Shown here: positions 1-64,000 of the stretch, in pieces
Layout of the letters: every line of letters starts with the position of its first letter
Position numbering within the stretch: the first letter of the stretch is position 1
From: Bacteroidota bacterium
Lineage (GTDB): Bacteria; Bacteroidota; Bacteroidia; UKL13-3
NCBI GenBank assembly: GCA_027488905.1
Contig: JAIYAT010000010.1
Span: forward strand, 277,061-341,060
DNA length: 64,000 nucleotides
Direction: 5' to 3'
Made by a program: the position numbers and the translations under genes
Notes under the pieces: generated by a model
What the model was told of the DNA's origin: nothing
What the model saw: only the letters and a program-made list of their open reading frames with translations
The model's database searches: none

Positions 1-890
1 GGTGTATCTTGGGTGTTTACACGTTTTATTGGCGCATCCAAATAATCAAAGGCAACCTTTTGAACCATATAAGCAATTTCGGATGAGATTGCTGCTAGCG
101 GCCAAGCTTCTTCAACTACAACCAACCTATTGGTCTTTTTAACACTGTTAATGACAGTTTCATAATCGATGGGTCTAACCGTTCTTAGGTCTATCACTTC
201 ACAAGAAATTCCTTCTTTTTCTAATTCTTCTGCTGTTGCCAAGGCAACTTTCATGATTTTACCAAAGGAAACAATAGTTACATCAGAGCCAGCGCGTTTA
301 ATGTCAGCTACTCCAATCGGAATTAAATATTCTTCTTCAGGTACTTCACCTTTATCGCCATACATCTGTTCGCTTTCCATAAAGATAACTGGGTCGTTAT
401 CTCTAATCGCAGTTTTTAGCAGGCCTTTGGCATCATAAGGATTAGAAGGAACAATTACTTTTAAACCAGGGCAGTTGGCATACCAGTTTTCAAACGCTTG
501 AGAATGCTGTGCACCAAGTTGGCCAGCACTTCCAGTTGGTCCTCTAAATACCATTGGAATATTAAATTGCCCGCCACTCATTTGGTACATTTTTGCAGCG
601 GCATTTATCACTTGGTCTATTGCAACCAATGAGAAATTGAAGGTCATAAATTCTATTACAGGACGCAAGCCATTCATTGCAGCGCCCACACCAATTCCTG
701 CAAAACCTAATTCTGCAATAGGGGTGTCTATAATTCTTTTAGGGCCAAATTCTTCTAACATTCCTTGGCTTACTTTATAAGCACCATTGTATTCTGCTAC
801 TTCTTCACCCATTAAAAACACATCTGGGTCTCTGCGCATTTCCTCATTTAGGGCTTCTCTTAGGGCTTCTCTGAATTGTATTGATCTCAT
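1..890 (-). CDS. pdhB: Pyruvate dehydrogenase E1 component, beta subunit (partial, C-terminus beyond window)
   Basis: Beta subunit of the thiamine-diphosphate E1 enzyme that decarboxylates pyruvate and feeds acetyl groups to the E2 lipoyl subunit in the cytoplasm. Reading down from the ATG at 888-890, the translation starts [18 protein letters not shown] and contains [20 protein letters not shown], the [19 protein letters not shown] and [21 protein letters not shown] segments and the ESEQMYG stretch typical of 2-oxoacid dehydrogenase E1 beta chains. About 296 codons are present; the family usually has about 325, so only the last part is missing. A good Bacteroidota promoter lies just upstream at 909-938. 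Family membership is clear; the exact 2-oxoacid substrate is inferred from closest resemblance to PdhB. Confidence 0.93.
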
Positions 891-908
891 GATTACGAAT
901 AAGTGTTG

Positions 909-938
909 CAAAAATAACAGCCTTAAACGTTTATCAAA
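909..938 (-). promoter_or_regulatory. Promoter of pdhB (Bacteroidota sigma-ABfr type)
   Basis: On the minus strand TTTG (935-938) is followed after 18 bases by TATTTTTG (909-916), matching the Bacteroidota -33/-7 pattern TTTG and TAnnTTTG. The start codon lies 18 bases beyond the -7 box, so a short leader is expected. Confidence 0.6.
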
Positions 939-1029
939 GTAATATTCATAAATATCTGCAAATGTTTTAAAAATCTTTTATGTTACTTTAATGTTAAGTT
1001 TTAAAAATAAATCATTATCTTTGTTTGGG

Positions 1030-2217
1030 ATGATTGATAGTCAATTAAATAAAATTACAAATATTCTTGCATGCTGCACTTTTTCTAGGTGTTTAGTTGC
1101 ATTTTTAGTATTTACATTGAGTAATTTACCTGTATTTAGTAATTCCTTAAAGAGTATTAACCTTTATGGTCATTCAATTCAAATAGATTTTTCTGCACCA
1201 GAAATTAATTTGAAAGCACCTTTGGAGGCAATCGATTTAACTGCAAGTATTGGCGAATTGAAAAATGTCAATCTTCAAAAACTGGTGTATCAAATGGATA
1301 GTATTTCTGTTCAATTTGGAATGGATGATATAGCCTATTTGCTATTTTTAGATAAGGTTTCGAAATGTGTTTATCCTAACATTTTAGAGCAGGGTTTATT
1401 TAAGTATGCTTTACTAAAAACAAAAGGTTATCGAGTATTATTAGGCTACTCCACAGATTATCTAACCGTATATGGGCATCTGGATTTTAAAGTACATAAT
1501 GTGGCTTTTGTAAACTATGGAAAATTTGTATTTACAGACCTCTCTTTTTTTCAAAACCTTGAACCTTGTGAAGAGGTTTTGTTAGAAGCGTCCCTAGAAG
1601 GAAGAGCCATTACAATGAATGATAAACGCCCTCCTTTGTTTAATGCACTTTCAAAACAATACAATATTCATTTTGAATATGAAGGTATGCAATATAATTT
1701 TGAAGGTAGGCTCAATCAGTCCTTGGTTTCATATTATAGAGACCTTCCTGCAATAGAGTTTGGACAGGTTTATTTAAATTATCAATTCTCTGAGCATGCA
1801 AAAAAAAGTTTGATAAGCAGTTTAAGACTTGCCACCAAAAATATGTTTCCCTCTAAGCAAATAGATTTTATACTTCAGTTTGCTCAAACTGCATTTATAT
1901 ATAGAACCGATTATGAATCTATGGGCATGGAAAAATTTGCATTTCCAGAAGAGGTGTTGGCCAATCAGTTTGCAGATTGTGAAGACAAGTCTGTTTTGTT
2001 TGCTTACTTGGCCAAAGAAGTATTAGATTTACCCTCTGTTGCCCTCATTTACTATATAGATAATCATTTAAATGTTGGCGTTGCTTTTAACCACAAATCT
2101 GCTTACAATTTTATTTACAACAACCAAAAATACTTAGTTTGCGAGCCTTCAGGGCTTGGGTTCAAACCGGGTGATAATGTTTATGATTTAAAAAAGGCCA
2201 GCATTGTAAACTGGTAA
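1030..2217 (+). CDS. Secreted or membrane-anchored protein with transglutaminase-like C-terminal domain
   Basis: About 395 residues. After a short basic start there is a hydrophobic signal or anchor segment (LVAFLVFTLSNLPVFS), a long middle part with no motif I recognise, and a C-terminal block with FADCEDKSVLFAYLAKEV (Cys about residue 317), DNHLNVGVAF (His about 346) and LVCEPSG (Glu about 372). This Cys-His-acid order is that of transglutaminase-like cysteine hydrolase folds. The ATG at 1030 is preferred over one at 991 because a TAnnTTTG box (TATCTTTG, 1016-1023) lies between them; this would make the transcript nearly leaderless. Substrate unknown. It stands alone between divergent pdhB and the convergent SDR gene. 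Confidence 0.6.
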   Translation: MIDSQLNKITNILACCTFSRCLVAFLVFTLSNLPVFSNSLKSINLYGHSIQIDFSAPEINLKAPLEAIDLTASIGELKNVNLQKLVYQMDSISVQFGMDDIAYLLFLDKVSKCVYPNILEQGLFKYALLKTKGYRVLLGYSTDYLTVYGHLDFKVHNVAFVNYGKFVFTDLSFFQNLEPCEEVLLEASLEGRAITMNDKRPPLFNALSKQYNIHFEYEGMQYNFEGRLNQSLVSYYRDLPAIEFGQVYLNYQFSEHAKKSLISSLRLATKNMFPSKQIDFILQFAQTAFIYRTDYESMGMEKFAFPEEVLANQFADCEDKSVLFAYLAKEVLDLPSVALIYYIDNHLNVGVAFNHKSAYNFIYNNQKYLVCEPSGLGFKPGDNVYDLKKASIVNW

Positions 2218-2916
2218 TTAGTTTTTAGGGCCCTTGGGTTGTAAGGGTCTAATTTCCCAATTTACGGTATGAAAATTATCAGGCATTTCCAAGGCTTGAA
2301 CCAATCCTAGCGCAATGTCTTCTGGCATGAGCATGTAATCATGTGGTTTAATACCAGGTGAGTTTCTAAAAAAGTCAGTTTTGGTTGAACCCGGATAAAC
2401 ACAAGTTACCTTGATTCTAAAATCTCTTAATTCTCTAAACAATGATTCACTTAAGCCTTTCACTGCCCATTTGGTTGCGCAATAGGCACTAACTTGTGGC
2501 ATACCTTCTAAGGCTGCGGTGGAGGCAATATTAATGATGTGTCCATAGGTGTTTGCTTTCATGCTAGGTAATACTTGCTTAATGCAATAAAACATACCAT
2601 GAATATTGGTGTCAAACATTTCGTGCCACTGCTCACTAGGCATAGTTTCTAGGTTGCCAAAATAGCCAAGTCCTGCATTGTTAATTAAAATATGAATGCA
2701 TTGTTCTTTTTCAAGTATGGTTTTGAAACAATCTTCAACTTCTGATTCATTTCTAACATCACAAGTTAAATGTTGAAATAATGGATGGTTAATTTCGGTT
2801 TTGGTTCGACCCAAACCATAAACTTTGCAATTTTTTTCTAAAAGTTTAATGGCCGCTTGATAGCCAATTCCTTTACTAGTACCTGTAATAACAGCAACTT
2901 TTCCGTTTAATTCCAT
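2218..2916 (-). CDS. Short-chain dehydrogenase/reductase (SDR) family oxidoreductase
   Basis: A classical SDR of 232 residues: NAD(P)-binding TGTSKGIG at 11-18, NNAG at 79-82, Asn104, and the catalytic Ser132, Tyr145 and Lys149 (YCATK). The length suits the classical family and there is no signal peptide, so it is cytosolic. It starts 9 bases after the stop of the UbiA-like membrane protein on the same strand and is probably co-transcribed with it. The substrate cannot be told from sequence; NADP preference is only a guess from the Gly-Arg-Thr (GLGRTK) after the second strand. Confidence 0.85.
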   Translation of the reverse strand: MELNGKVAVITGTSKGIGYQAAIKLLEKNCKVYGLGRTKTEINHPLFQHLTCDVRNESEVEDCFKTILEKEQCIHILINNAGLGYFGNLETMPSEQWHEMFDTNIHGMFYCIKQVLPSMKANTYGHIINIASTAALEGMPQVSAYCATKWAVKGLSESLFRELRDFRIKVTCVYPGSTKTDFFRNSPGIKPHDYMLMPEDIALGLVQALEMPDNFHTVNWEIRPLQPKGPKN

Positions 2917-2925
2917 GTTGCAAAC

Positions 2926-3798
2926 TTAAAGGATATAAAGTAAGAGTCCGCACACAATAAACAACCATTCTCCTAAATATCGGTAGCTTTCATCTTGGCT
3001 TGCATTGGCGTAAACTGGTAAAAGGAATTGTAAAATACTATTAGCAATCAATGTAATGCCTACAACCAGGCTGCCCTTAACGGGTGATACCAAAAAAAGT
3101 ACAATACTTAGCATTAGTTGAAGAATGAAAAACATAACTTGTAGTTCATTTAACATGCTTCCAGAATACCGAGTAGCCACGTTTCTAGCAGCTGCAGCTA
3201 AGTCTTTGGTGCATTCTATTTTTGCAATTGAAAAGGTATTTTGAAAAGTGCTCAAAGCAATTAAGAAACTAATGAGTAGAATTTCTGGCCAGATAAAAAA
3301 TGCGTAAAATCCGAGTGTTAGAATGGGAACTAAGCCAATAGAAAATCCGTAGATAATGCCAATAAGTACTTCTTTTTCAAAGAGCAAAATGTGAGGGAAT
3401 CTGTCATGGTACCACACATAAATGAATGAAATCAGGCAAGCAATAGCTCCAAAAAGTAAACCAACTTTGTTCACATACAACAGCGCAATAAGTGCATTTG
3501 CTATGCCTAATAAGAGAATTAAAACAATAAAAACCGTGGCATATTTTTTAAAAAATTGATGTCTGATACTTATACCAACAATTTTATCGTTTCTAGCATC
3601 AAGTAAATGATCGGCCCAATAAACCATTAAGGTGCTGTTTGCTAGCAAAGCATAAACAAACCAAGGAACAGGCAAAGGTAGCAGTTGCGAAAAGGCAAAG
3701 CTCATCAAGCAGGCACCACTGGCTATGTCTATGCTAAACAAATGCACCCAAAAGAATAGTTGGTATATTGTATGTGTCGGCTTTAATTTGTAACCCAT
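2926..3798 (-). CDS. Polytopic membrane protein, UbiA prenyltransferase-like
   Basis: Some 290 residues made almost wholly of hydrophobic helices (about eight). The loop YWADHLLDARND near residue 60 resembles the first Asp-rich motif of UbiA-type prenyltransferases, and a second polar loop around residue 195 (AKIECTKD) sits where the second motif would be, though it is weak. I therefore call it UbiA-like with caution; prenyl transfer is not shown. Its start codon overlaps that of the divergent gene at 3797 (shared CATG at 3796-3799), so promoters must lie inside the partner coding regions. The downstream SDR gene is likely in the same transcript. Confidence 0.45.
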   Translation of the reverse strand: MGYKLKPTHTIYQLFFWVHLFSIDIASGACLMSFAFSQLLPLPVPWFVYALLANSTLMVYWADHLLDARNDKIVGISIRHQFFKKYATVFIVLILLLGIANALIALLYVNKVGLLFGAIACLISFIYVWYHDRFPHILLFEKEVLIGIIYGFSIGLVPILTLGFYAFFIWPEILLISFLIALSTFQNTFSIAKIECTKDLAAAARNVATRYSGSMLNELQVMFFILQLMLSIVLFLVSPVKGSLVVGITLIANSILQFLLPVYANASQDESYRYLGEWLFIVCGLLLYIL

Positions 3799-4315
3799 GA
3801 AGTATGCAGCTAAGATAGTATTTCTTTTATGTTTCGGTTTGAGCCAATTTACCGTTGCAGCACAGGAAGATAATTATAGAAGTCCAGATGGATTGAATAA
3901 TGTTTTTTTAGAAATTGGTGGTGCTGCTATAAAATACTCAATTTCCTTTGAAAAATATTTATACAGAAGCAACCGAGAAAACTTTACTTTAACTGGAAGA
4001 GTTGGCTATGGATACCAGCACAATGCAAGATGGATATTAAATCGTGTTTACATGGGTGATAGAACGAGTATGTTTCCATTTACAGCTCAGGCCTTATTAG
4101 GTTCAGACAAAAACAAGCTAGAAGTGGGAGCAGGATTTACCATGTTAACCAGTGATTTTGCAAACAGAGAAATTGTTCCTACCGGAGTTCTGGGTCTTAG
4201 GGTAATGGAGAGTAATGGCGTTTGTTTTAGAATTACGTATTCGCCATTGTTAAAAGAGGGTGAATTTATAAGTTGGTTTGGGGTTAGTTTAGGATATAAT
4301 TTCAGTTTCAGATAA
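3797..4315 (+). CDS. Exported protein of unknown function, probable small outer-membrane beta-barrel
   Basis: A 172-residue protein with a clear signal peptide (MKYAAKIVFLLCFGLSQFTVAAQ) followed by alternating aromatic and small residues (GGAAIKYSISFEKYLY, GRVGYGYQHNARW) and a final GVSLGYNFSFR that ends in Phe-Arg, as in strands of outer-membrane barrels. No catalytic motif is seen. The start codon overlaps that of the divergent UbiA-like gene. Function not recognised. Confidence 0.55.
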   Translation: MKYAAKIVFLLCFGLSQFTVAAQEDNYRSPDGLNNVFLEIGGAAIKYSISFEKYLYRSNRENFTLTGRVGYGYQHNARWILNRVYMGDRTSMFPFTAQALLGSDKNKLEVGAGFTMLTSDFANREIVPTGVLGLRVMESNGVCFRITYSPLLKEGEFISWFGVSLGYNFSFR

Positions 4316-4347
4316 AAATTGCTTTCTTGCTGCATAAAATTTTCACT

Positions 4348-5979
4348 ATGCAGAAGAAACATCCTAGAGGACTCAATTTCCTTTTTTTTACCGAATTATG
4401 GGAGCGATTCGGATATTATTTAATGATTGGGATATTTCAGCTCTACCTTACAGAATCAGCTGATAAGGGCGGTTTGGGAATGGATAGAAAAGATGCTGCC
4501 GACATTTATGGGACTTTTATTGCTTTTGTTTTTTTAACTCCCTTTTTAGGCGGTCTATTGGCCGATAGAATTTTTGGGTATCGCAAATCTATCATAGCAG
4601 GTGGTGTGCTCATGGGATTAGGCTACCTAGGTTTGGCCATTCCTGGCATGACATTTTTTTATATTTCCTTGTTCTTAATCATTTTAGGGAATGGTTTTTT
4701 TAAGCCCAATATTTCTACTTTACTTGGTAATTTATACAATGAAGAATCCTATAAAGACATGAAGGATTCTGGTTACAATATTTTTTACATGGGCATTAAC
4801 ATTGGCGCTTGTGTATGTAATTTGTTTGCAGCTTATATGCGCAACAGATATGGCTGGGGATATGCATTTGCAACCGCTGGCGTAGGCATGTTTATTGGCA
4901 TTGCCACCTTTATGATTGGTTTAAGGCATTATCGTCACGTGGATATTTTAAAAGCGGTTCAGCCAGAGGATATGTCATTACTTAGAATCTTCATGCAGGT
5001 GTTTTTACCAGCTATTGTAGTAGGGGTTGGGGCATGGTTTTTCCCTGGAAATATATTTGGCTCAGACAGCACTGATGCCTTTATTTTTGGAACCATTCCT
5101 GTAATTATTTTTTATGCTGGTTTATATATCAATGCGGCCAAAGAAGACAGAAGACCAATTGCAGCGCTCTTAAGTATTTTCGCAGTTTCAATTATGTTTT
5201 GGGCGGTATTTAAACAAAATGGTACAGCGCTCACAACATGGGCGCAATTTTACACAGACAGAGAATTGCCAGCTGTTATTGAAGCTCCTGCAAAATCTCT
5301 GTATTTAGCAGAAACACTCACCTTTAAAAAGGATTCAGTGAATCTGTACAATGATAAATTTCAATTGGTGAAAGAAGATGGAAAGGCGCTTAAAACTTGG
5401 GATTATCCCGTGTATTACAGAAACCTTCCTCCAGAAAGTTTGCCAGAAGAAGGTTCGCAAACCTATTTAATTAATACAGAGTTGTTTCAATCTATCAATC
5501 CATTTTGGGTGATAGTATTAACGCCAGTTGTAGTTGGGTTCTTTGCATTTTTGAAAAGAGCAAATAAAGATATTAGTACTGCCACCAAAATTGGTTTTGG
5601 TTTACTAATTTCTGCCTTATCAACATTTGTAATGGCAGCTGCAGTTTATGTAGGTAGCAATGGTGCCATTAAAGTTTCGCCCATGTGGCTAATCAGTTGT
5701 TACGGTGTAATAACCATTGGGGAGCTATTTTTAAGTCCGATGGGATTATCCTTGGTTTCAAAGCTTAGTCCAAAAAGAATTACAGCACTCATGATGGGCG
5801 GTTGGTTTTTAGCTACCTCATTGGGCAATAAGCTTTCCGGAATTTTAGCCACCCTTTGGGATGGTTATGCGCATAAATCAAACTTTTTTTACGTTAATGG
5901 ATTACTTTTAGGCATTGCAGCGCTCATTATGTTTTCTATGCTAAAATGGCTAAACAAAATATTAAAGGAACATTTATAA
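4348..5979 (+). CDS. Proton-dependent oligopeptide transporter (POT/PTR2 family MFS)
   Basis: Inner-membrane symporter of di- and tripeptides with protons. The N-terminus carries ELWERFGYY, the ExxER proton-coupling motif of the POT family, followed by FGYRKSIIAGG and FFKPNISTLLGNLY, both POT hallmarks. About 14 hydrophobic helices; around residues 310-370 there is a long soluble insertion before the last helices, common in Bacteroidota members. The ATG at 4348 is chosen because an in-frame TTG at 4327 lies too far before the conserved start. It stands alone between two intergenic gaps. Confidence 0.9.
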   Translation: MQKKHPRGLNFLFFTELWERFGYYLMIGIFQLYLTESADKGGLGMDRKDAADIYGTFIAFVFLTPFLGGLLADRIFGYRKSIIAGGVLMGLGYLGLAIPGMTFFYISLFLIILGNGFFKPNISTLLGNLYNEESYKDMKDSGYNIFYMGINIGACVCNLFAAYMRNRYGWGYAFATAGVGMFIGIATFMIGLRHYRHVDILKAVQPEDMSLLRIFMQVFLPAIVVGVGAWFFPGNIFGSDSTDAFIFGTIPVIIFYAGLYINAAKEDRRPIAALLSIFAVSIMFWAVFKQNGTALTTWAQFYTDRELPAVIEAPAKSLYLAETLTFKKDSVNLYNDKFQLVKEDGKALKTWDYPVYYRNLPPESLPEEGSQTYLINTELFQSINPFWVIVLTPVVVGFFAFLKRANKDISTATKIGFGLLISALSTFVMAAAVYVGSNGAIKVSPMWLISCYGVITIGELFLSPMGLSLVSKLSPKRITALMMGGWFLATSLGNKLSGILATLWDGYAHKSNFFYVNGLLLGIAALIMFSMLKWLNKILKEHL

Positions 5980-6120
5980 AGACAATCAAACCTTTCTTAA
6001 GCGCAGTTTGTCTATATTTATAAGTTAAGTTGATAAACTCAGTAGCAAATGTGTATTTCAATACATAAATTGCCATTGACAAAAATGGAACTGTATTTGA
6101 AAGATCATTGAATCAAATTT

Positions 6121-8673
6121 ATGGAAGCAAAATTTTCACCACGTGTTAAAGATGTCATTTCCTATAGTAGGGAAGAAGCCATCCGTTTGGGTCACGATTA
6201 TATTGGAACCGAACATCTCCTTTTAGGGTTGATCAGAGAGGGGGACGGTAAAGCCCTCAAAACCTTAAAGGCTATGGATGTTGACCAGCAAAGGGTAAAG
6301 AAAGCAATCGAAGATAACATCAGAGGAACTGCTACAAACAATACCAATTTTGTCAACATCCCACTTACCAAACAAGCAGAGAAAGTGCTTAAGATAACTT
6401 ATCTCGAAGCCAAGATTTTTAAAACAGACATTATCGGTACTGAACATCTTTTGCTGTCAATATTGCGTGATGAGGACAATTTGGCGTCTCAGATATTAGG
6501 ACAGTTTAGTATTAATTATGAAAATTTTAAATTAGCAGTTGAAGGCAACCTTAGCGATACCAAAAGTGAGTTGCCTGCTGATGAAGAAGAATACTATTCT
6601 AACGGTCCTGAAGAACGCAAAGTTGAAAGTCGCAAGCCTGATACCAAATCTAAAACACCTGTATTGGATAATTTTGGGCGCGACCTTACCAAATCTGCAG
6701 AAGAGGGTAAGTTAGATCCAATTGTTGGCAGAGAAAAAGAAATTGAAAGGGTATCTCAGATTCTTTCGAGAAGGAAAAAGAATAACCCAATTTTAATTGG
6801 TGAGCCAGGGGTTGGTAAAACGGCAATTGCCGAGGGATTGGCACTTAGAATTGTACAAAGAAAAGTTTCAAGGGTTTTATTCAACAAGCGAATTGTAATG
6901 TTAGACCTTGCCAGTTTAGTGGCGGGCACAAAATACCGCGGACAGTTTGAGGAGCGCATGAAGGCAGTAATGAATGAATTGGAAAAATCTCCAGATGTCA
7001 TTCTCTTCATTGACGAAATACATACTTTGGTTGGCGCCGGAGGCGCCAGTGGTTCTTTAGATGCCAGCAATATGTTTAAGCCGGCTTTAGCCCGCGGCGA
7101 AATACAATGTATTGGCGCTACAACCCTAAATGAATACAGACAATACATAGAGAAAGATGGTGCTTTAGAAAGACGTTTTCAAATGGTTATGGTTGAACCA
7201 GCAACGCCTGAAGAAAGTATTGAGATTCTCAATAATATCAAAGACAAATACGAAGCGCATCATAGTGTTAACTATGAACCAGAAGCAATTATTGCTTGTG
7301 TTAAAATGAGCAGTCGCTACCTTACAGATAGACATCTACCAGATAAAGCAATTGATGTATTAGACGAAGCAGGTGCTAGGGTTCACCTAAGCAATATTCA
7401 TGTGCCTTCTGATATCCTTGAACTGGAAAAGCAAATTGAAGAAATTAAGGTAGAAAAAAACCAAGTTGTTAAAAGCCAACAATACGAAGAAGCAGCTAAA
7501 TTAAGAGATAGAGAAAAGCATCTTTTAGAACAATTAGAAACACAAAAAATACGCTGGGAAGAAGAAACCAAAACCCAACGTTTTAATGTTACAGAAGATA
7601 ATGTTGCTGAAGTGATTGCAATGATGACTGGAGTGCCTGTTAAGCGAATTGCACAAAGCGAAGGTCAGCGTTTGCTTAACATGGGCAATGAATTGGCCGG
7701 AAAGGTAATTGGCCAAGAAGAAGCAATTAAAAAACTTACCAAAGCTATTCAAAGAACCCGTGCTGGACTTAAAAACCCCAATAAACCAATTGGTTCATTT
7801 GTATTCCTTGGACCAACGGGTGTAGGAAAAACAGAAATGGCTAAAGTATTGGCTAAATACCTTTTTGATACTGAAGAAGCCATGATTCGTGTAGACATGA
7901 GCGAATACATGGAAAAATTTGCTGTAAGCAGATTGGTTGGTGCGCCTCCAGGATACATTGGCTATGAAGAAGGTGGACAGCTTACAGAGAAAATTCGTAG
8001 AAAGCCTTATGCTGTAGTTTTACTTGATGAAATTGAAAAAGCGCATCCAGATGTTTTCAATATTTTATTGCAAGTATTAGACGAAGGGTTTATCTCGGAT
8101 AGCATGGGTCGTAAGGTGGATTTTAGAAATACCATCATCATCATGACTTCCAACCTAGGGTCAAGACAACTTAAAGATTTTGGTGGAGGCGTTGGTTTTA
8201 GCACCCCATCTAAATCTGCCGATTCGGATAAAAACGCGAAAATGGTGGTTGAAACTGCCCTCAAACGTTTCTTCTCTCCAGAGTTTTTAAATAGAATTGA
8301 TGATGTTATTGTGTTCTCATCACTCGACAAAGAGTCAATTGCCAAAATACTTGAGCTAAACCTTAGTAAGTTATTAGGAAGAATTGAAGAGCTTGGTTTC
8401 AAAGTGAAGTTTACCGATGAAGCAAAAGCATTTTTAGCAGAAAAGGGTTTTGATCCAGAATTAGGTGCTAGGCCGCTTGGAAGAACCATTCAAAAGTTTG
8501 TGGAAGATCCAATTGCCGAAGAGTTGCTTAAAATGGAAATGAGTGATGGTGAAGAAATCATTGTTGATTACGATAAAGAAGCAAACGAAGGTGAGCTAAA
8601 AATTACTGCCAGTGGAAGCAAAAAACCTGGTAGAAAAAAGAAAGACAGTCCAGCCGCCGAAAAACCTGAATAA
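6121..8673 (+). CDS. clpC: ATP-dependent Clp protease ATP-binding subunit ClpC
   Basis: Hsp100 unfoldase that feeds proteins to ClpP. 850 residues in the ClpC order: two Clp N-repeats (about 1-145), first AAA+ module with Walker A GEPGVGKT near 227-234, a UVR-type coiled segment around 430-470 ([20 protein letters not shown]), second AAA+ module with GPTGVGKT near 564-571 and sensor GARPLGR near the end, then a charged lysine-rich tail. The UVR segment distinguishes ClpC from ClpB. No adaptor gene (mcsA/mcsB) is nearby. A 141-base gap precedes it without a convincing -7 box. Confidence 0.95.
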
Positions 8674-8714
8674 TTTCTTTTCAAATAAAAGCCTTGCTGC
8701 CAAACAGAAGTTAA

Positions 8715-9179
8715 ATGAAGCTAACCTTAATTAGAAACGGTAAACTCCATTTAACTTTTGCCCAGCAGGGATACAATGAATATGCAAAGCGACTTGGTTT
8801 CTATTGCCGCTATAACGATGAATTATTATTGGTTCAAACCAAATCTAAAGAAGTAGAACAAATTAAAAAGGCCGAATCTGAAGCCATTTTAAAAAAGTTA
8901 AAGCCAACTGATTTTGTGGTTTTGTTAGATGAAAGAGGCAAGCAATTTAGCAGCGCTAAGTTTTCACAGCATTTGCAGGAGTGGCTCAATCATCATAGCC
9001 ATATTGTATTTGTAATTGGTGGTGCGTTTGGGTTTACTCAGGAAGTTTACCAAAGGGCAAATTTCCAATTGTCAATGTCTGATTTCACCTACTCGCATCA
9101 GTTAATGCCCATGTTGTTTGCAGAACAATTATACAGAGCATTTACAATTATCAAGGGAGAACCTTATCACCACGAGTAA
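8715..9179 (+). CDS. rlmH: 23S rRNA (pseudouridine1915-N3)-methyltransferase RlmH
   Basis: SPOUT-class methyltransferase that modifies pseudouridine 1915 in helix 69 of 23S rRNA. 154 residues, the normal length. The trefoil-knot region FVIGGAFGFTQEVYQRAN and the C-terminal SDFTYSHQLMPMLFAEQLYRA with final GEPYHHE are near-invariant in RlmH. It follows clpC by 41 bases and may share its transcript. The gene contains one exact copy (8831) of the iterated 10-mer, read there as Val-Gln-Thr. Confidence 0.96.
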   Translation: MKLTLIRNGKLHLTFAQQGYNEYAKRLGFYCRYNDELLLVQTKSKEVEQIKKAESEAILKKLKPTDFVVLLDERGKQFSSAKFSQHLQEWLNHHSHIVFVIGGAFGFTQEVYQRANFQLSMSDFTYSHQLMPMLFAEQLYRAFTIIKGEPYHHE

Positions 9180-9223
9180 TTTTCCTTTCCTTTGCTTAAA
9201 ATTTCTATTGGAGGTGTTAAAAG

Positions 9224-9281
9224 TTTTAGATATATCTTAAACTTTTTCTATTTTAGCGGAAAGTTTAAGATATACCTAGAA
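9224..9281 (+). promoter_or_regulatory. Paired palindromic repeat before the DUF4143 ATPase (putative operator or hairpin)
   Basis: Two 22-base arms face each other: 9224-9245 and 9260-9281, separated by 14 bases; 19 of 22 positions match in inverted orientation. Each arm is itself nearly palindromic around AGATATATCT / AGATATACCT. The right arm ends two bases before the ATG at 9284, so a hairpin or bound protein would cover the ribosome site. Autoregulation is an inference. Confidence 0.5.
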
Positions 9282-9283
9282 TA

Positions 9284-10501
9284 ATGAAGTTAGCATTTCC
9301 AAAAGATTTATTATCTCGCGATACCTATCTTGCCCAGGTTATGCCATTTGTGCAACAGCCTTTAATTAAGGTGTTTACAGGCCAACGAAGGGTGGGTAAA
9401 AGTTATTTGTTGTTTCAGGTTATTCGCAAAATTATAGCCCTAGATAAAAAGGCAAATATTATCTATGTAAACTTTGAAGATATTCAATTTTTGAGCATGA
9501 AGGAGCCAATAGATTTGGTTAACCATGTAAATAAATTGTTTAAAAAGAATGCGATGAATTATGTCTTTATAGATGAGATTCAGGAGTTAAATCAATTTGA
9601 AATAGCCTTGCGTTCACTTTTGTTAAATGAAAATATAGATTTGTATTGTACGGGAAGTAATGCAAATTTATTGTCAACTGATATTGCTGGTAAATTAAGC
9701 GGGCGAGTGATTGAGATAAAAGTGTATAGTTTGTCTTATCTTGAATTTTTAAATTTCCACAAATTGGAAAATGACGAAAGCGCCTTAGATAAGTATTTAA
9801 AATTTGGTGGTTTACCTTACTTAAAAAATTTAAAACTTGAAGAACAAATTGTTTTCGAGTATTTAAAAAATATATATAACAGCATTGCCTATAGAGATAT
9901 CATCAATCGATTTGAAGTAAGGAATGTTAATTTTTTGGAACGATTGGTTCTGTTTTTGGCAAATGAAACGGGCAGTTTATTTTCAGCAAAAAAGATTAGC
10001 GATTATCTAAAATCACAGTTCCATACTGTTCCATCAAGCTTGGTTCAGCAATATGCCAACTATCTGGTGAATGCCTTTTTAGTTCATAAGATACAACGAT
10101 ATGATATAAAAGGGAAAAAGATTTTTGAAGTCGGAGAGAAGTATTATTTTGAAAATTTAGGGTTAAGACATTCTATCGCTGGTTATAAGCTGAATGACCT
10201 TGGTAAGATAAGCGAAAATGCTGTTTGTAATCACTTATTGTTTCTGGGTTATGATGTTAAGATTGGCGTAATTGGTAAGCAGGAAGTTGATTTTGTGGCA
10301 AAAAGAAATAATGAAATCAGGTATGTGCAAGTTGCTTTATCAATTGTTGATCCTTCAACTTTTCAAAGAGAATTTGGGAACTTACAAATGATACCTGATA
10401 ATTTTAGGAAAGAAGTAATTACCTTAAATCAGTTTAATGGAAACACAGTAGATGGCATTTTTCACAGTTCTCTTCGCACTTTCTTATCTTCAACAATTTA
10501 A
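9284..10501 (+). CDS. AAA ATPase with DUF4143 C-terminal domain
   Basis: A 405-residue member of the archaeal-type AAA ATPase group with DUF4143. Walker A is GQRRVGKS (33-40) and Walker B is YVFIDEIQ (93-100). The C-terminal domain has a nuclease-like core, EVDFVAKRNNEIRYVQVA, resembling a PD-(D/E)xK fold whose Lys is replaced by Gln. The cellular role of this family is not settled; many copies occur in Bacteroidota and some may be mobile or defence related. It is followed two bases later by the methyltransferase gene and is preceded by a striking double palindrome (9224-9281). Confidence 0.85.
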   Translation: MKLAFPKDLLSRDTYLAQVMPFVQQPLIKVFTGQRRVGKSYLLFQVIRKIIALDKKANIIYVNFEDIQFLSMKEPIDLVNHVNKLFKKNAMNYVFIDEIQELNQFEIALRSLLLNENIDLYCTGSNANLLSTDIAGKLSGRVIEIKVYSLSYLEFLNFHKLENDESALDKYLKFGGLPYLKNLKLEEQIVFEYLKNIYNSIAYRDIINRFEVRNVNFLERLVLFLANETGSLFSAKKISDYLKSQFHTVPSSLVQQYANYLVNAFLVHKIQRYDIKGKKIFEVGEKYYFENLGLRHSIAGYKLNDLGKISENAVCNHLLFLGYDVKIGVIGKQEVDFVAKRNNEIRYVQVALSIVDPSTFQREFGNLQMIPDNFRKEVITLNQFNGNTVDGIFHSSLRTFLSSTI

Positions 10502-10503
10502 CA

Positions 10504-11175
10504 ATGAACTGGAAAGAATTTTGGAACAAACAGCAAGCCGAAGCAAATGCTTATAAACAAGTTGGCAGGGTACTCAATGGCCAAGCTATTTCGCCAGAAA
10601 TCATGTCTAAAATCGCTGCTAGAATTGCCCAGCAATTGCAGTTAAAACCGCATGAAACCTTGTTGGATGTTTGCTGTGGCAATGGCGTTTTAGATACCCT
10701 ATTGTTGCCAAAAGTTTCTGCCATACATGGCATCGATTTATCAGATGCACTCCTTGCAGAAGCCATGCAATTAAACCTCCCAAATCTTACTTTTTCTTCT
10801 GGCAATGCAGTTAGTTTCGGTTTGAACCAAACCTTTGATAAATGCCTGTTATACTTTTCTTTTCAATACATTGAAACTTTAGCAGATGCACAAAAAGTAA
10901 TTGAAAACTTAGTGCATCATGCGCATAAAGATGCTTTGATTTTAATTGGTGACATACCCAATCAATTAGAATTTTTTACGTATTACAATTCCCCTTCTAA
11001 ATGGTGGCAATGGATAAAGCAAGAATTAAAAGAAGCCAACGAAATGGGCCGCTTCTGGCATCCTAAAGAGCTTTTGAGGATTTGCGAAAACTTAGGCCTA
11101 AAGGCAGAAATACATGTGCAAGAACCTTGGCAACCTTACGCACATTATCGTTTTGATTTATTGATTTACTCGTAG
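10504..11175 (+). CDS. Class I SAM-dependent methyltransferase
   Basis: 223 residues with a Rossmann methyltransferase core: LLDVCCGNGVLDTLLLP is motif I (SAM glycine loop), IHGIDLSDALLAEA motif II, and FDKCLLYFSFQYIE motif IV. The C-terminal part (FWHPKELLRICENLGLKAEI) matches class I enzymes acting on small molecules or lipids. Substrate unknown. The last ten bases overlap the 3' end of the convergent murF-alr gene. Gene contains the iterated 10-mer at 10819, read as Gly-Leu-Asn. Confidence 0.85.
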   Translation: MNWKEFWNKQQAEANAYKQVGRVLNGQAISPEIMSKIAARIAQQLQLKPHETLLDVCCGNGVLDTLLLPKVSAIHGIDLSDALLAEAMQLNLPNLTFSSGNAVSFGLNQTFDKCLLYFSFQYIETLADAQKVIENLVHHAHKDALILIGDIPNQLEFFTYYNSPSKWWQWIKQELKEANEMGRFWHPKELLRICENLGLKAEIHVQEPWQPYAHYRFDLLIYS

Positions 11176-13640
11176 AAGTAAACCCGTTTTACCCGTTGCG
11201 AAACGCTTGTTAAAATCTCATAAGGAATGGTTCCTATTTGCGCACTTAACTCTGCCAAACTTGGACTTTCGCCAAACACAATTACCTCATCACCAGGTTT
11301 GCAATCAATATGCGAAACATCTAACATGGTCATGTCCATGCAAATATTTCCAACTATTGGCGCTTTTTGTTTGTTCACCAACATGTGCCCATTGCCATTG
11401 CTAAGCTTACGGTCGAGACCATCTGCATAGCCAATGGCTACAATGGCAATTTTCCCCTTTTCTATAAGACTTCCTTTTCTGCCATAACCAATGCTTTCGC
11501 TAGGGCCAATTTCTCTTATTTGAGAAATAATGGTTTTTAAACAACCAATAGGTTCTAAAGCTAATCCTAATTGGTGTGCTGGATCAATGCCATACAAGCC
11601 AATGCCCAACCTTACCATATCAAACTGTGCTTGCGGAAACCTAACAATGCCGCCACTGTTAAGGCAATGTCTTATAATAGGGTAGGGAAATGCTGCAGTT
11701 ATTTGCGCGCTTAGTTGGTTAAACGAATCAATTTGATGTAAGGTAAAGGCATCATGTTCTTGGGCTTCGCTTGCTGCCAAATGTGTAAAAACAGAATTTA
11801 TTTTTAGGTGCTTTTCTAATTTTAAACGCTCAATTAAAGCAGGTATTTCTTGGGCATCAAAGCCAAGGCGTTTCATGCCAGTATCCAATTCTAAATGAAT
11901 GCCAATTTCTTCGCCATCGGCTGCTTTTATTAAGTCTTCGAGTATTTCAAAATGATACACTTCAGGCTCTAAGTTATACCTTAGAATAGCATCAAAACTT
12001 GTAGGCTCTGGGTTCATCACCATAATAGGCGTTTGAATACCAGCTTCTCTCAACGTTACGCCTTCATCGGCATAGGCAACGGCTAAGTAATCTGCCTTAT
12101 GGTAGGCAAGGATGCGTGCAATTTCATAAGAACCTGCACCATAGCTAAATGCCTTAACCATGGCCATCACTTTTACTTGAGGTTTTAATAGTTTTTTATA
12201 GGCATTGAAATTATGCAACAAGGCATTTAGGTTAATTTCAAAAACGGTTTGATGTACTTGTTTTTCGAACCATTTCCCAATTTGCTCAAACGCAAATTTC
12301 CTAGCCCCTTTTAACAAGATTATTTCATGCGTGTAATCAAGTAGTTTTTCAGATTTTAAAAAGGCATCTACAGTAGGGTAGAACCTTTGTTTTGGCAACG
12401 AAAACAAGCCTTCATGGATTTTTATTTCATCTCCAATGCCTATGAGTTTATCAATTTTATATTCATTAAGGTAGCCTGCAATTCGCTCGTAGAGCGCTGT
12501 TTGGTTCAAACCGCTTTCTAAAAAATCTGATAACACTACCGTTTTTGTTTTGCCTTGCGCATGTTGTTGCTGAAAATCTAAGGCAATGTGCAATGAGCCA
12601 AGGTCGGCACTATAAACATCATTTACCAGCAAGCAATTTTGTTGGCCTTGTTTTAATTGCAAGCGCATGTCTAAACTTGGCAATTCTGAAAATCTTTGAA
12701 GGACAAATTCCTCCAAATTATTTGTCATTGCCAAGAAAGCAAGGCAAGTGCAGGCATTCCAAATTGCTGCTTCATCTGTAAAAGGGATGCTTACAAAATG
12801 GCTTTTATATTGTAAAGTGCATTGGTTTTTTTCGGTTTGAACCGAGATATAATAATCGGCAGAAGGATTGCTGCGACTCCAAGATTTATACTTTTCGGTT
12901 TGTGCTAAGTTTTGAATGTAAGTTGCCACCAAACTTTGTTCTTCGCAAAAAAGCACTTGTTGGCAAGTCTCAAATAGTTTAAGTTTTTCTTTCAGTTTTT
13001 GTGTTTTGTTTTCAAAGCCTTCGTCATGTGCATCGCCAATGAGCGTTAGGATGCCAAGGTTTGCCTGAAGGATTTTGGCCAACTTTTCCATTTCACCTGG
13101 CATCGAAATTCCTGCTTCAAAAATGGCATAATCATTATCGTTGGTCATATGCCAAACCGAAAGCGGTACACCCAATTGTGAGTTATAACTTTTTGGATTT
13201 CTAACTACCGAATGCTTAGGTTTTAGCAAGTAGGCCAACCACTCTTTTACAATGGTTTTACCGTTACTGCCAGTAATGCCTACCAATGGATAATTGAATT
13301 GTTGCCTATGCAATTGCGCGAGATGTTGTAGTGCCTGCAAGCAATCGTTCACCTCAATTATTCCGGCATTTGGCAACAATTGCAACAGGTGTTTTGGGTA
13401 AGCATGGGTTTGAACCAAAAACATTCTTACGCCTTGTTCGTAGGCTTCTTTTAAATACAAATGCCCATTGTGGCGCTCGCCTTTGATGGCAATGAAAAGG
13501 CCGTTTTGTGCAAACAATAACTTCCTGCTATCGGTAAGCAAGTGCAATACTGAGGGGTTTGATTCATTTGTTTGCAAACAGCTACCCTGCAAGGCAGCAG
13601 CAAGTTGGTTAAAGCGAATGTTGTTTAAACTTTTTTGCAT
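11166..13640 (-). CDS. Bifunctional UDP-MurNAc-tripeptide:D-Ala-D-Ala ligase / alanine racemase
   Basis: Fusion of two cell-wall enzymes, typical of Bacteroidota. Residues about 1-450 are MurF: P-loop GITGSNGKT at 121-129 and a Mur-ligase C-terminal domain (VLSDFLESG). From about 460 on is alanine racemase: PLP lysine K496 in MVKAFSYGAG, and GIGLYGIDPA plus SIGYGRKG near the catalytic Tyr, ending EILTSVSQRVKRVYFYE. It makes D-Ala and joins D-Ala-D-Ala to the muropeptide. MurF here may have lost activity in some lineages, but the P-loop is intact. The first 32 bases overlap the end of the upstream MFS gene, suggesting coupling. Three iterated 10-mers lie inside. Confidence 0.95.
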   Translation of the reverse strand: MQKSLNNIRFNQLAAALQGSCLQTNESNPSVLHLLTDSRKLLFAQNGLFIAIKGERHNGHLYLKEAYEQGVRMFLVQTHAYPKHLLQLLPNAGIIEVNDCLQALQHLAQLHRQQFNYPLVGITGSNGKTIVKEWLAYLLKPKHSVVRNPKSYNSQLGVPLSVWHMTNDNDYAIFEAGISMPGEMEKLAKILQANLGILTLIGDAHDEGFENKTQKLKEKLKLFETCQQVLFCEEQSLVATYIQNLAQTEKYKSWSRSNPSADYYISVQTEKNQCTLQYKSHFVSIPFTDEAAIWNACTCLAFLAMTNNLEEFVLQRFSELPSLDMRLQLKQGQQNCLLVNDVYSADLGSLHIALDFQQQHAQGKTKTVVLSDFLESGLNQTALYERIAGYLNEYKIDKLIGIGDEIKIHEGLFSLPKQRFYPTVDAFLKSEKLLDYTHEIILLKGARKFAFEQIGKWFEKQVHQTVFEINLNALLHNFNAYKKLLKPQVKVMAMVKAFSYGAGSYEIARILAYHKADYLAVAYADEGVTLREAGIQTPIMVMNPEPTSFDAILRYNLEPEVYHFEILEDLIKAADGEEIGIHLELDTGMKRLGFDAQEIPALIERLKLEKHLKINSVFTHLAASEAQEHDAFTLHQIDSFNQLSAQITAAFPYPIIRHCLNSGGIVRFPQAQFDMVRLGIGLYGIDPAHQLGLALEPIGCLKTIISQIREIGPSESIGYGRKGSLIEKGKIAIVAIGYADGLDRKLSNGNGHMLVNKQKAPIVGNICMDMTMLDVSHIDCKPGDEVIVFGESPSLAELSAQIGTIPYEILTSVSQRVKRVYFYE

Positions 13641-14841
13641 GTTGAAATAGGATCAAACCAGAAATTCCTAGAAATATAGACAAAATAAAGCAAGCCCATA
13701 TAACATTGGATTCGAAGTTAAAGAAGGGAATTGAAAACAAAAAGATAAATAGACTTCGGTTCAATACATTGAGCATATTAAAAATGCTGTTAACCCTTCC
13801 CATAACTTCATTTGGAATGTATTTAAAGAAATAGGTGAGCCGCAATACCCTTATGCCCGCATTGCTAAAACCAAGTAACACACAAAAGGCATACAATACC
13901 CAAACGGCTTTGGCTAAAAATAGCCACATATAAATGGCAGCACCCGCAAAGCTTAGCCAAGTAATGGCATACAAGGTTTGCGCTGGTTTAAAAACTTTGC
14001 CTACGAATAAACCAGCCAGCAAGGCACCTAGTGCATAAATTAAATCTGCTGTTGCAAATTGTGCTCCCGAGCCATTTAAATGTTGTTTAACATAAACTGG
14101 AAGCAAAGAATGAATGCCTACAATTACGGTGGCAAATACGGCATTGGAGAAAAACCCAAATACCAACAAGGAGGGATGTGCTTTTAAATAACTAAAGCCA
14201 GTTTTAACCCTAATCCAAACACTACCCAATTGAACATTTACCTTTTTGGTAGCTTGGTATTTTATAAGATAAATGAGCAGGGCTGCTAAGAAATAAGTGC
14301 TGCCATCGAGTAAAAAAATGTCCCAAACTTGCCAAGGTGCAATTTCAAACGGAACCTTAATGCCATCTAACAAAACAGCCGCTAATGCGCCCGAAAGAAT
14401 GGAAGTGCTTTGGCCAGCAATTTCTATCCAAGAGTTTACACGCTGGTAAGCGTCTTCGGTGGTAATTTCGTGCGCAAAAGCATATAAAGTAGGGTAGTGA
14501 ATATTGTAATTAAACATGGTGAGGCCAAACACGGCAATCACTAATACGTTTGGCAAGTATTGTTGGCTTGAACCTAAGATGCCTATAGAAAGAATGATAC
14601 TGCCACAAATTAAGCTGGTGATTAAGAAATTGTTTTTCCTGCTGAACCTATCTACCAAGGTGCCAGCATACAAGCCAAAAAACATAACACCCAAGGTAAT
14701 AATGCCATAAGAAAAAGTAAATACTTCGCTTTGTTGTTTGGCGGCAAAATACCAAGGCACTGCCAACATGCTCATTCCTTGTGCAAAGCCACTGATGGCA
14801 TTTGCTGTAAAAAGGAGCAACAGCGCCCGGGTGTTTTTCAT
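13609..14841 (-). CDS. Major facilitator superfamily transporter
   Basis: About 410 residues with twelve hydrophobic helices. The loop GTLVDRFSRKNNF after the second helix is the MFS motif A (G-x-x-x-D-R-x-x-R-K). It resembles the enterobactin-exporter-like / MFS_3 group of efflux carriers, but the cargo cannot be told. ATG at 14841 is chosen because the longer open frame runs back through a 14-base tandem repeat at 14874-14915. Its stop lies inside the start of murF-alr, so both are probably one transcript. Confidence 0.8.
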   Translation of the reverse strand: MKNTRALLLLFTANAISGFAQGMSMLAVPWYFAAKQQSEVFTFSYGIITLGVMFFGLYAGTLVDRFSRKNNFLITSLICGSIILSIGILGSSQQYLPNVLVIAVFGLTMFNYNIHYPTLYAFAHEITTEDAYQRVNSWIEIAGQSTSILSGALAAVLLDGIKVPFEIAPWQVWDIFLLDGSTYFLAALLIYLIKYQATKKVNVQLGSVWIRVKTGFSYLKAHPSLLVFGFFSNAVFATVIVGIHSLLPVYVKQHLNGSGAQFATADLIYALGALLAGLFVGKVFKPAQTLYAITWLSFAGAAIYMWLFLAKAVWVLYAFCVLLGFSNAGIRVLRLTYFFKYIPNEVMGRVNSIFNMLNVLNRSLFIFLFSIPFFNFESNVIWACFILSIFLGISGLILFQHAKKFKQHSL

Positions 14842-14873
14842 GGGCGCAAGATAGTTTTTTTTTAGACCATGGT

Positions 14874-14921
14874 CGATGGTCCATAGTCGATGGTCCATAG
14901 TCGATGGTCCATAGTCCATAG
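14874..14921. repeat. 14-bp tandem repeat, three units (CGATGGTCCATAGT)
   Basis: Three head-to-tail copies of CGATGGTCCATAGT at 14874-14887, 14888-14901 and 14902-14915, followed by a partial unit CCATAG, and preceded by a degenerate ACCATGGT. Twelve bases of the unit recur alone at 46543-46554. Such GTCCATAG/CGATGG repeats sit between genes; no coding role. Confidence 0.85.
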
Positions 14922-14974
14922 AAAATGCCTAAAATTGGATGTTACGAGAAGTAATAGCTCACTTTTATACCTAC

Positions 14975-15964
14975 TTAATTTGTTTCAATTATAAAAATAT
15001 AGTTCTTCAATAATTCAACTTTTTTAGGCAATGACTTGTCTTGAATACTGTTAGTTAATTCAGGATATTTAAATCCTTCAACATTCTTCAAAAACGTCTC
15101 TAAATAACTTGCTTTTACAGCGTATCCAGCCGCATCTGCAATGTTGGATTTTGCGTAAATTACTCCGATTAAGTTACCTTCTTCGTCAATGAGGGGTCCA
15201 CCACTATTGCCTGGATTAACGGCTGCTGAAATTTGAAACTTGCTTATGTCCCCCTGAACACCACTTTTAGCACTAATAATTCCCTCTGTTATTTTAACTT
15301 CTTCTCCCATCGCTGCTGCTTTTGGATAACCTAAAGCATAAACCTTCTCTGCCTGAGCAACACCATTTGACCTAATTGAAAATGGTGGGTTTGTAAACTT
15401 TACATTCTTATTGCTTATTTTAATTAATGCCAAATCGTTAGAAGGATCAGAAGCAACAACTGTTGCACCATATTTTGTTGTAAAGTCTCCATCTATACCT
15501 TTCAGAGTAATTTCTTTAGCGTTTTCAATACAATGAAAGTTAGTAATAAAATATCCTTCAGAACTAATAAGGAAACATGTTCCTTGTTTAGGACCTGAAT
15601 TTGTTTTAGATACAATAAGTGGATTATTTTTATCTTCTTCAATGGTTACAGTAATTGGGTATTTTGATAGATACTTATTACCCTTTTCTTTCGATGTGGG
15701 TATGGTACCCCAAAAAAAATAGGTCTCGCCCTTCTTAGCATCAATTGTTTGAATAGTGCGAATACCATAGCGGATAAATACAATTTCTAGCCTACCTTCT
15801 GAATATGCTTTGTATTGTAGAGATTCTTTAGCTGCTAAGTTACTTATGTGTTGTCCATTAATATAAATACTTACATCCCAGCATAGAAAGTTTATAGTAC
15901 TATAATCTTGCGCTTTTGATTGTAATGTTAAAAAGGTAAGTAAAATAAATAAGAATTGTTTCAT
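14975..15964 (-). CDS. Exported trypsin-like serine protease (S1C, DegP-like catalytic domain)
   Basis: 329 residues. A signal peptide (MKQFLFILLTFLTLQSKAQ) leads to an N-terminal beta-rich domain of about 100 residues resembling DUF2846-type domains (INGQHISNL, IDAKKGETYFFWG). The protease domain follows with the catalytic triad His144 (TNFHCIE), Asp177 (SNDLALI) and Ser254 (NPGNSGGPLID). No PDZ domain follows, unlike DegP/DegQ. It probably acts in the periplasm or at the cell surface. The last 30 residues are short and charged. Substrate unknown; standing alone between two gaps. Confidence 0.85.
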   Translation of the reverse strand: MKQFLFILLTFLTLQSKAQDYSTINFLCWDVSIYINGQHISNLAAKESLQYKAYSEGRLEIVFIRYGIRTIQTIDAKKGETYFFWGTIPTSKEKGNKYLSKYPITVTIEEDKNNPLIVSKTNSGPKQGTCFLISSEGYFITNFHCIENAKEITLKGIDGDFTTKYGATVVASDPSNDLALIKISNKNVKFTNPPFSIRSNGVAQAEKVYALGYPKAAAMGEEVKITEGIISAKSGVQGDISKFQISAAVNPGNSGGPLIDEEGNLIGVIYAKSNIADAAGYAVKASYLETFLKNVEGFKYPELTNSIQDKSLPKKVELLKNYIFIIETN

Positions 15965-15993
15965 ATTGTATCGTATTGTTATTTGTAAAAAAG

Positions 15994-16707
15994 TTATTTA
16001 AGCTTCGTAGCTGCAAACCTTTCTTTTAGCAGCTGATTAGCTCGCTTTTTCAAGGGGTTTCCGTGTCCAAAAACAGCTTGCTCGAAGGGGAAATCTGCCA
16101 CTTTCAAAATAGATGCCCTTGCCAAAGCCCTATCCTCGTTAATGGTAGCATAGCTTAATCCCATCACGTTTGAACAGATATCTCCTGCTATTAATACGCC
16201 ATCTTGCGGCAGTAAAAAGGAAACATGACCAGCACAATGTCCTGGTGTATGAATCACTTCTATATCATTGGCAAATGGCAGTATTTCCCCATCTTCTATG
16301 GTTTTATCAACAGGAAACGATTCGTATTTTGTGCCTCCTCGTTTAATAACTAAGCGAAAGACAAGGCTTGGAATAAGGCCTGGCGTAACCGTAATTCCAT
16401 CGTATCCAGCTTCCCCTTTGCTAGTAAGGGCAAGGTCGGCAGCATGGACGTACACCTTAGCGCCTGTGCGCCTGATTATCTCCGCAGCACTGCCCGCATG
16501 GTCAACATGACCGTGAGTGAGCATTAAATGCTTGATATCTGCTGGGTCATGACCAGTTTGTCGCACACCCTCAAATATTTCGTCTGCTTTATTTGGCCAT
16601 GCCGCATCAACCAATACCAACCCATCATGGGTTTTTATCAGGTAGACATTAACTATCCCGATTTCAATTTGCCAAAGGCGGGTTGAGACTTGCGTTATCT
16701 TAGACAT
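15994..16707 (-). CDS. MBL-fold metallo-hydrolase
   Basis: 237 residues with the metallo-beta-lactamase metal motif THGHVDHAG (HxHxDH at 65-70), later HTPGHCAGHVSF, AGDICSN and a final FGHGNPL histidine. It has no signal peptide, so it is a cytosolic hydrolase of the glyoxalase II/lactonase-like group rather than a beta-lactamase. The substrate cannot be fixed. The gene stands alone; the neighbouring protease is 29 bases downstream on the same strand. Confidence 0.88.
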   Translation of the reverse strand: MSKITQVSTRLWQIEIGIVNVYLIKTHDGLVLVDAAWPNKADEIFEGVRQTGHDPADIKHLMLTHGHVDHAGSAAEIIRRTGAKVYVHAADLALTSKGEAGYDGITVTPGLIPSLVFRLVIKRGGTKYESFPVDKTIEDGEILPFANDIEVIHTPGHCAGHVSFLLPQDGVLIAGDICSNVMGLSYATINEDRALARASILKVADFPFEQAVFGHGNPLKKRANQLLKERFAATKLK

Positions 16708-16834
16708 AAGGTTTAAATTTTAGCAGATGAAAGATTTGTTCTGATTCAAAACTACTAAAATATTTGATACGAACAGCGATATGCTTTCTACGTATATACA
16801 AGCAAAAATATTGAATTTTAAAAGTAAACTAACT

Positions 16835-17512
16835 TTAATCATAATCATATCGGTACGTCATAAATTCACCTTTATAAACTTTGGTTTTATACTCAACATC
16901 AAACTTGCGCTCAATTTCCATTTTTAACTTGTAACTTTTAAAATTGTAATGCTTTTTGTCTAGGAATCCAACTGTCCTAATGGTTGGGTGTTCAAGTATC
17001 GGACTTAAATTCCCGTCTAGTACATTGGTGTCAACAAATCGGAAATCGATTAACTGGGGAAAGTTCTTTAAAAAGTCTAAACTTTCAATTGGGGCGCAAG
17101 CGTTTAAACAAAGTACTTTCAATTTTTTTAGTTGTAGTAACTCCTCTGAGAAAGTAAATTTCTTTGACTGATTTATATGTAAAAACTCTATCGTATCGCT
17201 GAACCTACTTAATCCACTGTCTGTTTCTAATTTCAGACAATAATGCGATTCAAGTCGCTTTAATGCTGTTAAGTTTTGAAGGCAATTAAAGTTTTTGATA
17301 TTCGCATATGTCAAGTCCAAGTAAAGAATTCTTTCAGCTGGTAATAAATCAAGGATTGGATTCTTTTCATAATTCAGATGGTTCAGAAAAACGTATTCAG
17401 ACTTCTCAATATTATTTTCATTGTCATAGGTAGTTTTCTCTTTGAAATTTTCTACATAAATTTTTCCTGACTCAATTTGTTCAAACCACAAAGTGTTAAA
17501 TCTCCAATCCAT
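16835..17512 (-). CDS. Leucine-rich-repeat-like protein of unknown function
   Basis: About 225 residues, cytosolic, with recurring leucine-rich strands spaced by 20-25 residues (LPAERILYLDLTYANIKNF, LQNLTALKRLESHYC, LLQLKKLKVLCLNAC, LDFLKNFPQLIDFRFVDTN), as in irregular leucine-rich repeats that form binding surfaces. No enzyme motif. The ATG at 17512 is used; a TTG at 17524 is possible. It lies at the left edge of the cassette-like region and may be its first cassette gene. Confidence 0.55.
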   Translation of the reverse strand: MDWRFNTLWFEQIESGKIYVENFKEKTTYDNENNIEKSEYVFLNHLNYEKNPILDLLPAERILYLDLTYANIKNFNCLQNLTALKRLESHYCLKLETDSGLSRFSDTIEFLHINQSKKFTFSEELLQLKKLKVLCLNACAPIESLDFLKNFPQLIDFRFVDTNVLDGNLSPILEHPTIRTVGFLDKKHYNFKSYKLKMEIERKFDVEYKTKVYKGEFMTYRYDYD

Positions 17513-17544
17513 ATAATTTGTCAATATGTCGTTCGTATGATATC

Positions 17545-17683
17545 AGCTAAGGTTTGAGCGCTGACGAAGTAATTGAATGGTTAGCACTTTTTCCCTTCAG
17601 CACGTTATTCCAAAAATAAACTTTTTTGCCTTTTCTTTTCCCTTTAAGATTCTAGCCTTTAGTGCGACCAAGCGCCTGTTGCC
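17545..17683. repeat. attC-like imperfect palindrome, weak (site 1)
   Basis: Starts GCTAAGGTTTGAGCGCTGACG and ends AGCGCCTGTTGCC. The middle, with ATAAACTTTT and TGCC, is alignable over some 130 bases with the element at 24602-24742, so the two are copies of one repeat. Palindrome pairing is poorer than in the other sites. It lies just 3' of the MazF-like gene, where a cassette recombination site would be. Confidence 0.4.
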
Positions 17684-17704
17684 AGTAGTGCCATTTCTTG
17701 TTGG

Positions 17705-18040
17705 CTAAAGGTCTAGAACGATTCTTATGTTATTCTTTAAATTTGTTTTCTGTTCATTCGTAAGCTGTCCAAGTTTGGTTATGAATCTTTTATTGTCAAT
17801 TGCTCGAATTTGATCAACCAAAACATCGCTCAGTTTGTCCAATTGATTTTTCTTTAAATGAACCCTTAATATTTCAATATCTTTTTGAACGTTAGTAGTT
17901 ATCGGACAAATAATTGTTGATGGATGAGTTTCATTTAGAAGGTCAGTTTGAATAACAACAACTGGTCTAGTTTTACCTGGCTCTGTTCCGATTGTTGGAT
18001 TTAGGTCTGCAAGCCAAATATCGTATTGATTAATTGTCAT
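17705..18040 (-). CDS. Type II toxin, PemK/MazF family endoribonuclease
   Basis: 111 residues. The start INQYDIWLADLNPTIGTEPGKTRPVVVIQTD is the MazF/PemK signature: the Pro-Gly-Lys-x-Arg-Pro-Val-Val loop holds the RNA-cleaving residues, and later TIICPITTN is the second conserved strand. Known members cut mRNA at short sequences. It begins inside the antitoxin gene (11-base overlap), as in coupled operons. An attC-like repeat follows its stop. Confidence 0.88.
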   Translation of the reverse strand: MTINQYDIWLADLNPTIGTEPGKTRPVVVIQTDLLNETHPSTIICPITTNVQKDIEILRVHLKKNQLDKLSDVLVDQIRAIDNKRFITKLGQLTNEQKTNLKNNIRIVLDL

Positions 18041-18260
18041 CTAATAACTTTTCAAACTCATGAATTATGTCCATAGATTCTTTGCTAGTCATTGCAGACT
18101 CTTTAGTGAGTTGATTCTTTAATAATCGCCTTTTATTGACCCTATTGTAAATATTAACGGCCTCATTTATGTATCTATTTCTTGCTAAATGCAGCTTACC
18201 TGTTATTTCTTCTGTTTCATTGAAGATTTCATCGTCAAGTTTTAATGATAATATTTTCAT
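18030..18260 (-). CDS. Antitoxin of the MazF-like toxin (ribbon-helix-helix type)
   Basis: 76 residues: MKILSLKLDDEIFNETEEI is a short strand plus helix of a ribbon-helix-helix DNA-binding fold, followed by ARNRYINEAVNIYNRVNKRR and a charged tail that would wrap the toxin. Position just before and overlapping the MazF gene supports the antitoxin role. The start is preceded by a palindrome and a -7 box (18265-18290), pointing to autoregulation. Confidence 0.8.
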   Translation of the reverse strand: MKILSLKLDDEIFNETEEITGKLHLARNRYINEAVNIYNRVNKRRLLKNQLTKESAMTSKESMDIIHEFEKLLDDN

Positions 18261-18264
18261 ATTA

Positions 18265-18290
18265 CAAAGGTATATATTTAAAGTATATAC
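18265..18290 (-). promoter_or_regulatory. Operator-promoter of the MazEF-like operon
   Basis: A 21-base near-palindrome (arms GTATATA 18270-18276 and TATATAC 18284-18290) overlaps a minus-strand -7 box TACCTTTG (18265-18272). The ATG follows only four bases after the box, suggesting a leaderless mRNA repressed by the antitoxin. Confidence 0.5.
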
Positions 18291-18572
18291 TAAAAAATTA
18301 ATTGAAATAACATCTCTGAACCCGAAGGAGGTATTACTAGTAAGGCAATTTATTGGTTGCCAGAATCGATTAGTCTAAGACTATTGTGTTAACATTAAAA
18401 ATTTGCAACTAATTTTATATACCCTCCAGTAAGTTTATGCAGCAACTAAAAGCTCAGGGCGGTTTTGCATCACAACAGTATTAACATTGAAATTCTAGCG
18501 CCAATTTATTGATAATTATTTAGGTTAATAGCTTCGCTAACTAATTAAAAATACGTGTAGAACAACTTCCCT
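18291..18572. other. Gene-free stretch between TA operon and lipoprotein gene
   Basis: No coding frame with recognisable content. AT-rich, with scattered TTAAC/GTTAAC words and no clear hairpin. It may hold decayed cassette sequence, but I see nothing definite in it. Confidence 0.4.
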
Positions 18573-19121
18573 CTACTTAATCAATAAAATAACATCCTGA
18601 AAAAAATAGTATTTACTTCCCTTATAATAATTAAAAGGTAATGGCTTTCCATTGAAATTAAACCAATAATCTGAAGTACTATTGCGAAGTAGATAAGGAT
18701 AATAAACAATCGTATCTACTGTATTATCATTGTATTTAATATAGTATTTCTTTTCCTTAGAACTTTTAAGGTCTTTCTCTTCAATAGGCTCTGTACCAAA
18801 AGAGCCATAAAATAAATCGCCATTTTTTAATGAATCTACATTGAAACTACTGTTAGTTCTATAGGGAGAGTATCCAAAGACGAGTCTGTCTGATATGCTA
18901 GTGCCATCCTCCGATGTTACAATTATATTCTTAGGGTTATACTTAGAATTTAATATATCTGGATATTTAAAGAGTGCATTACTATCTTTATCTATAAAGG
19001 CAAATTTAAAACCCGTAGTGTAACTATTAGATTTTAAATCTTTATTCTGCGTTTCCTCAGTCTTTTCGCATGATGTGCCTAAGGCAATAATAATGGCTAA
19101 ATAAATAATTTGTTTCTTCAT
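18573..19121 (-). CDS. Lipoprotein of unknown function
   Basis: 182 residues. The N-terminus MKKQIIYLAIIIALGTSCEK is a lipoprotein signal with lipobox LGTSC, so the mature protein would be lipid-anchored at Cys18. The rest is rich in Lys, Asp, Asn and Tyr (KSSKEKKYYIKYNDNTVDTIVYYPYLL) without a recognisable domain. No close operon partner; within the minus-strand accessory region. Confidence 0.6.
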   Translation of the reverse strand: MKKQIIYLAIIIALGTSCEKTEETQNKDLKSNSYTTGFKFAFIDKDSNALFKYPDILNSKYNPKNIIVTSEDGTSISDRLVFGYSPYRTNSSFNVDSLKNGDLFYGSFGTEPIEEKDLKSSKEKKYYIKYNDNTVDTIVYYPYLLRNSTSDYWFNFNGKPLPFNYYKGSKYYFFQDVILLIK

Positions 19122-19254
19122 TATTTTATTTTTTAATACTGCTAAAGTATAGATAATATTGACTAAAAAAATATATCTATTAATTTAAAAATACTTAAAA
19201 CAACTATTATTCAATAATAAGAAGAGCTTACTGACTACTGTCTCTTTAGCCAAA

Positions 19255-20259
19255 TTAGTTTCCACTTATAATAATTTCTACCCGTCTGTTTTTTTGCCTT
19301 CCTGCATCTGTAGAATTAGTTGCTTTTGGTTTTAAACTTCCAAAACCGATATAATTAATATTTGCTTTGTTTATTCCACTATTGATTAAATAGTCAGCAA
19401 CAGCTTTTGCCCTTTCCACTGAAAGTTTTTCATTGTCTTCTTCTTTACCAATGTTATCTGTATGGCCAACTATGTTAATTTTAAAGGTAGGATTGCGTTT
19501 TAAATATGCCACCAATTTGTTTAACTCAACAAATGACTGACTGAGTAATTGGCTGTTATTTACCTCAAAAACAATATTATTGAGTAATAAGGGTACTCCC
19601 AATTTAGGAGCAAAACTTGTATCTTCAATTACTTGTTTTGATCCGCCCCTTATTTCGTCTACATGACAATAATAGCCTCTAAAAGAAACACCACCAGGGG
19701 TTAAGTCTGGAATTTCGAGGGTTATTGAATTGAGCAGTGTTGTTCCATTACTTGCGTAGAGTTTTCCGGTAACTTTGGTGCTGGTATTAAAAGTTAACTC
19801 AGCCCTATACCATGAATGCATTTTGTATGTTTGAGAGGAAGATTTTAAGTTAGGATAAGTATAATCTGGGGACCTTCTAATATCGAAAGTATTCCTTTCT
19901 GGGGCAAGACATAAATAATATCCGTGCCCCATTCTAATTGAGTTTTTTCCAAACCCCAGATAGGCATTCGTCTTCTTTTGAAAACGAACCCAACAACTAA
20001 TTACTTGGCCTGGTAAGCCAATCTGTAAGTCAGTTCTTACGAAATAATCTTCTATGCAATTCAATCCTAGTTTGCCAGAATGGGCGCAACCTTTATTCAA
20101 GGAGGATGTATTGGGGATTTCACATTCTATCCAAGGCGGCCAAATCCATGCTGTGTCTCTTTCAAAATCTTCAATAATTGGTATGTCGGCTCCTACTTGC
20201 CCATAGCTATTATAAAAACTACAAGTTAGCATGATTAAGCATAGTTGTGCAAACTTCAT
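19255..20259 (-). CDS. Exported OmpA-family protein with N-terminal jelly-roll-like domain
   Basis: 334 residues with signal peptide (MKFAQLCLIMLTCSFYNSYGQ). Residues about 25-210 look like a concanavalin/LamG-like beta-sandwich (PGQVISCWVRFQ, HSWYRAELTFNT, GTTLLNSITLEIPD). Residues about 225-334 are an OmpA peptidoglycan-binding domain: NIVGHTDNIGKEEDN, LSVERAKAVADYLI, GFGSLKPKATNSTDAGRQKN and RRVEIII. It likely tethers a surface or periplasmic binding domain to the cell wall. Preceded by one copy of the iterated 10-mer (20276), the only one inside the accessory region. Confidence 0.8.
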   Translation of the reverse strand: MKFAQLCLIMLTCSFYNSYGQVGADIPIIEDFERDTAWIWPPWIECEIPNTSSLNKGCAHSGKLGLNCIEDYFVRTDLQIGLPGQVISCWVRFQKKTNAYLGFGKNSIRMGHGYYLCLAPERNTFDIRRSPDYTYPNLKSSSQTYKMHSWYRAELTFNTSTKVTGKLYASNGTTLLNSITLEIPDLTPGGVSFRGYYCHVDEIRGGSKQVIEDTSFAPKLGVPLLLNNIVFEVNNSQLLSQSFVELNKLVAYLKRNPTFKINIVGHTDNIGKEEDNEKLSVERAKAVADYLINSGINKANINYIGFGSLKPKATNSTDAGRQKNRRVEIIISGN

Positions 20260-20320
20260 ATCTTTTTTATTGTTCGGTTTGAACCTACAATTAAGCGTAA
20301 TAATTTGAGTTAGGATTATT

Positions 20321-20667
20321 TTATTTACTTACAGCAGATTCAGATTTAGTAAAATTTCTTGTGAAAAAAATTCCATGATAAGGTTCATTTGAATCTTTGG
20401 GATAGAAATATAAATATTTGTCATACGCCAAACTTGAATAAATTGATGGTACGGGTTTAAACTCATTTTAACTGGTTCATTGGTGCCATGAATTTCACCC
20501 AACATGATAAGTTGGTAATGATTTATTTGCTCATATATTTGGCTACTTAAGCTATCAAATTTACTTATTGGTATGGCGTGCTCTTTTAAATAGGTACTGT
20601 TAATTTGGCTGTTACTAGCCTTAGCAGTTATACTAAGAATTAGGAGAATGAATATATTTTTTGTCAT
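20321..20667 (-). pseudogene. Remnant of an erythromycin-esterase/ChaN-like exported protein, internal deletion and frameshift
   Basis: A signal peptide and start (MTKNIFILLILSITAKASNS) lead to LIMLGEIHGTNEPVKM, the GExHGxxE motif of erythromycin-esterase-like and ChaN-like proteins. Right after it the frame switches: the other frame reads KPVPSIYSSLAYDKYLYFY, then PYHGIFFTRNFTKSESAVSK and a stop at 20321, which looks like the proper C-terminus. So the central part is gone and the two ends were joined out of frame. About 115 codons remain of a protein expected to have over 250. Confidence 0.7.
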
Positions 20668-20738
20668 ATTGGTTAAATTTTAAAGTCCAGTATTTTTTTT
20701 GTGGTGTTTCACAAATACTGAAGTCACCATTGCATTGG

Positions 20739-20869
20739 TGCTAACGTCAGCGTGTGAAAAAAACCTCCACACTGTTATTGTAAAATTATTGAAAAGTGTG
20801 TGATTAAGCAAGTGGCTGTGTATTTAAATTTGCTTCAACAAAAGAGGTATGAATTATATATTAGGAAGT
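20739..20869. repeat. IS/attC-end repeat, copy A
   Basis: About 131 bases nearly identical to 24062-24194: begins TGCTAACGTCAGCGTGTGA, carries ACACT/AGTGTG inverted words, and ends at ATTAGGAAGT. In copy B the last 22 bases are the first codons of a transposase-like frame. Here the copy stops and unrelated sequence begins. Direct orientation relative to copy B; together they bracket the desaturase cassette. Confidence 0.75.
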
Positions 20870-20888
20870 GTAACAAAAGTTAGGTATT

Positions 20889-21020
20889 AAACCTCCAATA
20901 AAAGAACAAGAAAAGTTTAGCATACTTCCCAAATGTCATCATTGCAAAACTGGAAACTTGCGAACTATTTTGGTTTTCGATAAACACGGGCCACCTAAAT
21001 TACGCATGGTCGATGCTTGA
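20889..21020 (+). pseudogene. C-terminal fragment of a transposase-like protein (possibly IS91 family)
   Basis: An open stretch without start codon reads KPPIKEQEKFSILPKCHHC, then KTGNLRTILVFDKHGPPKL and a stop at 21018-21020. The CxxC followed by a short strand and GPP resembles the tail of IS91-type transposases; I am not certain of the family. No upstream part is present. It abuts the broken end of repeat copy A. Confidence 0.4.
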
Positions 21021-21203
21021 CTTGCAGCCACCACGAAACTCTAGCTGTTATTTGCAGATTCTACCTCAGTTGATAAAAAAGTTAACTATATTTTTTAAGT
21101 TAATTTGATTGAATTTTCATTTTTATCAATCTGATTCTTAATTGCCTTTTCAACGCCAATAATTTTAAATTCCTGTTTCTTAATCTAAGCCATATTAATG
21201 CTG

Positions 21204-21449
21204 TTAAACTATCTTTTTTGCAGCATGATGTATTCTTACTATCTCAACTGTTTCATTTACCAATTGATAAACTATTCTGTAATTCCCTTCTATTAGTTCA
21301 CGTAAACTTTCATTATTAAACTCTGGAACAACTCTACCAGATTGAGGAAATTCTATTTATTGTTCAGTTCTATTTACGATTCTATCGATTTGTATTCCTG
21401 CGTAATAAGGAGAGTCTATCGATAATTCCGACCAAATTACTTTCACCAT
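21204..21449 (-). pseudogene. RelE/ParE-family toxin, inactivated (in-frame stop, N-terminal deletion)
   Basis: Reading from ATG at 21449: MVKVIWSELSIDSPYYAGIQ, IDRIVNRTEQ, a TAA stop, then IEFPQSGRVVPEFNNESLRE, LIEGNYRIVYQLVNETVEI, VRIHHAAKKIV and stop. FPxxGRxVPEF, LREL..GNYRIVY and I.RIHHAAR are hallmarks of ParE/RelE toxins. The N-terminus also lacks about a dozen residues that normally sit between the first strand and SPYYA. The start overlaps the end of the intact antitoxin. The toxin is almost certainly dead. Confidence 0.8.
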
Positions 21450-21616
21450 CCTTTCACAATTTCCTTTACCTCTTCATGTGTTTTTGTTTTTCCTTCTTTG
21501 ATTTGTTTTAAACCCTTCTCAACCTTTTCTATAAAAACCAACTTCTCCAGTAAAACATCCAACTCAAATTCTTGAGGTAATTCGGAAACTGTTTCTATAA
21601 CCTGTTCTTTTTTCAT
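21443..21616 (-). CDS. Small antitoxin, partner of the broken RelE/ParE toxin
   Basis: 57 residues, too short for most gene finders: MKKEQVIETVSELPQEFELD, VLLEKLVFIEKVEKGLKQIK, then EGKTKTHEEVKEIVKGW. The ELPxEF...LLEKLxFIEKxEKGL pattern is that of small antitoxins of RelE/ParE pairs in Bacteroidota, with a C-terminal segment that binds the toxin. It is intact and ends four bases into the toxin gene region, so an orphan antitoxin may remain. Confidence 0.7.
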   Translation of the reverse strand: MKKEQVIETVSELPQEFELDVLLEKLVFIEKVEKGLKQIKEGKTKTHEEVKEIVKGW

Positions 21617-21737
21617 GTTATAAATTTACTAGTAATTATTTCGTTTTCCAATTTTCCAATTTCTGTTAATACTTTTTAGTCAAGGCATAGCTATGGAAGG
21701 CACAATTTCGAAGTGGCACAAAGGCTGTGAATTTGCA

Positions 21738-21868
21738 AATAACGTATTGCACATTTGCGATGGGCGTGCGTTTGAACTCAAATGTAACTTAGGGAAACGA
21801 ATTAATCAACCACCAAAATCCCGTCAAACGGAGACGAATTGCACGCCTATTGCAAATATGCAGTTAGC
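21738..21868. repeat. attC-like imperfect palindrome (site 2)
   Basis: The left arm, ATAAC plus GTAT then TGCACATTTGCGATGGGCGT, pairs with the reverse complement of the right arm that ends GCAGTTAGC (TAAC then TGCATATTTGCAATAGGCGT). The left arm has about four extra bases after TAAC. It lies between the broken TA pair and a decayed gene to its right. Confidence 0.6.
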
Positions 21869-21884
21869 GGTTCGTTCTTTTTCT

Positions 21885-22118
21885 CTATCGAAGTTTAACA
21901 TATTTTCCTTTAAGTGAGTTTTCCGAAACGTATTCTAATGGTGTGTCTCCATTTGCTGTTGCTAATCAATGTTCTAAGAAGTCTTTTGTTAATTGTATGT
22001 CCCAACCCGCACAAGCCGCTGCTATACCATAACGAGGGTCGGCATAATCAGTTTCATAGTCTTTATGTTTATGTAAGTTCCAAGTAAGTTTAATGAGTTC
22101 TTTGATAATGATGAGTGC
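21885..22118 (-). pseudogene. Decayed cassette gene of unknown function (in-frame stop)
   Basis: On the minus strand a frame reads IIIKELIKLTWNLHKHKDYE, TDYADPRYGIAAACAGWDIQ, LTKDFLEH, a TGA stop, then LATANGDTPLEYVSENSLKG, KYVKLR and stop at 21885-21887. AAACAGWD and NGDTPLEYV recall ankyrin-like repeat proteins, but I cannot name a family. No start codon context remains. An IS remnant truncates its 5' side. Confidence 0.5.
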
Positions 22119-22290
22119 ACTAACTTATAACCTCAAAAAATACTTAAACTTCAACCGAAAAAAAGCAGAAACTGCTTGCCGAAATAAGTTCAACACATGG
22201 GAAGCATTTTTTTCTTTTGAATGGCTTGTCTCAAAAGCCATTTTAGTGCTATTTAAGACACCCAGTTTTAACACTAAATTACACTAAATA
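22099..22290 (+). pseudogene. C-terminal remnant of an IS transposase
   Basis: The frame MSALTYNLKKYLNFNRKKAE matches the end of DDE transposases of the IS1182-like type, which close with an x-x-A-x-x-YNLKK(Y/L)L segment. Only the tail is present; no catalytic residues. It lies on the opposite strand to the surrounding cassette genes. Confidence 0.5.
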
Positions 22291-22379
22291 AAAAAATTAA
22301 ATGCGCTTAAATCGAAGATAAACAGGTCTATTTTTAGGAAAAAGAACTTGGTTTTTAAAGTTTGAAAGAAGTTGTGCAA

Positions 22380-22395
22380 CAGCTACCCGTGTTAG
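22380..22395. repeat. Right half of an attC-like site
   Basis: CAGCTACCCGTGTTAGC sits directly at the 3' end of the GNAT gene (stop at 22392). It has the GTTAGC end of the other sites; its left arm is missing, apparently removed by IS insertions or deletion. Confidence 0.35.
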
Positions 22396-22976
22396 CAAAC
22401 ATTCTTTTTCATAAGAAAGACTTTCAATTTTAAAGCATTTGATTTTATTATTTTGTAAGTATTAAACCCAAATCGAGAAAATACATGAACGTTTTTGAGT
22501 AATGTAGTCTCGGCAAAAACCGGTAAATTTGCTTCATTCGCAATACTAAGTAATTCATTAACAAATTTTGTGTTAGATATCACATTACTATTTTTCGACC
22601 CCAAAAACCAAAAATGATAATATTTGCTTTTTCTAGGTTTTGAATCTTTTATTTTCTTTAAATGAAAACATATAGATAATATTTTATTAATTCTAACTCC
22701 AGTCAATATTAGTTTAATTAAATACCATTTTTCCATTATCCCACCTTTGACTGTCGAGTTTATAAAAAATGCTACACAGGATCTATCGTCCGATAGATAT
22801 ATACCTTGACGAGCTAATGAATAATGAAATGTATATTCGAGAATAGGGCGAATATCAATTTTTTCATGTTTTACTTTAGATAAGCTTATCATTGTTGGGT
22901 TAGATTCAAAAGCAACCTCCAGAATTTTAAGAATATGTTCTTTATCAGCTAAGGACGATAAAACCATAATTTTCAA
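22392..22976 (-). CDS. GNAT-like N-acetyltransferase
   Basis: 194 residues with the outline of a GNAT enzyme: FAFESNP-like start, HFWFLGSKNSNVISNTKFVN in place of the acetyl-CoA loop, then LLSIANEANLPVFAETT and FSRFGFNTYKII, the last strands of the fold. The normal Q/R-x-x-G-x-G/A loop is not evident (SNVISNTKF), so catalysis is uncertain. The gene begins three bases after the desaturase stop, so both form a two-gene unit. Substrate unknown. Confidence 0.55.
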   Translation of the reverse strand: MKIMVLSSLADKEHILKILEVAFESNPTMISLSKVKHEKIDIRPILEYTFHYSLARQGIYLSDDRSCVAFFINSTVKGGIMEKWYLIKLILTGVRINKILSICFHLKKIKDSKPRKSKYYHFWFLGSKNSNVISNTKFVNELLSIANEANLPVFAETTLLKNVHVFSRFGFNTYKIIKSNALKLKVFLMKKNVC

Positions 22977-22979
22977 TCT

Positions 22980-24050
22980 TTAATTATTATTCTTTGAATA
23001 AATTACCAACCTTTTAAAATGAGATCTAATACACACAAATAAGTTAGGATAACATACAAATGGTAAATTATTTTGAACACAATACTCCTCAATAAGCTGA
23101 GTGATTTTTGGGTACAAGACGTACGGTACATTAGGAAATAAATGATGTGCCAGATGATGGTTAAATCCTCCGAAAAAATGTAGTACAAATCTTGATTTTA
23201 TATTAAAGCTTCCTGAAGTTCTTATTTGATGTTCTATCCAGGAGTATGGCAAATTAGTTTGAGTATCTATATCTACTAATTCATGATCTTCACCTATATG
23301 AGTGCTAACCAATACCAAAGTCGTTGTTAAACTAGCTGAAAAATGAAATACAAAAAAACCTAAAATTGCCATTGACATACTTTGTCCTAATAAAACAGGA
23401 ATAAAAATTAAAAAAGAAAGGTGCCAGCACTTACTTGCAAACAACCAAAGTATATTGGAGAAAGCATGTGATTTTATATACTTGTTTCCAAATTTATTTT
23501 TTTTAATATCTTTAAAATCACGTAAAAAGAACCAGTTTAGTGTGTACATAGTAAACAAAATTGGCATATAGTAAGCCTGAAATGAATGAATTTTTCGCCA
23601 TTTCTGATTATTATTTAAACGAATGAGTTCAGACTGTTCAATATCCAAATCCCATTTTTTGATGTTTGTATAATGATGGTGGGCATTTAGATGTCTTAGT
23701 TTCCAGAAATAAGGACTAGTACCTAAAAAGTAAAATACACCTTGTCCAATTTTGTTTATTCTTTTTCCATTACTAAAATTTCCATGAATTGATTCATGTC
23801 CAATAACCAAAATAAGGGGTACACTAATTATGCCCAAAAAAACAATGGTAAATAAATAATAAATTGAATTATAATTAAATTGCCATAAAAACAAAATGGC
23901 AATCAAAAATGTCAAAAATATTAATCCACCAATAATTAATTGAGACTGATTAATCTTTTTATGATCTGCATTTTGATAAATGTGTTCGACCATCTTTCTA
24001 AGATTGTCAAAACTTTCTTCCTTTACTTTTTCTCTAAATCTTAATTTCAT
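22980..24050 (-). CDS. Membrane fatty acid desaturase
   Basis: 356 residues. Three histidine clusters for the di-iron site are present: HESIHG (85-90), HLNAHHH (120-126) and HHLAHHLFPNVPY near residue 310. Four hydrophobic segments lie between them, as in acyl-lipid desaturases. It would introduce a double bond into acyl chains and needs an outside electron donor (ferredoxin or cytochrome b5), none adjacent. Paired with a GNAT-like gene and bracketed by two direct copies of a 130-base IS/attC repeat, which suggests it was acquired. Confidence 0.85.
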   Translation of the reverse strand: MKLRFREKVKEESFDNLRKMVEHIYQNADHKKINQSQLIIGGLIFLTFLIAILFLWQFNYNSIYYLFTIVFLGIISVPLILVIGHESIHGNFSNGKRINKIGQGVFYFLGTSPYFWKLRHLNAHHHYTNIKKWDLDIEQSELIRLNNNQKWRKIHSFQAYYMPILFTMYTLNWFFLRDFKDIKKNKFGNKYIKSHAFSNILWLFASKCWHLSFLIFIPVLLGQSMSMAILGFFVFHFSASLTTTLVLVSTHIGEDHELVDIDTQTNLPYSWIEHQIRTSGSFNIKSRFVLHFFGGFNHHLAHHLFPNVPYVLYPKITQLIEEYCVQNNLPFVCYPNLFVCIRSHFKRLVIYSKNNN

Positions 24051-24061
24051 ACTTGAATGTT

Positions 24062-24504
24062 TGCCAACGTCGGCGTGTGAAAAAACCTCTCCACACTGTT
24101 TAGCGTAAAATTATTGAAAAGTGTGTGATTAAGCAAGTGGCTTTGTATTTAAATTTGCTTCAACAAAAGAGGTATGAATTATATATTAGGAAGTAACCGA
24201 GGGCAGTTTGAGTTTAGTTGTTTAGAGGATGCGGTTGAGCAAGATAATCAGCACCATCAAAAGGAAGTGGGGATATAACCATACCAACTTAAAGGGATTA
24301 AAGAAAGTAAACGGAGAGTTTGCATTAATCATGACAGTTTACAACATCAAACGTTGCATAAACATACTAGGCCTTGAGAAATTAATGGAGGAAATTAATA
24401 ATTGGAAGCCTGATTATAAGGGGATGGCTTTGCTTTTGTTAAAAACAACCCATTTTAAAGCGATATCAAAGCATTTAATCATGGAAAGAAAAATGGCTGC
24501 ATAA
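24062..24504 (+). mobile_element. Internally deleted IS1182-like element (MITE-like), with repeat copy B at its left end
   Basis: The left end (24062-24194) repeats 20739-20869. A transposase frame begins at 24173, MNYILGSNRGQFEFSCLEDAVEQ, then at about 24250 jumps to another frame reading TIKRKWGYNHTNLKGLKKVN, GEFALIMTVYNIKRCINILG up to 24504. The last part is the C-terminal signature of IS1182-type transposases. All of the catalytic core is absent, so this is a non-autonomous relic. The right terminal repeat was not located. Confidence 0.65.
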
Positions 24505-24601
24505 TCATAACTCAAAAAATGAATGCGGCATATCGCTTTGTTATACTTCTTAGACCATCAAATCCAACCAATTTTCAACCAAAACTTAGTTTTTTCACAA
24601 C

Positions 24602-24742
24602 CTGACGTGTTGCAGCTTGGCGAAGTAAGGGAATGGTTACCTCAAATTTTGTCTCGTGCAGTTTACTTCAAAAATAAACTTTTCTGCCGTTTCTTTTTCC
24701 TTAAAAGCTTCAAGCCCTTATTGCAGCCAAACGCGTGTTACC
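24602..24742. repeat. attC-like imperfect palindrome (site 3)
   Basis: Left part TGACGTGTTGCAGCTTGGCG with GAAGTAAGGG pairs with the right part CCCTTATTGCAGCCAAACGC then GTGTTACC. Both arms share TTGGC and TAAGGG. The first core is TGAC instead of TAAC. It is a paralogue of site 1 (17545-17683). It lies 3' of the minus-strand gene 24789-25292. Confidence 0.5.
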
Positions 24743-24788
24743 TGCTGTTATTTTTTCTGTCGTATTAGATGTCCTGAATTTTAATTTA

Positions 24789-25292
24789 TTAATGTCCGCC
24801 AAGCGTCGGAAAAAAAAATTTGATAATATTTGTAAAGAGCATTAATCCAATTATCATTAATATTAACTGTCCTGTTTTTTTTGTCTTGAGTTGAAATGCA
24901 ATCAGAAATGATAATGCTGTCCCGAAGAACGAAACACCAATTGTACCAAGCAAAAAATAATAAATGTGGTCATGCAAAGTGTCTGCGATAAGAGTTGGTT
25001 GTCGCACCGTTTGAAAAATTACTTCTGAAGAAAAGCAAATTATTGTCCCCAAAAGTGTAAGCCTAGTTATGGTTGTCTCAGGTTGTAATTTAAGAAATTT
25101 CTTTTGAGCAAATATTAATATTGTTAACAGAAGTCCAACTAAAATTATGCCTTCAATTTTTATTGGTGTTTGAGGAATTTTGTCTGGAATGTCGAATGGT
25201 GAGAAAAAAATTATCCACCAAGATATGAGTTGTCCTGCCAATAATAGTAATATGAATTTTATAATTGTCGGTCTCATTTTGTTGTCGTGCAT
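24789..25292 (-). CDS. Small integral membrane protein of unknown function (cassette gene)
   Basis: 167 residues with four hydrophobic helices (FILLLLAGQLISWWIIFF, GIILVGLLLTILIFA, FLLGTIGVSFFGTALSFLIAF, LILMIIGLMLFTNIIKFFF). No motif I recognise. The start may be the ATG at 25292 or the one at 25277. It is flanked by attC-like palindromes at 24602-24742 and 25300-25429, so it looks like a single-gene cassette. Confidence 0.6.
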   Translation of the reverse strand: MHDNKMRPTIIKFILLLLAGQLISWWIIFFSPFDIPDKIPQTPIKIEGIILVGLLLTILIFAQKKFLKLQPETTITRLTLLGTIICFSSEVIFQTVRQPTLIADTLHDHIYYFLLGTIGVSFFGTALSFLIAFQLKTKKTGQLILMIIGLMLFTNIIKFFFPTLGGH

Positions 25293-25299
25293 AATAGCA

Positions 25300-25429
25300 G
25301 GTAACGGTTGGCAGCTACAAGAAGTTGGCGATTTCGAAGCACAAAACTGTCTGCCAGCATTGAACTTGTTACGAAGTACAAAGCTTCATTTAACCACTGA
25401 ACCGCCAATTTCTTGTAGGTGCTGTTAGC
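25300..25429. repeat. attC-like imperfect palindrome (site 4)
   Basis: Left arm GGTAAC then GGTTGGCAGC, TACAAGAAGTTGGCG; the right arm read in reverse complement is GCTAAC, AGCACC, TACAAGAAATTGGCG. A 15-base stem (14 matches) with the left spacer four bases longer. It lies 3' of the GNAT gene 25482-25949. Confidence 0.65.
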
Positions 25430-25481
25430 GGTTGGCATTCTTTTCGTCCAATATTGTGTCGTTTGGTTTTGCATTGTCTTG

Positions 25482-25949
25482 TTACAATTCTTTTTTCATA
25501 ACAACGATGTCTTTACCACCCAATGCAAGTCGTTCCAGTTGTTGCCAGTCAAGTCGCTTGTATAAATTTTCTGCTGTATGAGTAAATAGATAAATTTCTT
25601 TAAGTCCCAGGTTTTTTGAATGGTTTTGAATGTGATTACAAATTAATGCTCCTAATCCTTTTCCTCTGTCGTCTGGTTTTGTATAAACTAATGCTAACCA
25701 GTTTTTGTAAATTTTAAGTCGTGGTTCTTTGTCCAGCAGTCCAACGTGGTTGTATAGTCCGCCTGTTGCAATTGGTTTGTTGTCCAGCGTCATTAAAACT
25801 TGAAACTCGTAATTGTCTGCCGAAAGTTTTTTTGTTTTTTCAATTGTGGTCTGAACGGGAATGTTCCACTCTGTTAAATACCAGTCCGCAATAAGTGCAA
25901 TATTTTCGTTGTCGTCAGGTGTAATTATTTGATATTTTATGTCTGTCAT
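25482..25949 (-). CDS. GNAT family N-acetyltransferase (cassette gene)
   Basis: 155 residues, normal GNAT length. The acetyl-CoA loop is seen in DDRGKGLGALICNHIQNHSK (R-G-x-G-L/I-G), followed by LGLKEIYLFTHTAENLYKRLDW, the last strand and helix. It most resembles small GNATs common in integron cassettes and mobile regions. Acyl acceptor unknown. Sites 4 and 5 flank it on the two sides. Confidence 0.85.
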   Translation of the reverse strand: MTDIKYQIITPDDNENIALIADWYLTEWNIPVQTTIEKTKKLSADNYEFQVLMTLDNKPIATGGLYNHVGLLDKEPRLKIYKNWLALVYTKPDDRGKGLGALICNHIQNHSKNLGLKEIYLFTHTAENLYKRLDWQQLERLALGGKDIVVMKKEL

Positions 25950-25990
25950 AATTTACAATGTCTGTTGAAGTGTGGTCGTCTATGCTTACC

Positions 25991-26118
25991 GCTAACGTTC
26001 CTGCGCACTAACGCAGGCCGGGTTTAGAAAGATTAATTGTCCGGCTAAGATAATTTTTTAAGGACTCATATGCTCCGGTCTGCCAATTCAGCCCGGCTTG
26101 AGCCAGTGCGCTGTTAGC
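25991..26118. repeat. attC-like imperfect palindrome (site 5)
   Basis: Left arm GCTAAC, GTTCCT, GCGCACT, ..., GCCGGG; right arm in reverse complement GCTAAC, A, GCGCACT, ..., GCCGGG. Perfect six-base core pairs, seven- and six-base stems, left spacer five bases longer. It separates the GNAT and the YwqK-like genes. Confidence 0.7.
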
Positions 26119-26123
26119 CGCAG

Positions 26124-27002
26124 TTATTTCAGTCGCTTCATTTTCCATTTATCGTTTTTATTCCAATACTCAATGGATTTGACCTTTCCAAACTCGTTAT
26201 AATCCAGTGTTACACCTCCTCCTACAAAACGCATTAATTTCCCCTGTCGGTTGGTAATTGTGGTTGAAATAATATTACCCCTAATATCCGAGGTCGTTTG
26301 TATTGTGCAATCCCCACAGAAACTATAATAGCTCTGAGTCGTGTCAAAGTTAATATCATATGCAAAGTCCTTTGTGAAATGAATGGATGAAACATCTTGC
26401 TCTTTCGTCCAGTGAGTCCTGAGAGAACTACTCTTCGCCTGTTCAAAAGTTTGTCCAACAGTCCCATCGTGGTAGTAAATGGTTTCTCTTATTAAGCCTC
26501 TCCTTTGGTGGTAAATGCTCTGCTTCCTTTTGATTCCTGTCGAATAGAACCAATTTTCATAAAAAAGTGAATCTTTATCAAAAGGCATTTTATAGGATTC
26601 GGGGCTAGCGGTAACATAGTCCCATGTTGGGCCCCACCACTGATAATAAATCCAGTTTCCGACCTTAAAAGTGGTGTCTGAATTTTTACGGTATGCTCCC
26701 GTTCGGAACGTCCATAAACTATCGTCTTTATATGTTCCAATAGTAAGGAAGTTGCCGTAGACGTTGTATTCTAAGAAGCAACCGCTAACCTTGTTGTCAA
26801 CTAAATTGAACGAGTAGTGAAGTTTCGCAGTGTCATTGTTAAAAAACACTTTCCATTTTCCGTTTGGTAGAACAGTCGGGATATCGTGTAAATCAATTGT
26901 ATCAAGAGCGAAAAATGTGTCGGTAGGAGAAGCAATCCTTTTGTATTTCTGTCCGAAAACAGAGAATGGGACTAAAGTCATTAAAATCAATAATCGCGTC
27001 AT
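26124..27002 (-). CDS. Exported protein with MORN/YwqK-like repeats (cassette gene)
   Basis: 292 residues with signal peptide (MTRLLILMTLVPFSVFG). The body has short repeats such as GKWKVFFNNDTAKLHYSF, GCFLEYNVYGNFLTIGTYKD and GQTFEQ that resemble the MORN_2 type repeats of the YwqK-like proteins. Members of that group can act as immunity proteins to toxins, but nothing here proves it. Flanked by attC-like sites at 25991-26118 and 27015-27144. Confidence 0.55.
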   Translation of the reverse strand: MTRLLILMTLVPFSVFGQKYKRIASPTDTFFALDTIDLHDIPTVLPNGKWKVFFNNDTAKLHYSFNLVDNKVSGCFLEYNVYGNFLTIGTYKDDSLWTFRTGAYRKNSDTTFKVGNWIYYQWWGPTWDYVTASPESYKMPFDKDSLFYENWFYSTGIKRKQSIYHQRRGLIRETIYYHDGTVGQTFEQAKSSSLRTHWTKEQDVSSIHFTKDFAYDINFDTTQSYYSFCGDCTIQTTSDIRGNIISTTITNRQGKLMRFVGGGVTLDYNEFGKVKSIEYWNKNDKWKMKRLK

Positions 27003-27014
27003 TTTATAATTTTG

Positions 27015-27144
27015 GCTAACGTTCCCACGCTTGGCGCAGTGGGGGATTTTGGAAAACTAAATTGTCAACCAGCACGAATTTACAATAGAAGCACAAACTT
27101 TCTATGAACGATGTTAGCCCCCATTGCGCCAAACGTGTGTTAGC
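27015..27144. repeat. attC-like imperfect palindrome (site 6, best example)
   Basis: Left arm GCTAAC, GTTCCCACGC, TTGGCGCAGTGGGGG; right arm in reverse complement GCTAAC, ACACGT, TTGGCGCAATGGGGG. The stem is 15 bases with one mismatch, the core pairs are perfect, and the left spacer is four bases longer. The centre (about 75 bases) does not pair well. Confidence 0.75.
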
Positions 27145-27154
27145 ACCAGTAGTT

Positions 27155-28048
27155 CTATTCATTCGGTTTTACGTTTACTAATTTTTCAATTTGAACTCTT
27201 TCAAAAAAGTCAGCAAGTTTCAACTCGATTTTTGTCGAGTTGAAAATGTCCTTGACTTTTTCTGCTTTTTCAGGGTGTATTATTTTACAATTTTTAAATT
27301 CAAAATCGGTAAGGTAACTTCCAAATCTTTCCTTAAACGTGTCAGCACTTATTAGTCCAACTTCTTCAATTGTCCTGAATAATTTTTTATAATTCTTTGT
27401 CAACAAGTAATAGTCAGCAGGAGGAAAAACATTTGGTAAGTATTGTGTCCAAGTGCAGATTGTTACTATTAGTCCGTCTGACTTACTTTTAAACAAGTAG
27501 AGTTTTGGAACATAATAGTTGCCACCTAATTTTTCTTGTAATAATGACTTGTTGCGATTATAGTTATAAAAGTCATTTGATTTCTCTAACGGATAAAATT
27601 CAAGTTCGTATTCCTTAAAAAAGTTTGTGGAGTTTCTTGAATTTGTTTCCGACCAATTTTCATAAAGTTCTTTTTCCTTTGGTTTTAAAGGATTGTCTGG
27701 GTCGGTTGTTGATTGTGGGTTAAGAACAAATAAATCAAGGTCTTTTATGAATTTGTCAACGAACTCAAATGCAAACTGTCCAAAAAAGTCTGGTCTTAGA
27801 TAATTTAAGTTGAAAGTAAAATGAGTGTTGTCAAAGTCAGCAAAGTTTTCAAATAGCTCAATAGCTTCTTCGTCAGTTTCAGGTTCATTTTGGTCAACCG
27901 AAAAATATGTTTCCGTGTCTTCGTCTTCCACAAACCATTGTTTATCACTTTCACTTGTTGAAGTCAAGTTATTGTTTAAATATTCTGCGATTTTACTTTC
28001 TGTCAAGTCTGAATTTTTTCTCTTGTAAAAGTATAGGTCGTAACTCAT
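27155..28048 (-). CDS. Acidic protein of unknown function (cassette gene)
   Basis: 297 residues, no signal peptide, very acidic (QNEPETDEEAIELFENFADFD). The start MSYDLYFYKRKNSDLTESKI is one I have seen in small-domain hypothetical or immunity-like proteins of mobile regions, but I cannot name the family. The middle has paired Phe/Tyr-rich strands (FDNTHFTFNLNYLRPDFFGQ). Site 6 follows its stop and a half-site with GGTGCTAAC lies 31 bases before its start (28079-28087). Confidence 0.5.
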   Translation of the reverse strand: MSYDLYFYKRKNSDLTESKIAEYLNNNLTSTSESDKQWFVEDEDTETYFSVDQNEPETDEEAIELFENFADFDNTHFTFNLNYLRPDFFGQFAFEFVDKFIKDLDLFVLNPQSTTDPDNPLKPKEKELYENWSETNSRNSTNFFKEYELEFYPLEKSNDFYNYNRNKSLLQEKLGGNYYVPKLYLFKSKSDGLIVTICTWTQYLPNVFPPADYYLLTKNYKKLFRTIEEVGLISADTFKERFGSYLTDFEFKNCKIIHPEKAEKVKDIFNSTKIELKLADFFERVQIEKLVNVKPNE

Positions 28049-28294
28049 TGTATGTTCGTTTGTGTCGTTTTACTATTGGTGCTAACTCTTTTATATGCGA
28101 AGCAAAATACTAAATTAAGGTTAATTATTGTGTAATTGCCGATAGTAATTATCGTTTTATTGAAAGTTAGCAATTGATAAATTTAGGTTCAGAAATTAAA
28201 TACTTATGCAGTTTACCAATAGCGTTTCTCATCAACCCAAATTGCTTGATAAAGAAGATTTTAGCATCTATTCACTCTTGCTCTATACCTCTTA

Positions 28295-28602
28295 TAGAGT
28301 AGCTTCGCACCTCTTATGGAGTAGCACCGCACCTCTTATGGAGTAGCACTGCACCTCTTATGGAGTAGCACCGCACCTCTTGTGGAGTAGCTTCCCACCT
28401 CTTGTGGAGTAGCTTCGCACCTCTTATAGAGTAGCTTCGCACCTCTTATGGAGTAGCTTCGCACCATTTGGGTAGTAGCTTCCCACCTCTTATGGAGTAG
28501 CTTCGCACCTCTTGTGGAGTAGCTTCCCACCATTTGTGGAGTAGCTTCCCACCATTTAGGTAGTAGCTCCCCACCATTTGTATAGTTGCTCCCCACCTAA
28601 TG
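28295..28602. repeat. 22-bp tandem repeat (minisatellite), 14 units
   Basis: Fourteen units of exactly 22 bases, type TGGAGTAGCTTCGCACCTCTTA, start every 22 bases from 28295 to 28602, with drift toward CACCATTTG in the last units and a partial unit before the first. There are no spacers. It lies between the cassette region and recX. The unit length is not a multiple of three, so it is unlikely to be coding. Confidence 0.9.
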
Positions 28603-28684
28603 GGACTCCCCTTTGTTCTCCTTTTCCAAGACGCTCACACTCAAACTCTTGCTTTAAACTGTCTAGGTGCTACCTTGGTATAAC

Positions 28685-28800
28685 ATGAAGTTGCGCCAGA
28701 AGCCAGATGCTTGGATCTTAGCACCGAGAAAGAGTGTATTAGTACCCAGCACGCTGCAAGGCCAGAAGCTAGAAGCCAGCTGCCAGAGGCGGACCACCAG
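28685..28800. repeat. Imperfect AGAAGCCAG-rich stretch
   Basis: Several short words (GCCAGAAGCCAGA, GCCAGAAGCTAGAAGCCAG, GCCAGAGGC) recur between the minisatellite and recX. No gene and no clean hairpin are seen. Confidence 0.45.
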
Positions 28801-28825
28801 GAGCTCCTTAAGCGTGTAAATTAGA

Positions 28826-29332
28826 TTGTGTAAACTCTTGCTTACTTTTGCCCTATTGGAATCTAAAAAGAAATACATCAGCAACAACGATGCTTTGATA
28901 AAAGCTGCCTCTTTCTGCGCCTACCAAGAGCGTTGCCACAAGGAGCTTAAAGAGAAGTTAGCAGAGTGGGGCATTTATAGCCTAGAGGCAGATGAATTGA
29001 TGGTGAAGCTTATCGAATTAAACTATTTAAACGAGGAACGTTTCGCCCAAGCCTTTGCTGGAGGCAAGTTTAGGGTCAAACAATGGGGGAAATTGCGCAT
29101 CAAACAAGAACTTAAACTACGCGATGTGTCCGACTATTGCATCAACAAGGGCCTAAAAGAAATTGAAGACCAAGATTACCGAGATACCTTAAGGGAAGTA
29201 TTGGAAAAGAAACTTAGCAGTTTGGGTAAACTAAAGGCTCCCGAGGCCAAAAACAAGGCCTATAAATATGCCCTTTCTAGGGGGTTTGAACCCAATTTGA
29301 TTTGGGAACTTTTGTCGGATATAAAGCTTTGA
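28826..29332 (+). CDS. recX: Regulatory protein RecX
   Basis: Modulator of RecA filaments. About 160 residues of the RecX three-helix repeats: LIKAASFCAYQERCHKELKEKLAEWG, LIELNYLNEERFAQAFAGGK, QWGKLRIKQELKLRDVSDYCI and ALSRGFEPNLIWELLSD. Only TTG codons are available as starts: 28826 or, better, 28856, because a TACTTTTG box lies at 28843-28850; the mRNA would then be leaderless. No recA here. It contains the iterated 10-mer at 29283. Confidence 0.85.
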   Translation: MCKLLLTFALLESKKKYISNNDALIKAASFCAYQERCHKELKEKLAEWGIYSLEADELMVKLIELNYLNEERFAQAFAGGKFRVKQWGKLRIKQELKLRDVSDYCINKGLKEIEDQDYRDTLREVLEKKLSSLGKLKAPEAKNKAYKYALSRGFEPNLIWELLSDIKL

Positions 29333-29354
29333 ACAAATATTAGTTTGGCTTGTT

Positions 29355-29362
29355 TATCTTTG
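29355..29362 (+). promoter_or_regulatory. -7 promoter box of the nfu gene
   Basis: TATCTTTG matches TAnnTTTG; the ATG follows 17 bases later. No good -33 TTTG at the normal spacing was seen, the nearest being 23 bases before. Confidence 0.45.
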
Positions 29363-29379
29363 TAACTCAAAATACCATT

Positions 29380-29952
29380 ATGACAGATACTAGCACTTTT
29401 TTAGACATATATGCCGAGGCAACGCCAAATCCAGAAACTATGAAATTTGTGTGCAACCGCATGATTTTAATGGACGATGCTGTTGATTATCCTACCAAAG
29501 AAAAGGCATTCGACTCGCCACTAGCCAAAAACTTATTCGAGTTTAGTTTTGTAAATGGCGTGTTTATCATGAACAACTTTGTTACCATTACTAGGGTTCC
29601 GGGTGCTGAGTGGCACGAATTGATTCCAATTCTCAAAGAATTTTTAAAAGCCTACCTCGAAGCTGGCGAACCCATTGTAACAAACCGCAGCACCCCACAC
29701 AAATATGAAGGTGCTGATAGTTTAATTGTGGCCCAAATTATGGACGTATTAGATACCTACATCAAACCCGCAGTAGAAACAGATGGCGGGATGATTTCAT
29801 TTAAATCTTTTGATGCAGGTATAGTAACTGTAGAACTTAAAGGTTCATGCAGTGGTTGCCCTTCTAGCACCGTTACCTTAAAGCGCGGTATCGAAGGCAT
29901 GCTCACACGCATGGTTCCTGAAGTGAAGGAAGTAGTGGCCGAGAGCTTGTAA
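29380..29952 (+). CDS. nfu: NifU/Nfu-type iron-sulfur cluster scaffold protein
   Basis: 190 residues carrying a Nfu N-terminal domain (EATPNPETMKFVCNRM, LFEFSFVNGVFIMNNFVTI) and a C-terminal NifU domain with the cluster-ligating CSGC (about 157-160). It assembles or carries a 4Fe-4S cluster for target proteins. The ATG at 29380 is preferred because the box at 29355 lies between it and the ATG at 29350. The last 57 bases have a broken copy at 36924-36979. Confidence 0.92.
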   Translation: MTDTSTFLDIYAEATPNPETMKFVCNRMILMDDAVDYPTKEKAFDSPLAKNLFEFSFVNGVFIMNNFVTITRVPGAEWHELIPILKEFLKAYLEAGEPIVTNRSTPHKYEGADSLIVAQIMDVLDTYIKPAVETDGGMISFKSFDAGIVTVELKGSCSGCPSSTVTLKRGIEGMLTRMVPEVKEVVAESL

Positions 29953-30031
29953 CTCAGACGCTACAATTTTCCGGTTAAAAATAACCACATTCACCTAGTT
30001 AAAAATCATTGTGGGCAAAGCAGTAAATAAA

Positions 30032-30607
30032 ATGAAGGTTGGTTTAGAGGACATCATACAATCCATTTATTTATTGCCTCAAGAAGTATTGGAAGATGTT
30101 TTGGCACAATTTCAACATTTGGAATATCCCAAAAACTATTTTTTATTGAAACCGGGCAAACCCTGTAAACACCTTTGGTTTATGACAAATGGTGCTGTAA
30201 GGTACTTTTACACCAATGACCAAGGAAAGGAAATGAACACTTGGTTTAGTTTAGACACTCAAATTATCACAGATGCTCCTAGCTTAGTAAATCAAACATT
30301 GGCTCAAGAGAGTATTCAACTAATAGAAGATAGTGAAATACATGCCATTGAATATACTTCAATACAAACATTACTTCAAAAGCATCATTCATTTGCCCTT
30401 TGGTATATTAAGTTGGTGGAAATGCATTATATAGCACAAATTGAGGATAGACTTTCAGATTTACAATTCCTTGATGCAACACAACGCTACCAAAAACTAT
30501 TAAACCTTTACCCAGACATTACCAATCGCATAAGTCTTGGAAACATTGCCTCCTACTTAAACATCACTCAAGAAACGCTGAGTAGAATTAGATCGGGCAA
30601 ACTCTAA
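30032..30607 (+). CDS. Crp/Fnr-family transcription regulator
   Basis: About 191 residues: cyclic-nucleotide-binding-like barrel (YFLLKPGKPCKHLWFMTNGAVRYF), a long dimer helix (ALWYIKLVEMHYIAQIEDRLSDLQF) and an HTH (RISLGNIASYLNITQETLSRIRSG). It has one cysteine only, so it is not an Fe-S FNR, and the cAMP-binding Arg/Glu pair is not evident. ATG at 30032 rather than GTG at 30011. A perfect FNR-type box lies between it and the following gene, making that gene its probable target. Confidence 0.85.
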   Translation: MKVGLEDIIQSIYLLPQEVLEDVLAQFQHLEYPKNYFLLKPGKPCKHLWFMTNGAVRYFYTNDQGKEMNTWFSLDTQIITDAPSLVNQTLAQESIQLIEDSEIHAIEYTSIQTLLQKHHSFALWYIKLVEMHYIAQIEDRLSDLQFLDATQRYQKLLNLYPDITNRISLGNIASYLNITQETLSRIRSGKL

Positions 30608-30614
30608 CCATTTT

Positions 30615-30628
30615 TTGATATACATCAA
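30615..30628. promoter_or_regulatory. FNR/DNR-type binding box
   Basis: TTGATATACATCAA is a perfect copy of TTGATnnnnATCAA. It sits 8 bases after the Crp/Fnr gene and 88 bases before the desaturase-reductase fusion gene; binding by that regulator is inferred. Confidence 0.6.
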
Positions 30629-30715
30629 ACCCCTTTTTGTTCTAAGTCAAAAGCTTTCATAACCATGCTTTGCAATTTTGCAGTGTAAATTATTACACTT
30701 TAAAATTGGCTCAAA

Positions 30716-32536
30716 ATGAATATTACAACATTTTTTGAAAACATTATTGCCGCATTTGGCGAACAGCTAAGCTGGTATGCAGGATTTGCATTTCCATTCT
30801 TTTTTATCTTTTGGATAGTAGGTAAGAAGTACTTTAAAAAGATAAGAATACAAGAAACTGAAAGAGCTAACCTGCATCATTTTAAACACGATTTAGGTTT
30901 TTCAACTAGTACCTTCCTGGTTTTTGCAATTTTTGATGTTTTTCTTCTTTATCTAGAAAGCAAAGGTTATACAAAAGTCTATTTCAATATCAATGACTTC
31001 GGCTACTTGTGGTTAGGTGTTAGTTTTTTTATTGTACTCTTTTTAGATGATATGTTTTTCTATTGGAGCCATAGGGCTATGCACTTGCCTCGTTTTTATA
31101 AATTCTTCCATAAGGTACATCACGAAAGTACCGATCCATCGCCACTAACTGCTTTTGCCTTCCATCCTTCGGAAGCAGTAATTGAACAAATGATGGGTTT
31201 CGTGTTACCATTTCTCATTCCACTAAATTTCGGCGTAATAATAGCTTGGCAAGTTTTCTCCATGCTCAACAATGTACTGGCACATTTAGGCTATGAAACC
31301 TATCCAAAAGGTTGGGTAAAATTCCCTTTGTTAAAATACAAAGTAGCTTCCACCCATCATAATATGCACCATCAATTGTTTAATGGCAATTATGCTTTAT
31401 ACTTTACTTGGTGGGATAAATGGATGGGCACCGAGTTTAAAGACTATGAAACCCGACACGAGCAAATTTTTGAAAGAAAGAATATCAAAAAATCGAGTAA
31501 AGGTTTGTATTTGCTAGAAGTTTCTGAGATTAGGCAAGAAGCAAATGAGGCCTTTACAATTCAGTTTGCTAATGTTCCATCTATCTTCAGAGATTTCTCA
31601 GCAGGGCAACATCTAACCATAAAGGTAAACATCAATGGGGAAATCTTGTATCGTACATTTTCAATTTCTTCGATACCAAATAAAGATAATTTTTTGACTT
31701 TGACCATCAAAAAGATTAAGGGAGGTAAGGCTACTAATTACTTGGCCGAGCATTTAAAAGTTGGAGATAGTTTAGAAGTTACTACACCATCTGGTCAATT
31801 TTATATTAATCCAGAACCAGCCAATCAAAAGCATTATTTAATGATTGCAGGTGGAAGTGGCATCACACCAATTTACAGCATGATAGGCACTATTTTAAAG
31901 TTTGAGCCTAAAAGCAAAATCACTTTGCTCTATGCTAACAGAACTTCAAACAGCATCATTTTCAAAGAAAAATTCGAACAATGGACAGCAGAATTTCCTG
32001 CTCAATTGGAAGTCAAACATTATTTGAGTGAAGAAGAAAATCCGCATAATGCTATCAGAGGTTATATTACGAGAATTTCGTTGGAAGAAATAGTAACCCA
32101 ACATGAGAAGAATAAAATAGATTTTTACCTCTGCGGTCCAGAAATAATGACGAACAAGCTTATTGAAGATTTGACTTATTTAGGAATAACAAAAGGCAAA
32201 ATTCATCGAGAGTTATTTATAATCACAACCCAAACACAAGAAAGTGTTTCACACAAAGCGCTAGTTTCTGCAAAACTATTTGGCAAAACCTATCAATTTG
32301 AAACCCAAGAAGGCAAAACCATTTTGCAAAGTGGCTTAGACCAAAACATACCTCTGCCTTTTTCTTGCCAAAGTGGACTATGCGGTATGTGCAAAATGAA
32401 ATGCACCGAGGGCAAGGTTAGGATGAAGAGTAATCAGGTGCTAACTGAAAAGGACCTAAAAGACGGTTATATACTTACCTGCCAATCGCTTCCTCAAACA
32501 CATGCAATTACCATTAAGCATTCCCAATCGTTATGA
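30716..32536 (+). CDS. Fusion of sterol-desaturase/fatty acid hydroxylase-like domain with FAD/NAD(P) and 2Fe-2S reductase
   Basis: 606 residues. The N-terminal half is a membrane di-iron hydroxylase (SHRAMH 118-123, FHKVHH 131-136, and STHHNMHHQLFNGNY near 220) with about five hydrophobic segments. From about 265 follows a PaaE-like reductase: FAD motif YRTFSISS near 310, NAD motif GGSGITP near 380, CGPEIM near 475, and a plant-type ferredoxin tail CQSGLCGMC near 550 with a further Cys. Normally these oxygenases take electrons from separate proteins; here donor and catalyst are one chain. Substrate unknown, probably a lipid. Preceded by an FNR-type box; followed by an overlapping gene. Confidence 0.85.
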   Translation: MNITTFFENIIAAFGEQLSWYAGFAFPFFFIFWIVGKKYFKKIRIQETERANLHHFKHDLGFSTSTFLVFAIFDVFLLYLESKGYTKVYFNINDFGYLWLGVSFFIVLFLDDMFFYWSHRAMHLPRFYKFFHKVHHESTDPSPLTAFAFHPSEAVIEQMMGFVLPFLIPLNFGVIIAWQVFSMLNNVLAHLGYETYPKGWVKFPLLKYKVASTHHNMHHQLFNGNYALYFTWWDKWMGTEFKDYETRHEQIFERKNIKKSSKGLYLLEVSEIRQEANEAFTIQFANVPSIFRDFSAGQHLTIKVNINGEILYRTFSISSIPNKDNFLTLTIKKIKGGKATNYLAEHLKVGDSLEVTTPSGQFYINPEPANQKHYLMIAGGSGITPIYSMIGTILKFEPKSKITLLYANRTSNSIIFKEKFEQWTAEFPAQLEVKHYLSEEENPHNAIRGYITRISLEEIVTQHEKNKIDFYLCGPEIMTNKLIEDLTYLGITKGKIHRELFIITTQTQESVSHKALVSAKLFGKTYQFETQEGKTILQSGLDQNIPLPFSCQSGLCGMCKMKCTEGKVRMKSNQVLTEKDLKDGYILTCQSLPQTHAITIKHSQSL

Positions 32537-33144
32537 GAAGGCTATTATTTATCACCCTATTCTTTATGCTTAACACAAGCATTCGTGCCCAAATTGTAGT
32601 TGAAGCCCTTACAGGAAATAAACAAGCACATTATATAAACTATATTGATAAAGATCTGGACAGTTCTGCAAAATGGAATTTCTTTAACCTTAATCGTTTT
32701 ACGGTAAACTACAAAGAAAGGGCATTAAATACAGTTTCTATGGAGGGGCAACTTACTTATCAATTCAAACCATGGTTAGGAATATCCGCAGGAGCTGGTT
32801 TTTATGGTGAGTTATTTGTTCCAACCATTGGGTTAAGTCTTTCTTACATGAATAAAAAAGAAGACTTTTTTATTCAAATGTACCCAACTATTGTTTTTGT
32901 TGAAGGACAGGTTGCACCAAGTGTTTTAGGGCTCATTGGGTATTCTCCACAATTCAGCAAAAGTTGGGGATTTTCCTCTCAAGCTATTTTTTCGGTTGAC
33001 CCTAATGAAGCATCTGAAATTATTAGAATTGGAGCTAACTACAAAAATTTGGTTCAGCTTGGACTAGGAATTGACATGCTTCAAAGCTTTCAAACAAAGA
33101 ATATAAACTTAAACTTTGGACCCTTTGTTAGATTCAACTTTTGA
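32533..33144 (+). CDS. Exported protein of unknown function, probable outer-membrane barrel
   Basis: 203 residues with signal peptide (MRRLLFITLFFMLNTSIRAQ). The rest alternates polar and hydrophobic residues as in barrel strands and ends GPFVRFNF, an aromatic final residue common in outer-membrane barrels. The ATG overlaps the stop of the fusion gene (ATGA at 32533-32536), so it belongs to its operon and may take part in the same lipid pathway. Its 3' end overlaps the convergent small gene by 36 bases. Confidence 0.6.
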   Translation: MRRLLFITLFFMLNTSIRAQIVVEALTGNKQAHYINYIDKDLDSSAKWNFFNLNRFTVNYKERALNTVSMEGQLTYQFKPWLGISAGAGFYGELFVPTIGLSLSYMNKKEDFFIQMYPTIVFVEGQVAPSVLGLIGYSPQFSKSWGFSSQAIFSVDPNEASEIIRIGANYKNLVQLGLGIDMLQSFQTKNINLNFGPFVRFNF

Positions 33145-33318
33145 TAGGCAAACTTTCTTATACCCATACACCGCACCTGCAACAATTAGCAATGATATGC
33201 CGCCATCTAAAGGCACATCATCTACATCATCCTCAAAGCCTGGTTGGGCATACAAGGAAATTGAACTTGCTAATAGTAAGCCGATGATTAGTATTTGAAT
33301 CTTAATGAATTTTTTCAT
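33109..33318 (-). CDS. Small exported protein with C-terminal PLDGG-hydrophobic-basic sorting-like tail
   Basis: 69 residues starting MKKFIKIQILIIGLLLASSI with a signal peptide, then an acidic linker (FEDDVDDV), PLDGGISLLIVAGAVYGYKK and a basic tail. A P-x-D-G-G motif, hydrophobic stretch and lysine/arginine end recur in short Bacteroidota proteins and are thought to be a protein-sorting signal. The ATG at 33318 is chosen over the longer frame, which runs into the ice-binding gene. It follows that gene on the same strand (20 bases after its stop). Confidence 0.65.
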   Translation of the reverse strand: MKKFIKIQILIIGLLLASSISLYAQPGFEDDVDDVPLDGGISLLIVAGAVYGYKKVCLSKVESNKGSKV

Positions 33319-33337
33319 GTTGAATTTGTTTATTGAA

Positions 33338-36300
33338 TTATTTGATAATTTTAATTGTTTGAATAGCATTAGCGCTAGCAACACGGATAAAGTAAACGCC
33401 ATTGCGCCATTCGCTTGTATTTAAGACACTCTTTTCTTCTGTGAATACTCCTTTTAGCATCTCTTCTCCTAACTGATTGAATAAAACATACTCAGCATTG
33501 TTGCTTCCGTTTAAATCAATGTAAAGCACATGTTCAACTGGATTTGGATAGGCAATAATGCCTTTTTGATTGGCCATTGTTGAAGTCAATCCTGTTGCTG
33601 ATTTTTTAAAGATTAGTTTGAACCTACCATCTTTTAATGAAGCGGAATCACTGATAATTTGAATAGGATAACTAAAGGCATTGCTTACTTGGGTGTTTGT
33701 TTTTAGGTAATTGTCTACTAAAAATATATCGTATTCCTTAAACGTACTTACCTCATTAAATATAAATGAATAGTTGGCCTCAACCGTTCCCATAATACTC
33801 AAAGCTATTTCTCTATCCTCACTAAGCGCTGGCAAACAATTGATGTTATACCTTTTATTGTCAATGCCTATGGAAGCAATATTCATGGAGGCGTTCACCA
33901 ATTTTGGCGCGTCAAAGTTATCTTGTCCTTCGGTGGCATCTTCTCTAAAATGAATAAACAATTCATCCGAATTACTGCTGTCATAGTTCAATTTAACCCT
34001 TAGGTGGTTAACCAAATTTGTTTTGAAAAACGCGCCACCTGCGCTGCTAACCTTATTGCTTTCTGAAATACTAATTGAACCATTTGTGCTTGGGTTCAAT
34101 ACTAAAAAGGCTTGACCCGAAGATATATACTGCGTAGCATTTCCTGTAGAGCCATTCCAGCTTACATATGCATTAATAGCAGGACTATAAACATAATAAG
34201 TGCCCGAAACATTTGTTTTAGTGATCGCATTCCAATCAATAGCACTTGGAAATGGATTGCCTACTAAATTAAAGCCACTGTTGGTAGTTGAACCTGTTTT
34301 GGTTGTATTGGTGGTAACCGTACTTGCCGGATAGCTTCCCGTAACGCTTATAGTGGTGGCATTTGGTGCAGGAATGGGTAAAGTTACTAAACTGATTGTT
34401 CTATCGCCCCTCACCAAAACCCTAAACCCTACGCCGTTAGTTAAAGGGGTTGTGTTACCATCGGTGAAAGCCTCCCAACCCGCATCAATAGCTGCGCCAT
34501 GTCCAACGGTAGTACTCGAGCCGGCATTTGCCTCATTGTACCCAAAGGCAGAAGGATTATGTGTTAGTGAAAGGTCGAAATTACTACCCACCCCTGTAAT
34601 TTGAATACCTACACCGGGTGTATTAACGCCATTATTTCTCCAATTAACAGACGTTGCACCTACCACTGGTGAGGTCAAAAACCTAAACTTTCTAGCCGTT
34701 GCAGGTAAGTATCGTTCTGCAGCAAGATTTCCTGAAATTGTTGCGCCATTTGTATTTCCAATATAAGCTGTTCCGCTTGAAGTTGATTTAAGCGTAAGAA
34801 AGTCACCAGTGGTCAATGTCTTTGTGCCAGCAGCATTAAAAGAAATACTACCTGTTGGCGATAGGTTCAAAACGTTACCTAAAGTTAAACTTGCATTACT
34901 GCCTGTGCCTATGGTTAAATGTTGAAGCACATTCGTAGTGCCAGGCGCAGCTTGGTCAAATAAAAGTGTCCCTACATTTGTTCCAATACTTAAATTGCTT
35001 GTAGCAGAACCACTAACCGCACCGCCAGAATTGGTAACTGCGCCATTGATAGTAAGAGTGGCGCTCGGAGCAATGTTTATTTTGCCTGCCAACACGATAT
35101 CGTTTGTACTTTGGTTTACATTGGCATTAAATATTCCTCCGTTGTCAATTTGATATTTGGCTCCTGTTGCCACAGTAATGGCATGATTGCCCGTTAATAT
35201 TCCGCCACTTTCTATTTGTAGGGTTGAACCAACTGCACCAAATGAAAAGGGAGCACTTGTGGTTAGGTTATGCCCATTTTGTATAACATAACTCGTAACA
35301 AAGGTAAAGTTTGTAGGAGCTGCGCCAGAGCCATCTGCTTGCCAATTCCAATTGCTTAAGGTAGCGGGGTTGCCACTTGCTTGCGAGTAAATTTTAGTAC
35401 CATTGGCATAGGCATTCACATTGGCTATGTTAACTGCGCCAACAGTTGAGAAGGCTCTGCCATCTAGGGTTGAGCCTGCTGCAAAAGAAATTGCACCATT
35501 ATTGGCAATAACATATCCTCTAAAGATGGCATTACTTGCTACGCTAACGGCACCATTTACCAACCAATATACATTGCTAGACTTAGCTCCATTTATTAAA
35601 ACTACATTGGCATATGTGCTAGTGGTTAAAGCGCCAAATATTCTAATCACAAAAACAGCATTTGCGTTTCCTTGTGCATTCAGAAATAGGGTATCCGTAA
35701 AAGTAGTAGCAGCATTTAATAAGTAGGTATGTGGGGTTAGCACAAGGTTTGAACCAAATTGAGCAGGATAAAGTAGTTCAATGTCATAAGTTAAGCCATT
35801 TAAATGACCATAAACATCGGCTAAATCGGCGGCACAAGCAGCAGTAGAATCATCTGGAACAGCATGAATAGTACCATTCACCAACAAAGGGTCAAAACCC
35901 GTTGTGAGTCCACTATTGGTTCCAACATCACCAATTATATTGGTTGTACCTGTATTGGTAACAGGTCCGGAGGCTGAGAAAAATGTAAATTGAGCGGTGC
36001 TGGCCATATTAGGTGCTGTAGGTCCGTTTAGGGTAGGGCTTCCACAGCCAATAGGGGTATAAACCATTACGTTATTAACAGAAATAGCTCCTGTGGTAGA
36101 AAGGGCTCTTCCTTCTAAGGTATCACCAGTACTCATGCTAATAGCGGCATTATTGGCAATAACAGTTCCACATATGTAAGTTCCTGTTGCCATAGTAATA
36201 GCACCATCCACTTTCCAAAAAACATTGCAGGCTAAGGCACCATTAATAAGATTTACTTTGGAATTTGCATTCGTACCCAAGGTTCCATTAATTTTAATAA

Positions 36301-36724
36301 TAAAAACTGCATTTGGATTTCCTTGCGCATTTAAATACAAGGAAGAACTAAGGGTAGCATTTGAAGAAATATAGTGTACCCCAGCAGTTAAAGTGTCATC
36401 GTTGCCTAAAGAAGTGGAAGGGAAAAAAGTATTAGTAGCGCTTGCTAGTTCGCTCGTTAAAGTAAGTAAATCGGCAGCGGCAGTTGCGGTTACCGCATTC
36501 TGAGAACGCATTACACCGTTCACATTACCAAAGTTCGAAGCAGCCCCAACATTAGAACCAATGTCTCCAGTAATTTGAGAAATCCCAACATTGGTAACAG
36601 CTCCAGAATTTGTAAACAGGGCAAAATTTACGGTAGAACCTAATGACGGAGTTTGTCCATAACTCAATGAATTGGCACAAACCATTGCAACAAGGAAGGT
36701 AAACTTAGTTAAAGTTATTTTCAT
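33338..36724 (-). CDS. T9SS-exported adhesin-like protein with two ice-binding (DUF3494) domains
   Basis: 1,128 residues. Signal peptide, then two DUF3494 ice-binding domains in tandem: about 25-225 (NFALFTNSGAVTNVGISQI, GDIGSNVGAASNFG) and about 240-445 (FTFFSASGPVTNTGTTNI, GDVGTNSG), each ending in a VFVIRI / NVYWLVNGA set and AINNANVNAY-like strand. Next a long beta-rich region of low-complexity Thr/Asn/Ser, an unknown domain near 660-950, and a C-terminal T9SS sorting domain from about 1055 (IIAYPNPVEHVLYIDLNG, GVYFIRVA, IKIIK). It should be secreted and bound to the cell surface. Ice binding itself is inferred; such domains also serve in adhesion. Confidence 0.88.
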   Translation of the reverse strand: MKITLTKFTFLVAMVCANSLSYGQTPSLGSTVNFALFTNSGAVTNVGISQITGDIGSNVGAASNFGNVNGVMRSQNAVTATAAADLLTLTSELASATNTFFPSTSLGNDDTLTAGVHYISSNATLSSSLYLNAQGNPNAVFIIKINGTLGTNANSKVNLINGALACNVFWKVDGAITMATGTYICGTVIANNAAISMSTGDTLEGRALSTTGAISVNNVMVYTPIGCGSPTLNGPTAPNMASTAQFTFFSASGPVTNTGTTNIIGDVGTNSGLTTGFDPLLVNGTIHAVPDDSTAACAADLADVYGHLNGLTYDIELLYPAQFGSNLVLTPHTYLLNAATTFTDTLFLNAQGNANAVFVIRIFGALTTSTYANVVLINGAKSSNVYWLVNGAVSVASNAIFRGYVIANNGAISFAAGSTLDGRAFSTVGAVNIANVNAYANGTKIYSQASGNPATLSNWNWQADGSGAAPTNFTFVTSYVIQNGHNLTTSAPFSFGAVGSTLQIESGGILTGNHAITVATGAKYQIDNGGIFNANVNQSTNDIVLAGKINIAPSATLTINGAVTNSGGAVSGSATSNLSIGTNVGTLLFDQAAPGTTNVLQHLTIGTGSNASLTLGNVLNLSPTGSISFNAAGTKTLTTGDFLTLKSTSSGTAYIGNTNGATISGNLAAERYLPATARKFRFLTSPVVGATSVNWRNNGVNTPGVGIQITGVGSNFDLSLTHNPSAFGYNEANAGSSTTVGHGAAIDAGWEAFTDGNTTPLTNGVGFRVLVRGDRTISLVTLPIPAPNATTISVTGSYPASTVTTNTTKTGSTTNSGFNLVGNPFPSAIDWNAITKTNVSGTYYVYSPAINAYVSWNGSTGNATQYISSGQAFLVLNPSTNGSISISESNKVSSAGGAFFKTNLVNHLRVKLNYDSSNSDELFIHFREDATEGQDNFDAPKLVNASMNIASIGIDNKRYNINCLPALSEDREIALSIMGTVEANYSFIFNEVSTFKEYDIFLVDNYLKTNTQVSNAFSYPIQIISDSASLKDGRFKLIFKKSATGLTSTMANQKGIIAYPNPVEHVLYIDLNGSNNAEYVLFNQLGEEMLKGVFTEEKSVLNTSEWRNGVYFIRVASANAIQTIKIIK

Positions 36725-36923
36725 AAAAGAACATTTAAAGTGAATAAATTTTCACACTTCAAAGTTGCTTTTATAAAAGTCCCTAAGTATTACATTGCAC
36801 GAATCATTTCATACATAAATCTCACTTTCTCAAAGCATACAAATGCGTTAAACACTAAGTTTCATTTGCATTACTATAACGCTTTTGCTATAATTCAAAG
36901 GAAGGCGGGAGAAACTGCACAAA

Positions 36924-36979
36924 GGCATGCTACTCGCAGGGTTCCTGAGGTGAATGAAGTGGTTGCAGAGCGTTTATAA
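36924..36979 (+). pseudogene. Remnant of a second nfu gene, 3' end only
   Basis: The last 15 codons read TR, VPEV, EVVAE and L as in the nfu gene at 29896-29952 (12 of 15 residues identical) and share its GGCATGCT beginning; one base is missing. Nothing else of the protein is left. It suggests an old duplication, now truncated by the ice-binding gene side. Confidence 0.65.
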
Positions 36980-37004
36980 ATAAAGATTGTTTAAGGATGC
37001 ACCC

Positions 37005-37331
37005 TTAAGGAAGTTTAATAAAACTATCTTCTAACCTTACCTTAAAATTTATTTCTGCTTTTAGGGCCTTAAAAACCTTCAAAATGGTATCAATGGTAGC
37101 ACTATTGGCGCTGCTTTCAAGTTTTGAAATCTGCGCCTTTTGAACACCAATAAGTTTTCCAAGGTCGTCCTGAGTCATGTTTCTTTCTATTCTGGCGGCT
37201 TTAATCATTCTTCCTAGCACATCCATGCGAAGTTCGTACTCATATTCGTCACGTGGTTTTGAGCCTACCTTACCTATATACTTGTCTTTCATTTCCTCAA
37301 GACTGTAGGTCTTTAAATTTTTGCTTGCCAT
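37005..37331 (-). CDS. XRE-family antitoxin of a HigBA-like pair
   Basis: 108 residues with a Cro/C1-type HTH: MTQDDLGKLIGVQKAQISKLESS near residues 53-75 and SATIDTILKVFKALKAEINFKV after it. It lies 12 bases downstream of the toxin gene, the inverted order of HigBA systems. It should bind the toxin and repress the operon. Confidence 0.8.
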   Translation of the reverse strand: MASKNLKTYSLEEMKDKYIGKVGSKPRDEYEYELRMDVLGRMIKAARIERNMTQDDLGKLIGVQKAQISKLESSANSATIDTILKVFKALKAEINFKVRLEDSFIKLP

Positions 37332-37343
37332 ATCCCGTAGTTT

Positions 37344-37676
37344 TTATTTTCCATTAAAATATTGAGTTCTAAGGTTCATTGCTCTTTTTATTTCTTTTGA
37401 GGGTATTTTATCTGCTTTTTTAATGAAACCATGCGTTGCAATGACAAGAGTTTCTGATTCCTCATAATTATCCCAAAACGCAAGAACACGTATTTGTAAT
37501 CCTGCACTTCTTGTGCGAAACTCCCAAATCTCATTTTGAAGCTTCTTAAACAGTTTTGGGTCATTTGTTTGCTCAGCTAAGTCAATGTTATAAAATATTT
37601 TTTTAATTACCTTAGGGTCAAGTTGCGAAATGAAATCATCCGCTTCTTGTAAAAATTTGGTTGCAAAGTATCTCAT
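37344..37676 (-). CDS. RelE/HigB-like toxin (phage-derived Gp49-like type)
   Basis: 110 residues. The pattern FLQEADDFISQLDPKVIKKI, LFKKLQNEIWEFRTRSAGLQ, IRVLAFWDN and LVIATHGFIKKADKIPSKEI is that of the Gp49-like HigB toxins, whose W-E-(F/L)-R-...-R-(V/I/L) and G-F-x-K-K-x-x-K-(T/I)-P elements are conserved. It would cut mRNA on the ribosome when freed from antitoxin. It precedes the XRE antitoxin. Confidence 0.8.
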   Translation of the reverse strand: MRYFATKFLQEADDFISQLDPKVIKKIFYNIDLAEQTNDPKLFKKLQNEIWEFRTRSAGLQIRVLAFWDNYEESETLVIATHGFIKKADKIPSKEIKRAMNLRTQYFNGK

Positions 37677-38029
37677 TTGCGCTTCAAATATATGATTATG
37701 TTTCCAAAAATAGAAACAATCTTCTTGTTGGAATTAATGTTTTTTGTCCAATTGTTTTCTATTGATATTATAAAAAACAAACTGGTTTCAATAAGAAACT
37801 GCAGATGTAATGGTGTATCAATTCTTCCAGCTTTGGTGATACTCTGGTTTATCATATTTTCTTAAATTATTTTGCTTGAGATTTTCAATGGCAAAATAAT
37901 TAAGGATAAGTCATTGAGAATAGGCTTTATAAACCTTTTTCCAGTAAGTAGGATAGCCCCAAAGGCCATAAAAGCAAAATCTCAGCAAATAAGATTGAAG
38001 TTTGCAGTGTAAAAAAAAGCTTTACTTAA
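37677..38029. other. Gene-free stretch upstream of the HigBA-like pair
   Basis: No protein of recognisable kind in either strand; small frames present overlap each other antisense. A weak inverted repeat (GCTTGAGATTTTC near 37873 against GCAAAATCTCAGC near 37976) may act as a terminator for the WG-repeat gene, but this is slight. Confidence 0.35.
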
Positions 38030-39139
38030 TTACAACTTAGGTAAAAGTTCACCGCGTTTGTTTACATATAGGTTGAGGTCTCTATAGATAACCTCAGCTA
38101 TACCATTTTCAAAAATGCCTACATTGTCAAATTCAAAGGGTACCAATATCTTTCCTTGTAAGTCTATCGCGCCCCATTTGCCTTTTACCTTTACTGGGCA
38201 AACGCCTTCGTTAAAATAGCCTACAGCCTCAAAGTAAGGTTGGTAAATATAGTTGCCCTTTGCATCAATGAAAGCCCATTTTCCCATGTATAAAACTCCA
38301 GCTCTACCTGCAGAAAATGGGCGTACATCATCATATAAAGGCTGAATTACCAACTCACCGCTGGTATTGATAAAACCTAACTTACCTTGAATTTCTACCG
38401 CAGCTAAGCCTTCATTAAATGGCATCGCATAATCATACGTAGCAGCAATGAGTTCTTTGCCATCCTTATTGATATATCCAAATTTACCCATGGCGTTTAC
38501 CACTGCAATGTCTTCGTTAAATGCACTGATCATTTGATAACTTGGTTCAAGCCTTACCTTGCTGCTGCTGTCTATTAAGCCAAATTTTGTGCCTTGCATA
38601 AAGCGCGAAACACCCTCTTCAAAGTCATCACAATCGTCAAAATCAAAGCCTGTAGCCATGCTGCCATCCTTGCGCATATAGCCAAACATGTACCCTAAAT
38701 TGCTAATATCAAACCCAAACTTGTTTTGAACAATGTCTACTTTCTTGCCAACCCTAGCCAATCCTTTATAAAATGGTCGTGCATCATATATTTCAATTGG
38801 CAAGCTCAATGCTACCACACCTTTGTTGTTCAAGTAGAATCTTCTGAATTTATAATCCATTGCTGATACCAATCCTTCCGAGTACATTCCAATAAACTGA
38901 TAAATTCCAGTATCTATGATTCTTTTTTCATTCACATCTATCAAGCAAGGCATGTTGCCTAAAGCCACCGATGCATACCCTTCGTTGAACTTTTGCGCAA
39001 GGTCATACTTAAAGTCTATCACCATTTTACCGCTTTCGTCCATGTAACCCCACTTGCCTTTTTTCTCAACAGGAAAAAGTTTTTGTGCGTTTAGATTAAC
39101 TGTCCACATTAAACACACCAATAACCATAGTTTTTGCAT
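38030..39139 (-). CDS. Exported WG-repeat protein
   Basis: About 369 residues with signal peptide (MQKLWLLVCLMWTVNLNAQ). It consists of about nine WG repeats (GKWGYMDESGKMVIDFKYD, GKFGYINKDGKELIAATYD, GKWAFIDAKGNYIYQPYFEA and others), beta-hairpins of about 45 residues forming an elongated scaffold of unknown role. The ATG at 39139 gives the proper signal peptide; it precedes the divergent GTG start of recG by 36 bases. Confidence 0.85.
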   Translation of the reverse strand: MQKLWLLVCLMWTVNLNAQKLFPVEKKGKWGYMDESGKMVIDFKYDLAQKFNEGYASVALGNMPCLIDVNEKRIIDTGIYQFIGMYSEGLVSAMDYKFRRFYLNNKGVVALSLPIEIYDARPFYKGLARVGKKVDIVQNKFGFDISNLGYMFGYMRKDGSMATGFDFDDCDDFEEGVSRFMQGTKFGLIDSSSKVRLEPSYQMISAFNEDIAVVNAMGKFGYINKDGKELIAATYDYAMPFNEGLAAVEIQGKLGFINTSGELVIQPLYDDVRPFSAGRAGVLYMGKWAFIDAKGNYIYQPYFEAVGYFNEGVCPVKVKGKWGAIDLQGKILVPFEFDNVGIFENGIAEVIYRDLNLYVNKRGELLPKL

Positions 39140-39175
39140 GGCTGCAAAATACAGATTTATTGGTAAAATTGTACT

Positions 39176-41275
39176 GTGAGTTCGTACCTGCAAACACCCA
39201 TAGAATATTTAAAAGGCGTTGGTCCTGCAAGAGCAGAACTGTTGAAAAAAGAATTGCAAATTTTTACCTTCAACGATTTGCTTTTCCATTTGCCCTACAG
39301 GCATGTGGATAGAAGCAAGATTTATAAGGTAAACGAACTTAGAGCAGAAATGCCCTATGTGCAAGTAAAAGGGATTGTAAGCAACCTCCGACTGATTGGT
39401 AAGAATAGGGCTCAACGCCTTGTAGCCGACTTGCGCGACGAAACGGGTGTAATGGAATTGGTTTGGTTTCAAGGGATTAAATGGGTAAAGGAAAGTGTAA
39501 TTCCAGGTAAGATTTACCTGGCTTTTGGAAAACCTGCAGCATTTTCTGGAACCATTAATATCGCACATCCCACATTAGATGATGCGGATGAAGCTGCTGT
39601 AAAAAAGTATTTGCACATTATGCCTATGTATAATGTCACAGAAAAAATGAAGGCGAGAGGGCTCGATTCACGCGCCATCATGAAAATGATGAATTTACTT
39701 TTGGCCGACCCAAAACTTGAAATTCCAGAAAACTTACCTGAACCAATTTTGGATCAAAACAAATTAGTGCAAAGACATTGGGCCTTATTGCAAATTCATT
39801 TTCCTAAAGATGATAAGTCGCTAAGTGCCGCAACTTTTAGGCTAAAATTTGAGGAATTCTTTTTTATACAGCTCAAATTACTACGATTTAAAGTAAGACG
39901 AGAGCAATTGCACAATGGCATAGAACTCAAAACCATTGGGGAATATTTCAACACCTTTTTTAAGTACAACTTACCCTTTGAATTAACCAATGCCCAAAAG
40001 CGTGTGCTTAAAGAAATTAGGCAAGATGTAAAAACAGGTGTTCAGATGAATCGTTTGGTGCAAGGTGATGTAGGCAGTGGCAAAACCGTGGTAGCACTCA
40101 TGACTATGCTCATGGCCATTGACAACGGCTACCAAAGCTGTATGATGGCACCAACAGAAATTTTGGCTGGGCAACATTACGAAACCATTGTGGGTATGCT
40201 GCGCGATATGCCTGTAAAGGTTCGTCTGCTAAGAGGTTCAACCCTTACCAAAGAAAGAAAGGTAATTCTTAAAGAATTATTAGAAGGCGAAATTCATATT
40301 CTTATTGGTACGCATGCCTTAATTGAAGAAGTGGTTCAATTTAAAAACCTAGGTTTAGCAATTATTGATGAACAGCATCGCTTTGGGGTGGAACAGCGTG
40401 CGCGCCTTTGGAAGAAAAATGTGAAGCCGCCGCATGTGTTGGTGATGACAGCTACGCCAATTCCAAGAACTTTGGCCATGACCTTGTATGGCGATTTAGA
40501 TACCTCTTTGATAGATGAATTGCCTGCGGGTAGAAAGCCAATTCAAACGATATTAAGATATGACACGCATCGCCTTTCTGTGAATGGCCTGATGAAACAA
40601 GAAATAAAAAAGGGTCGTCAGATTTATATAGTTTATCCTTTAATTGCAGAATCGGAAAAGCTTGATTACAAAAATCTAGTTGATGGATACGAGCAGATGT
40701 GCCGAGATTTTCCTGAGCCCGAATACCAAGTTTGTATTTTACATGGCAAAATGAAAGCAGACGAAAAGGCCAGAGAAATGACTCGTTTTATGAAAGGTCA
40801 GGCACAAATTATGGTGGCCACAACTGTTATTGAAGTTGGTGTGAATGTGCCCAATGCCACTGTGATGATTATCGAAAGTGCACAAAAGTTTGGCCTTTCG
40901 CAATTGCATCAGTTGCGTGGTAGGGTGGGGCGCGGTGGTGATCAATCTTTTTGTGTACTAATGGCAGATGTGAAGTTAAGCAATGATGCAAAGCAACGCC
41001 TCAACACCATGGTTGAAACCAATGATGGGTTTAAAATTGCAGAAGCCGACTTAAAATTACGTGGCCCTGGCGATTTAGAAGGAACCGTGCAAAGTGGCAT
41101 TTTAGATTTAAGAATAGGCGACCTAAGCAAAGATGCACCCATTGTGGCTTTGGCAAGGCTAAATGCGCAAGATGTTTTACGTCAAGATCCTAATTTGCAA
41201 CATCCAAATCACCTGGCACTTTCCCAGTATTTTGAAGCTTACCAAAGAACTGCCAAGTGGGGAAGAATTTCTTAG
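39176..41275 (+). CDS. recG: ATP-dependent DNA helicase RecG
   Basis: Branch-migrating helicase acting at stalled forks and Holliday junctions. 699 residues: OB-fold wedge domain (VQVKGIVSNLRLIGKNR, LVADLRDETG), Walker A GDVGSGKT near 298, DEQHRFGVEQR near 397, TATPIPRTLAMTLYGDL, and the C-terminal helicase half ending GRVGRGGDQS. GTG start at 39176. Its last four bases overlap the end of the convergent polyprenyl synthase gene. Confidence 0.96.
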   Translation: MSSYLQTPIEYLKGVGPARAELLKKELQIFTFNDLLFHLPYRHVDRSKIYKVNELRAEMPYVQVKGIVSNLRLIGKNRAQRLVADLRDETGVMELVWFQGIKWVKESVIPGKIYLAFGKPAAFSGTINIAHPTLDDADEAAVKKYLHIMPMYNVTEKMKARGLDSRAIMKMMNLLLADPKLEIPENLPEPILDQNKLVQRHWALLQIHFPKDDKSLSAATFRLKFEEFFFIQLKLLRFKVRREQLHNGIELKTIGEYFNTFFKYNLPFELTNAQKRVLKEIRQDVKTGVQMNRLVQGDVGSGKTVVALMTMLMAIDNGYQSCMMAPTEILAGQHYETIVGMLRDMPVKVRLLRGSTLTKERKVILKELLEGEIHILIGTHALIEEVVQFKNLGLAIIDEQHRFGVEQRARLWKKNVKPPHVLVMTATPIPRTLAMTLYGDLDTSLIDELPAGRKPIQTILRYDTHRLSVNGLMKQEIKKGRQIYIVYPLIAESEKLDYKNLVDGYEQMCRDFPEPEYQVCILHGKMKADEKAREMTRFMKGQAQIMVATTVIEVGVNVPNATVMIIESAQKFGLSQLHQLRGRVGRGGDQSFCVLMADVKLSNDAKQRLNTMVETNDGFKIAEADLKLRGPGDLEGTVQSGILDLRIGDLSKDAPIVALARLNAQDVLRQDPNLQHPNHLALSQYFEAYQRTAKWGRIS

Positions 41276-42237
41276 CTCATTCTTTCCATGAGGTCTTTAG
41301 CGGTTTTTTCTAATATCATTTTTCTTTCGGTTTGAACCGACACCGCCTGAAGGTGCTCAAAGGCCAAAGTTAAATATTGTTGCTTTTCTGCCTCTGCAAA
41401 TTCCTTGATTTGATACTTTTTATATAGGTTCAAAACACCCGGAATTTTAACTTCATTGCTTGCTTGCATCAAGTTCTCTAGTGCTTTCTTGTCGTCTTTA
41501 TGCGCTGCAGCTAAAAGTTCTATGAGCAGTAAGGTTTTTTTATTGGCTGCGATGTCTCCGCCAATCATTTTGCCTACTTGGGCTGTTTCACCAAAGCTAT
41601 CTAGGATATCATCTTGTATTTGAAAGGCAATACCAATGTTCTTTCCAAACTCATATAAATGTTGTGCATCTGCTTCGCTAGCATTTCCAATGATTGCACC
41701 AATTTGCAAAGAAGCGCCCAACAATACCGCCGTTTTTAGGGTAATCATTTCAATATAGGCTTCGTGCGAAACGTCTTTGGTGGTTTCAAAGTTCATGTCT
41801 ATTTGTTGGCCTTCACAAACCTCAGCGGCAGCTTTATTAAAAGGTTTAAGTAGGGCGTTGAAACTGCTGTTTGGCGTTTCTGCTAAAAAATCAATGGCTT
41901 TAATAAGCATCATGTCACCACTTAAAATGGCAATGGGCATATTCCATTTTTTATAAACCGTTTCTTGGCCGCGGCGCAGCGGAGCATTGTCCATGATGTC
42001 GTCGTGTACCAAGGTAAAGTTGTGAAATACTTCAATGGCCAAGGCTGCTGGCAAAGCTGAAGTTATATCTTCTTTAAACAAATTGCAACCCATTAATGTA
42101 AGCACAGGCCTAAGGCGTTTGCCACCAAGACTCATCATATATTCTATAGGATCATATAACTCCGCTGGCTTTTGCCCGTAGGTGCTTGCTGCAATTTTTT
42201 GGTTTATTTTCTCTAGTAATTCAAGATAGCTATGCAT
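41272..42237 (-). CDS. Polyprenyl diphosphate synthase (trans-type)
   Basis: Makes a linear isoprenoid diphosphate, used for menaquinone or farnesyl/geranylgeranyl lipids. 321 residues with GGKRLRP near 38, first Asp-rich motif DDIMD (79-83) and second DDILD (209-213). No residue pattern before the first motif (bulky or small) lets me fix the chain length. The ATG at 42237 is chosen because the promoter at 42242-42274 lies just before it; an upstream TTG frame is not needed. Confidence 0.9.
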   Translation of the reverse strand: MHSYLELLEKINQKIAASTYGQKPAELYDPIEYMMSLGGKRLRPVLTLMGCNLFKEDITSALPAALAIEVFHNFTLVHDDIMDNAPLRRGQETVYKKWNMPIAILSGDMMLIKAIDFLAETPNSSFNALLKPFNKAAAEVCEGQQIDMNFETTKDVSHEAYIEMITLKTAVLLGASLQIGAIIGNASEADAQHLYEFGKNIGIAFQIQDDILDSFGETAQVGKMIGGDIAANKKTLLLIELLAAAHKDDKKALENLMQASNEVKIPGVLNLYKKYQIKEFAEAEKQQYLTLAFEHLQAVSVQTERKMILEKTAKDLMERMS

Positions 42238-42241
42238 TTGG

Positions 42242-42274
42242 CAAACATAAGGTTTAGCTTTGGTTTGAACCAAA
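42242..42274 (-). promoter_or_regulatory. Promoter of the polyprenyl synthase gene
   Basis: On the minus strand TTTG (42271-42274), 21 bases, then TATGTTTG (42242-42249). The start codon lies four bases further on, so the transcript is likely leaderless. The -33 side is embedded in a copy of the iterated 10-mer (42262-42271). Confidence 0.55.
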
Positions 42275-42364
42275 TGTTACCACAAATTTAGGATGATGTT
42301 CATGCAAGTAAGGCCATAGTCGTTGGATGATGTTTGTACCTGTGCGCCGAAATAAATTGTTAAA

Positions 42365-44008
42365 TTACCTAGCTTTATCACTAAATACCAAGGGCGTGTT
42401 GGGTTTAAGGTATTCATTTTTTTCTTTGTGTAAAATTGCCTTCTTTTTACCTATCCAGTTTAACTGGTAAGAATTGTTCATGGAGGTTAACACCAGTCTA
42501 CCGCCATTTGTATGTTGCACATTGGTATTCACAAAATTTTGTTTGTACAGCATAGTGTCTGCCTTGTTTGGCTGAATCCATAAGTAATAATGATCGCTAT
42601 AATCATCTATGCGTTCAAAGGATCTTGTAAGTATAACTAGGTTTTTGCCTGTTTGAATAGAAAAATAATCCAATACACTGGCACTTAAGGCCACAGAATC
42701 AAAGCCCTTTACATACATTTCATTCCAAGCAAAGGGGTATGGACAAGGATGTAAAACATCATATTCTTTAAAATGGCATTGGTTAAAATAGAGCAACAGG
42801 ATAACAGGGTTGGCGCTGTTGTTCACAAAGTAAAACTGCTCATTTGTTAAAGGTAAAATTTGATTAAAACTACCTCTAAGTTCTTTTTGCAAATAAGTGC
42901 CAGTTTTTAATGAGTTTGCAGAATCAAGTTTAAATTTATAGCCTGCCAATTGAACAATTTTTCCCCCTTCGGCATGAGGAATAATGCTGTCTATGTTGTT
43001 TGAATAGTTGAATTGAATCCTACTCTTAGCAACCGCTCTGTTTGCATATATTTGTTGTGTTGCTTGTCGTTGCTCTAGAAAGTCGGTTGGCATTACATAA
43101 GGCTTAGGCAGACTAGGTTTGAATGTGGCTATCATATAAATTATCGGTCCAAATACAATGCTAAAAATCACCAATAAGGCAATCACCATCACCTTGTAGC
43201 TTCCGCCGGCATTCATGGTGGTTGACATAATGTTTAAACTCAGCCGTATATCATTTCTATCGTATTCGTTTAGGTGCAGCAGCAATGAATCGGCAAAATC
43301 CATTCCCTTTGTATAGGAACTGTTGTGGTTGTAGAAATCCATTAACTCATACACCAGGCCTGTTAATTCATCGTCTTTGTAATAACTTAGTGTTTTATAA
43401 AAATATTTGTTCTTGGCATATAAAATTCGCTTTTTAAGCACCGATGAATCGGGCTTTTGTTTAAGTGTTTCAATAACATAGGCTAATTTTGTTTTTAATA
43501 CACTAGCCAATTTTTGATTAAAGCTTGCCGAGAATATTTGGTTAGTTAAATGCCATTTGAATAGCTCAATAATTTGATTGGTTTGAAATGATCTTTGAAC
43601 TTTATCTAAAAAATCATCAGCTAAACATTCATCAAAAAACAATCTTACTTTATCTAAATCTGATTTGTCTCTTGGGTAAAATCCAATAAAACTATCTTCC
43701 TTAAATTTTTTACCTTGAGATAAGTGATACAACATATCATCTGTAAAAAAGCATATTATGGCGCTATGGTGTTTTTTAATTGCTAATAATAGGTTTTCAT
43801 TTGATTGATTTTCATATGCCCCTAATATTTTACTGCGTGCTTTTAATTTCTTTTCAATTCTAATAATACCCCTTTCATCAAGGTCTTGAATGGTGTTTTT
43901 GTTGATACCAAGTTCTTCTAATACCCTAAAAAAATTAGGAACAAGAGGCTCGTGTTTAGATAACTTAAGCAATAGCCTTTTAAAAAAAAGCATGATTTTT
44001 AGAAACAT
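42365..44008 (-). CDS. Membrane protein of unknown function, partner of the Hsp70 gene
   Basis: About 547 residues. A cytosolic-looking N-terminal part (VLEELGINKNTIQDLDERG, FFKRLLLKLSK) of about 270 residues leads to one transmembrane helix (VIALLVIFSIVFGPIIYMIA), then a periplasmic beta-rich part. No family recognised. Starts at ATG 44008 or 43993, only 44 bases from the divergent Hsp70-type gene at 44052, which hints at a common control and purpose. Confidence 0.45.
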   Translation of the reverse strand: MFLKIMLFFKRLLLKLSKHEPLVPNFFRVLEELGINKNTIQDLDERGIIRIEKKLKARSKILGAYENQSNENLLLAIKKHHSAIICFFTDDMLYHLSQGKKFKEDSFIGFYPRDKSDLDKVRLFFDECLADDFLDKVQRSFQTNQIIELFKWHLTNQIFSASFNQKLASVLKTKLAYVIETLKQKPDSSVLKKRILYAKNKYFYKTLSYYKDDELTGLVYELMDFYNHNSSYTKGMDFADSLLLHLNEYDRNDIRLSLNIMSTTMNAGGSYKVMVIALLVIFSIVFGPIIYMIATFKPSLPKPYVMPTDFLEQRQATQQIYANRAVAKSRIQFNYSNNIDSIIPHAEGGKIVQLAGYKFKLDSANSLKTGTYLQKELRGSFNQILPLTNEQFYFVNNSANPVILLLYFNQCHFKEYDVLHPCPYPFAWNEMYVKGFDSVALSASVLDYFSIQTGKNLVILTRSFERIDDYSDHYYLWIQPNKADTMLYKQNFVNTNVQHTNGGRLVLTSMNNSYQLNWIGKKKAILHKEKNEYLKPNTPLVFSDKAR

Positions 44009-44051
44009 CTTAGGTAAATTGATGAATAAAATTTCTCTTTGAAATATAAAA

Positions 44052-46472
44052 ATGCAACATACAATTAATTTTGGTATTGATTTAGGTACAACCAATTCTG
44101 CCATTGGGTGTTATTCCCAAGGGAAAGTTGTTATACTCAAAAATCCTAAAGGTTTTAGGGAATTATTGCCTTCGGCAGTTGCCTATAAAAATGATAGAAT
44201 TATGGTGGGAGAAAAGGCTTTGGATTTGCTACAGACCTTGCCAGAAAATGTTTTTACTAGTTTTAAGAGGAGTATGGGAACAGATGCAACGTACCAAGTT
44301 CCGAATACAGAAAATAGAACCAATCCACTGCTTTTATCGGCGGAAATTTTAAAAGCCTTGCTCGCTTTTGAACAAGAAGAAAAAATTCAATCTTGTGTAA
44401 TTACCATACCTGCCTCATTTGATACAGTGCAATCAAATGCCACTAAAAAGGCTGGAGAATTAGCTGGTTTAACAGAAGTGGTATTGTTACAAGAACCTAT
44501 TGCGGCCTGTTTGGCTTATGCCAATGAAAATTCTCTTGATTTAGAAACAGCACAACGGTGGTTGGTATATGATTTTGGTGGAGGAACTTTTGATAGTGCT
44601 TTGGTAGAAATAAACCAACGGGAGCTTAAAGTTAAAAATCATCTTGGAAACAATTTTTTGGGCGGTTTTGATATTGATTTGAGTGTGTTTAAAAAGGTAG
44701 TGCTACCAAAAATCCCCCAATACCATTCCAACGATGTTTTACCCGAATTGAAGAAAGCATTTGAAGAGTATGTCTTACATGAGTTGGAAGAAGCAAAAAA
44801 AGAACTTTCCCTTAAACAAGAAGCTGTAATTGAATTGGTTTTTGATGCGCTAGAAATTGAGGTAGAAATCAAATTAAGCAGATCGGTTTTTGATGAAATA
44901 GTTCAACCATTTTTTGAAGAAACCATTCAATTAATGGAGGAAATGTTAAATGCTTCTTCGTGTACTTATGCCGACTTAGATAGGATTATTTTGGTAGGAG
45001 GCACAACCTACATTCCATACATCAGAGAGCAGCTCAAAGCCAAAACAGGTTTGGTAATAGATAGTAGTATTGATCCAACAACTGCTGTGGTAAAAGGGGC
45101 TGCCTACTATGCCGGCAGCAAACCTGTGAGCATAGGTTCAACAGAAAATGACCAAACTAAGCATGTTGAATTGCAATTGTTTTATGAAGCCAGTACGCGT
45201 GATGATGAAGAACTCATCACCCTTAAATCTAAAAAAGATTTTGATGGATTTTTTGAAGTGATTAGGCTAAACGATTCAACAAGTTTTGGTTTGCAGGTTT
45301 TTAGAAATGAGGCTGAAATATTTGTTCCTATCTTAAGCACACAACTCAATCAATTTAGGGTAATAGTTTATACCAAACAGAAGCAAAAATGTAACAGCTA
45401 TGAACTGAATATTTCTCATGGATTGTTCAGCGTTTCGGGTCAGCCATTACCTGCCGATATTTGTTTAGAGCTTGATAGCGGAGAAGAGGATACCATTTTG
45501 GAGCCTATTTTTTTAAAAAATAGTTTATTACCATTGAAAAAAATAGTGTACAAAACACTTTCTAAAACGGTGATTGCGGGTTCTGATGACGCTGTTTATA
45601 TTAATGTTTTGGAAGGGAGAAGAGGTACATTGCCAGCATCCAACCTTAGTATTGGTTTAATAGCTATAAATGGTAAATTGTTGAAACATGATTTGGTAAA
45701 GGGGACGCCCATTGAATTAGATATACGTATTACTGAGTCAAGAGATTTAAACATAAGCGTTTTGGTACCTTCTTCTGATTTGGTACTTGAAAGTACTTTT
45801 AATGCACACATTAAAATTGCTGATATACATAAAATTGAGATTGAAATTGAAACGGCTCTCAAGAAAATTTCAGCGCAAGTAAATGTAGCCTTACAAGAAC
45901 AAGATTTTGAGTTAGCAGATTGCCTTCAAGGCATTGCAAACAAACTAAATTCGTTGGTAAAAGAAAATTCTGAACAAGCCTACAAATTAGACGAAAAGAA
46001 ACGGAGTTTATTAAAAGAATTAGACGGTTTGAACCGAGCGAATAAACTTCAAAATGTGATAGAGGAGTATGAAGGTATAAAATTGGCAATGGATGGCGTG
46101 ATGGAGGAGGCGAACACCAAACAAAAGGAAAAAATCAAGGATGTTTTATCAATTGAAAAGGAGTTCCTAAACTCAGGTGATTATTTTTGGATTAAAAAGA
46201 TGAATAAGGAACTTAACAATATTTATACTGAAGTTTATTATTCAATTGATAGAAACTATGTATCTGTATTTTTAAGCTTAAAGGCAATTGACTTTTCATA
46301 TTACAGCAATGCAGAGAAGGCTGCCAATTTATTTGAAAAAGGTGATGAAGCTTTAATGGCTCAAAACTATGTGCTGGTTAGAGAAGTATGCTATTTGTTA
46401 TTTGCTTTGGTTCAGAAAGAATATTTAAAAAGTGATGAGCCTATTTTAAAGGCTATTATTGGTATAAAATAA
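44052..46472 (+). CDS. Hsp70-family protein, non-canonical (long C-terminus)
   Basis: 806 residues, far longer than DnaK (about 640). The nucleotide-binding domain (about 1-360) has phosphate-1 GIDLGTTNSAIG, phosphate-2 YDFGGGTFDSALVE near 175, and adenosine loop GGTTYIPYIREQL near 318. After it a region resembling the substrate-binding beta domain is divergent, then a long helical part (VNVALQEQDFELADCLQGIA, LNRANKLQNVIEEYEGIKLA) with coiled coils. No dnaJ or grpE nearby. Likely a specialised chaperone or regulator paired with the membrane protein. Confidence 0.75.
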   Translation: MQHTINFGIDLGTTNSAIGCYSQGKVVILKNPKGFRELLPSAVAYKNDRIMVGEKALDLLQTLPENVFTSFKRSMGTDATYQVPNTENRTNPLLLSAEILKALLAFEQEEKIQSCVITIPASFDTVQSNATKKAGELAGLTEVVLLQEPIAACLAYANENSLDLETAQRWLVYDFGGGTFDSALVEINQRELKVKNHLGNNFLGGFDIDLSVFKKVVLPKIPQYHSNDVLPELKKAFEEYVLHELEEAKKELSLKQEAVIELVFDALEIEVEIKLSRSVFDEIVQPFFEETIQLMEEMLNASSCTYADLDRIILVGGTTYIPYIREQLKAKTGLVIDSSIDPTTAVVKGAAYYAGSKPVSIGSTENDQTKHVELQLFYEASTRDDEELITLKSKKDFDGFFEVIRLNDSTSFGLQVFRNEAEIFVPILSTQLNQFRVIVYTKQKQKCNSYELNISHGLFSVSGQPLPADICLELDSGEEDTILEPIFLKNSLLPLKKIVYKTLSKTVIAGSDDAVYINVLEGRRGTLPASNLSIGLIAINGKLLKHDLVKGTPIELDIRITESRDLNISVLVPSSDLVLESTFNAHIKIADIHKIEIEIETALKKISAQVNVALQEQDFELADCLQGIANKLNSLVKENSEQAYKLDEKKRSLLKELDGLNRANKLQNVIEEYEGIKLAMDGVMEEANTKQKEKIKDVLSIEKEFLNSGDYFWIKKMNKELNNIYTEVYYSIDRNYVSVFLSLKAIDFSYYSNAEKAANLFEKGDEALMAQNYVLVREVCYLLFALVQKEYLKSDEPILKAIIGIK

Positions 46473-46542
46473 AAGGTTGTACACTTGAAGAAATAATACC
46501 TGTCAAGATGTTTGCAGATTTTTTTGTTTAGAAGAACATGGA

Positions 46543-46554
46543 CGATGGTCCATA
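46543..46554. repeat. Isolated copy of the CGATGGTCCATA repeat word
   Basis: Twelve bases identical to the 14-base tandem unit at 14874-14915. It lies 12 bases beyond the broken 3' end of the hsdR stump, so it may mark the point of deletion. Confidence 0.5.
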
Positions 46555-46565
46555 ACAGCCCCAGG

Positions 46566-46748
46566 TTAATACCTTTGTAAACCAATACATAATCTGCACT
46601 GAGTTTTTTTTGCTCTTATGCTACCTGTTTGTATTTTACCATCAGTAATGTTGTGTTCTCGCAGTACTTTAGAGCTTTCTCCCACGCCCCAACCACAAAC
46701 CTTTAGCTTGGGATCTATGAGTTCTGCTCGGGTTTCTGCTTCGTTCAT
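46566..46748 (-). pseudogene. Truncated hsdR (type I restriction subunit R), frameshifted
   Basis: The first 45 or so residues, MNEAETRAELIDPKLKVCGWG then LREHNITDGKIQTGSIRAKK, are the N-terminus of HsdR. In an 8-A run near 46606 the frame slips; the other frame continues KKLSADYVLVYKGI, the expected HsdR sequence. Then the gene ends abruptly, leaving about 60 of over 1,000 codons. The ATG overlaps the Fic stop (TAATG), so the pair was once an operon. Confidence 0.8.
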
Positions 46749-47635
46749 TATTCAATTGGTTTAAATTCTTCTGCAATCATCCATTTTTCACGCAGACGAA
46801 AGGCTGGAATGGTTTGCCTTTTAGCTTTGTTTGCAGCAACGTTTGCTTTTATAGAATTCTGTGATGCCCATATTGAAAGCGGAATTATTTTTTTTGCAGT
46901 AAGTATGGTTATTCGTTTGTGCAAAGTTTCTTGCAAAAGCAATGCAAACAACTCCGTAAAACCTCCAAATTTCATTGTTGATTGGTATTGGGTAAATAGC
47001 GGATAGTATTCGGTATGCTTGCTTTTATTTTGAATGATGATTGGCGGTAAACCTAAATGCATTAGCTGGGAGTTAATAAGCACTCTGCCCATTCGCCCAT
47101 TACCATCTACAAAAGGGTGAATGGTTTCAAACTCTGCATGAAAGTGTGAAATGGCATCTAAAAAATAATTGGTTTTATTTTGATTGAAATTATCCACCAA
47201 CTCTTGCATAAGCATAACAACAAATTGTGGGTTTGCTCCCAAGTGATTGCCAACTCTTACCCATTCTTTACCACTTCTAAAACGACCTGCAATATTGTCG
47301 TTAATTTGGGAAAGTAAGGTTTTATGCCAACTTAAAATGAGTTTGATGCTGAGTTTGGATTTATAATTTCCCAATAAGGTTTCGGTGAGTTTTGCCAAAT
47401 TTTTTGCCTCGTAAACCTCACGTACATTTACTTTCCTTTGCAGACTGCCTCCCGAAAGAATTTTTTCGGTGTCTTCTAAGGTAAGTGTTGAGTTTTCGAT
47501 GGCGTTTGAGTTATAAACCATTTCGGGAATTTCGGCAAGTGCTATCTCTTTCAGCAAAGACTCATTGCCCTTTGCCAAATGAAAATATTGCTGGAGCAAT
47601 GCCTCAATTTTATCCTTTGTAATTTGATTTATCAT
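46748..47635 (-). CDS. Fic-domain protein (AMP-transferase type)
   Basis: 295 residues. The Fic motif HPFVDGNGRMGR (173-184) is complete with His and Arg for AMP or other nucleotide transfer from NTP. An inhibitory helix motif SNAIEN (43-48, S/T-xxx-E-G/N) is in the N-terminal part, so self-inhibition is likely. The C-terminus is longer than the domain and shows no extra motif. Fic genes often sit next to type I restriction genes; the neighbouring hsdR stump agrees. Target unknown. Confidence 0.85.
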   Translation of the reverse strand: MINQITKDKIEALLQQYFHLAKGNESLLKEIALAEIPEMVYNSNAIENSTLTLEDTEKILSGGSLQRKVNVREVYEAKNLAKLTETLLGNYKSKLSIKLILSWHKTLLSQINDNIAGRFRSGKEWVRVGNHLGANPQFVVMLMQELVDNFNQNKTNYFLDAISHFHAEFETIHPFVDGNGRMGRVLINSQLMHLGLPPIIIQNKSKHTEYYPLFTQYQSTMKFGGFTELFALLLQETLHKRITILTAKKIIPLSIWASQNSIKANVAANKAKRQTIPAFRLREKWMIAEEFKPIE

Positions 47636-47724
47636 TTTACACCTTAAAATTTACCGTGAAAACCTTTCCGAAAATACAATTTTTCACGATAAATAACTAA
47701 CTCCTGTTTGTGGTTCAACAAGCT

Positions 47725-47770
47725 CGGCCCCACAACAAGCTCAGGAATCTATAGGCTTCGCTCGGGGCCG
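47725..47770. terminator. GC-rich inverted repeat between fic and rnr (weak)
   Basis: CGGCCCC (47725-47731) and GGGGCCG (47764-47770) can pair with a 32-base loop, after two repeats of AACAAGCTC. No U-run follows closely, so termination is only possible. Confidence 0.3.
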
Positions 47771-47787
47771 TGGTCCTAATTTGTTCG

Positions 47788-50007
47788 CTAATTTCTCCGT
47801 CTTTTTTTACCACTACTTCTGCTAGCCTTAACCTTTGATTTTGGTTTTTCAACCTTTAGGTTTTTTCTCAAACCTACTCTTAAGACAACCTCATCTGAAA
47901 TGTTTAGGTCGATGGTGCGTTTAAAAATATCTGCTGCTGCAACAATTACTTTGATAGGGTCACCCAATTGATATTTCTTTCTGGTTCTGCGACCAATAAT
48001 CCATTGATTGTCTGCATCATAGTCATAATAGTCGTCTTGCATATTGGTAAGCCTAATCATGCCTTCTGCTTTGTATTGACTTATTTCCACATATATGCCC
48101 CAATCCGTTACGCCAGAAACTATTCCTTCAAATTCTTGCCCAATAAAACCGCTGATATATTCTACTTGTTTATACCTAACAGATGCGCGTTCTGCTTCTG
48201 CAGCCTTTACTTCCATAGCAGAACTTTGCTTACACATGTCTTCATAATGCGCCTCATTGGCAGATTTGCCTTGGTTCAAATAGGAAAACAAAAGGCGATG
48301 TACCATTAAATCTGGATACCTTCGGATTGGCGAAGTGAAATGGGTATAATGCTCAAAGGCCAAACCATAATGCATAGATTTCTTTGTACCATAATAGGCC
48401 TTGCTCATGGTTCTAATAGCCTGACTTTGCACCAAATTCTGCTCGGGCTTGCCTTCCAAGTCCTCAAGTAAAGCATTAAAAGAGTTGGCAATAGACTTCT
48501 GACTTTGCATTTCTAGCTTATAACCAAACCGAGCTGCAAAAATGTTAAACATACGCAGTTTGTCTTCGTTTGGCTCTTCGTGCACGCGGTAAACAAAGGT
48601 TTTCTTTTTCTCGGCCTTACCTAAACTATTACCATACTCGGCCACTTTTCGGTTTGCCAATAACATAAATTCTTCAATCAATTTATGGGCGTCTTTTCTG
48701 ATTTTTACATACAATTCTTTAGGTTTAAAATTTTCATCCAACCTAAATTTCACTTCTTGCGTTTCGAAACTGATGGCCCCTTTTTTAAACCTTTTTTCTT
48801 TAAGAATTTTGGCTAGCTCATTTAAAATATTCAATTCCTCTGCTAAATCACCTTGCTTAGATTCTAAACGTTCTTGGGCTTCTTCGTAGCTAAAACGTCT
48901 GATAGAATGAATGATGGTTTTGCCAAACCAAGTAGAAAGCACTTCTGCATCCGGGTTCATTTCTACCACCACCGAAAAGGTAAGTTTATCTTCATTGGGT
49001 CTTAATGAACACACGCCATTTGATAGTTTTTCGGGCAACATTGGAATTGTTCTATCAACCAAATACACTGAAGTGGCGCGCTTTAAAGCTTCTTCATCCA
49101 ACTTTCCGCCTTCAGTAATATAGTGACTAACATCGGCAATGTGAATGCCAATTTCGTAGTTGCCATTAGCTAGTTTTACAAATGAAATGGCATCATCAAA
49201 GTCTTTGGCATCTTCAGGGTCAATGGTAAAGGTGAGTGTTTTTCTAAAGTCTTTTCTTAGCTTAATTTCTGCTGCTGGAATTTTATCTGGAATCTTGCTT
49301 GCTTCTTTTTCTACTTCATCTGGGAACTTAGGTTCAAACCCATACTCTAAAACGATGGCATTCATTTCAGTTTCATGGTTGCCCGGTTTGCCTAGCACTT
49401 CAACTACTTCGCCAATTGGGTTTTCGTTTTCTGGGGTCCATTCTAAAATTCTTGCAACAGCTTTTTCTCCATTTTTCCCTTGCTTAAGTTTATCGGCCGG
49501 AATGAAGATATTGTTATGCATTTTTTTATCGTCAGGAATTAAAAATGCATAGTTATAATGTACTTGCAAAACACCCACAAAGTTGGTTTTTGCACGTTTA
49601 ATTACCTCAACAATTTCACCGGTTTGCCTGCCATTCACCTGATGTGCAAACAAAGAAACCTTCACGGTATCACCATGCAGGGCAGTGTTTTTAAAATCGG
49701 CTCCAATATAAACATCCTCTTCTTTGTCCTCTCTTTTAACATAGGCATGTCCAGCGGCAGTCATGTCTACGGTGCCAAAAACAAATTGATGTTTAAAAAT
49801 GGCAATATACCTTCCGGGGTCAATTTCTTCAATGATTCCATCAGCCTCAAGTTGCTTTAAGGCCAATAAAATGGCATTTCGCATCTCAGAACTATCCAAG
49901 TCTAATCTTGTAGAAATCTGTTTGTAATTCAACATTTTTCTACCTGTTTCGGTAAATAAGTTCTGAATTTTACGTTTTAATGCGGCTGTATTTTTCAACT
50001 TTTTCAT
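47788..50007 (-). CDS. rnr: Ribonuclease R
   Basis: 3'-5' exoribonuclease that degrades structured RNA. About 739 residues: N-terminal winged-helix (MLNYKQISTRLDLDSSEMRN), cold-shock domains, RNB catalytic domain with TIDPEDAKDFDDAIS holding the Asp cluster, SPIRRYPDLMVHRLL, an S1 domain (GIVSGVTDWGIYVEI) and a Lys/Arg-rich tail (KASRSSGKKRRRN). ATG at 50007 is preferred to an extension at 50025. Iterated 10-mer at 49331. Confidence 0.94.
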   Translation of the reverse strand: MKKLKNTAALKRKIQNLFTETGRKMLNYKQISTRLDLDSSEMRNAILLALKQLEADGIIEEIDPGRYIAIFKHQFVFGTVDMTAAGHAYVKREDKEEDVYIGADFKNTALHGDTVKVSLFAHQVNGRQTGEIVEVIKRAKTNFVGVLQVHYNYAFLIPDDKKMHNNIFIPADKLKQGKNGEKAVARILEWTPENENPIGEVVEVLGKPGNHETEMNAIVLEYGFEPKFPDEVEKEASKIPDKIPAAEIKLRKDFRKTLTFTIDPEDAKDFDDAISFVKLANGNYEIGIHIADVSHYITEGGKLDEEALKRATSVYLVDRTIPMLPEKLSNGVCSLRPNEDKLTFSVVVEMNPDAEVLSTWFGKTIIHSIRRFSYEEAQERLESKQGDLAEELNILNELAKILKEKRFKKGAISFETQEVKFRLDENFKPKELYVKIRKDAHKLIEEFMLLANRKVAEYGNSLGKAEKKKTFVYRVHEEPNEDKLRMFNIFAARFGYKLEMQSQKSIANSFNALLEDLEGKPEQNLVQSQAIRTMSKAYYGTKKSMHYGLAFEHYTHFTSPIRRYPDLMVHRLLFSYLNQGKSANEAHYEDMCKQSSAMEVKAAEAERASVRYKQVEYISGFIGQEFEGIVSGVTDWGIYVEISQYKAEGMIRLTNMQDDYYDYDADNQWIIGRRTRKKYQLGDPIKVIVAAADIFKRTIDLNISDEVVLRVGLRKNLKVEKPKSKVKASRSSGKKRRRN

Positions 50008-50136
50008 TGCTTGCAATATAATCATTAGGTGCTTAGCTATTCAAAGGATTCAAAAACTTGGAAAAGTCATAAAAAAATAGGTCGGTTTGAACTAAAAAAA
50101 ATAGGTATTAAATTAAATTAGAATTAACTTGCGGCC

Positions 50137-51225
50137 ATGAAACGGATTGCCTTTTTTCTATTTGTATTGTCTTTATTTCAGTTTAAAGATGGCTTTAGTC
50201 AGTTTAAGTTGCAGGTCGTTGATTCTTCTAAATTCATTTTAGTTTCAAAAAATTCTAGTATAAATTTTCGAAACCTTTCTTTTCGAGGAATGCATGTAGT
50301 TAATGATAAAGTGGTTTGGGTAAGCGGTAGTCAGAGTGTGGTTGCAAAAAGCATCGATGGTGGTAAAACCTTCATCATTATGCAAATTCCTGGCTTTCCA
50401 AATTTGCAATTGCGTTCTATTTATGGTTTTAGTAAAGATGTAGCAATAGTTGTTGCAAGTGGCTCTCCTGCTTATATTTTTAAAACAGTTGATGGTGGTG
50501 GAACTTGGAGATTAGTTTTTCAAAATACTGATCCAGTTATTTTCTTAGACGCCATAGATTTTTGGGATATAAATAAAGGAGCAGTAATTGGGGATCCAAT
50601 TGATGAAAGGTTCGTGTTGTATAAAACAAACGATGCTGGCAATACTTGGTACCCGTTTGATACAGCCATGCGCCCATGGGCAATTCCAGGAGAATCTTTA
50701 TTTGCAGCTTCTGGAACTAGCTTTAAATGTTTACCAAAAGGAAGTGTTGGTTTTGTAACTGGTGGCAGTGTAAGTGTTTTCCATTGGCTACAAATGGGTA
50801 AGTTTTACCAACGTTATGAGCTAAAAAGCATGAAGAGTGGAAGCCCATCAAAAGGTGCATTTTCATTTGACATCAATAAAAATTATATCGCAATTGTTGG
50901 AGGAGATTTTGAATCTGATACTGCCAAAACAAAGCAAAGTGTTTATTATTATGAGTATAGAGAAGAGGGCTTAGAATTACTCAATGCAAAACCTTTCTTT
51001 ACCGGATATCGCTCTTGTGTTACTTTTATTGGAGAAGGGCCAGAGTTTATTACTTGCGGGCCTACTGGGGTTGAATCAAATCATACAGAATCTGTAGAAG
51101 TTAATCCTTCTAAAGGAAAAGGAAAAATCTCAGACAATAGCTTTAATGTTGTTCGGTCTGATAAGTCCGGCAAGCTGATAGTACTTGCCGGAAGTCAAGG
51201 AAAAATAGCAGTTTTAACTAAGTAA
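50137..51225 (+). CDS. Exported BNR/YCF48-like repeat protein
   Basis: 362 residues with signal peptide (MKRIAFFLFVLSLFQFKDGFS). Repeats of the Asp-box type are seen: SIDGGKTFIIM, TVDGGGTWRLV, TNDAGNTWYPF, each with S/T-x-D-x-G-x-T-W. It resembles the YCF48-like assembly-factor propellers and plant-type oxidoreductase-like secreted proteins, without an enzyme active site I can point to. Probably a beta-propeller at the cell surface. Convergent with the phosphohexomutase gene, overlapping by 12 bases. Confidence 0.75.
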   Translation: MKRIAFFLFVLSLFQFKDGFSQFKLQVVDSSKFILVSKNSSINFRNLSFRGMHVVNDKVVWVSGSQSVVAKSIDGGKTFIIMQIPGFPNLQLRSIYGFSKDVAIVVASGSPAYIFKTVDGGGTWRLVFQNTDPVIFLDAIDFWDINKGAVIGDPIDERFVLYKTNDAGNTWYPFDTAMRPWAIPGESLFAASGTSFKCLPKGSVGFVTGGSVSVFHWLQMGKFYQRYELKSMKSGSPSKGAFSFDINKNYIAIVGGDFESDTAKTKQSVYYYEYREEGLELLNAKPFFTGYRSCVTFIGEGPEFITCGPTGVESNHTESVEVNPSKGKGKISDNSFNVVRSDKSGKLIVLAGSQGKIAVLTK

Positions 51226-52617
51226 AACTGCTTTAGTTGCCTCTAATATTTTAGTTGCGTTTTCGTCTGTATCACTTTCTGAGTAAACCCTTAACACAGG
51301 CTCAGTTCCAGAAGCTCTCACCATTACCCATTCGCCATTTCCAAGGTGAAATTTATACCCATCTAAGTCTTCAGTTTTTTCTATTTTATAACTACCAAAA
51401 GCAGTGTATAACCCAGCTTTGCAATTAGCTAATACCTTTTGTTTGATTTCTTCGGTAATGTGTAAATCAATTCTGCCCATAGCAAAAGAACCAACCACAT
51501 CGTATACTTCTTGAATCAATTCATTTAAGCTCTTGCCAGTTTTGGCCATAAATTCCCAAAGTGTTAAGCCAATCCAAATGCCATCGCGCTCTGGAATAAA
51601 TCCTTTGATAGCGATACCACCACTTTCTTCGCCACCTACAAGTACATTTTCAGTTACCATTTTCTCACAAATGTATTTGAAACCAATTTTAGTGATTTCA
51701 ATTTCTAAGCCATATGCCTTAGCCATTTCTGTGATTTTATTGGTAGCGCTAAAGGTAGTGATCACTTTACCATCCATGCCTTTGTATTTGTGCAAGTAGT
51801 GAACCAATAAAAGAATAATATGATGTGAATCAACAAACTTTCCTTCTTTGTTATAAAGTCCAATTCTATCGGCATCTCCATCTGTCACCAAACCGCAGTC
51901 AATATCTCCACTTACGCGAATCAACTCTCTAAATTCACTTAAGTTTTTGTCGATAGGCTCAGGTGCCTGACCGTCAAAACCAGGGTTGTGTTCGCAATGC
52001 AACAAGGTAATGTCTGGAAACAATCTTCTCATAACATTTTGTCCCGCACCATACATCGCATCGTAAGCAAATTCCATTTTGCTATCTACTATGGCTTTTA
52101 AATCAAATTTGCTTTCAACTTCATTCACATACATGGTTTCTAAATCTACGTATTCAACCATGCCTGCTTTAATATTTTCTTCGTGACTTGCAAGTGTAAC
52201 TGATAAAGTTTCAGGTATTGCCTTTTCAACTGCGTCAATTACTGCTGGAGAGCTTGGTCCGCCATAATGCGCCTTTAGTTTAAAACCATTGTACGTGTGT
52301 GGGTTATGACTTGCTGTAATAATTACACCTAAAGCGGCACCATGTTTAACTGCACCTAGACTTATCATTGGCGTAGATACAAAACCTTTGGCCATAATCA
52401 CTTTGATACCATTGGCATTCATTACTCTTGCTGTGTTTTCAGCAAAAAGTTCACCTGCAAAACGACAATCATGCCCAATAACAACTGTCAAGTTATTTGG
52501 GAAGCTAGCCTTGATATAGTCGGCAGTTCCTTGTGCAACACGTCTTACATTTTCTACTGTAAACTCATCGGCAATAATGCCTCTCCAACCGTCGGTTCCA
52601 AATTTTATTACGTACAT
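51214..52617 (-). CDS. Phosphoglucomutase/phosphomannomutase-family phosphohexomutase
   Basis: 467 residues. The phosphoserine loop TASHNPHTYNG (Ser103), metal loop DGDADRIG near 247, sugar-binding GGEESGG near 325 and phosphate loop RASGTEPVLRVYSE near 435 define the alpha-D-phosphohexomutase family. It moves a phosphate between positions 1 and 6 of a sugar; whether glucose, mannose or glucosamine is not decided. ATG at 52617, not 52641, gives MYVIKFGTDGWRG as in relatives. Confidence 0.92.
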   Translation of the reverse strand: MYVIKFGTDGWRGIIADEFTVENVRRVAQGTADYIKASFPNNLTVVIGHDCRFAGELFAENTARVMNANGIKVIMAKGFVSTPMISLGAVKHGAALGVIITASHNPHTYNGFKLKAHYGGPSSPAVIDAVEKAIPETLSVTLASHEENIKAGMVEYVDLETMYVNEVESKFDLKAIVDSKMEFAYDAMYGAGQNVMRRLFPDITLLHCEHNPGFDGQAPEPIDKNLSEFRELIRVSGDIDCGLVTDGDADRIGLYNKEGKFVDSHHIILLLVHYLHKYKGMDGKVITTFSATNKITEMAKAYGLEIEITKIGFKYICEKMVTENVLVGGEESGGIAIKGFIPERDGIWIGLTLWEFMAKTGKSLNELIQEVYDVVGSFAMGRIDLHITEEIKQKVLANCKAGLYTAFGSYKIEKTEDLDGYKFHLGNGEWVMVRASGTEPVLRVYSESDTDENATKILEATKAVLLS

Positions 52618-52646
52618 AAGTGGATGTTTTAAAGCGTGCAATTTAA

Positions 52647-53987
52647 CTAACTCCCTTTAAATCTCCATTTTTCTTTGAAGTATTTAAATAGAATTAATAT
52701 TGCACCTAAAACAATCACCCAATAATAGCGGCTATTATACCTTGCGCCTTCAGAGGCAACACTCACAGCCACTACATTTCCCATGTAGCCTAGCAGTAGC
52801 ATTAGTGTTATCAGTTTTTGTCGGTTTGAACCAAAACCGATTATTAAACTAGTAAGCAGAATTAACAATGATAAGAGCAAACTATAATACATCCAGTTGC
52901 TAAGTGGTTGACTAATCTTTAATGCTTGATTTTGTTGTTGTTTGCTGTTTAAATAGCTTTTAAATTCTGGTTTAAAGTAATAGCCAATAATATAACCTGG
53001 AGGAGATAAAGAATCGTAAGGCAAATACTCTTCTGCCACCGCGGTTTGAAACGTTTGTTTCCAAGAAACCTTCGCCAAATAATTTAAGTTTTTAACTAGT
53101 AAATTAGGGTCAGACAAAACTGCTTTATTTATATCCTTGAGTTCTGTTAGTTCTTTTTCCCAGCCTTTTAATTTTATCAATGGACTATTCTCTGTCCATA
53201 AAAAATCTGAGGCACAATTGGGCAAACTATCTTTATATTGACACATTTGCCAATTTGCATTTGGGCAATTTTTATCTAATATTTCTTTCATACTGCCATT
53301 TTCAATAAATCGAGCACTTATGAAATAGTAAGACCTTTTGGGGTAAGTAAATTGGTTTCCAGCGAGGTAATGAAAGCTAGGTAAAAATAAATAGTTGCAT
53401 AGAATAATAGCACCCACCCAAAGTGTTCGTTTTATTGAGATACTATTTCTTACCCACTTAAAAGAACTTGAAACTAGTAATACTGCCCATACCAAAAGGT
53501 GTCCAGTGGCCTGACTTAAATGAGCAGCAGTAACAAACCAATAAAATATGATTAAAAATCCCCAGCGCCAAGGCTTTTGGTTCAAACCGAAAAAAAGAAA
53601 TAATAGCAACAGATATGAAAAACCAGTAAACGCATCTGCCATTAAAAATGAGCTGTACCAAGGCAAAGTGCTAAAAAGGCACATTAATAAGCCAACCAAA
53701 AAAAAGCTGCGGGGCTTAAGTGTTTCTGCAAGAAATAGTTTTGCAAAAACATACGTAAGCGCCGCAGCAATTATTGCTTGAGCAAAAATGCTAAGCCAAA
53801 GACTTTCTAATAAACTCGAATGCCTTATGAAAAAACCATAAACTAAAGGCCTATCTTGAGGGATATTGGATTGCATTCCGCTTGCTATGTATGTCCCGGT
53901 ATCGGAATAAACTAGCGGAAAACCATTCCAAAAAGCTGGAAACATCAACAGAAAAGCGAATCCTAAAAATGCGGCAGCGCGTTTCAA
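52647..53987 (-). CDS. Polytopic membrane protein of unknown function
   Basis: 446 residues with about ten hydrophobic helices. The N-terminal loop after the first helix (FPLVYSDTGTYIASGM) and a polar loop at about 215-330 rich in Asn and Lys (FIENGSMKEILDKNCPNANW) recall GT-C type membrane glycosyltransferases, but the DxD/ExD signature is not clear, so I leave it unnamed. Starts 30 bases before the mutase gene on the same strand and probably lies in one operon with it. It has two copies of the iterated 10-mer (52823, 53579). Confidence 0.55.
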   Translation of the reverse strand: MKRAAAFLGFAFLLMFPAFWNGFPLVYSDTGTYIASGMQSNIPQDRPLVYGFFIRHSSLLESLWLSIFAQAIIAAALTYVFAKLFLAETLKPRSFFLVGLLMCLFSTLPWYSSFLMADAFTGFSYLLLLFLFFGLNQKPWRWGFLIIFYWFVTAAHLSQATGHLLVWAVLLVSSSFKWVRNSISIKRTLWVGAIILCNYLFLPSFHYLAGNQFTYPKRSYYFISARFIENGSMKEILDKNCPNANWQMCQYKDSLPNCASDFLWTENSPLIKLKGWEKELTELKDINKAVLSDPNLLVKNLNYLAKVSWKQTFQTAVAEEYLPYDSLSPPGYIIGYYFKPEFKSYLNSKQQQNQALKISQPLSNWMYYSLLLSLLILLTSLIIGFGSNRQKLITLMLLLGYMGNVVAVSVASEGARYNSRYYWVIVLGAILILFKYFKEKWRFKGS

Positions 53988-54005
53988 GTGTTTCCTTTTC
54001 AGGTA

Positions 54006-55220
54006 TTAGGTAAATGCATTTTCACCTGTTACATCCATACCTGTGATAAGCAAATGGATGTCGTGCGTACCTTCATAAGTAATTACACTTTCAAGGTTCA
54101 TCATGTGGCGCATAATGCTGTATTCTCCGGTGATTCCCATGCCGCCTAACATTTGCCTTGCATCACGTGCAATTTGGCAAGCCATGGCCACATTGTTTCT
54201 TTTTGCCATTGAAATTTGTGCTGGAGTTGCTCTGCCTTCATTCATCAAAACACCTAAGCGCCAAGTTAACATTTGAGCTTTGGCAATTTCTGTGATCATT
54301 TCGGCTAATTTCTTTTGTTGCAATTGAAAGCCTGCAATTGGACGTCCGAATTGTTTTCTTTCTTTGGCATATCTCAAAGCGGTATCATAGCAATCTAATG
54401 CCGCGCCAATTGCGCCCCAGCTAATTCCATAGCGAGCAGAATTTAAGCAAGTCAAAGGACCTTTTAGGCCTTCAACGCCTGGTAGAATATTTTCTTTTGG
54501 AACTAATACGTCTGTAAAAACTAACTCACCTGTGGCACTTGCTCTTAAGCTCCATTTTCCATGGGTTTCTGGAGTGGTAAAGCCAGCCATGCCGCGTTCT
54601 ACAATTATACCACGAATAACACCCGCTTCATTTTTTGCCCAAACCACTGCAACATCTGCAAATGGAGAGTTGCTAATCCACATTTTGGCACCATTTAAAA
54701 TAACATTTTTGCCATCGCCAGCATCCTTGAAATTGGTGGTCATTCCAGCAGGATTAGAGCCATGGTCAGGTTCTGTTAAGCCAAAGCAGCCCATCATTTC
54801 GCCGCTAGCCAATTTTGGAAGGTATTTTCTTTTTTGTTCTTCTGAGCCAAATTTGTAGATAGGATACATTACCAAACTGCCTTGAACCGAGGCGGTAGAA
54901 CGAATGCCAGAATCACAACGCTCTAGTTCTTGCATGATTAGTCCATAGCTGATATAATCTAATCCACCACAGCCATACTCTGCTGGTAATTGCGGGCCAA
55001 AACAGCCAACTTCTGCCATGCCATTGATAAGGTAATGCGGAAACATCGACCTCTGAGCCGCATCTTCTATGATGGGAGAAATTTCTTTCTTTACAAAGTC
55101 TCTAACCGTATTGCGAATAAGTTTGTGTTCATCCGTTAGCAACTCATCCATCAAATAGTAATCGTGGTGCTGGTATAAGTCGGATTTACTTGAACGTTGG
55201 AAATCTTGCGCTTGGTTCAT
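54006..55220 (-). CDS. Acyl-CoA dehydrogenase, glutaryl-CoA dehydrogenase-like
   Basis: FAD enzyme of 404 residues oxidising acyl-CoA. Order: N-terminal helices, middle beta domain with CFGLTEPDHGSNPAGM, C-terminal helices with ARYGISWGAIGAALDCYDTA and RKQFGRPIAGFQLQQKKLA. Near the end TYEGTHDIH carries the catalytic Glu (about 383). The ARYGIxWGAxGAA and TYEGTHDIH segments resemble glutaryl-CoA dehydrogenase (GcdH) of lysine/tryptophan breakdown more than short- or medium-chain enzymes. Divergent from folB, 45 bases apart. Confidence 0.85.
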   Translation of the reverse strand: MNQAQDFQRSSKSDLYQHHDYYLMDELLTDEHKLIRNTVRDFVKKEISPIIEDAAQRSMFPHYLINGMAEVGCFGPQLPAEYGCGGLDYISYGLIMQELERCDSGIRSTASVQGSLVMYPIYKFGSEEQKRKYLPKLASGEMMGCFGLTEPDHGSNPAGMTTNFKDAGDGKNVILNGAKMWISNSPFADVAVVWAKNEAGVIRGIIVERGMAGFTTPETHGKWSLRASATGELVFTDVLVPKENILPGVEGLKGPLTCLNSARYGISWGAIGAALDCYDTALRYAKERKQFGRPIAGFQLQQKKLAEMITEIAKAQMLTWRLGVLMNEGRATPAQISMAKRNNVAMACQIARDARQMLGGMGITGEYSIMRHMMNLESVITYEGTHDIHLLITGMDVTGENAFT

Positions 55221-55265
55221 TATCTTTTATTATTTGTTTCGCTGCGAAAATAGTTATTTTGAGGT

Positions 55266-55622
55266 ATGAAGTTAACTACCACTTTAGAGAATTTATCTTT
55301 TTTTGCTTATCACGGCCTTTACGATTTTGAAAAGGAAAGAGGCGCCAACTTTTTTGTGGATGTTGAAATACTCGAAGAAGTGCCCGAAGACCGTCGATTT
55401 AAGCAGTTGGAAGAGGTAATTAACTATGAGGAAATCTTCAACATCATCAAGGAAGAAATGGAAATTCGCAGGGATTTTATAGAAGATTTGTGCCGCACAA
55501 TTTTACAAAGAATTCACCTGCATTTGGCTGAGAAGGACATTTCTGTATCCGTAAAAATTACCAAACCAAATCCGGGTGGTGCTTTTGGGAGTGGCGCTGC
55601 CGCGGTTAAACTTGTAAGCTAA
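55266..55622 (+). CDS. folB: Dihydroneopterin aldolase
   Basis: 118 residues, normal for FolB, which splits dihydroneopterin to hydroxymethyldihydropterin in folate synthesis. The conserved FFAYHGLYDFEKERGANFFVD, the LEEVINYEEI catalytic region and the C-terminal ITKPNPGGAFGSGAAAVKL are all typical. Its stop overlaps the end of the convergent nadD gene by four bases. Confidence 0.94.
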   Translation: MKLTTTLENLSFFAYHGLYDFEKERGANFFVDVEILEEVPEDRRFKQLEEVINYEEIFNIIKEEMEIRRDFIEDLCRTILQRIHLHLAEKDISVSVKITKPNPGGAFGSGAAAVKLVS

Positions 55623-56203
55623 ACTTGTAGCTTATAATAGCCCTTTTCTTCAATTTCCTTTCTAACAGGCTCTGGAAGCATATACCGTATGCTCTTTCCT
55701 TCTTGTAAAGTCTCCCTGATATAGGTGGAAGATATGTTTAGCAAAGGAACTTCAAACATTTTTATCTTAGGGTGATTGGCCAACAAAGGGCGTTCAACAA
55801 TGCCAATTCTTGCATACACATATACATCATGATGCAACAAAATATCAGCATAGTTTTTCCACTTATGAAAACTCTTTAAGTTATCGCCGCCAATAATGAG
55901 GGTAAAGGTATGTTGTGGGTTTTCGTTTCTAAGTGCTTGTAAAGTATCTGCGGTATAAGAGGGGCGAGGCAAATCAAATTCTATATCACTGGCCTTGAAC
56001 CTAATATCGTCTGCAATGGCAAGTTTTAAAAGTTCAATTCGTGTTTGTTCATGCAATAGTTCATCATTTTGCTTAAACGGATTTTGCGGAGAAACTACAT
56101 ACCAAATTTCGTCTAATTCTGTATAATCAGCCATATAGCTTCCAATGATAAGATGTCCTGTATGCACAGGGTTAAAGGAGCCAAAAAATAATCCGATTTT
56201 CAT
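55619..56203 (-). CDS. nadD: Nicotinate-nucleotide adenylyltransferase
   Basis: Adenylates nicotinate mononucleotide in NAD synthesis. 194 residues; GLFFGSFNPVHTGH (nucleotide HxGH at 14-17) and the ISSTYIRETL loop are family hallmarks, with PQNPFKQ in the acceptor site. Third gene of the yicC-gmk-nadD cluster, one base after gmk. Confidence 0.94.
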   Translation of the reverse strand: MKIGLFFGSFNPVHTGHLIIGSYMADYTELDEIWYVVSPQNPFKQNDELLHEQTRIELLKLAIADDIRFKASDIEFDLPRPSYTADTLQALRNENPQHTFTLIIGGDNLKSFHKWKNYADILLHHDVYVYARIGIVERPLLANHPKIKMFEVPLLNISSTYIRETLQEGKSIRYMLPEPVRKEIEEKGYYKLQV

Positions 56204-56204
56204 A

Positions 56205-56771
56205 TTAAGTATGGCTTAAAAATCTTTCAACCACTTCTTCTGCTTGCTCTAAGGCTGCTTCTAAATGATCATTTAGTATTACTATTTCAAATTTTGATTC
56301 AAATGCAAGTTCTTCAACTGCCTTGCCTACGCGCATTTTGATTGTTTCTTCGGTTTCTGTTGACCTAAATCTTAAACGTTTCTCTAGGGCTTCAACACTT
56401 GGTGGTTTCACAAAAACACCAAGGGCTTTTTGTCCAAAATAATTTTTAAGGTTTAAGCCTCCAACCACATCCACATCAAATATAACTACTTTGCCCGCTT
56501 GCCAAATGCGCTCAATTTCAGATTTTAAAGTGCCATAATAATTGCCCCCATAAACTTCTTCATATTCCAAGAAATCATTTTGTGCCACATGGGTTTTAAA
56601 TTCTTCCTGACTCATAAAATAATAGTCTTTGCCATGTTCTTCTCCTTTGCGCATTGCCCTTGTGCAGGCACTGACAGAGAATGCTAATCTATCATCTGTT
56701 TTCAACAAATGTTTTACGATGGTAGTTTTACCAGAACCAGAAGGTGCGCAAAAGATGATTACTTTTTCCAT
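56205..56771 (-). CDS. gmk: Guanylate kinase
   Basis: Phosphorylates GMP to GDP. 188 residues; P-loop APSGSGKTT (9-17), GMP-binding SACTRAMRKGEEHGKDYYF and lid FRSTETEETIKMRV. Middle gene of the yicC-gmk-nadD cluster, five bases after yicC. Confidence 0.95.
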   Translation of the reverse strand: MEKVIIFCAPSGSGKTTIVKHLLKTDDRLAFSVSACTRAMRKGEEHGKDYYFMSQEEFKTHVAQNDFLEYEEVYGGNYYGTLKSEIERIWQAGKVVIFDVDVVGGLNLKNYFGQKALGVFVKPPSVEALEKRLRFRSTETEETIKMRVGKAVEELAFESKFEIVILNDHLEAALEQAEEVVERFLSHT

Positions 56772-56776
56772 GGCAA

Positions 56777-57646
56777 CTATAAAACATTGTTAATTTGTTC
56801 CTTAATTTTCTCCAACTCATCTTTCATTTCCACCACTTTTCTTTGCATCAACGGGTGGTTAGCTTTTGACCCGATGGTGTTTATTTCGCGTCCCATTTCT
56901 TGTGCTATAAATCCAAGTTTTTTGCCAGTAGAAGTGCTGTTGGCTGTTTCTTCAAAGTATTGACAGTGCTGTTTAAGCCTAGATTTTTCTTCGCTTATGT
57001 CTAACTTCTCTAGGTAGTAAATAATTTCTTGTTCAAAGCGATTCTTATCTACCATGTCGTTTTGCAAATTGTTTAGCTCCTTTTGCAAACGCTCTCTTAC
57101 ATTGGTAATTCGCTCCTCTTCATAAGCGCTTAATGCATCCATGCTACCCAAAATGGTTTTGTTCATGCGGTTCAATTCCTCTTCTAGCATTTTTCCTTCT
57201 GTTTGTCTGAACCCATCAAATTGTGTGTAGGCTTTTTCTACCGTAGCAGCAATCTGTTTCCAGTCTTCTTCGCTGGGCGTATCTTCCGAATTTTGAATGA
57301 CATTTGGAATTAAAAATACATTATTCAATAAGGATTGGGCAGGCCATTTGCTCACTTCACTCAATTTGGCCAATTCGTTCAAGTAATATTGCGCTACCTC
57401 TTGGTTAAGCGGACTTACCTTGTCTTCAATTTGCTTGTATTGAATATTGATAAAGACTTGAGCCGTGCCTCTTTCTATCCACTTTCCCAAGTCTCTCCTA
57501 AGTTCAAGTTCTTTGTGCTGCCATTGGCGCGGCATTCTTAGGTTGAGGTCCATAAACTTGCTGTTTAGCGAGCGGATTTCAACTTTAACATTAAACTTTT
57601 CTGTATCGGTTTCGGCCATTCCAAAACCGGTCATTGATCTTAGCAT
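56777..57646 (-). CDS. YicC family protein (endoribonuclease-like)
   Basis: About 289 residues, starting MLRSMTGFGMAE, the invariant N-terminus of the YicC family, whose best studied members act in RNA turnover. The C-terminal half holds DISEEKSRLKQHCQYF, EMGREINTIGSKANHPLMQ and VVEMKDELEKIKEQINNVL, as usual. ATG at 57646 is preferred over the long extension to 57721. First gene of the cluster with gmk and nadD. Confidence 0.92.
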   Translation of the reverse strand: MLRSMTGFGMAETDTEKFNVKVEIRSLNSKFMDLNLRMPRQWQHKELELRRDLGKWIERGTAQVFINIQYKQIEDKVSPLNQEVAQYYLNELAKLSEVSKWPAQSLLNNVFLIPNVIQNSEDTPSEEDWKQIAATVEKAYTQFDGFRQTEGKMLEEELNRMNKTILGSMDALSAYEEERITNVRERLQKELNNLQNDMVDKNRFEQEIIYYLEKLDISEEKSRLKQHCQYFEETANSTSTGKKLGFIAQEMGREINTIGSKANHPLMQRKVVEMKDELEKIKEQINNVL

Positions 57647-57674
57647 ATAAATAAATAAGCTACGAAGGTAAGTA

Positions 57675-58559
57675 TTATGCTTGTTTTTTAAAGGATGCCA
57701 AGTAAACTCCTGCAAACACAATTACCATGCTGATGAATTTTTCTAAAGTGAGATGATCTTTCCCAAATGTAACCGCAATCAAAGCTGCTAAAACAGGTTG
57801 CAAATAAATATACGTGCCAACCAAGGAAGAACTTGCATGTTTAAGTGCATAGGCATTTAGCACATAAGTTAAGAAGGTTGAACCAATGGTTACAAAAGCA
57901 ATGCTCCACCAAATAATGGCAGGTAGTTCAGAAAAGTTTATTTCAGTAAATTGGTTCAAACCAAAAGGTAAAACCAAAAAGAAGCCAATAAAAAAAGCAT
58001 ATAAAGTAACCGTGAGCGGGTGGTATTTTACCATTAGCCTTTTGGCATATACCAAGTAAAAGGCATAAATAATGGCATTCAAGGTTACAAAAATATCTCC
58101 CCAAACGGTTTGCTGGTTAAATGAAAGTTTTGTGCCTCCTACCAAAAACAGCGCGCCAAGGGCAGCAATCAAAATTCCTGCTATTTTTTTAAGGCCCATT
58201 TTTTCACCCAACATAAAAAAGGCAAACACAATCACAAAAATTGGCGTGAACAACATTAAAACTGAAGCATTGATAGGCGTTGTAATTGCCAATCCTTTAA
58301 AGAACAATAACATGTTGGCTGCCACACCAAAAACTGCAGACACTGCTAATGGAAGGTAGTCCTTTTTATCTGTTATGGCACCTTTTACATACATTCTATG
58401 GAAAAGGAAAATGCAAATTGCTGCCACACCTACACGCATTAAGATAAACGCGTTTGGCTGTATGTATTTTGGCATGGCAATTTTGGCAATGGAGAAGGTG
58501 GCTGCATACAGCAGCGAAACCATAAACAAAGCCAAGTGTACTTTTAATCTTTGGTTCAA
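57675..58559 (-). CDS. EamA/DMT-family membrane transporter
   Basis: 294 residues, ten transmembrane helices in two EamA repeats (YAATFSIAKIAMPKYIQPNA, VTIGSTFLTYVLNAYALKHA). Typical of drug/metabolite exporters; cargo unknown. The start is a TTG at 58557-58559, which lies within the iterated 10-mer; no better ATG exists upstream. The gene begins 8 bases after the stop of the MATE gene and is probably coupled to it. Confidence 0.85.
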   Translation of the reverse strand: MNQRLKVHLALFMVSLLYAATFSIAKIAMPKYIQPNAFILMRVGVAAICIFLFHRMYVKGAITDKKDYLPLAVSAVFGVAANMLLFFKGLAITTPINASVLMLFTPIFVIVFAFFMLGEKMGLKKIAGILIAALGALFLVGGTKLSFNQQTVWGDIFVTLNAIIYAFYLVYAKRLMVKYHPLTVTLYAFFIGFFLVLPFGLNQFTEINFSELPAIIWWSIAFVTIGSTFLTYVLNAYALKHASSSLVGTYIYLQPVLAALIAVTFGKDHLTLEKFISMVIVFAGVYLASFKKQA

Positions 58560-58567
58560 ACCAATAC

Positions 58568-59932
58568 TTAATTTAAAGGTGAGTGATATTGCAAATCCAA
58601 GTTTCTACTTTTAATAATAAACCTTCGGCTTAATGCAATTGCAGAAAATGTTAGTCCGATAAGTAATGCTCCCCAAATGCCATACAAACTCCAACTAGTA
58701 TGAAAGCCAAGGTACCAACCAATAGGAATGCCAATAACCCAATACGCTATAATGGTTATGGCTGTTGGCATTTTGGTGTCTTGAATACCACGTAATACGC
58801 CAAGTCCAACACACTGAATGCCATCACTCAATTGAAAAATAGCAGCAATCCATAGCAATCTAATGGCCATGGGAGAAACAATTTCATCCTGAATATAAAG
58901 TCCGACTATGAAGGGAGCAAGCATTGCAAATAGAATTGCACAACATCCCATAAAGAGTGTTCCTAAAATTAGTGCAGCTCTGCCAGCCATTATGATATCA
59001 TGTTTGTTTTTTCTGCCATAAGCTTCTCCAACAGCAATAGAACCGCCAGCAGAAATTCCAGTGGCAATCATATAGGTTACAGAAGCAATGTTAATGGCAA
59101 TTTGATGCGCAGCCATAGCAAACTCGCTTATCCAGCCAATCATGATGGCTGCAAAAGCAAATGCTGCTACCTCAAAGAAATATTGAAAGCCAGAGGGAAG
59201 ACCTACTTTAAAAATCTGGATGAAATAGTGTTTGTCATCTTCATGCTGTTTCAAGTGCAAATAAGGTTTATACCTAGCATGAAACCTCACATAGACAAAC
59301 AACGAAAATGCCATAAAATATCTTGCCAAACTTGTGGCTAATCCTGCTCCAAATAGGCCCATTGGGTCAAACCCAAACTTGCCAAAAATAAACACCCAAT
59401 TAAGGAATACATTTAGCGCTAAGGCAATTATGGTAATAATGGCTGATGGTTTAGTATAAGCTAATCCGTCGCTGTATTGTTTAATGGCAGTAAACAGTAA
59501 AAGGGGTAGGGTACCTATGTTTAACAAATGAAGGTACTTTTTGGTTAGAATAGTAACTCTTTCTGTTTGTCTGAACCAATGCAAATTCTCGGTGAGCACA
59601 TACAAAATAAGGCCAATAAAAAGGGTTAAAATCAGAGAGGCCCAAATGCCCTGCCTAAACATAATGGCACATTGGTTGGGATGCCCTGCACCTCTTGCTT
59701 TGGCAACTAAAGGAGATATGGCAGAGAGCGTTCCAATGCCTAAAATACAAATTAGGAAATATACAGAGTTGGCCAAAGAAGCGGCAGCAAGGTTTACGGC
59801 GTCTAGCTTGCCAATCATCATAATATCTGCCACACCCATCAAAACAATGCCCAGTTGGCCAATGATAATGGGATAACTGAGCACTGTTATTTCTTTGAAA
59901 TACCTTTTGTACGTATTGAAAATTCTTTGCAA
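58568..59932 (-). CDS. MATE-family efflux transporter
   Basis: 454 residues, twelve helices arranged as two six-helix halves. VLSYPIIIGQLGIVLMGVAD at the start and AGGSIAVGEAYGRKNKHDI in the second half are MATE hallmarks. It exports cationic drugs or metabolites using Na or H gradients; specificity unknown. The start is a TTG (59930-59932), the first ATG lying far inside. Confidence 0.88.
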   Translation of the reverse strand: MQRIFNTYKRYFKEITVLSYPIIIGQLGIVLMGVADIMMIGKLDAVNLAAASLANSVYFLICILGIGTLSAISPLVAKARGAGHPNQCAIMFRQGIWASLILTLFIGLILYVLTENLHWFRQTERVTILTKKYLHLLNIGTLPLLLFTAIKQYSDGLAYTKPSAIITIIALALNVFLNWVFIFGKFGFDPMGLFGAGLATSLARYFMAFSLFVYVRFHARYKPYLHLKQHEDDKHYFIQIFKVGLPSGFQYFFEVAAFAFAAIMIGWISEFAMAAHQIAINIASVTYMIATGISAGGSIAVGEAYGRKNKHDIIMAGRAALILGTLFMGCCAILFAMLAPFIVGLYIQDEIVSPMAIRLLWIAAIFQLSDGIQCVGLGVLRGIQDTKMPTAITIIAYWVIGIPIGWYLGFHTSWSLYGIWGALLIGLTFSAIALSRRFIIKSRNLDLQYHSPLN

Positions 59933-59963
59933 GGCTTTTAAAATGGCCAGCGAAGATAGGTTA

Positions 59964-61817
59964 TCACTTCATCAATTCTATGATGCGAATGCTGTTGGGC
60001 TCAAGTTCAATGCTTTGCAAACTGTTTACCTTAGTTTCGCTAACATGGTCAAATCCATTGGTAAATTTAACCATACGCTCTTGCATGCGTTTGGTATCTA
60101 GTTTAACTTTTTCATTGCCTCTGTTTACAGCCACCATAAAACACTCTTCATTGGTGTATCTAAAAAACACATAAGTGCTGCCTTCTGGCGTAAATTGCAT
60201 TAGTTTTCCTTGGTTAAAAGCATCATTGTCTTTTCTTAAACGGGCCAACTTTTTAATATAATTGAAAGCTTGATTTTCTTGTTCGGTTCTGCCTGCCGCG
60301 GTAAACTTATTGACAGTATCGCTTGGCCATCCACCTGGGAAATCTTGTCTTATCTGACCGTCATTGGTTCTAGGGATTGGGTTGGTTAGCAAAATCTCAG
60401 TACCATAATAGATACTTGGTACACCACGCAAAGTCATAATTAGCCCAATACCCATTTTCCATTTAGCAAAATCACCTTTTACTTCTGTAAAAAAGCGGTT
60501 GATATCATGGTTATCTACAAAGGTTAGGTTGAGGTTAGGATTTTCATACAATCCATCATGACAAAGGGTATAATATATTTTAGCTAATCCTTTGTCCCAT
60601 TCAGGTTTTTGGTTCAAACCATCCATAATAGACCAAAACAAATGAAAGTCTTTGGCGCTAGTTAAATGGCTCGATGCAGGAGATTTTTTGTACCCATTAT
60701 TTTTTGTAAAATAGGCCATATTCATTACACCTGCTTGTTCCCAAATTTCGCCAGTGGAGTAAAATTCAGGGTATTCTCTTTGAATATAAGCCATGCATTT
60801 ATCCATAAACTCATAATCATTATAGCTATAGGTATCAATTCTAAACGCATCGATGCTGGCATAATTAATCCACCACAAATAACTTTGTATGAGGTAAGTT
60901 GCCACCCAAGGTGTACGCTCATTTACATCAGGCATTTGTGCATCAAACCAACCATCTACCATACGTTTTTTGTCGTATTCGCTGGCATAGGGGTCCATGT
61001 GAATGGTGGCTCTGTAGTTGGTTCTGGTAAATTCTGGCCATTGGTTCACAAAAGATTTATCAGGCATATCTAACATCATCCAATGCTTTGAACCAATGTG
61101 GTTGGGCACAAGGTCCATCATCAATTTCATGCTTCTTTTATGCAATTCATAGCCAAGTTTTTGATATGTTTCATTACTACCCAAGCGCGGGTCTGTAAGG
61201 TAATGGTCGGTAAGCGCATAGCCATGGTAACTGTAGGCAGGTTGGTCGTTTACAAGGGTTGGGTTGACCCAAACGCAAGATACCCCAAGGTCTTGCATGT
61301 AGTCTAGTTTGTTGATGATCCCTTGTAAATCTCCTCCATGACGGCCGCCTAAGGAATCTCTGTAGCAGTTTGGCTCGCGCATGGTTTTGATGGCGTCATT
61401 CTTAGGGTCGCCATTGCTAAACCTGTCTGGAAACACCAAATAAACCAAATCTGATGGTTCTATTAGATGGGTTTCCTTTTTAAGGGTTTCTAGTTTATAG
61501 GTGATGGTTTTTGTTTTGCCGTCAGCTGTAAAGTCAAGCAGTAATTGGTTGCCATGGTATTCTTCTAAATTTAGGTAAACCAACAAGTAATTAGGATTTT
61601 CGAGTTTTTGCACTTCCGTTAGGCTTACCCCTGGGGTTTTCACTTTCACCTCAAACTTTGCGGTATTAAGTCCGTAAACCATGAGTTGAAGTTCTCTGGT
61701 TTCTAGGTTGTGCCACCAATATTGTGGGTCTATTCTTTTGATTTCGGATTTTTGTGAAAAGGCGCAGAAGCTTGTTACAAGTACAAGTGCTATTGAAAAA
61801 ATACTTCTATTGATCAT
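59964..61817 (-). CDS. Glycoside hydrolase family 13, neopullulanase/cyclomaltodextrinase-like, exported
   Basis: 617 residues with signal peptide. An N-terminal cyclomaltodextrinase-type beta domain (about 25-115) precedes the TIM barrel: DLVPNHIG, AFRIDTYSYND with nucleophile Asp near 327, STGEIWEQ with acid Glu near 352, FVDNHDINRF with Asp near 432, and a C-terminal beta sandwich. Resembles SusA-like alpha-amylases that cut alpha-1,4-glucan in the periplasm. There is no susC/susD near. Iterated 10-mer at 60610. Confidence 0.9.
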   Translation of the reverse strand: MINRSIFSIALVLVTSFCAFSQKSEIKRIDPQYWWHNLETRELQLMVYGLNTAKFEVKVKTPGVSLTEVQKLENPNYLLVYLNLEEYHGNQLLLDFTADGKTKTITYKLETLKKETHLIEPSDLVYLVFPDRFSNGDPKNDAIKTMREPNCYRDSLGGRHGGDLQGIINKLDYMQDLGVSCVWVNPTLVNDQPAYSYHGYALTDHYLTDPRLGSNETYQKLGYELHKRSMKLMMDLVPNHIGSKHWMMLDMPDKSFVNQWPEFTRTNYRATIHMDPYASEYDKKRMVDGWFDAQMPDVNERTPWVATYLIQSYLWWINYASIDAFRIDTYSYNDYEFMDKCMAYIQREYPEFYSTGEIWEQAGVMNMAYFTKNNGYKKSPASSHLTSAKDFHLFWSIMDGLNQKPEWDKGLAKIYYTLCHDGLYENPNLNLTFVDNHDINRFFTEVKGDFAKWKMGIGLIMTLRGVPSIYYGTEILLTNPIPRTNDGQIRQDFPGGWPSDTVNKFTAAGRTEQENQAFNYIKKLARLRKDNDAFNQGKLMQFTPEGSTYVFFRYTNEECFMVAVNRGNEKVKLDTKRMQERMVKFTNGFDHVSETKVNSLQSIELEPNSIRIIELMK

Positions 61818-61911
61818 TTGTGTAAATTTGGGTCAAGGTAAAAATAAATTATTATAAAAAGTCCTAGGTGCTTATCAATAATTAAATTTAGCGACTAAGT
61901 TTTTATGGTAA

Positions 61912-62460
61912 TCAAATTTTATGAGGATAAAAAGCCAAATATGTTTTTGCTAATTCCACATAAACATCAGCATTCTTTTTAATTTTTTCAACATGATTTT
62001 CGGTAAGTTGTTTGGTAATCCTCGCAGGCGATCCAACCACAAGTGAGTTGTCCGGAATTTCCATTTTTTCTGTAACCAAAGCACCCGCGCCAATGATGCA
62101 ATTGTTGCCAATTTTTGCACCATTTAAAACAGTTGCATGCATGCCAACCAGCACATGATTGCCTAAAGTTGCACCATGCACAATTGCGCCATGGCCAATG
62201 ATGCAATCGTGTCCCATATTGACTGGAAAGCCAGGGTCTACATGAATCACCGCATTTTCTTGGATATTGGTTCTGTAGCCAATATTAATTTCATCTGCAT
62301 CGCCACGCAGCACAGCACCAAACCAAATGGAGCAATTGTCGCCCAAAGTAACTTTGCCAAACGCCCTTGCAGTATCGGCAATCCAAACTTCATTTCCTTT
62401 TTTTATGGGTGTATTTAGCACTTCTTTAAGTGCCTTTAAATATGGGTAATCAGTATTCAT
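61912..62460 (-). CDS. Gamma-carbonic anhydrase-like hexapeptide-repeat protein
   Basis: 182 residues forming a left-handed beta-helix: repeats such as CSIWFGAVLRGD, ENAVIHVD, CIIGHGAIVHGATLGNHVLV and HATVLNGAKIGNNCIIGA. The three zinc-binding His are seen in AVIHVD, DCIIGHGA and GAIVHG. Trimer with zinc at the interfaces. Possible role carbonic anhydrase or a related hydratase; activity not proven in all members. Confidence 0.85.
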   Translation of the reverse strand: MNTDYPYLKALKEVLNTPIKKGNEVWIADTARAFGKVTLGDNCSIWFGAVLRGDADEINIGYRTNIQENAVIHVDPGFPVNMGHDCIIGHGAIVHGATLGNHVLVGMHATVLNGAKIGNNCIIGAGALVTEKMEIPDNSLVVGSPARITKQLTENHVEKIKKNADVYVELAKTYLAFYPHKI

Positions 62461-62530
62461 TGGTTCAATATTAAAACTAAAACTTCTTTTTTAAGTTTCT
62501 AAAATTAAATTGCATACAAATTAAAAAAAC

Positions 62531-63412
62531 ATGAAAAAACAACTAGCAATCGCTTTTGCTGCAGCATTGTTATGCTTCAGCCAAGTAGATGCCCAAAGCA
62601 TCCCATTTCCTCAACCTAGTCCAACTACCACCATTTCACAAAACTTTGCCACTTCAAAAATCGAGCTTAACTATTCACGTCCAAGCGCTCGTGGGCGTAA
62701 GGTTTTTGGAGATGTAGTGCCTTTTGGTAAGTTTTGGAGAACAGGTGCAAACAGTGCAACCGTAATTACTTTTGGCGAAGATGTTAAAATTAATGGAACG
62801 GATGTAAAGGCCGGTAAATATGGTTTATTGAGTTATCCTAATGCAACAGAATGGATTATTGTACTTACTAAAGACTTAACCGTTTCTAGCGAAGATGCCT
62901 ACAAGCAAGAAAATGATGTGGCTCGTTTTACCGTAAAAACTGAAAACTTAAATGACTATGTAGAAACTTTTACCATTGAGTTTGCCAACATGCGCAATGA
63001 AAAGGTAGACATTATGTTGAAGTGGGAAAATACTGCTGTTCGTTTAAATGTAGTTAGTTTTTATGACCAACGTTTAAGCAAACAGATTACAGAGGTAATG
63101 GCAAAAGATTCACGTCCGTATTTTGGTGCAGCAAATTATTATTATGAAAACAACAAAGACCTAACGCAAGCATTGGCTTGGGTAAATAAAGCCATCGAAG
63201 CTAATCCAGCTGCTTATTGGGTATGGTTGTTAAAAGCCAAAATTCAAAAGGGTTTAAAAGATTACAATGCTGCTATGGAAAGTTCTAACAAGAGTATGGA
63301 GTTAGCCAAAGAAGGCGGCGATGATGCTTATGTAAGAAACAACGAGAAATTGCAAGCTGAGATTAAGGCTTTGCCAGATTATAAGCCTGCTCCGGTTAAA
63401 AAGAAGAAATAG
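62531..63412 (+). CDS. Exported DUF2911 protein with TPR-like tail
   Basis: 293 residues with signal peptide (MKKQLAIAFAAALLCFSQVD). The DUF2911 domain contains NYSRPSARGRKVFG, VPFGKFWRTGANSATVITFG and AGKYGLLSYPNATEWIIVL. The C-terminal 90 residues are tetratricopeptide-like (ALAWVNKAIEANPAAYWVWL, YNAAMESSNKSMELAKEG). Function of DUF2911 is unknown. A strong hairpin follows the stop. Confidence 0.88.
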   Translation: MKKQLAIAFAAALLCFSQVDAQSIPFPQPSPTTTISQNFATSKIELNYSRPSARGRKVFGDVVPFGKFWRTGANSATVITFGEDVKINGTDVKAGKYGLLSYPNATEWIIVLTKDLTVSSEDAYKQENDVARFTVKTENLNDYVETFTIEFANMRNEKVDIMLKWENTAVRLNVVSFYDQRLSKQITEVMAKDSRPYFGAANYYYENNKDLTQALAWVNKAIEANPAAYWVWLLKAKIQKGLKDYNAAMESSNKSMELAKEGGDDAYVRNNEKLQAEIKALPDYKPAPVKKKK

Positions 63413-63425
63413 GGTTATTTAGCTA

Positions 63426-63476
63426 TATAACAAAAAGGAGGGGCGGCCTGCGGCCGCCCCTCTCCTTTTTGTTATA
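63426..63476. terminator. Bidirectional rho-independent-type terminator hairpin
   Basis: Near-perfect stem: TATAACAAAAAGGAG and GGGCGGCC pair with GGCCGCCCC and TCTCCTTTTTGTTATA over about 24 base pairs with one bulge and a short TGC loop, flanked by A-run on one side and T-run on the other. It ends the DUF2911 gene and can stop transcription from the other side. Confidence 0.9.
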
Positions 63477-63631
63477 ATAGTTACATGAATTATTTACGAA
63501 ACGCTAAGTGGTTCAACCCATCTGCCAAAACTTTTTTTATATTAAGATAATTATAAAGGCTTTTTCATAATTAAGAATTGTAAAATAAAAAAGCTGAATC
63601 AAAAACTATTACTAAATACAAATTTTCTAAC

Positions 63632-63877
63632 TTATGTTTTTAATTGAATTGTTGCCTTAATAGAAAAAGAATTAGATTCTAAATTCAATTTGCTTTTTAA
63701 TTCTGTCAATTGGTTTTGTAAGTTAATTATTTTCGATTCTCGATATTTTATATCCTCTTCATTGCTGTTTTGAAGGATTTTGTTTTCATGAAATTTTATT
63801 TTTGTTTTAACCATTTCGGATAAAAGGGTAATCGTATCTTCATAAGAAAATGCCCCTTCGATTAGTTGTATATTCAT
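63632..63877 (-). CDS. Small coiled-coil protein of unknown function
   Basis: 81 residues; MNIQLIEGAFSYEDTITLLS, then a charged helix (ESKIINLQNQLTELKSKLNL) likely to form a coiled coil. It starts 11 bases after the stop of the partial gene on the same strand, so both are probably one operon. No family recognised. Confidence 0.5.
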   Translation of the reverse strand: MNIQLIEGAFSYEDTITLLSEMVKTKIKFHENKILQNSNEEDIKYRESKIINLQNQLTELKSKLNLESNSFSIKATIQLKT

Positions 63878-63888
63878 ATAGTTAAATT

Positions 63889-64000
63889 TTATTGTCCCTG
63901 ACCCAACGAATAAGCTGCAACACCATCAAAATTGTAAAGGTTTTCTGTTTTGATGGTATCAATTCCTGAGGCAATCGCATTTGCCAAGAGAGCAGGTATA
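63889..64000 (-). CDS. Partial gene, C-terminal end only, unknown function
   Basis: The last 36 codons on the minus strand read IPALLANAIASGIDTIKTEN, LYNFDGVAAYSLGQGQ and stop (63889-63891). Continuous with the window edge; no domain can be named. It is followed by the coiled-coil gene. Confidence 0.5.
   Translation of the reverse strand, partial: IPALLANAIASGIDTIKTENLYNFDGVAAYSLGQGQ

What the first reader, a model, noticed from the sequence alone, without database searches (positions are those of the whole stretch)
9224..9281. Double palindrome ending at the start codon of a DUF4143 ATPase gene
Two 22-base arms in inverted orientation, each itself nearly palindromic (AGATATATCT type), occupy the 58 bases before the ATG. 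This could be an operator for autoregulation or a translation-blocking hairpin, and it might recur before related DUF4143 genes.
Basis: partly seen in the sequence, partly recalled or inferred. Interest (0 to 1): 0.52.

Follow-up and report, generated by a model that had tools for sequence, protein, structure and literature searches.

The report
Defence-candidate ATPase with private self-operators
The double palindrome is a pair of DNA docking sites around the gene's own promoter, most likely read by the very ATPase the gene encodes, and related genes of this large, unexplained phage-defence-candidate family often carry their own private repeats there.

Summary
The inverted repeat is real, but its arms are better read as two copies of a 24-bp dyad, 40 bp apart, flanking the Bacteroidota -7 promoter box: site 1 9221-9244, box 9249-9256, site 2 9261-9284. 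Homologues at 41-63% identity keep this layout: 70 of 79 upstreams have the pair, and 40 bp is the best direct-repeat offset in 50 of 79. In its own genome the pair occurs only here. It is absent from the empty site of the two nearest relatives, so it came with the gene. Operator half-site base 6 covaries with protein residue 251, the first residue of the predicted winged-helix recognition helix (P->A, V/S/T->T, H->G); 0 of 1000 tree simulations match this. So the encoded ATPase itself probably binds the sites and autoregulates, most likely as a repressor. It is PADLOC candidate PDC-S01. Other DUF4143 genes carry different palindromes or evenly spaced direct repeats at their promoters: 37 of 56 versus 5 of 64 control genes. 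The RNA-hairpin reading is disfavoured. Binding and sign of regulation are untested.

The parts
9221..9244 (+). operator site 1: 24-bp dyad AAGTTTTAGATATATCTTAAACTT, centre 9232/9233; with the box at -12..-5 it covers about -40 to -17
   Evidence: only copy within 3 mismatches in the genome
9249..9256 (+). probable -7 promoter box TATTTTAG (one mismatch to TAnnTTTG)
   Evidence: position conserved between the sites: exact TAnnTTTG in 39 of 70 upstreams, at most one mismatch in 57 of 70, shuffled mean 1.5; consensus and -12..-5 placement from passages of PMC9723704
9261..9284 (+). operator site 2: AAGTTTAAGATATACCTAGAATAA, centre 9272/9273, 40 bp from site 1; its first base is the predicted transcription start, its last base is the A of the ATG
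   Evidence: start site inferred from the -7 box position
9284..10501 (+). gene for a 405-aa AAA_14 + DUF4143 ATPase, PADLOC candidate PDC-S01
9365..9751 (+). AAA ATPase domain (residues 28-156); Walker A (G33, R35-S40) and D97-E98 in 67 of 67
9926..10150 (+). predicted winged helix-turn-helix (residues 215-289)
   Evidence: AlphaFold2 model, mean pLDDT 89.9
10034..10072 (+). predicted recognition helix (residues 251-263); residue 251 (Ser here, codon 10034-10036) covaries with operator half-site base 6
10190..10486 (+). C-terminal nuclease-like domain (residues 303-401); motif III reads Q349-V-A351, so the ExK lysine is absent
9177..10503 (+). stretch absent from the same place in two near relatives: operator, promoter and gene sit between rlmH and a methyltransferase gene
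   Evidence: L094, L095

Best explanation
The feature is a promoter-operator module that travels with a single-gene ATPase of the PDC-S01/DUF4143 family. Two 24-bp dyad sites lie 40 bp (about four helical turns) apart, one over the -33 to spacer region and one from the start site to the start codon, with the -7 box between them. The ATPase probably binds each site as a dimer through its own winged-helix domain, residue 251 reading base 6 of each half-site. When bound it would exclude RNA polymerase, so the gene represses itself. Shown computationally: the sites, their spacing, their position around the box, their confinement to this promoter, their arrival with the gene, and the residue-base covariation. 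Inferred: physical binding, repression rather than activation, any change of state with ATP or on phage infection, and a defence role.
For: Direct-repeat autocorrelation over 79 upstreams peaks at 40 bp (mean best 22-mer identity 16.2, next best offset 12.2; best offset in 50 of 79). The site pair scores above 20 bits in 70 of 79, with exact TAnnTTTG between the sites in 39 of 70, starting at the same position in 34 of those 39. Some loci carry a third site another 40 bp upstream. The pair model hits the own genome at 40.9 bits here and at most 14.5 bits elsewhere. It has no hit at the empty sites L094 and L095. The AlphaFold2 model is confident and shows AAA, winged-helix and nuclease-like domains, close to archaeal AAA+ ATPases 2qen and 2fna (Z 18.1 and 17.6; rmsd 3.2 and 3.7; 266 and 268 aligned) and STAND ATPases, with DNA-bound Cdc6/Orc1 among the Foldseek matches. 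Half-site base 6 against residue 251, n = 59: P 23 A, 2 T, 3 tied; V/S/T 24 of 24 T; H 4 G, 1 tied; A 1 A, 1 tied. Mutual information is 1.12 of 1.31 bits, next column 0.62; 0 of 1000 simulations on a tree built without the winged helix reach it over all 405 columns.
Against: No binding or expression data. Independent-pairs testing found only 4 supported pairs (3.4 of 4 in the expected direction), too few for significance. In 8 new independent genes with a detected pair, 5 follow the residue code, 1 does so by plurality and 2 contradict it (L086, L192: Pro with T); Pro-Gln helices L170, L184, L187 and L188, without a pair above 20 bits, also tend to T. Nine of 79 upstreams lack a scored pair. 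The -7 box of the window itself has one mismatch. The window's own recognition helix is divergent.
Confidence: 0.76

Rival explanations
1. The palindrome acts as RNA: a hairpin in the mRNA leader that hides the start codon.
For: The strand folds to -32.4 kcal/mol, z -4.25, and ends at the ATG. Read-through transcripts from rlmH would contain both arms (inference).
Against: The conserved -7 box lies between the arms, so the predicted transcript starts at 9261 and contains only the second site. Sites 1 and 2 resemble each other more as direct copies (17.1 of 24) than as inverted copies (15.5 of 24): 40 of 70 direct better, 16 inverted better, 14 equal. No Rfam family matches. It gives no reason for exact 40-bp spacing, third copies, or covariation with a DNA-binding helix.
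Confidence: 0.07
2. The sites are bound by a host regulator unrelated to the gene.
For: Palindromic operators over promoters are common targets of host regulators (established knowledge).
Against: The pair occurs once in the genome, came with the gene, is kept in homologues across the phylum, and its variable base tracks the gene's own recognition helix.
Confidence: 0.05
3. The sites are mobility sequences: ends or targets used when the single gene moves between genomes.
For: The gene is patchy (2 of 64 genomes of the family) and its insertion between two genes is clean; one locus has a second copy of the repeat downstream of the gene (L063:4357-4397).
Against: Of 131 model hits in 80 loci, 128 lie at the gene's promoter; the others are a partial gene duplicate in L028 (2 rows) and the one L063 copy. 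The pair model finds no second strong site in the window. The empty sites have no such sequence. No transposase or recombinase domain was found in the protein.
Confidence: 0.04
4. The protein binds its sites but activates rather than represses its own gene, as some STAND regulators do.
For: Structural neighbours are STAND-type ATPases, some of which are activators (IniR, passages of PMC5760070; MalT, recalled).
Against: Site 2 covers the predicted start site and leader, and site 1 the -33 region, positions that usually repress (established knowledge).
Confidence: 0.12

Closest known systems
PDC-S01 phage-defence candidate (PADLOC models PDLC04786-04792)
   Same: Window protein matches PDLC04787 at E = 5e-135; ten other DUF4143 proteins tested all match PDC-S01 models. 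Described as an ATPase fused to a PD-(D/E)XK-superfamily domain and the fourth most common defence across prokaryotes, with validation pending for most such candidates (passages of PMC12988326).
   Different: No operator description in the passages read. This subfamily has QVA where ExK is expected.
BrxR/CapW-type WYL repressors of defence islands
   Same: Winged-helix protein, inverted repeats at its own promoter, repression of defence genes (passages of PMC9122601; the CapW name is recalled).
   Different: BrxR is a separate dimeric regulator with a WYL domain; here the candidate effector would be its own regulator, with two dyads phased at 40 bp.
STAND / archaeal AAA+ ATPases: Sso1545, PABY2304, IniR, CED-4, NLRs
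   Same: AAA plus winged-helix fold; IniR has a similar ATPase domain and binds a promoter (passages of PMC5760070).
   Different: IniR's DNA-binding domain is a separate C-terminal domain and it controls iniBAC; no own-promoter operator of this kind is described in the passages read.
Cdc6/Orc1 replication initiators
   Same: AAA+ with winged helix bound to DNA (structure 2qby among Foldseek matches).
   Different: No origin or replication context seen here; the sites lie on a promoter.

Membership tests
PDC-S01 (PADLOC) | match to a PDC-S01 profile over most of the protein | tested here: met
   PDLC04787, residues 8-403, E = 5e-135
PDC-S01 (PADLOC) | anti-phage activity | not testable with these tools
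   no assay; literature passages call validation pending for most such candidates
AAA_14-DUF4143 ATPase | both Pfam domains above cut-off; intact Walker A and B | tested here: met
catalytic PD-(D/E)XK nuclease | ExK lysine of motif III | tested here: not met
   Q349 in 67 of 67; residue 351 is A, T or S in 67 of 67; D336 in 66 of 67 and E311 in 67 of 67 are kept
autoregulatory operator | repeated dyad sites overlapping the gene's own promoter, conserved with the gene | tested here: met
autoregulatory operator | bound by the gene's own product | tested here: inconclusive
   indirect: covariation of residue 251 with base 6; no binding data
autoregulatory operator | binding changes transcription of the gene | not testable with these tools
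   needs a reporter assay
STAND / archaeal AAA+ ATPase fold | AAA followed by winged helix in the same arrangement | tested here: met
   2qen Z 18.1 and 2fna Z 17.6 over residues 4-300 of a predicted model

The most novel reading that the evidence does not exclude
PDC-S01 ATPases in general are sequence-specific DNA readers, each with a private DNA word arrayed at helical intervals (about 22, 32 or 40 bp, or one long palindrome) over its own promoter. The array would be both autoregulatory site and ready assembly platform for the AAA+ protein, so that loss of occupancy, for example when a phage disturbs the cell, switches the system on. In this subfamily, which lacks the nuclease lysine, DNA recognition rather than cutting may be the core activity.
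Probability: 0.25. Interest if true: 0.85.

Novelty: new variant of a known kind. Interest (0 to 1): 0.68.

Why it matters
PDC-S01 is reported as the fourth most common defence candidate across prokaryotes (passages of PMC12988326), yet the papers listed by three searches, as far as I read them, report no mechanism. The repeats give it a predicted DNA ligand, a predicted DNA-reading residue and a set of natural variants. That turns an open question into direct binding and reporter experiments. It also suggests how a single-gene system can move into new operons with its own control.

Tried and rejected
Simple palindrome scoring of the close homologues was uninformative, because AT-rich shuffles score high and many sites are only moderately symmetric (mean 7.8 of 12 pairs); the direct-repeat test was decisive instead. 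Sigma-70-type promoter and terminator scans found nothing at 9100-9400, and Rfam found nothing. A sequence search of the PDB gave no relative (best E 0.069). PHROGs gave one weak partial match for the window protein. Covariation of the other variable half-site positions (3, 7, 8, 9, 10, 11) with protein columns did not exceed the tree null; positions 4, 5 and 12 do not vary in the majority base; positions 1 and 2 were not tested. Rows dropped: from the wide DUF4143 set of 63 loci, 7 were left out before counting (L112, L127, L136, L138, L142, L152, L159: truncated, open-ended or unsure start), leaving 56. L033 and L042 were left out for short upstreams, leaving 79 rows, window included. Of the 80 loci plus window, 67 proteins were aligned and 59 of them had a scored pair. 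Control genes are other open reading frames of at least 150 aa in the same loci, called mechanically, so some may not be real genes.

Full report
Observation. It is not chance.

What the unit is. I fetched 80 homologous loci at 41-63% identity, mostly from Bacteroidota, and read the DNA before each gene. Testing each of 79 upstreams (window included) for direct repeats at offsets 15-89, the mean best 22-base identity is 16.2 at 40 bp and at most 12.2 at any other offset; 40 is the best offset in 50 of 79. A motif fitted to these upstreams is a 24-bp dyad, roughly AAGTTWTAATYRTAATTAWAACTT, in two copies 40 bp apart. Of 79, 70 score above 20 bits for the pair; the motif was fitted on the same set with 40-bp spacing favoured, so one search is the independent evidence. 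Several loci have a third copy a further 40 bp upstream.

Position on the promoter. The gap between the sites (16 bp at 40-bp spacing) holds an exact TAnnTTTG in 39 of 70 and one with at most one mismatch in 57 of 70, against a shuffled mean of 1.5 exact; in 34 of the 39 it starts at the same base. TAnnTTTG is the -7 box of sigma-A in a flavobacterium, placed at -12 to -5, and the median leader there is 24 bp (passages of PMC9723704). In the window the box is TATTTTAG at 9249-9256, which puts the start site at 9261, the first base of site 2, and gives a 23-nt leader. Site 1 then covers about -40 to -17. This is operator geometry. A leader hairpin made of both arms would need transcription from upstream.

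Private and mobile. In the own genome, a 24-bp palindrome within 3 mismatches occurs only here, and a model of the whole pair scores 40.9 bits here and 14.5 at best elsewhere. A close homologue occurs in 2 of 64 genomes of the family. In the two nearest relatives with the neighbourhood, rlmH and the methyltransferase gene overlap directly and there is no operator. In the window, 9177-10503 with operator and gene lies between them. In the 80 loci, 128 of 131 model hits lie at the gene's own promoter; two rows are a partial duplicate of the gene start in L028 and one is a repeat copy downstream of the gene in L063.

Who reads it. The AlphaFold2 model (mean pLDDT 89.9, pTM 0.90) has an AAA domain, a winged helix with recognition helix 251-263, and a nuclease-like C-terminus (domain names are my reading of the secondary structure and Pfam). 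By structure the AAA-winged-helix part is closest to archaeal AAA+ ATPases 2qen and 2fna and to STAND proteins such as CED-4 and plant NLRs, and Foldseek also ranks DNA-bound Cdc6/Orc1 high. I then asked which protein column goes with each variable operator base. Half-site base 6 goes with residue 251: in 59 proteins, Pro with A (23 A, 2 T, 3 tied), Val, Ser or Thr with T (24 of 24), His with G (4, 1 tied), Ala with A (1, 1 tied). The mutual information is 1.12 of 1.31 bits, the next column 0.62. Simulating the base on a tree built without the winged helix, 0 of 1000 runs reach it at any of 405 columns, and no other operator position tested exceeds its null. The pair test on the tree had too few supported pairs to be significant.

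Test on other genomes. Of 17 loci of the first scan that were left out of the alignment or had no pair, 12 have a pair above 20 bits when the tested base is ignored, and all 12 agree with the code; they are near kin and most helped to fit the motif, so this is weak support. Of 24 newly fetched genes, 9 have a pair above 20 bits; one (L179) has the same operator as L014. Of the other 8, five follow the code (L168, L176, L181, L185, L190), one does by plurality (L167), and two do not (L086, L192). Four Pro-Gln helices without a scored pair tend to T (L170, L184, L187, L188). So residue 251 is a main determinant within the Asn-Gln type of helix, not a universal rule.

The wider family. The protein is PADLOC PDC-S01. 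I fetched DUF4143 genes from the own genome and a spread of 70 genomes of the phylum, 30 of which (own included) have one at E <= 1e-20. Palindromes scoring 9 or more lie before 31 of 56 genes against 5 of 64 control genes; a palindrome or direct repeat at shuffle p <= 0.02 lies before 37 of 56 against 5 of 64 (Fisher p 8e-12). The words differ from gene to gene: for example L087, L114, L151 and L162 have long near-perfect palindromes of unrelated sequence. Of 17 significant direct repeats, 11 are at exactly 32 bp, four at 22-23, one at 31 and one at 34. Among 14 plasmid genes, 8 pass, with 22-23 bp repeats in Proteobacteria and a perfect palindrome in Treponema. Ten wider proteins tested all match PDC-S01 models.

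Mechanism. I conclude that the ATPase most likely binds both sites through its own winged helix and represses its own promoter. The sign is inferred from geometry. A role for ATP, a switch on infection, and defence itself are open. In this subfamily motif III of the nuclease-like domain reads Q-x-A/T/S in 67 of 67, so classical cutting is unlikely.

Literature. One paper in the library names DUF4143, in a table; seven name COG1373 (listing only; the link of COG1373 to this family is recalled); three name PDC-S01 (passages of two read). None of what I read describes operators for this family. The library holds no preprints, so the original description of these candidates was not seen. Autoregulation by winged-helix repressors of defence systems is known from BrxR (passages); the new element is a candidate defence ATPase reading its own private, phased sites.

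Noticed in passing
L063:4357-4397: A second copy of the operator repeat lies about 150 bases after the DUF4143 gene, resembling the gene's own upstream region; it may be the remnant of a second copy or a trace of how the unit moves.
   Followed up: partly
L028:301-657: Gillisia limnaea carries an exact 357-bp duplicate of the gene's promoter and first codons about 2.5 kb upstream, next to other repeated DNA; part of the region is masked.
   Followed up: partly
L087 and L088, about 60 bases before the ATG: Two other DUF4143 genes of the same genome have long private palindromes just upstream of TAACTTTG boxes that end 4 bases before the ATG, suggesting leaderless transcripts.
   Followed up: no
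L151, -68 to -11 of the DUF4143 gene: A perfect palindrome with 29-base arms precedes this DUF4143 gene.
   Followed up: no
L012 and L018: Closely related DUF4143 genes sit at different places among capsule-export-like genes of a Lentimicrobium bin and a Flavobacterium, as if inserted independently into the same kind of locus (gene names are my reading of translations).
   Followed up: no
G085 contigs C41 and C81 (L147-L149): One genome holds 12 strong DUF4143 matches, some side by side.
   Followed up: no
L131, L133, L134, L135, L158, L163: Six DUF4143 genes from six genomes share a word around GAGTAAATTTACTC or GAGTAATTTGT, another clade-specific operator candidate.
   Followed up: no

Follow-up and report, generated by a model that had tools for sequence, protein, structure and literature searches.

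A probable mobile three-gene unit with its own Crp/Fnr-type regulator encodes a fused membrane hydroxylase in Bacteroidota

We analyzed a stretch of 64,000 nucleotides (the window) from a Bacteroidota bacterium. It includes a gene for a membrane hydroxylase that is fused to its own reductase and ferredoxin. This gene is probably part of a horizontally transferred, self-regulated unit of three genes, which is an integron cassette in some relatives. By comparison of sequences, the unit has a Crp/Fnr-type regulator just before tandem TTGATnTACATCAA operators, and these are followed by a predicted Bacteroidota-type promoter, the hydroxylase, and a putative outer-membrane barrel.

Borders and distribution of the unit

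The sequence-only reading of this DNA had described a pair of genes, the regulator and the hydroxylase. These two do adjoin, but the pair is too small a unit, as it is part of a mobile cassette of three genes. DNA similarity between genomes extends from 2 bases before the ATG of the regulator as far as the third gene's stop codon (30030-33146, plus strand). Within these borders are the regulator, the fusion, and the barrel (30032-33144). The third gene (32533-33144), the sharp borders of the DNA similarity, and a second operator box are additions to the earlier picture.

To find relatives, we scanned 84,980 species genomes and obtained 68 loci, 24 of which (L004-L027) are close relatives. These are scattered across Bacteroidota, mostly from freshwater, and also include the betaproteobacterium Formosimonas limnophila (L016; 48% identity, without the regulator). 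Metagenome assemblies supplied many of the loci, and three (L007, L008, and L010) come from one assembly, which probably contains mixed strains. In the Bacteroidota loci, the regulator, the box, and the hydroxylase nearly always come in that order, usually with the 203-amino-acid third gene as well, so the regulator's place beside the hydroxylase is not peculiar to the window. The order is conserved in about 24 loci from the Cyclobacteriaceae, Flavobacteriaceae, Saprospiraceae, Chitinophagaceae, Cryomorphaceae, Flammeovirgaceae, and other families. The carriers include two cultured strains, Cognataquiflexum aquatile Z0201 and Flavobacterium aurantiibacter TH167.

Most loci have 75-80% DNA identity over the 3.1 kb of the unit, and the most distant ones have 66-73%. 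In the same genomes, Nfu, which is encoded beside the unit in the window, has 44-54% protein identity. Within the genus, 3 of 19 genomes contain the unit and 16 do not. For instance, in the same-genus genome G009, whose Nfu is 96% identical, the sequence runs from the end of nfu (29957) straight to window position 38030, and 29957-38030 is missing. Another genome, G005, has an ice-binding-like gene and no cassette at the window's site; it has the unit elsewhere, with the hydroxylase and ferredoxin domains but without the reductase. Because the identity of the unit far exceeds that of Nfu, the families are mixed in the phylogenetic tree, and the site is empty in G009, we attribute this distribution to horizontal transfer. 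The sequences indicate that the unit has moved as one piece between bacterial families.

We found no match to the unit in 72,556 plasmids or in viral contigs, which speaks against carriage by a plasmid or phage. We also rejected the idea that the ~8-kb insertion is a transposon, as it has no convincing terminal repeats. A 16-bp repeat (30674 and 37998) resembles shared promoter sequence.

The stretch that is absent from G009 contains other genes. Next to the unit, on the minus strand (33338-36724), is a gene for a secreted protein of 1128 amino acids, in which two stretches are ice-binding-like (PF11999) and the tail is of the Por secretion type. Also on the minus strand, at 37005-37676, are two small genes that resemble a HigB/HigA-type toxin-antitoxin pair. 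In L006, a partial copy (7517-7747) of a dehydrogenase gene that is upstream of the unit (3437-4138) lies after the unit, as if the insertion had duplicated part of its target.

The fused hydroxylase

The second gene (30716-32536, plus strand) encodes a protein of 606 amino acids. A single chain with a membrane di-iron hydroxylase, a PaaE-type reductase, and a ferredoxin had been proposed for it, and we found all four of the Pfam domains in this order and well over their cut-offs. These are FA_hydroxylase (PF04116, or FAH; amino acids 105-239, 31028-31432; 96 bits versus a cut-off of 31), FAD_binding_6 (amino acids 293-363, 31592-31804), NAD_binding_1 (amino acids 376-480, 31841-32155), and, at the C terminus, the 2Fe-2S ferredoxin domain Fer2 (amino acids 523-594, 32282-32497). 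Eight histidines (H119, H123, H132, H135, H136, H215, H218, and H219) form the pattern HX3H, HX2HH, HX2HH and are invariant in the relatives, which also keep the 2Fe-2S motif CX4CX2C...C. The reductase half has the FAD, NAD, and C-terminal 2Fe-2S domains of the PaaE type. The best NCBIfam match of the fusion is TIGR02160 (PaaE), with 265.1 bits versus a curated cut-off of 420.8, so the reductase part is PaaE-like and is not a true PaaE.

Because of the conserved histidines and the redox chain, the most reasonable reading is that the enzyme uses NAD(P)H and O2 to hydroxylate or desaturate a membrane-soluble substrate. Structure did not narrow down the substrate: among the matches listed, all of the fold matches are to the reductase half, and a profile search found no solved relative of the hydroxylase domain. 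In the predicted model of the fusion, confidence is low for the ferredoxin part (pLDDT about 31-58).

The fusion is a single chain in at least 12 other loci, with 60-85% protein identity, and no relative splits the two parts into adjacent genes. The domain order thus held up across genomes. However, it had been suggested that the oxygenase is self-sufficient, and this is not constant. The full FAH+FAD/NAD+Fer2 form is found in the window and in L004-L016. In the same clade, there are relatives with FAH+Fer2 (L017, L022-L025, and L027; L183 has this form as well) or with FAH alone (L018-L021), some with reductase remnants. In L017 and L018-L021, the joint after FAH retains the final residues of the NAD domain (e.g., SLTVSE-RELFLI in L018), which implies that the reductase was lost in frame. 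Because these close relatives keep the regulator, the box, and the hydroxylase without FAD/NAD, or without both FAD/NAD and the ferredoxin, the reductase is evidently dispensable. In the phylogenetic tree of the hydroxylase, the three forms are intermixed, as are the bacterial families. The basal branches are mixed, so the tree does not decide whether the full fusion or FAH+Fer2 is ancestral.

The fused reductases of the cassettes and of Formosimonas form one clade, separate from 39 stand-alone PaaE-like reductases that we sampled in the phylum. Judging by this tree, the fused reductase has a single origin, Formosimonas included. We also found a more distant fusion, FAH-FAD-NAD without Fer2, in G314 (L086). 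In L013 (68% identity in FAH), the hydroxylase half branches elsewhere than the reductase half, which groups within the main clade; this suggests recombination between cassettes at the domain border.

Some relatives of FA_hydroxylase are fused to, or directly followed by, DUF2147 (L029:4917-6515, L031:4863-6254, L007:6824-7240, and L008:6814-7230), which might be a functional partner. A literature search found neither a fusion of FAH with a ferredoxin reductase nor a link between DUF2147 and desaturases.

The third gene

The start of the third gene (32533-33144, plus strand) overlaps the stop codon of the fusion gene. It encodes a protein of 203 amino acids with a signal peptide and a predicted 12-strand outer-membrane beta-barrel. 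The model has a pLDDT of 87, and its best fold match is PcoB (7pge, E = 9e-5), with matches to NanC/KdgM-type 12-strand barrels as well. We found no match to its sequence in Pfam, PDB, or NCBIfam. Our attempt to identify its function thus yielded a 12-strand barrel from the fold search and nothing from the sequence searches. The gene is missing from some of the relatives (L013 and L022-L025). In L007, a second, partial barrel gene (10716-10964) lies 2.6 kb behind the unit, and the similarity extends slightly beyond its stop codon.

The modeled barrel would be compatible with the handling of envelope lipids or with uptake. Because it fits both, a catabolic role stays in play: the fusion might be a catabolic or detoxifying oxygenase for a hydrophobic compound from outside, which the barrel would admit, the fusion would hydroxylate, and the Crp/Fnr protein would sense. 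There are precedents for the parts of this scheme. AlkL and XylN admit the substrates of alkane and xylene oxygenases, and CprK senses the compound itself. The patchy, accessory distribution of the unit, its dedicated single-target regulator, and the presence of an outer-membrane barrel in the operon are all in keeping with catabolism. Also, some copies (L004, L006, L018, and L008) have short-chain dehydrogenases or hydrolases nearby. But these neighbors are inconstant and lie outside the conserved 3.1 kb, and the unit itself has no further degradation genes. We consider a catabolic role possible but somewhat unlikely.

The regulator and its operators

The regulator gene (30032-30607, plus strand) is just upstream of the fusion and encodes 191 amino acids from the ATG, or 198 from a possible upstream GTG at 30011. 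The protein has a cNMP-binding-type domain. As the sequence-only reading had stated, it is a Crp/Fnr-type regulator without Fe-S cysteines: it has one cysteine, and the cysteine cluster of the Fe-S O2 sensor FNR is absent. Of 395 genomes of the class, 4 have an ortholog (E < 1e-50), in each case beside a hydroxylase of the fusion's family.

The recognition helix, ITQETLSRIR, is FNR-like (ExxSR). E-TLSR is kept in every regulator but the one from L006, where G replaces E. In FNR, the ExxSR residues of the helix read TTGAT. The regulator thus combines an ExxSR helix with a TTGATN4ATCAA operator, as expected for DNA recognition of the FNR/DNR type. The helix accounts for the DNA site and not for the signal, and the "redox-type control" that had been suggested is unsupported.

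The distal operator, TTGATATACATCAA (30615-30628), is the perfect box that had been noticed before the start of the fusion gene. There are 87 bases between it and the ATG, and it is the sole perfect TTGATN4ATCAA in the window. The proximal operator, TTGTTCTAAGTCAA (30637-30650), is exactly 22 bp downstream; it is degenerate in the window and perfect in relatives that have a single box. Further downstream is CAATTTTGC (30673-30681, plus strand), an element of the TAnnTTTGC type that is conserved across 25 promoters. We take it to be the Bacteroidota -7 element, and we predicted the transcription start, near 30685, from it. If so, the center of the proximal site would be at about -41.5, which is the position of a class II activator.

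A scan of the window for boxes with up to one mismatch gave 6 sites versus 6.5 expected, so a lone box is not significant. The significance of the box comes from its conservation in the 25 homologous promoters. All 25 of these related promoters have the operator, usually as a pair 22 bp apart, so the expectation that it would recur in other genomes was borne out in every homologous promoter that we found. The proximal site is present in all 25, with 96-100% conservation of its half-sites TTG and TCAA, and the distal site is present in most. In the -7 region, TTT and G are conserved at 88-100%, and cAAtTTTGCAG is conserved 42-46 bp upstream of the ATG in most of the 25 units. The mean conservation is 0.95 for the proximal half-sites, 0.89 for the -7 region, and 0.63 for the remainder. 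In L008, a rearrangement has placed 2.7 kb of other genes between the regulator and the hydroxylase; a copy of the operator-promoter region precedes each of two target genes, and the second copy is behind a remnant of the 3' end of the regulator gene.

It is very improbable that the regulator and the hydroxylase are ordinary, vertically inherited neighbors with a palindrome between them by chance. The lack of any excess of one-mismatch boxes in the window is what such a chance box would predict, but the 25-promoter footprint with its fixed spacing rules it out. Vertical inheritance does not fit with the absence of the unit from 16 of the 19 same-genus genomes or with its sharing by other families at identities far above that of Nfu.

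We also considered whether the regulator controls a genome-wide regulon and rejected this. The whole genome contains just two perfect boxes, and most of the one-mismatch sites are inside genes, which makes a single-target regulator more likely. The other perfect box has a different Crp/Fnr gene on one side and, on the other, two small genes for membrane proteins.

These data also bear on the idea that the unit remodels membrane lipids in response to O2 or NO. The regulator would be a haem- or gas-sensing relative of DNR, and the enzyme would be made when O2 or NO changes. In favor of this, the helix has ExxSR and the box is of the FNR/DNR type, the solved relatives of the regulator include DNR, and enzymes of the FA_hydroxylase family use O2. 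On the other hand, the regulator has no Fe-S cysteines, and its closest solved relative (3dn7) is an uncharacterized Crp-like protein. Also, the genome's other perfect box is beside its own regulator in a cassette and not beside respiratory genes. The invariant HH118-119 are at most suggestive. We view control by O2 or NO as unlikely.

Cassette ends

The 5' core of an integron cassette is complementary to the start of that cassette's own attC (PMC8618304, PMC11014356). In L015, the unit has GTTATGCGTA at its 5' end, and its 3' end is TACGCATAAC plus a 126-base stem-loop element that ends in GTTA. L010 has the same ends, with more attC sequence on the 5' side. In both loci, GTTATGCGTA, the 5' core, and TACGCATAAC, the end of the unit's own attC, are complementary at 10 of 10 bases. 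L009 has the same end; its core has one unreadable base (all 7 readable bases match), and its attC is truncated. L004 has a weak attC directly behind the third gene.

Matching at all 6 variable bases was not seen in any of 2000 random placements. Among 16 cassettes, a core and its own attC match at 5.5 of 6 variable positions, versus 2.1 for other pairs (0/100000 permutations). For 64 neighboring pairs, nearly all of which are from other Bacteroidota genomes, the values are 4.8 and 2.3 (0/20000). Because our covariance model of attC was built partly from sites in the window and in L015/L232, the scores of those sites are partly circular; the complementarity tests are unaffected. A search of Rfam gave no known RNA family for the attC-like element. 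The array in L015 contains a DUF805 RNA motif (RF03081; 9696-9765) between two attC sites, and so inside another cassette.

With a 3' attC whose R'' is complementary to its own core, the unit in L015 and L010 is, by its sequence, a genuine integron-type cassette. Both ends are intact in just 2 of the roughly 24 units, so other routes may have spread most of the copies. The window copy does not have the ends of a cassette: even with filters off, we found no attC near 29957 or 33144. As this copy has no attC and is outside an array, we infer its arrival as a cassette from its relatives. Its own attC has presumably been lost.

The many copies without attC, and the approximately 22 of 24 without complete cassette ends, might be explained if a plasmid, phage, transposon, or other element carries the unit and inserted by accident beside an attC in L015 and L010. 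But accidental insertion would not produce the 10-base complementarity of core and attC in these two loci, and the search of plasmids and viral contigs (above) found no such carrier. We consider this explanation quite unlikely, and we favor transfer as an integron-type cassette, at least for some of the copies.

Integron-like arrays in the window and across the phylum

The window's copy of the unit lies beside nfu and about 2 kb from an array of attC-like sites on the minus strand (21740-27142, with a core that extends to 28086). Three of the five sites are members of the model's own alignment: 27017-27142 (120 bits, E = 4e-24), 25302-25427 (115 bits, E = 5e-23), and 21740-21866 (79 bits, E = 4e-15). 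The other two are outside that alignment: 25993-26116 (56 bits, E = 3e-10) and the weaker 24603-24740 (30 bits, E = 1e-4). At the weaker site, the R'' AGCAGGTAAC and the preceding core GTTACCTGCT are exactly complementary. For the window's nearest integron-type cassette, the 5' core site is GTTAGCACCA (28077-28086, minus strand), which is the exact complement of the R'' of the attC at 27017-27142.

This genome has additional attC arrays in C17, C19, C23, and C32. The array in C17 is headed by an integrase gene (L227:3919-4950), which is followed in the same direction by four attC sites with one ORF each. The best family for this integrase is that of the integron integrases (TIGR02249), at 223.1 bits versus the required 265. 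It does not have the IntI-specific insertion (profile positions about 182-239 are largely missing), so it is not an IntI by the curated definition. Homologs with 41-44% identity head arrays in two other genomes.

Some of these cassettes resemble the unit. The genome's second FA_hydroxylase (at 54.5 kb in C23) is in a cassette with exact ends, GTTAGGCACA and TGTGCCTAAC, and with a Crp/Fnr gene first. A third cassette, in C32, has a Crp/Fnr gene first and then a perfect box, TTGATTTACATCAA; its ends match at 9 of 10 bases. The arrays of C19 and C32 contain three further Crp/Fnr-type genes. Because Crp/Fnr-first cassettes are found repeatedly, the regulator-first multi-gene cassette looks like a recurrent design. 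The fused-hydroxylase unit looks like one of these Crp-headed cassettes, of which the same genome has at least two more with both ends defined.

Among 247 sampled Bacteroidota genomes, 109 had at least one raw match to the attC model at E ≤ 1e-6. We also observed long same-strand attC arrays in seven other Bacteroidota genomes (L236-L247), two with an integrase homolog at the head. The array at the end of contig 1 of G225 is about 70 kb, and the one in G096 is about 30 kb.

We tentatively suggest that Bacteroidota harbor a widespread and little-recognized integron-like system, with attC-like arrays and an IntI-related recombinase that lacks the insertion, and that it circulates multi-gene, Crp-headed cassettes with their own operators and promoter. 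This is close to an even call.

A proposed mechanism

We propose that the regulator, upon a signal, would bind the proximal box at about -41.5 and activate transcription in the class II manner. Where there is a distal box 22 bp upstream, it would bind this as well. RNA polymerase would then transcribe the hydroxylase and barrel genes together. In the enzyme, electrons would pass from NAD(P)H to FAD, to the 2Fe-2S cluster, and to the di-iron site, where O2 would be used to oxidize, within the inner membrane, a lipid-like substrate. At the outer membrane, the barrel would handle this substrate or its product. In relatives that lack the reductase, the hydroxylase may draw electrons from a reductase of the host, as many members of the phylum have PaaE-like reductases. 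In all of this, the binding, the signal, the substrate, and the activities of the unit's parts are deduced from sequence.

Comparison to known systems

The closest analog of the fusion is ferr_ferrR_AlkB, an alkane monooxygenase that is fused to ferredoxin and ferredoxin reductase and was shown to be active, according to PMC8918992, which cites Nie 2014 and Williams 2021. Both proteins have a membrane di-iron oxygenase, a ferredoxin reductase, and a ferredoxin in one chain. AlkB is the oxygenase in ferr_ferrR_AlkB and has the electron-transfer modules on its N-terminal side, whereas the window's fusion has FA_hydroxylase (PF04116) as its oxygenase and carries these modules, including a PaaE-like reductase, on the C-terminal side. 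That review has no report of desaturases fused to ferredoxin, and for fused fatty-acid hydroxylases it cites cytochrome b5 (PMC8918992). The fusion shares the FAD-NAD-Fer2 order with PaaE and other class IA reductases. In contrast to PaaE, its reductase follows a membrane hydroxylase in one chain, scores below the cut-off, and belongs to a clade of its own. The stand-alone sterol desaturases and fatty acid hydroxylases of Bacteroidota and Sphingomonadales have the same catalytic domain (30-40% identity). Unlike the window's enzyme, they have no fused reductase and mostly no adjacent regulator or box; some are fused to or beside DUF2147.

Like FNR and DNR, the window's regulator has an ExxSR helix, an TTGATNNNNATCAA-type operator, and, by our prediction, a class II position. 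In contrast to them, it has no Fe-S cysteines, is probably single-target, and is encoded within the mobile unit that it would control.

The arrays described here share with integron cassettes the core site, an attC whose R'' complements the 5' core of the same cassette, and a position behind an IntI-like integrase (PMC8618304, PMC11014356). A typical integron cassette has one promoterless gene (PMC11014356), whereas the unit, at about 3.1 kb, has three genes, one of them for a transcription factor, together with a promoter and the operators of this factor. Bacteroidota are listed among the phyla with integrons (PMC8618304), and complete integrons in Bacteroidetes have been reported almost only from Salinibacter ruber (PMC9024848). 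Because complete integrons are reported to be nearly absent from Bacteroidota, the attC-like arrays in many of their genomes merit separate study.

The fusion is a testable case of a membrane oxygenase in the FA_hydroxylase family that supplies its own electrons. The natural series of full fusion, ferredoxin only, and bare hydroxylase allows one to ask what the fused reductase adds. Cassettes rarely bring their own regulation, and units like the window's do so in some genomes. With the regulator, the operator pair, and the target operon in a 3.1-kb cassette, a distant bacterium could gain a regulated trait in one step. If Crp-headed cassettes do circulate among the Bacteroidota, then a captured cassette would arrive together with its regulation.
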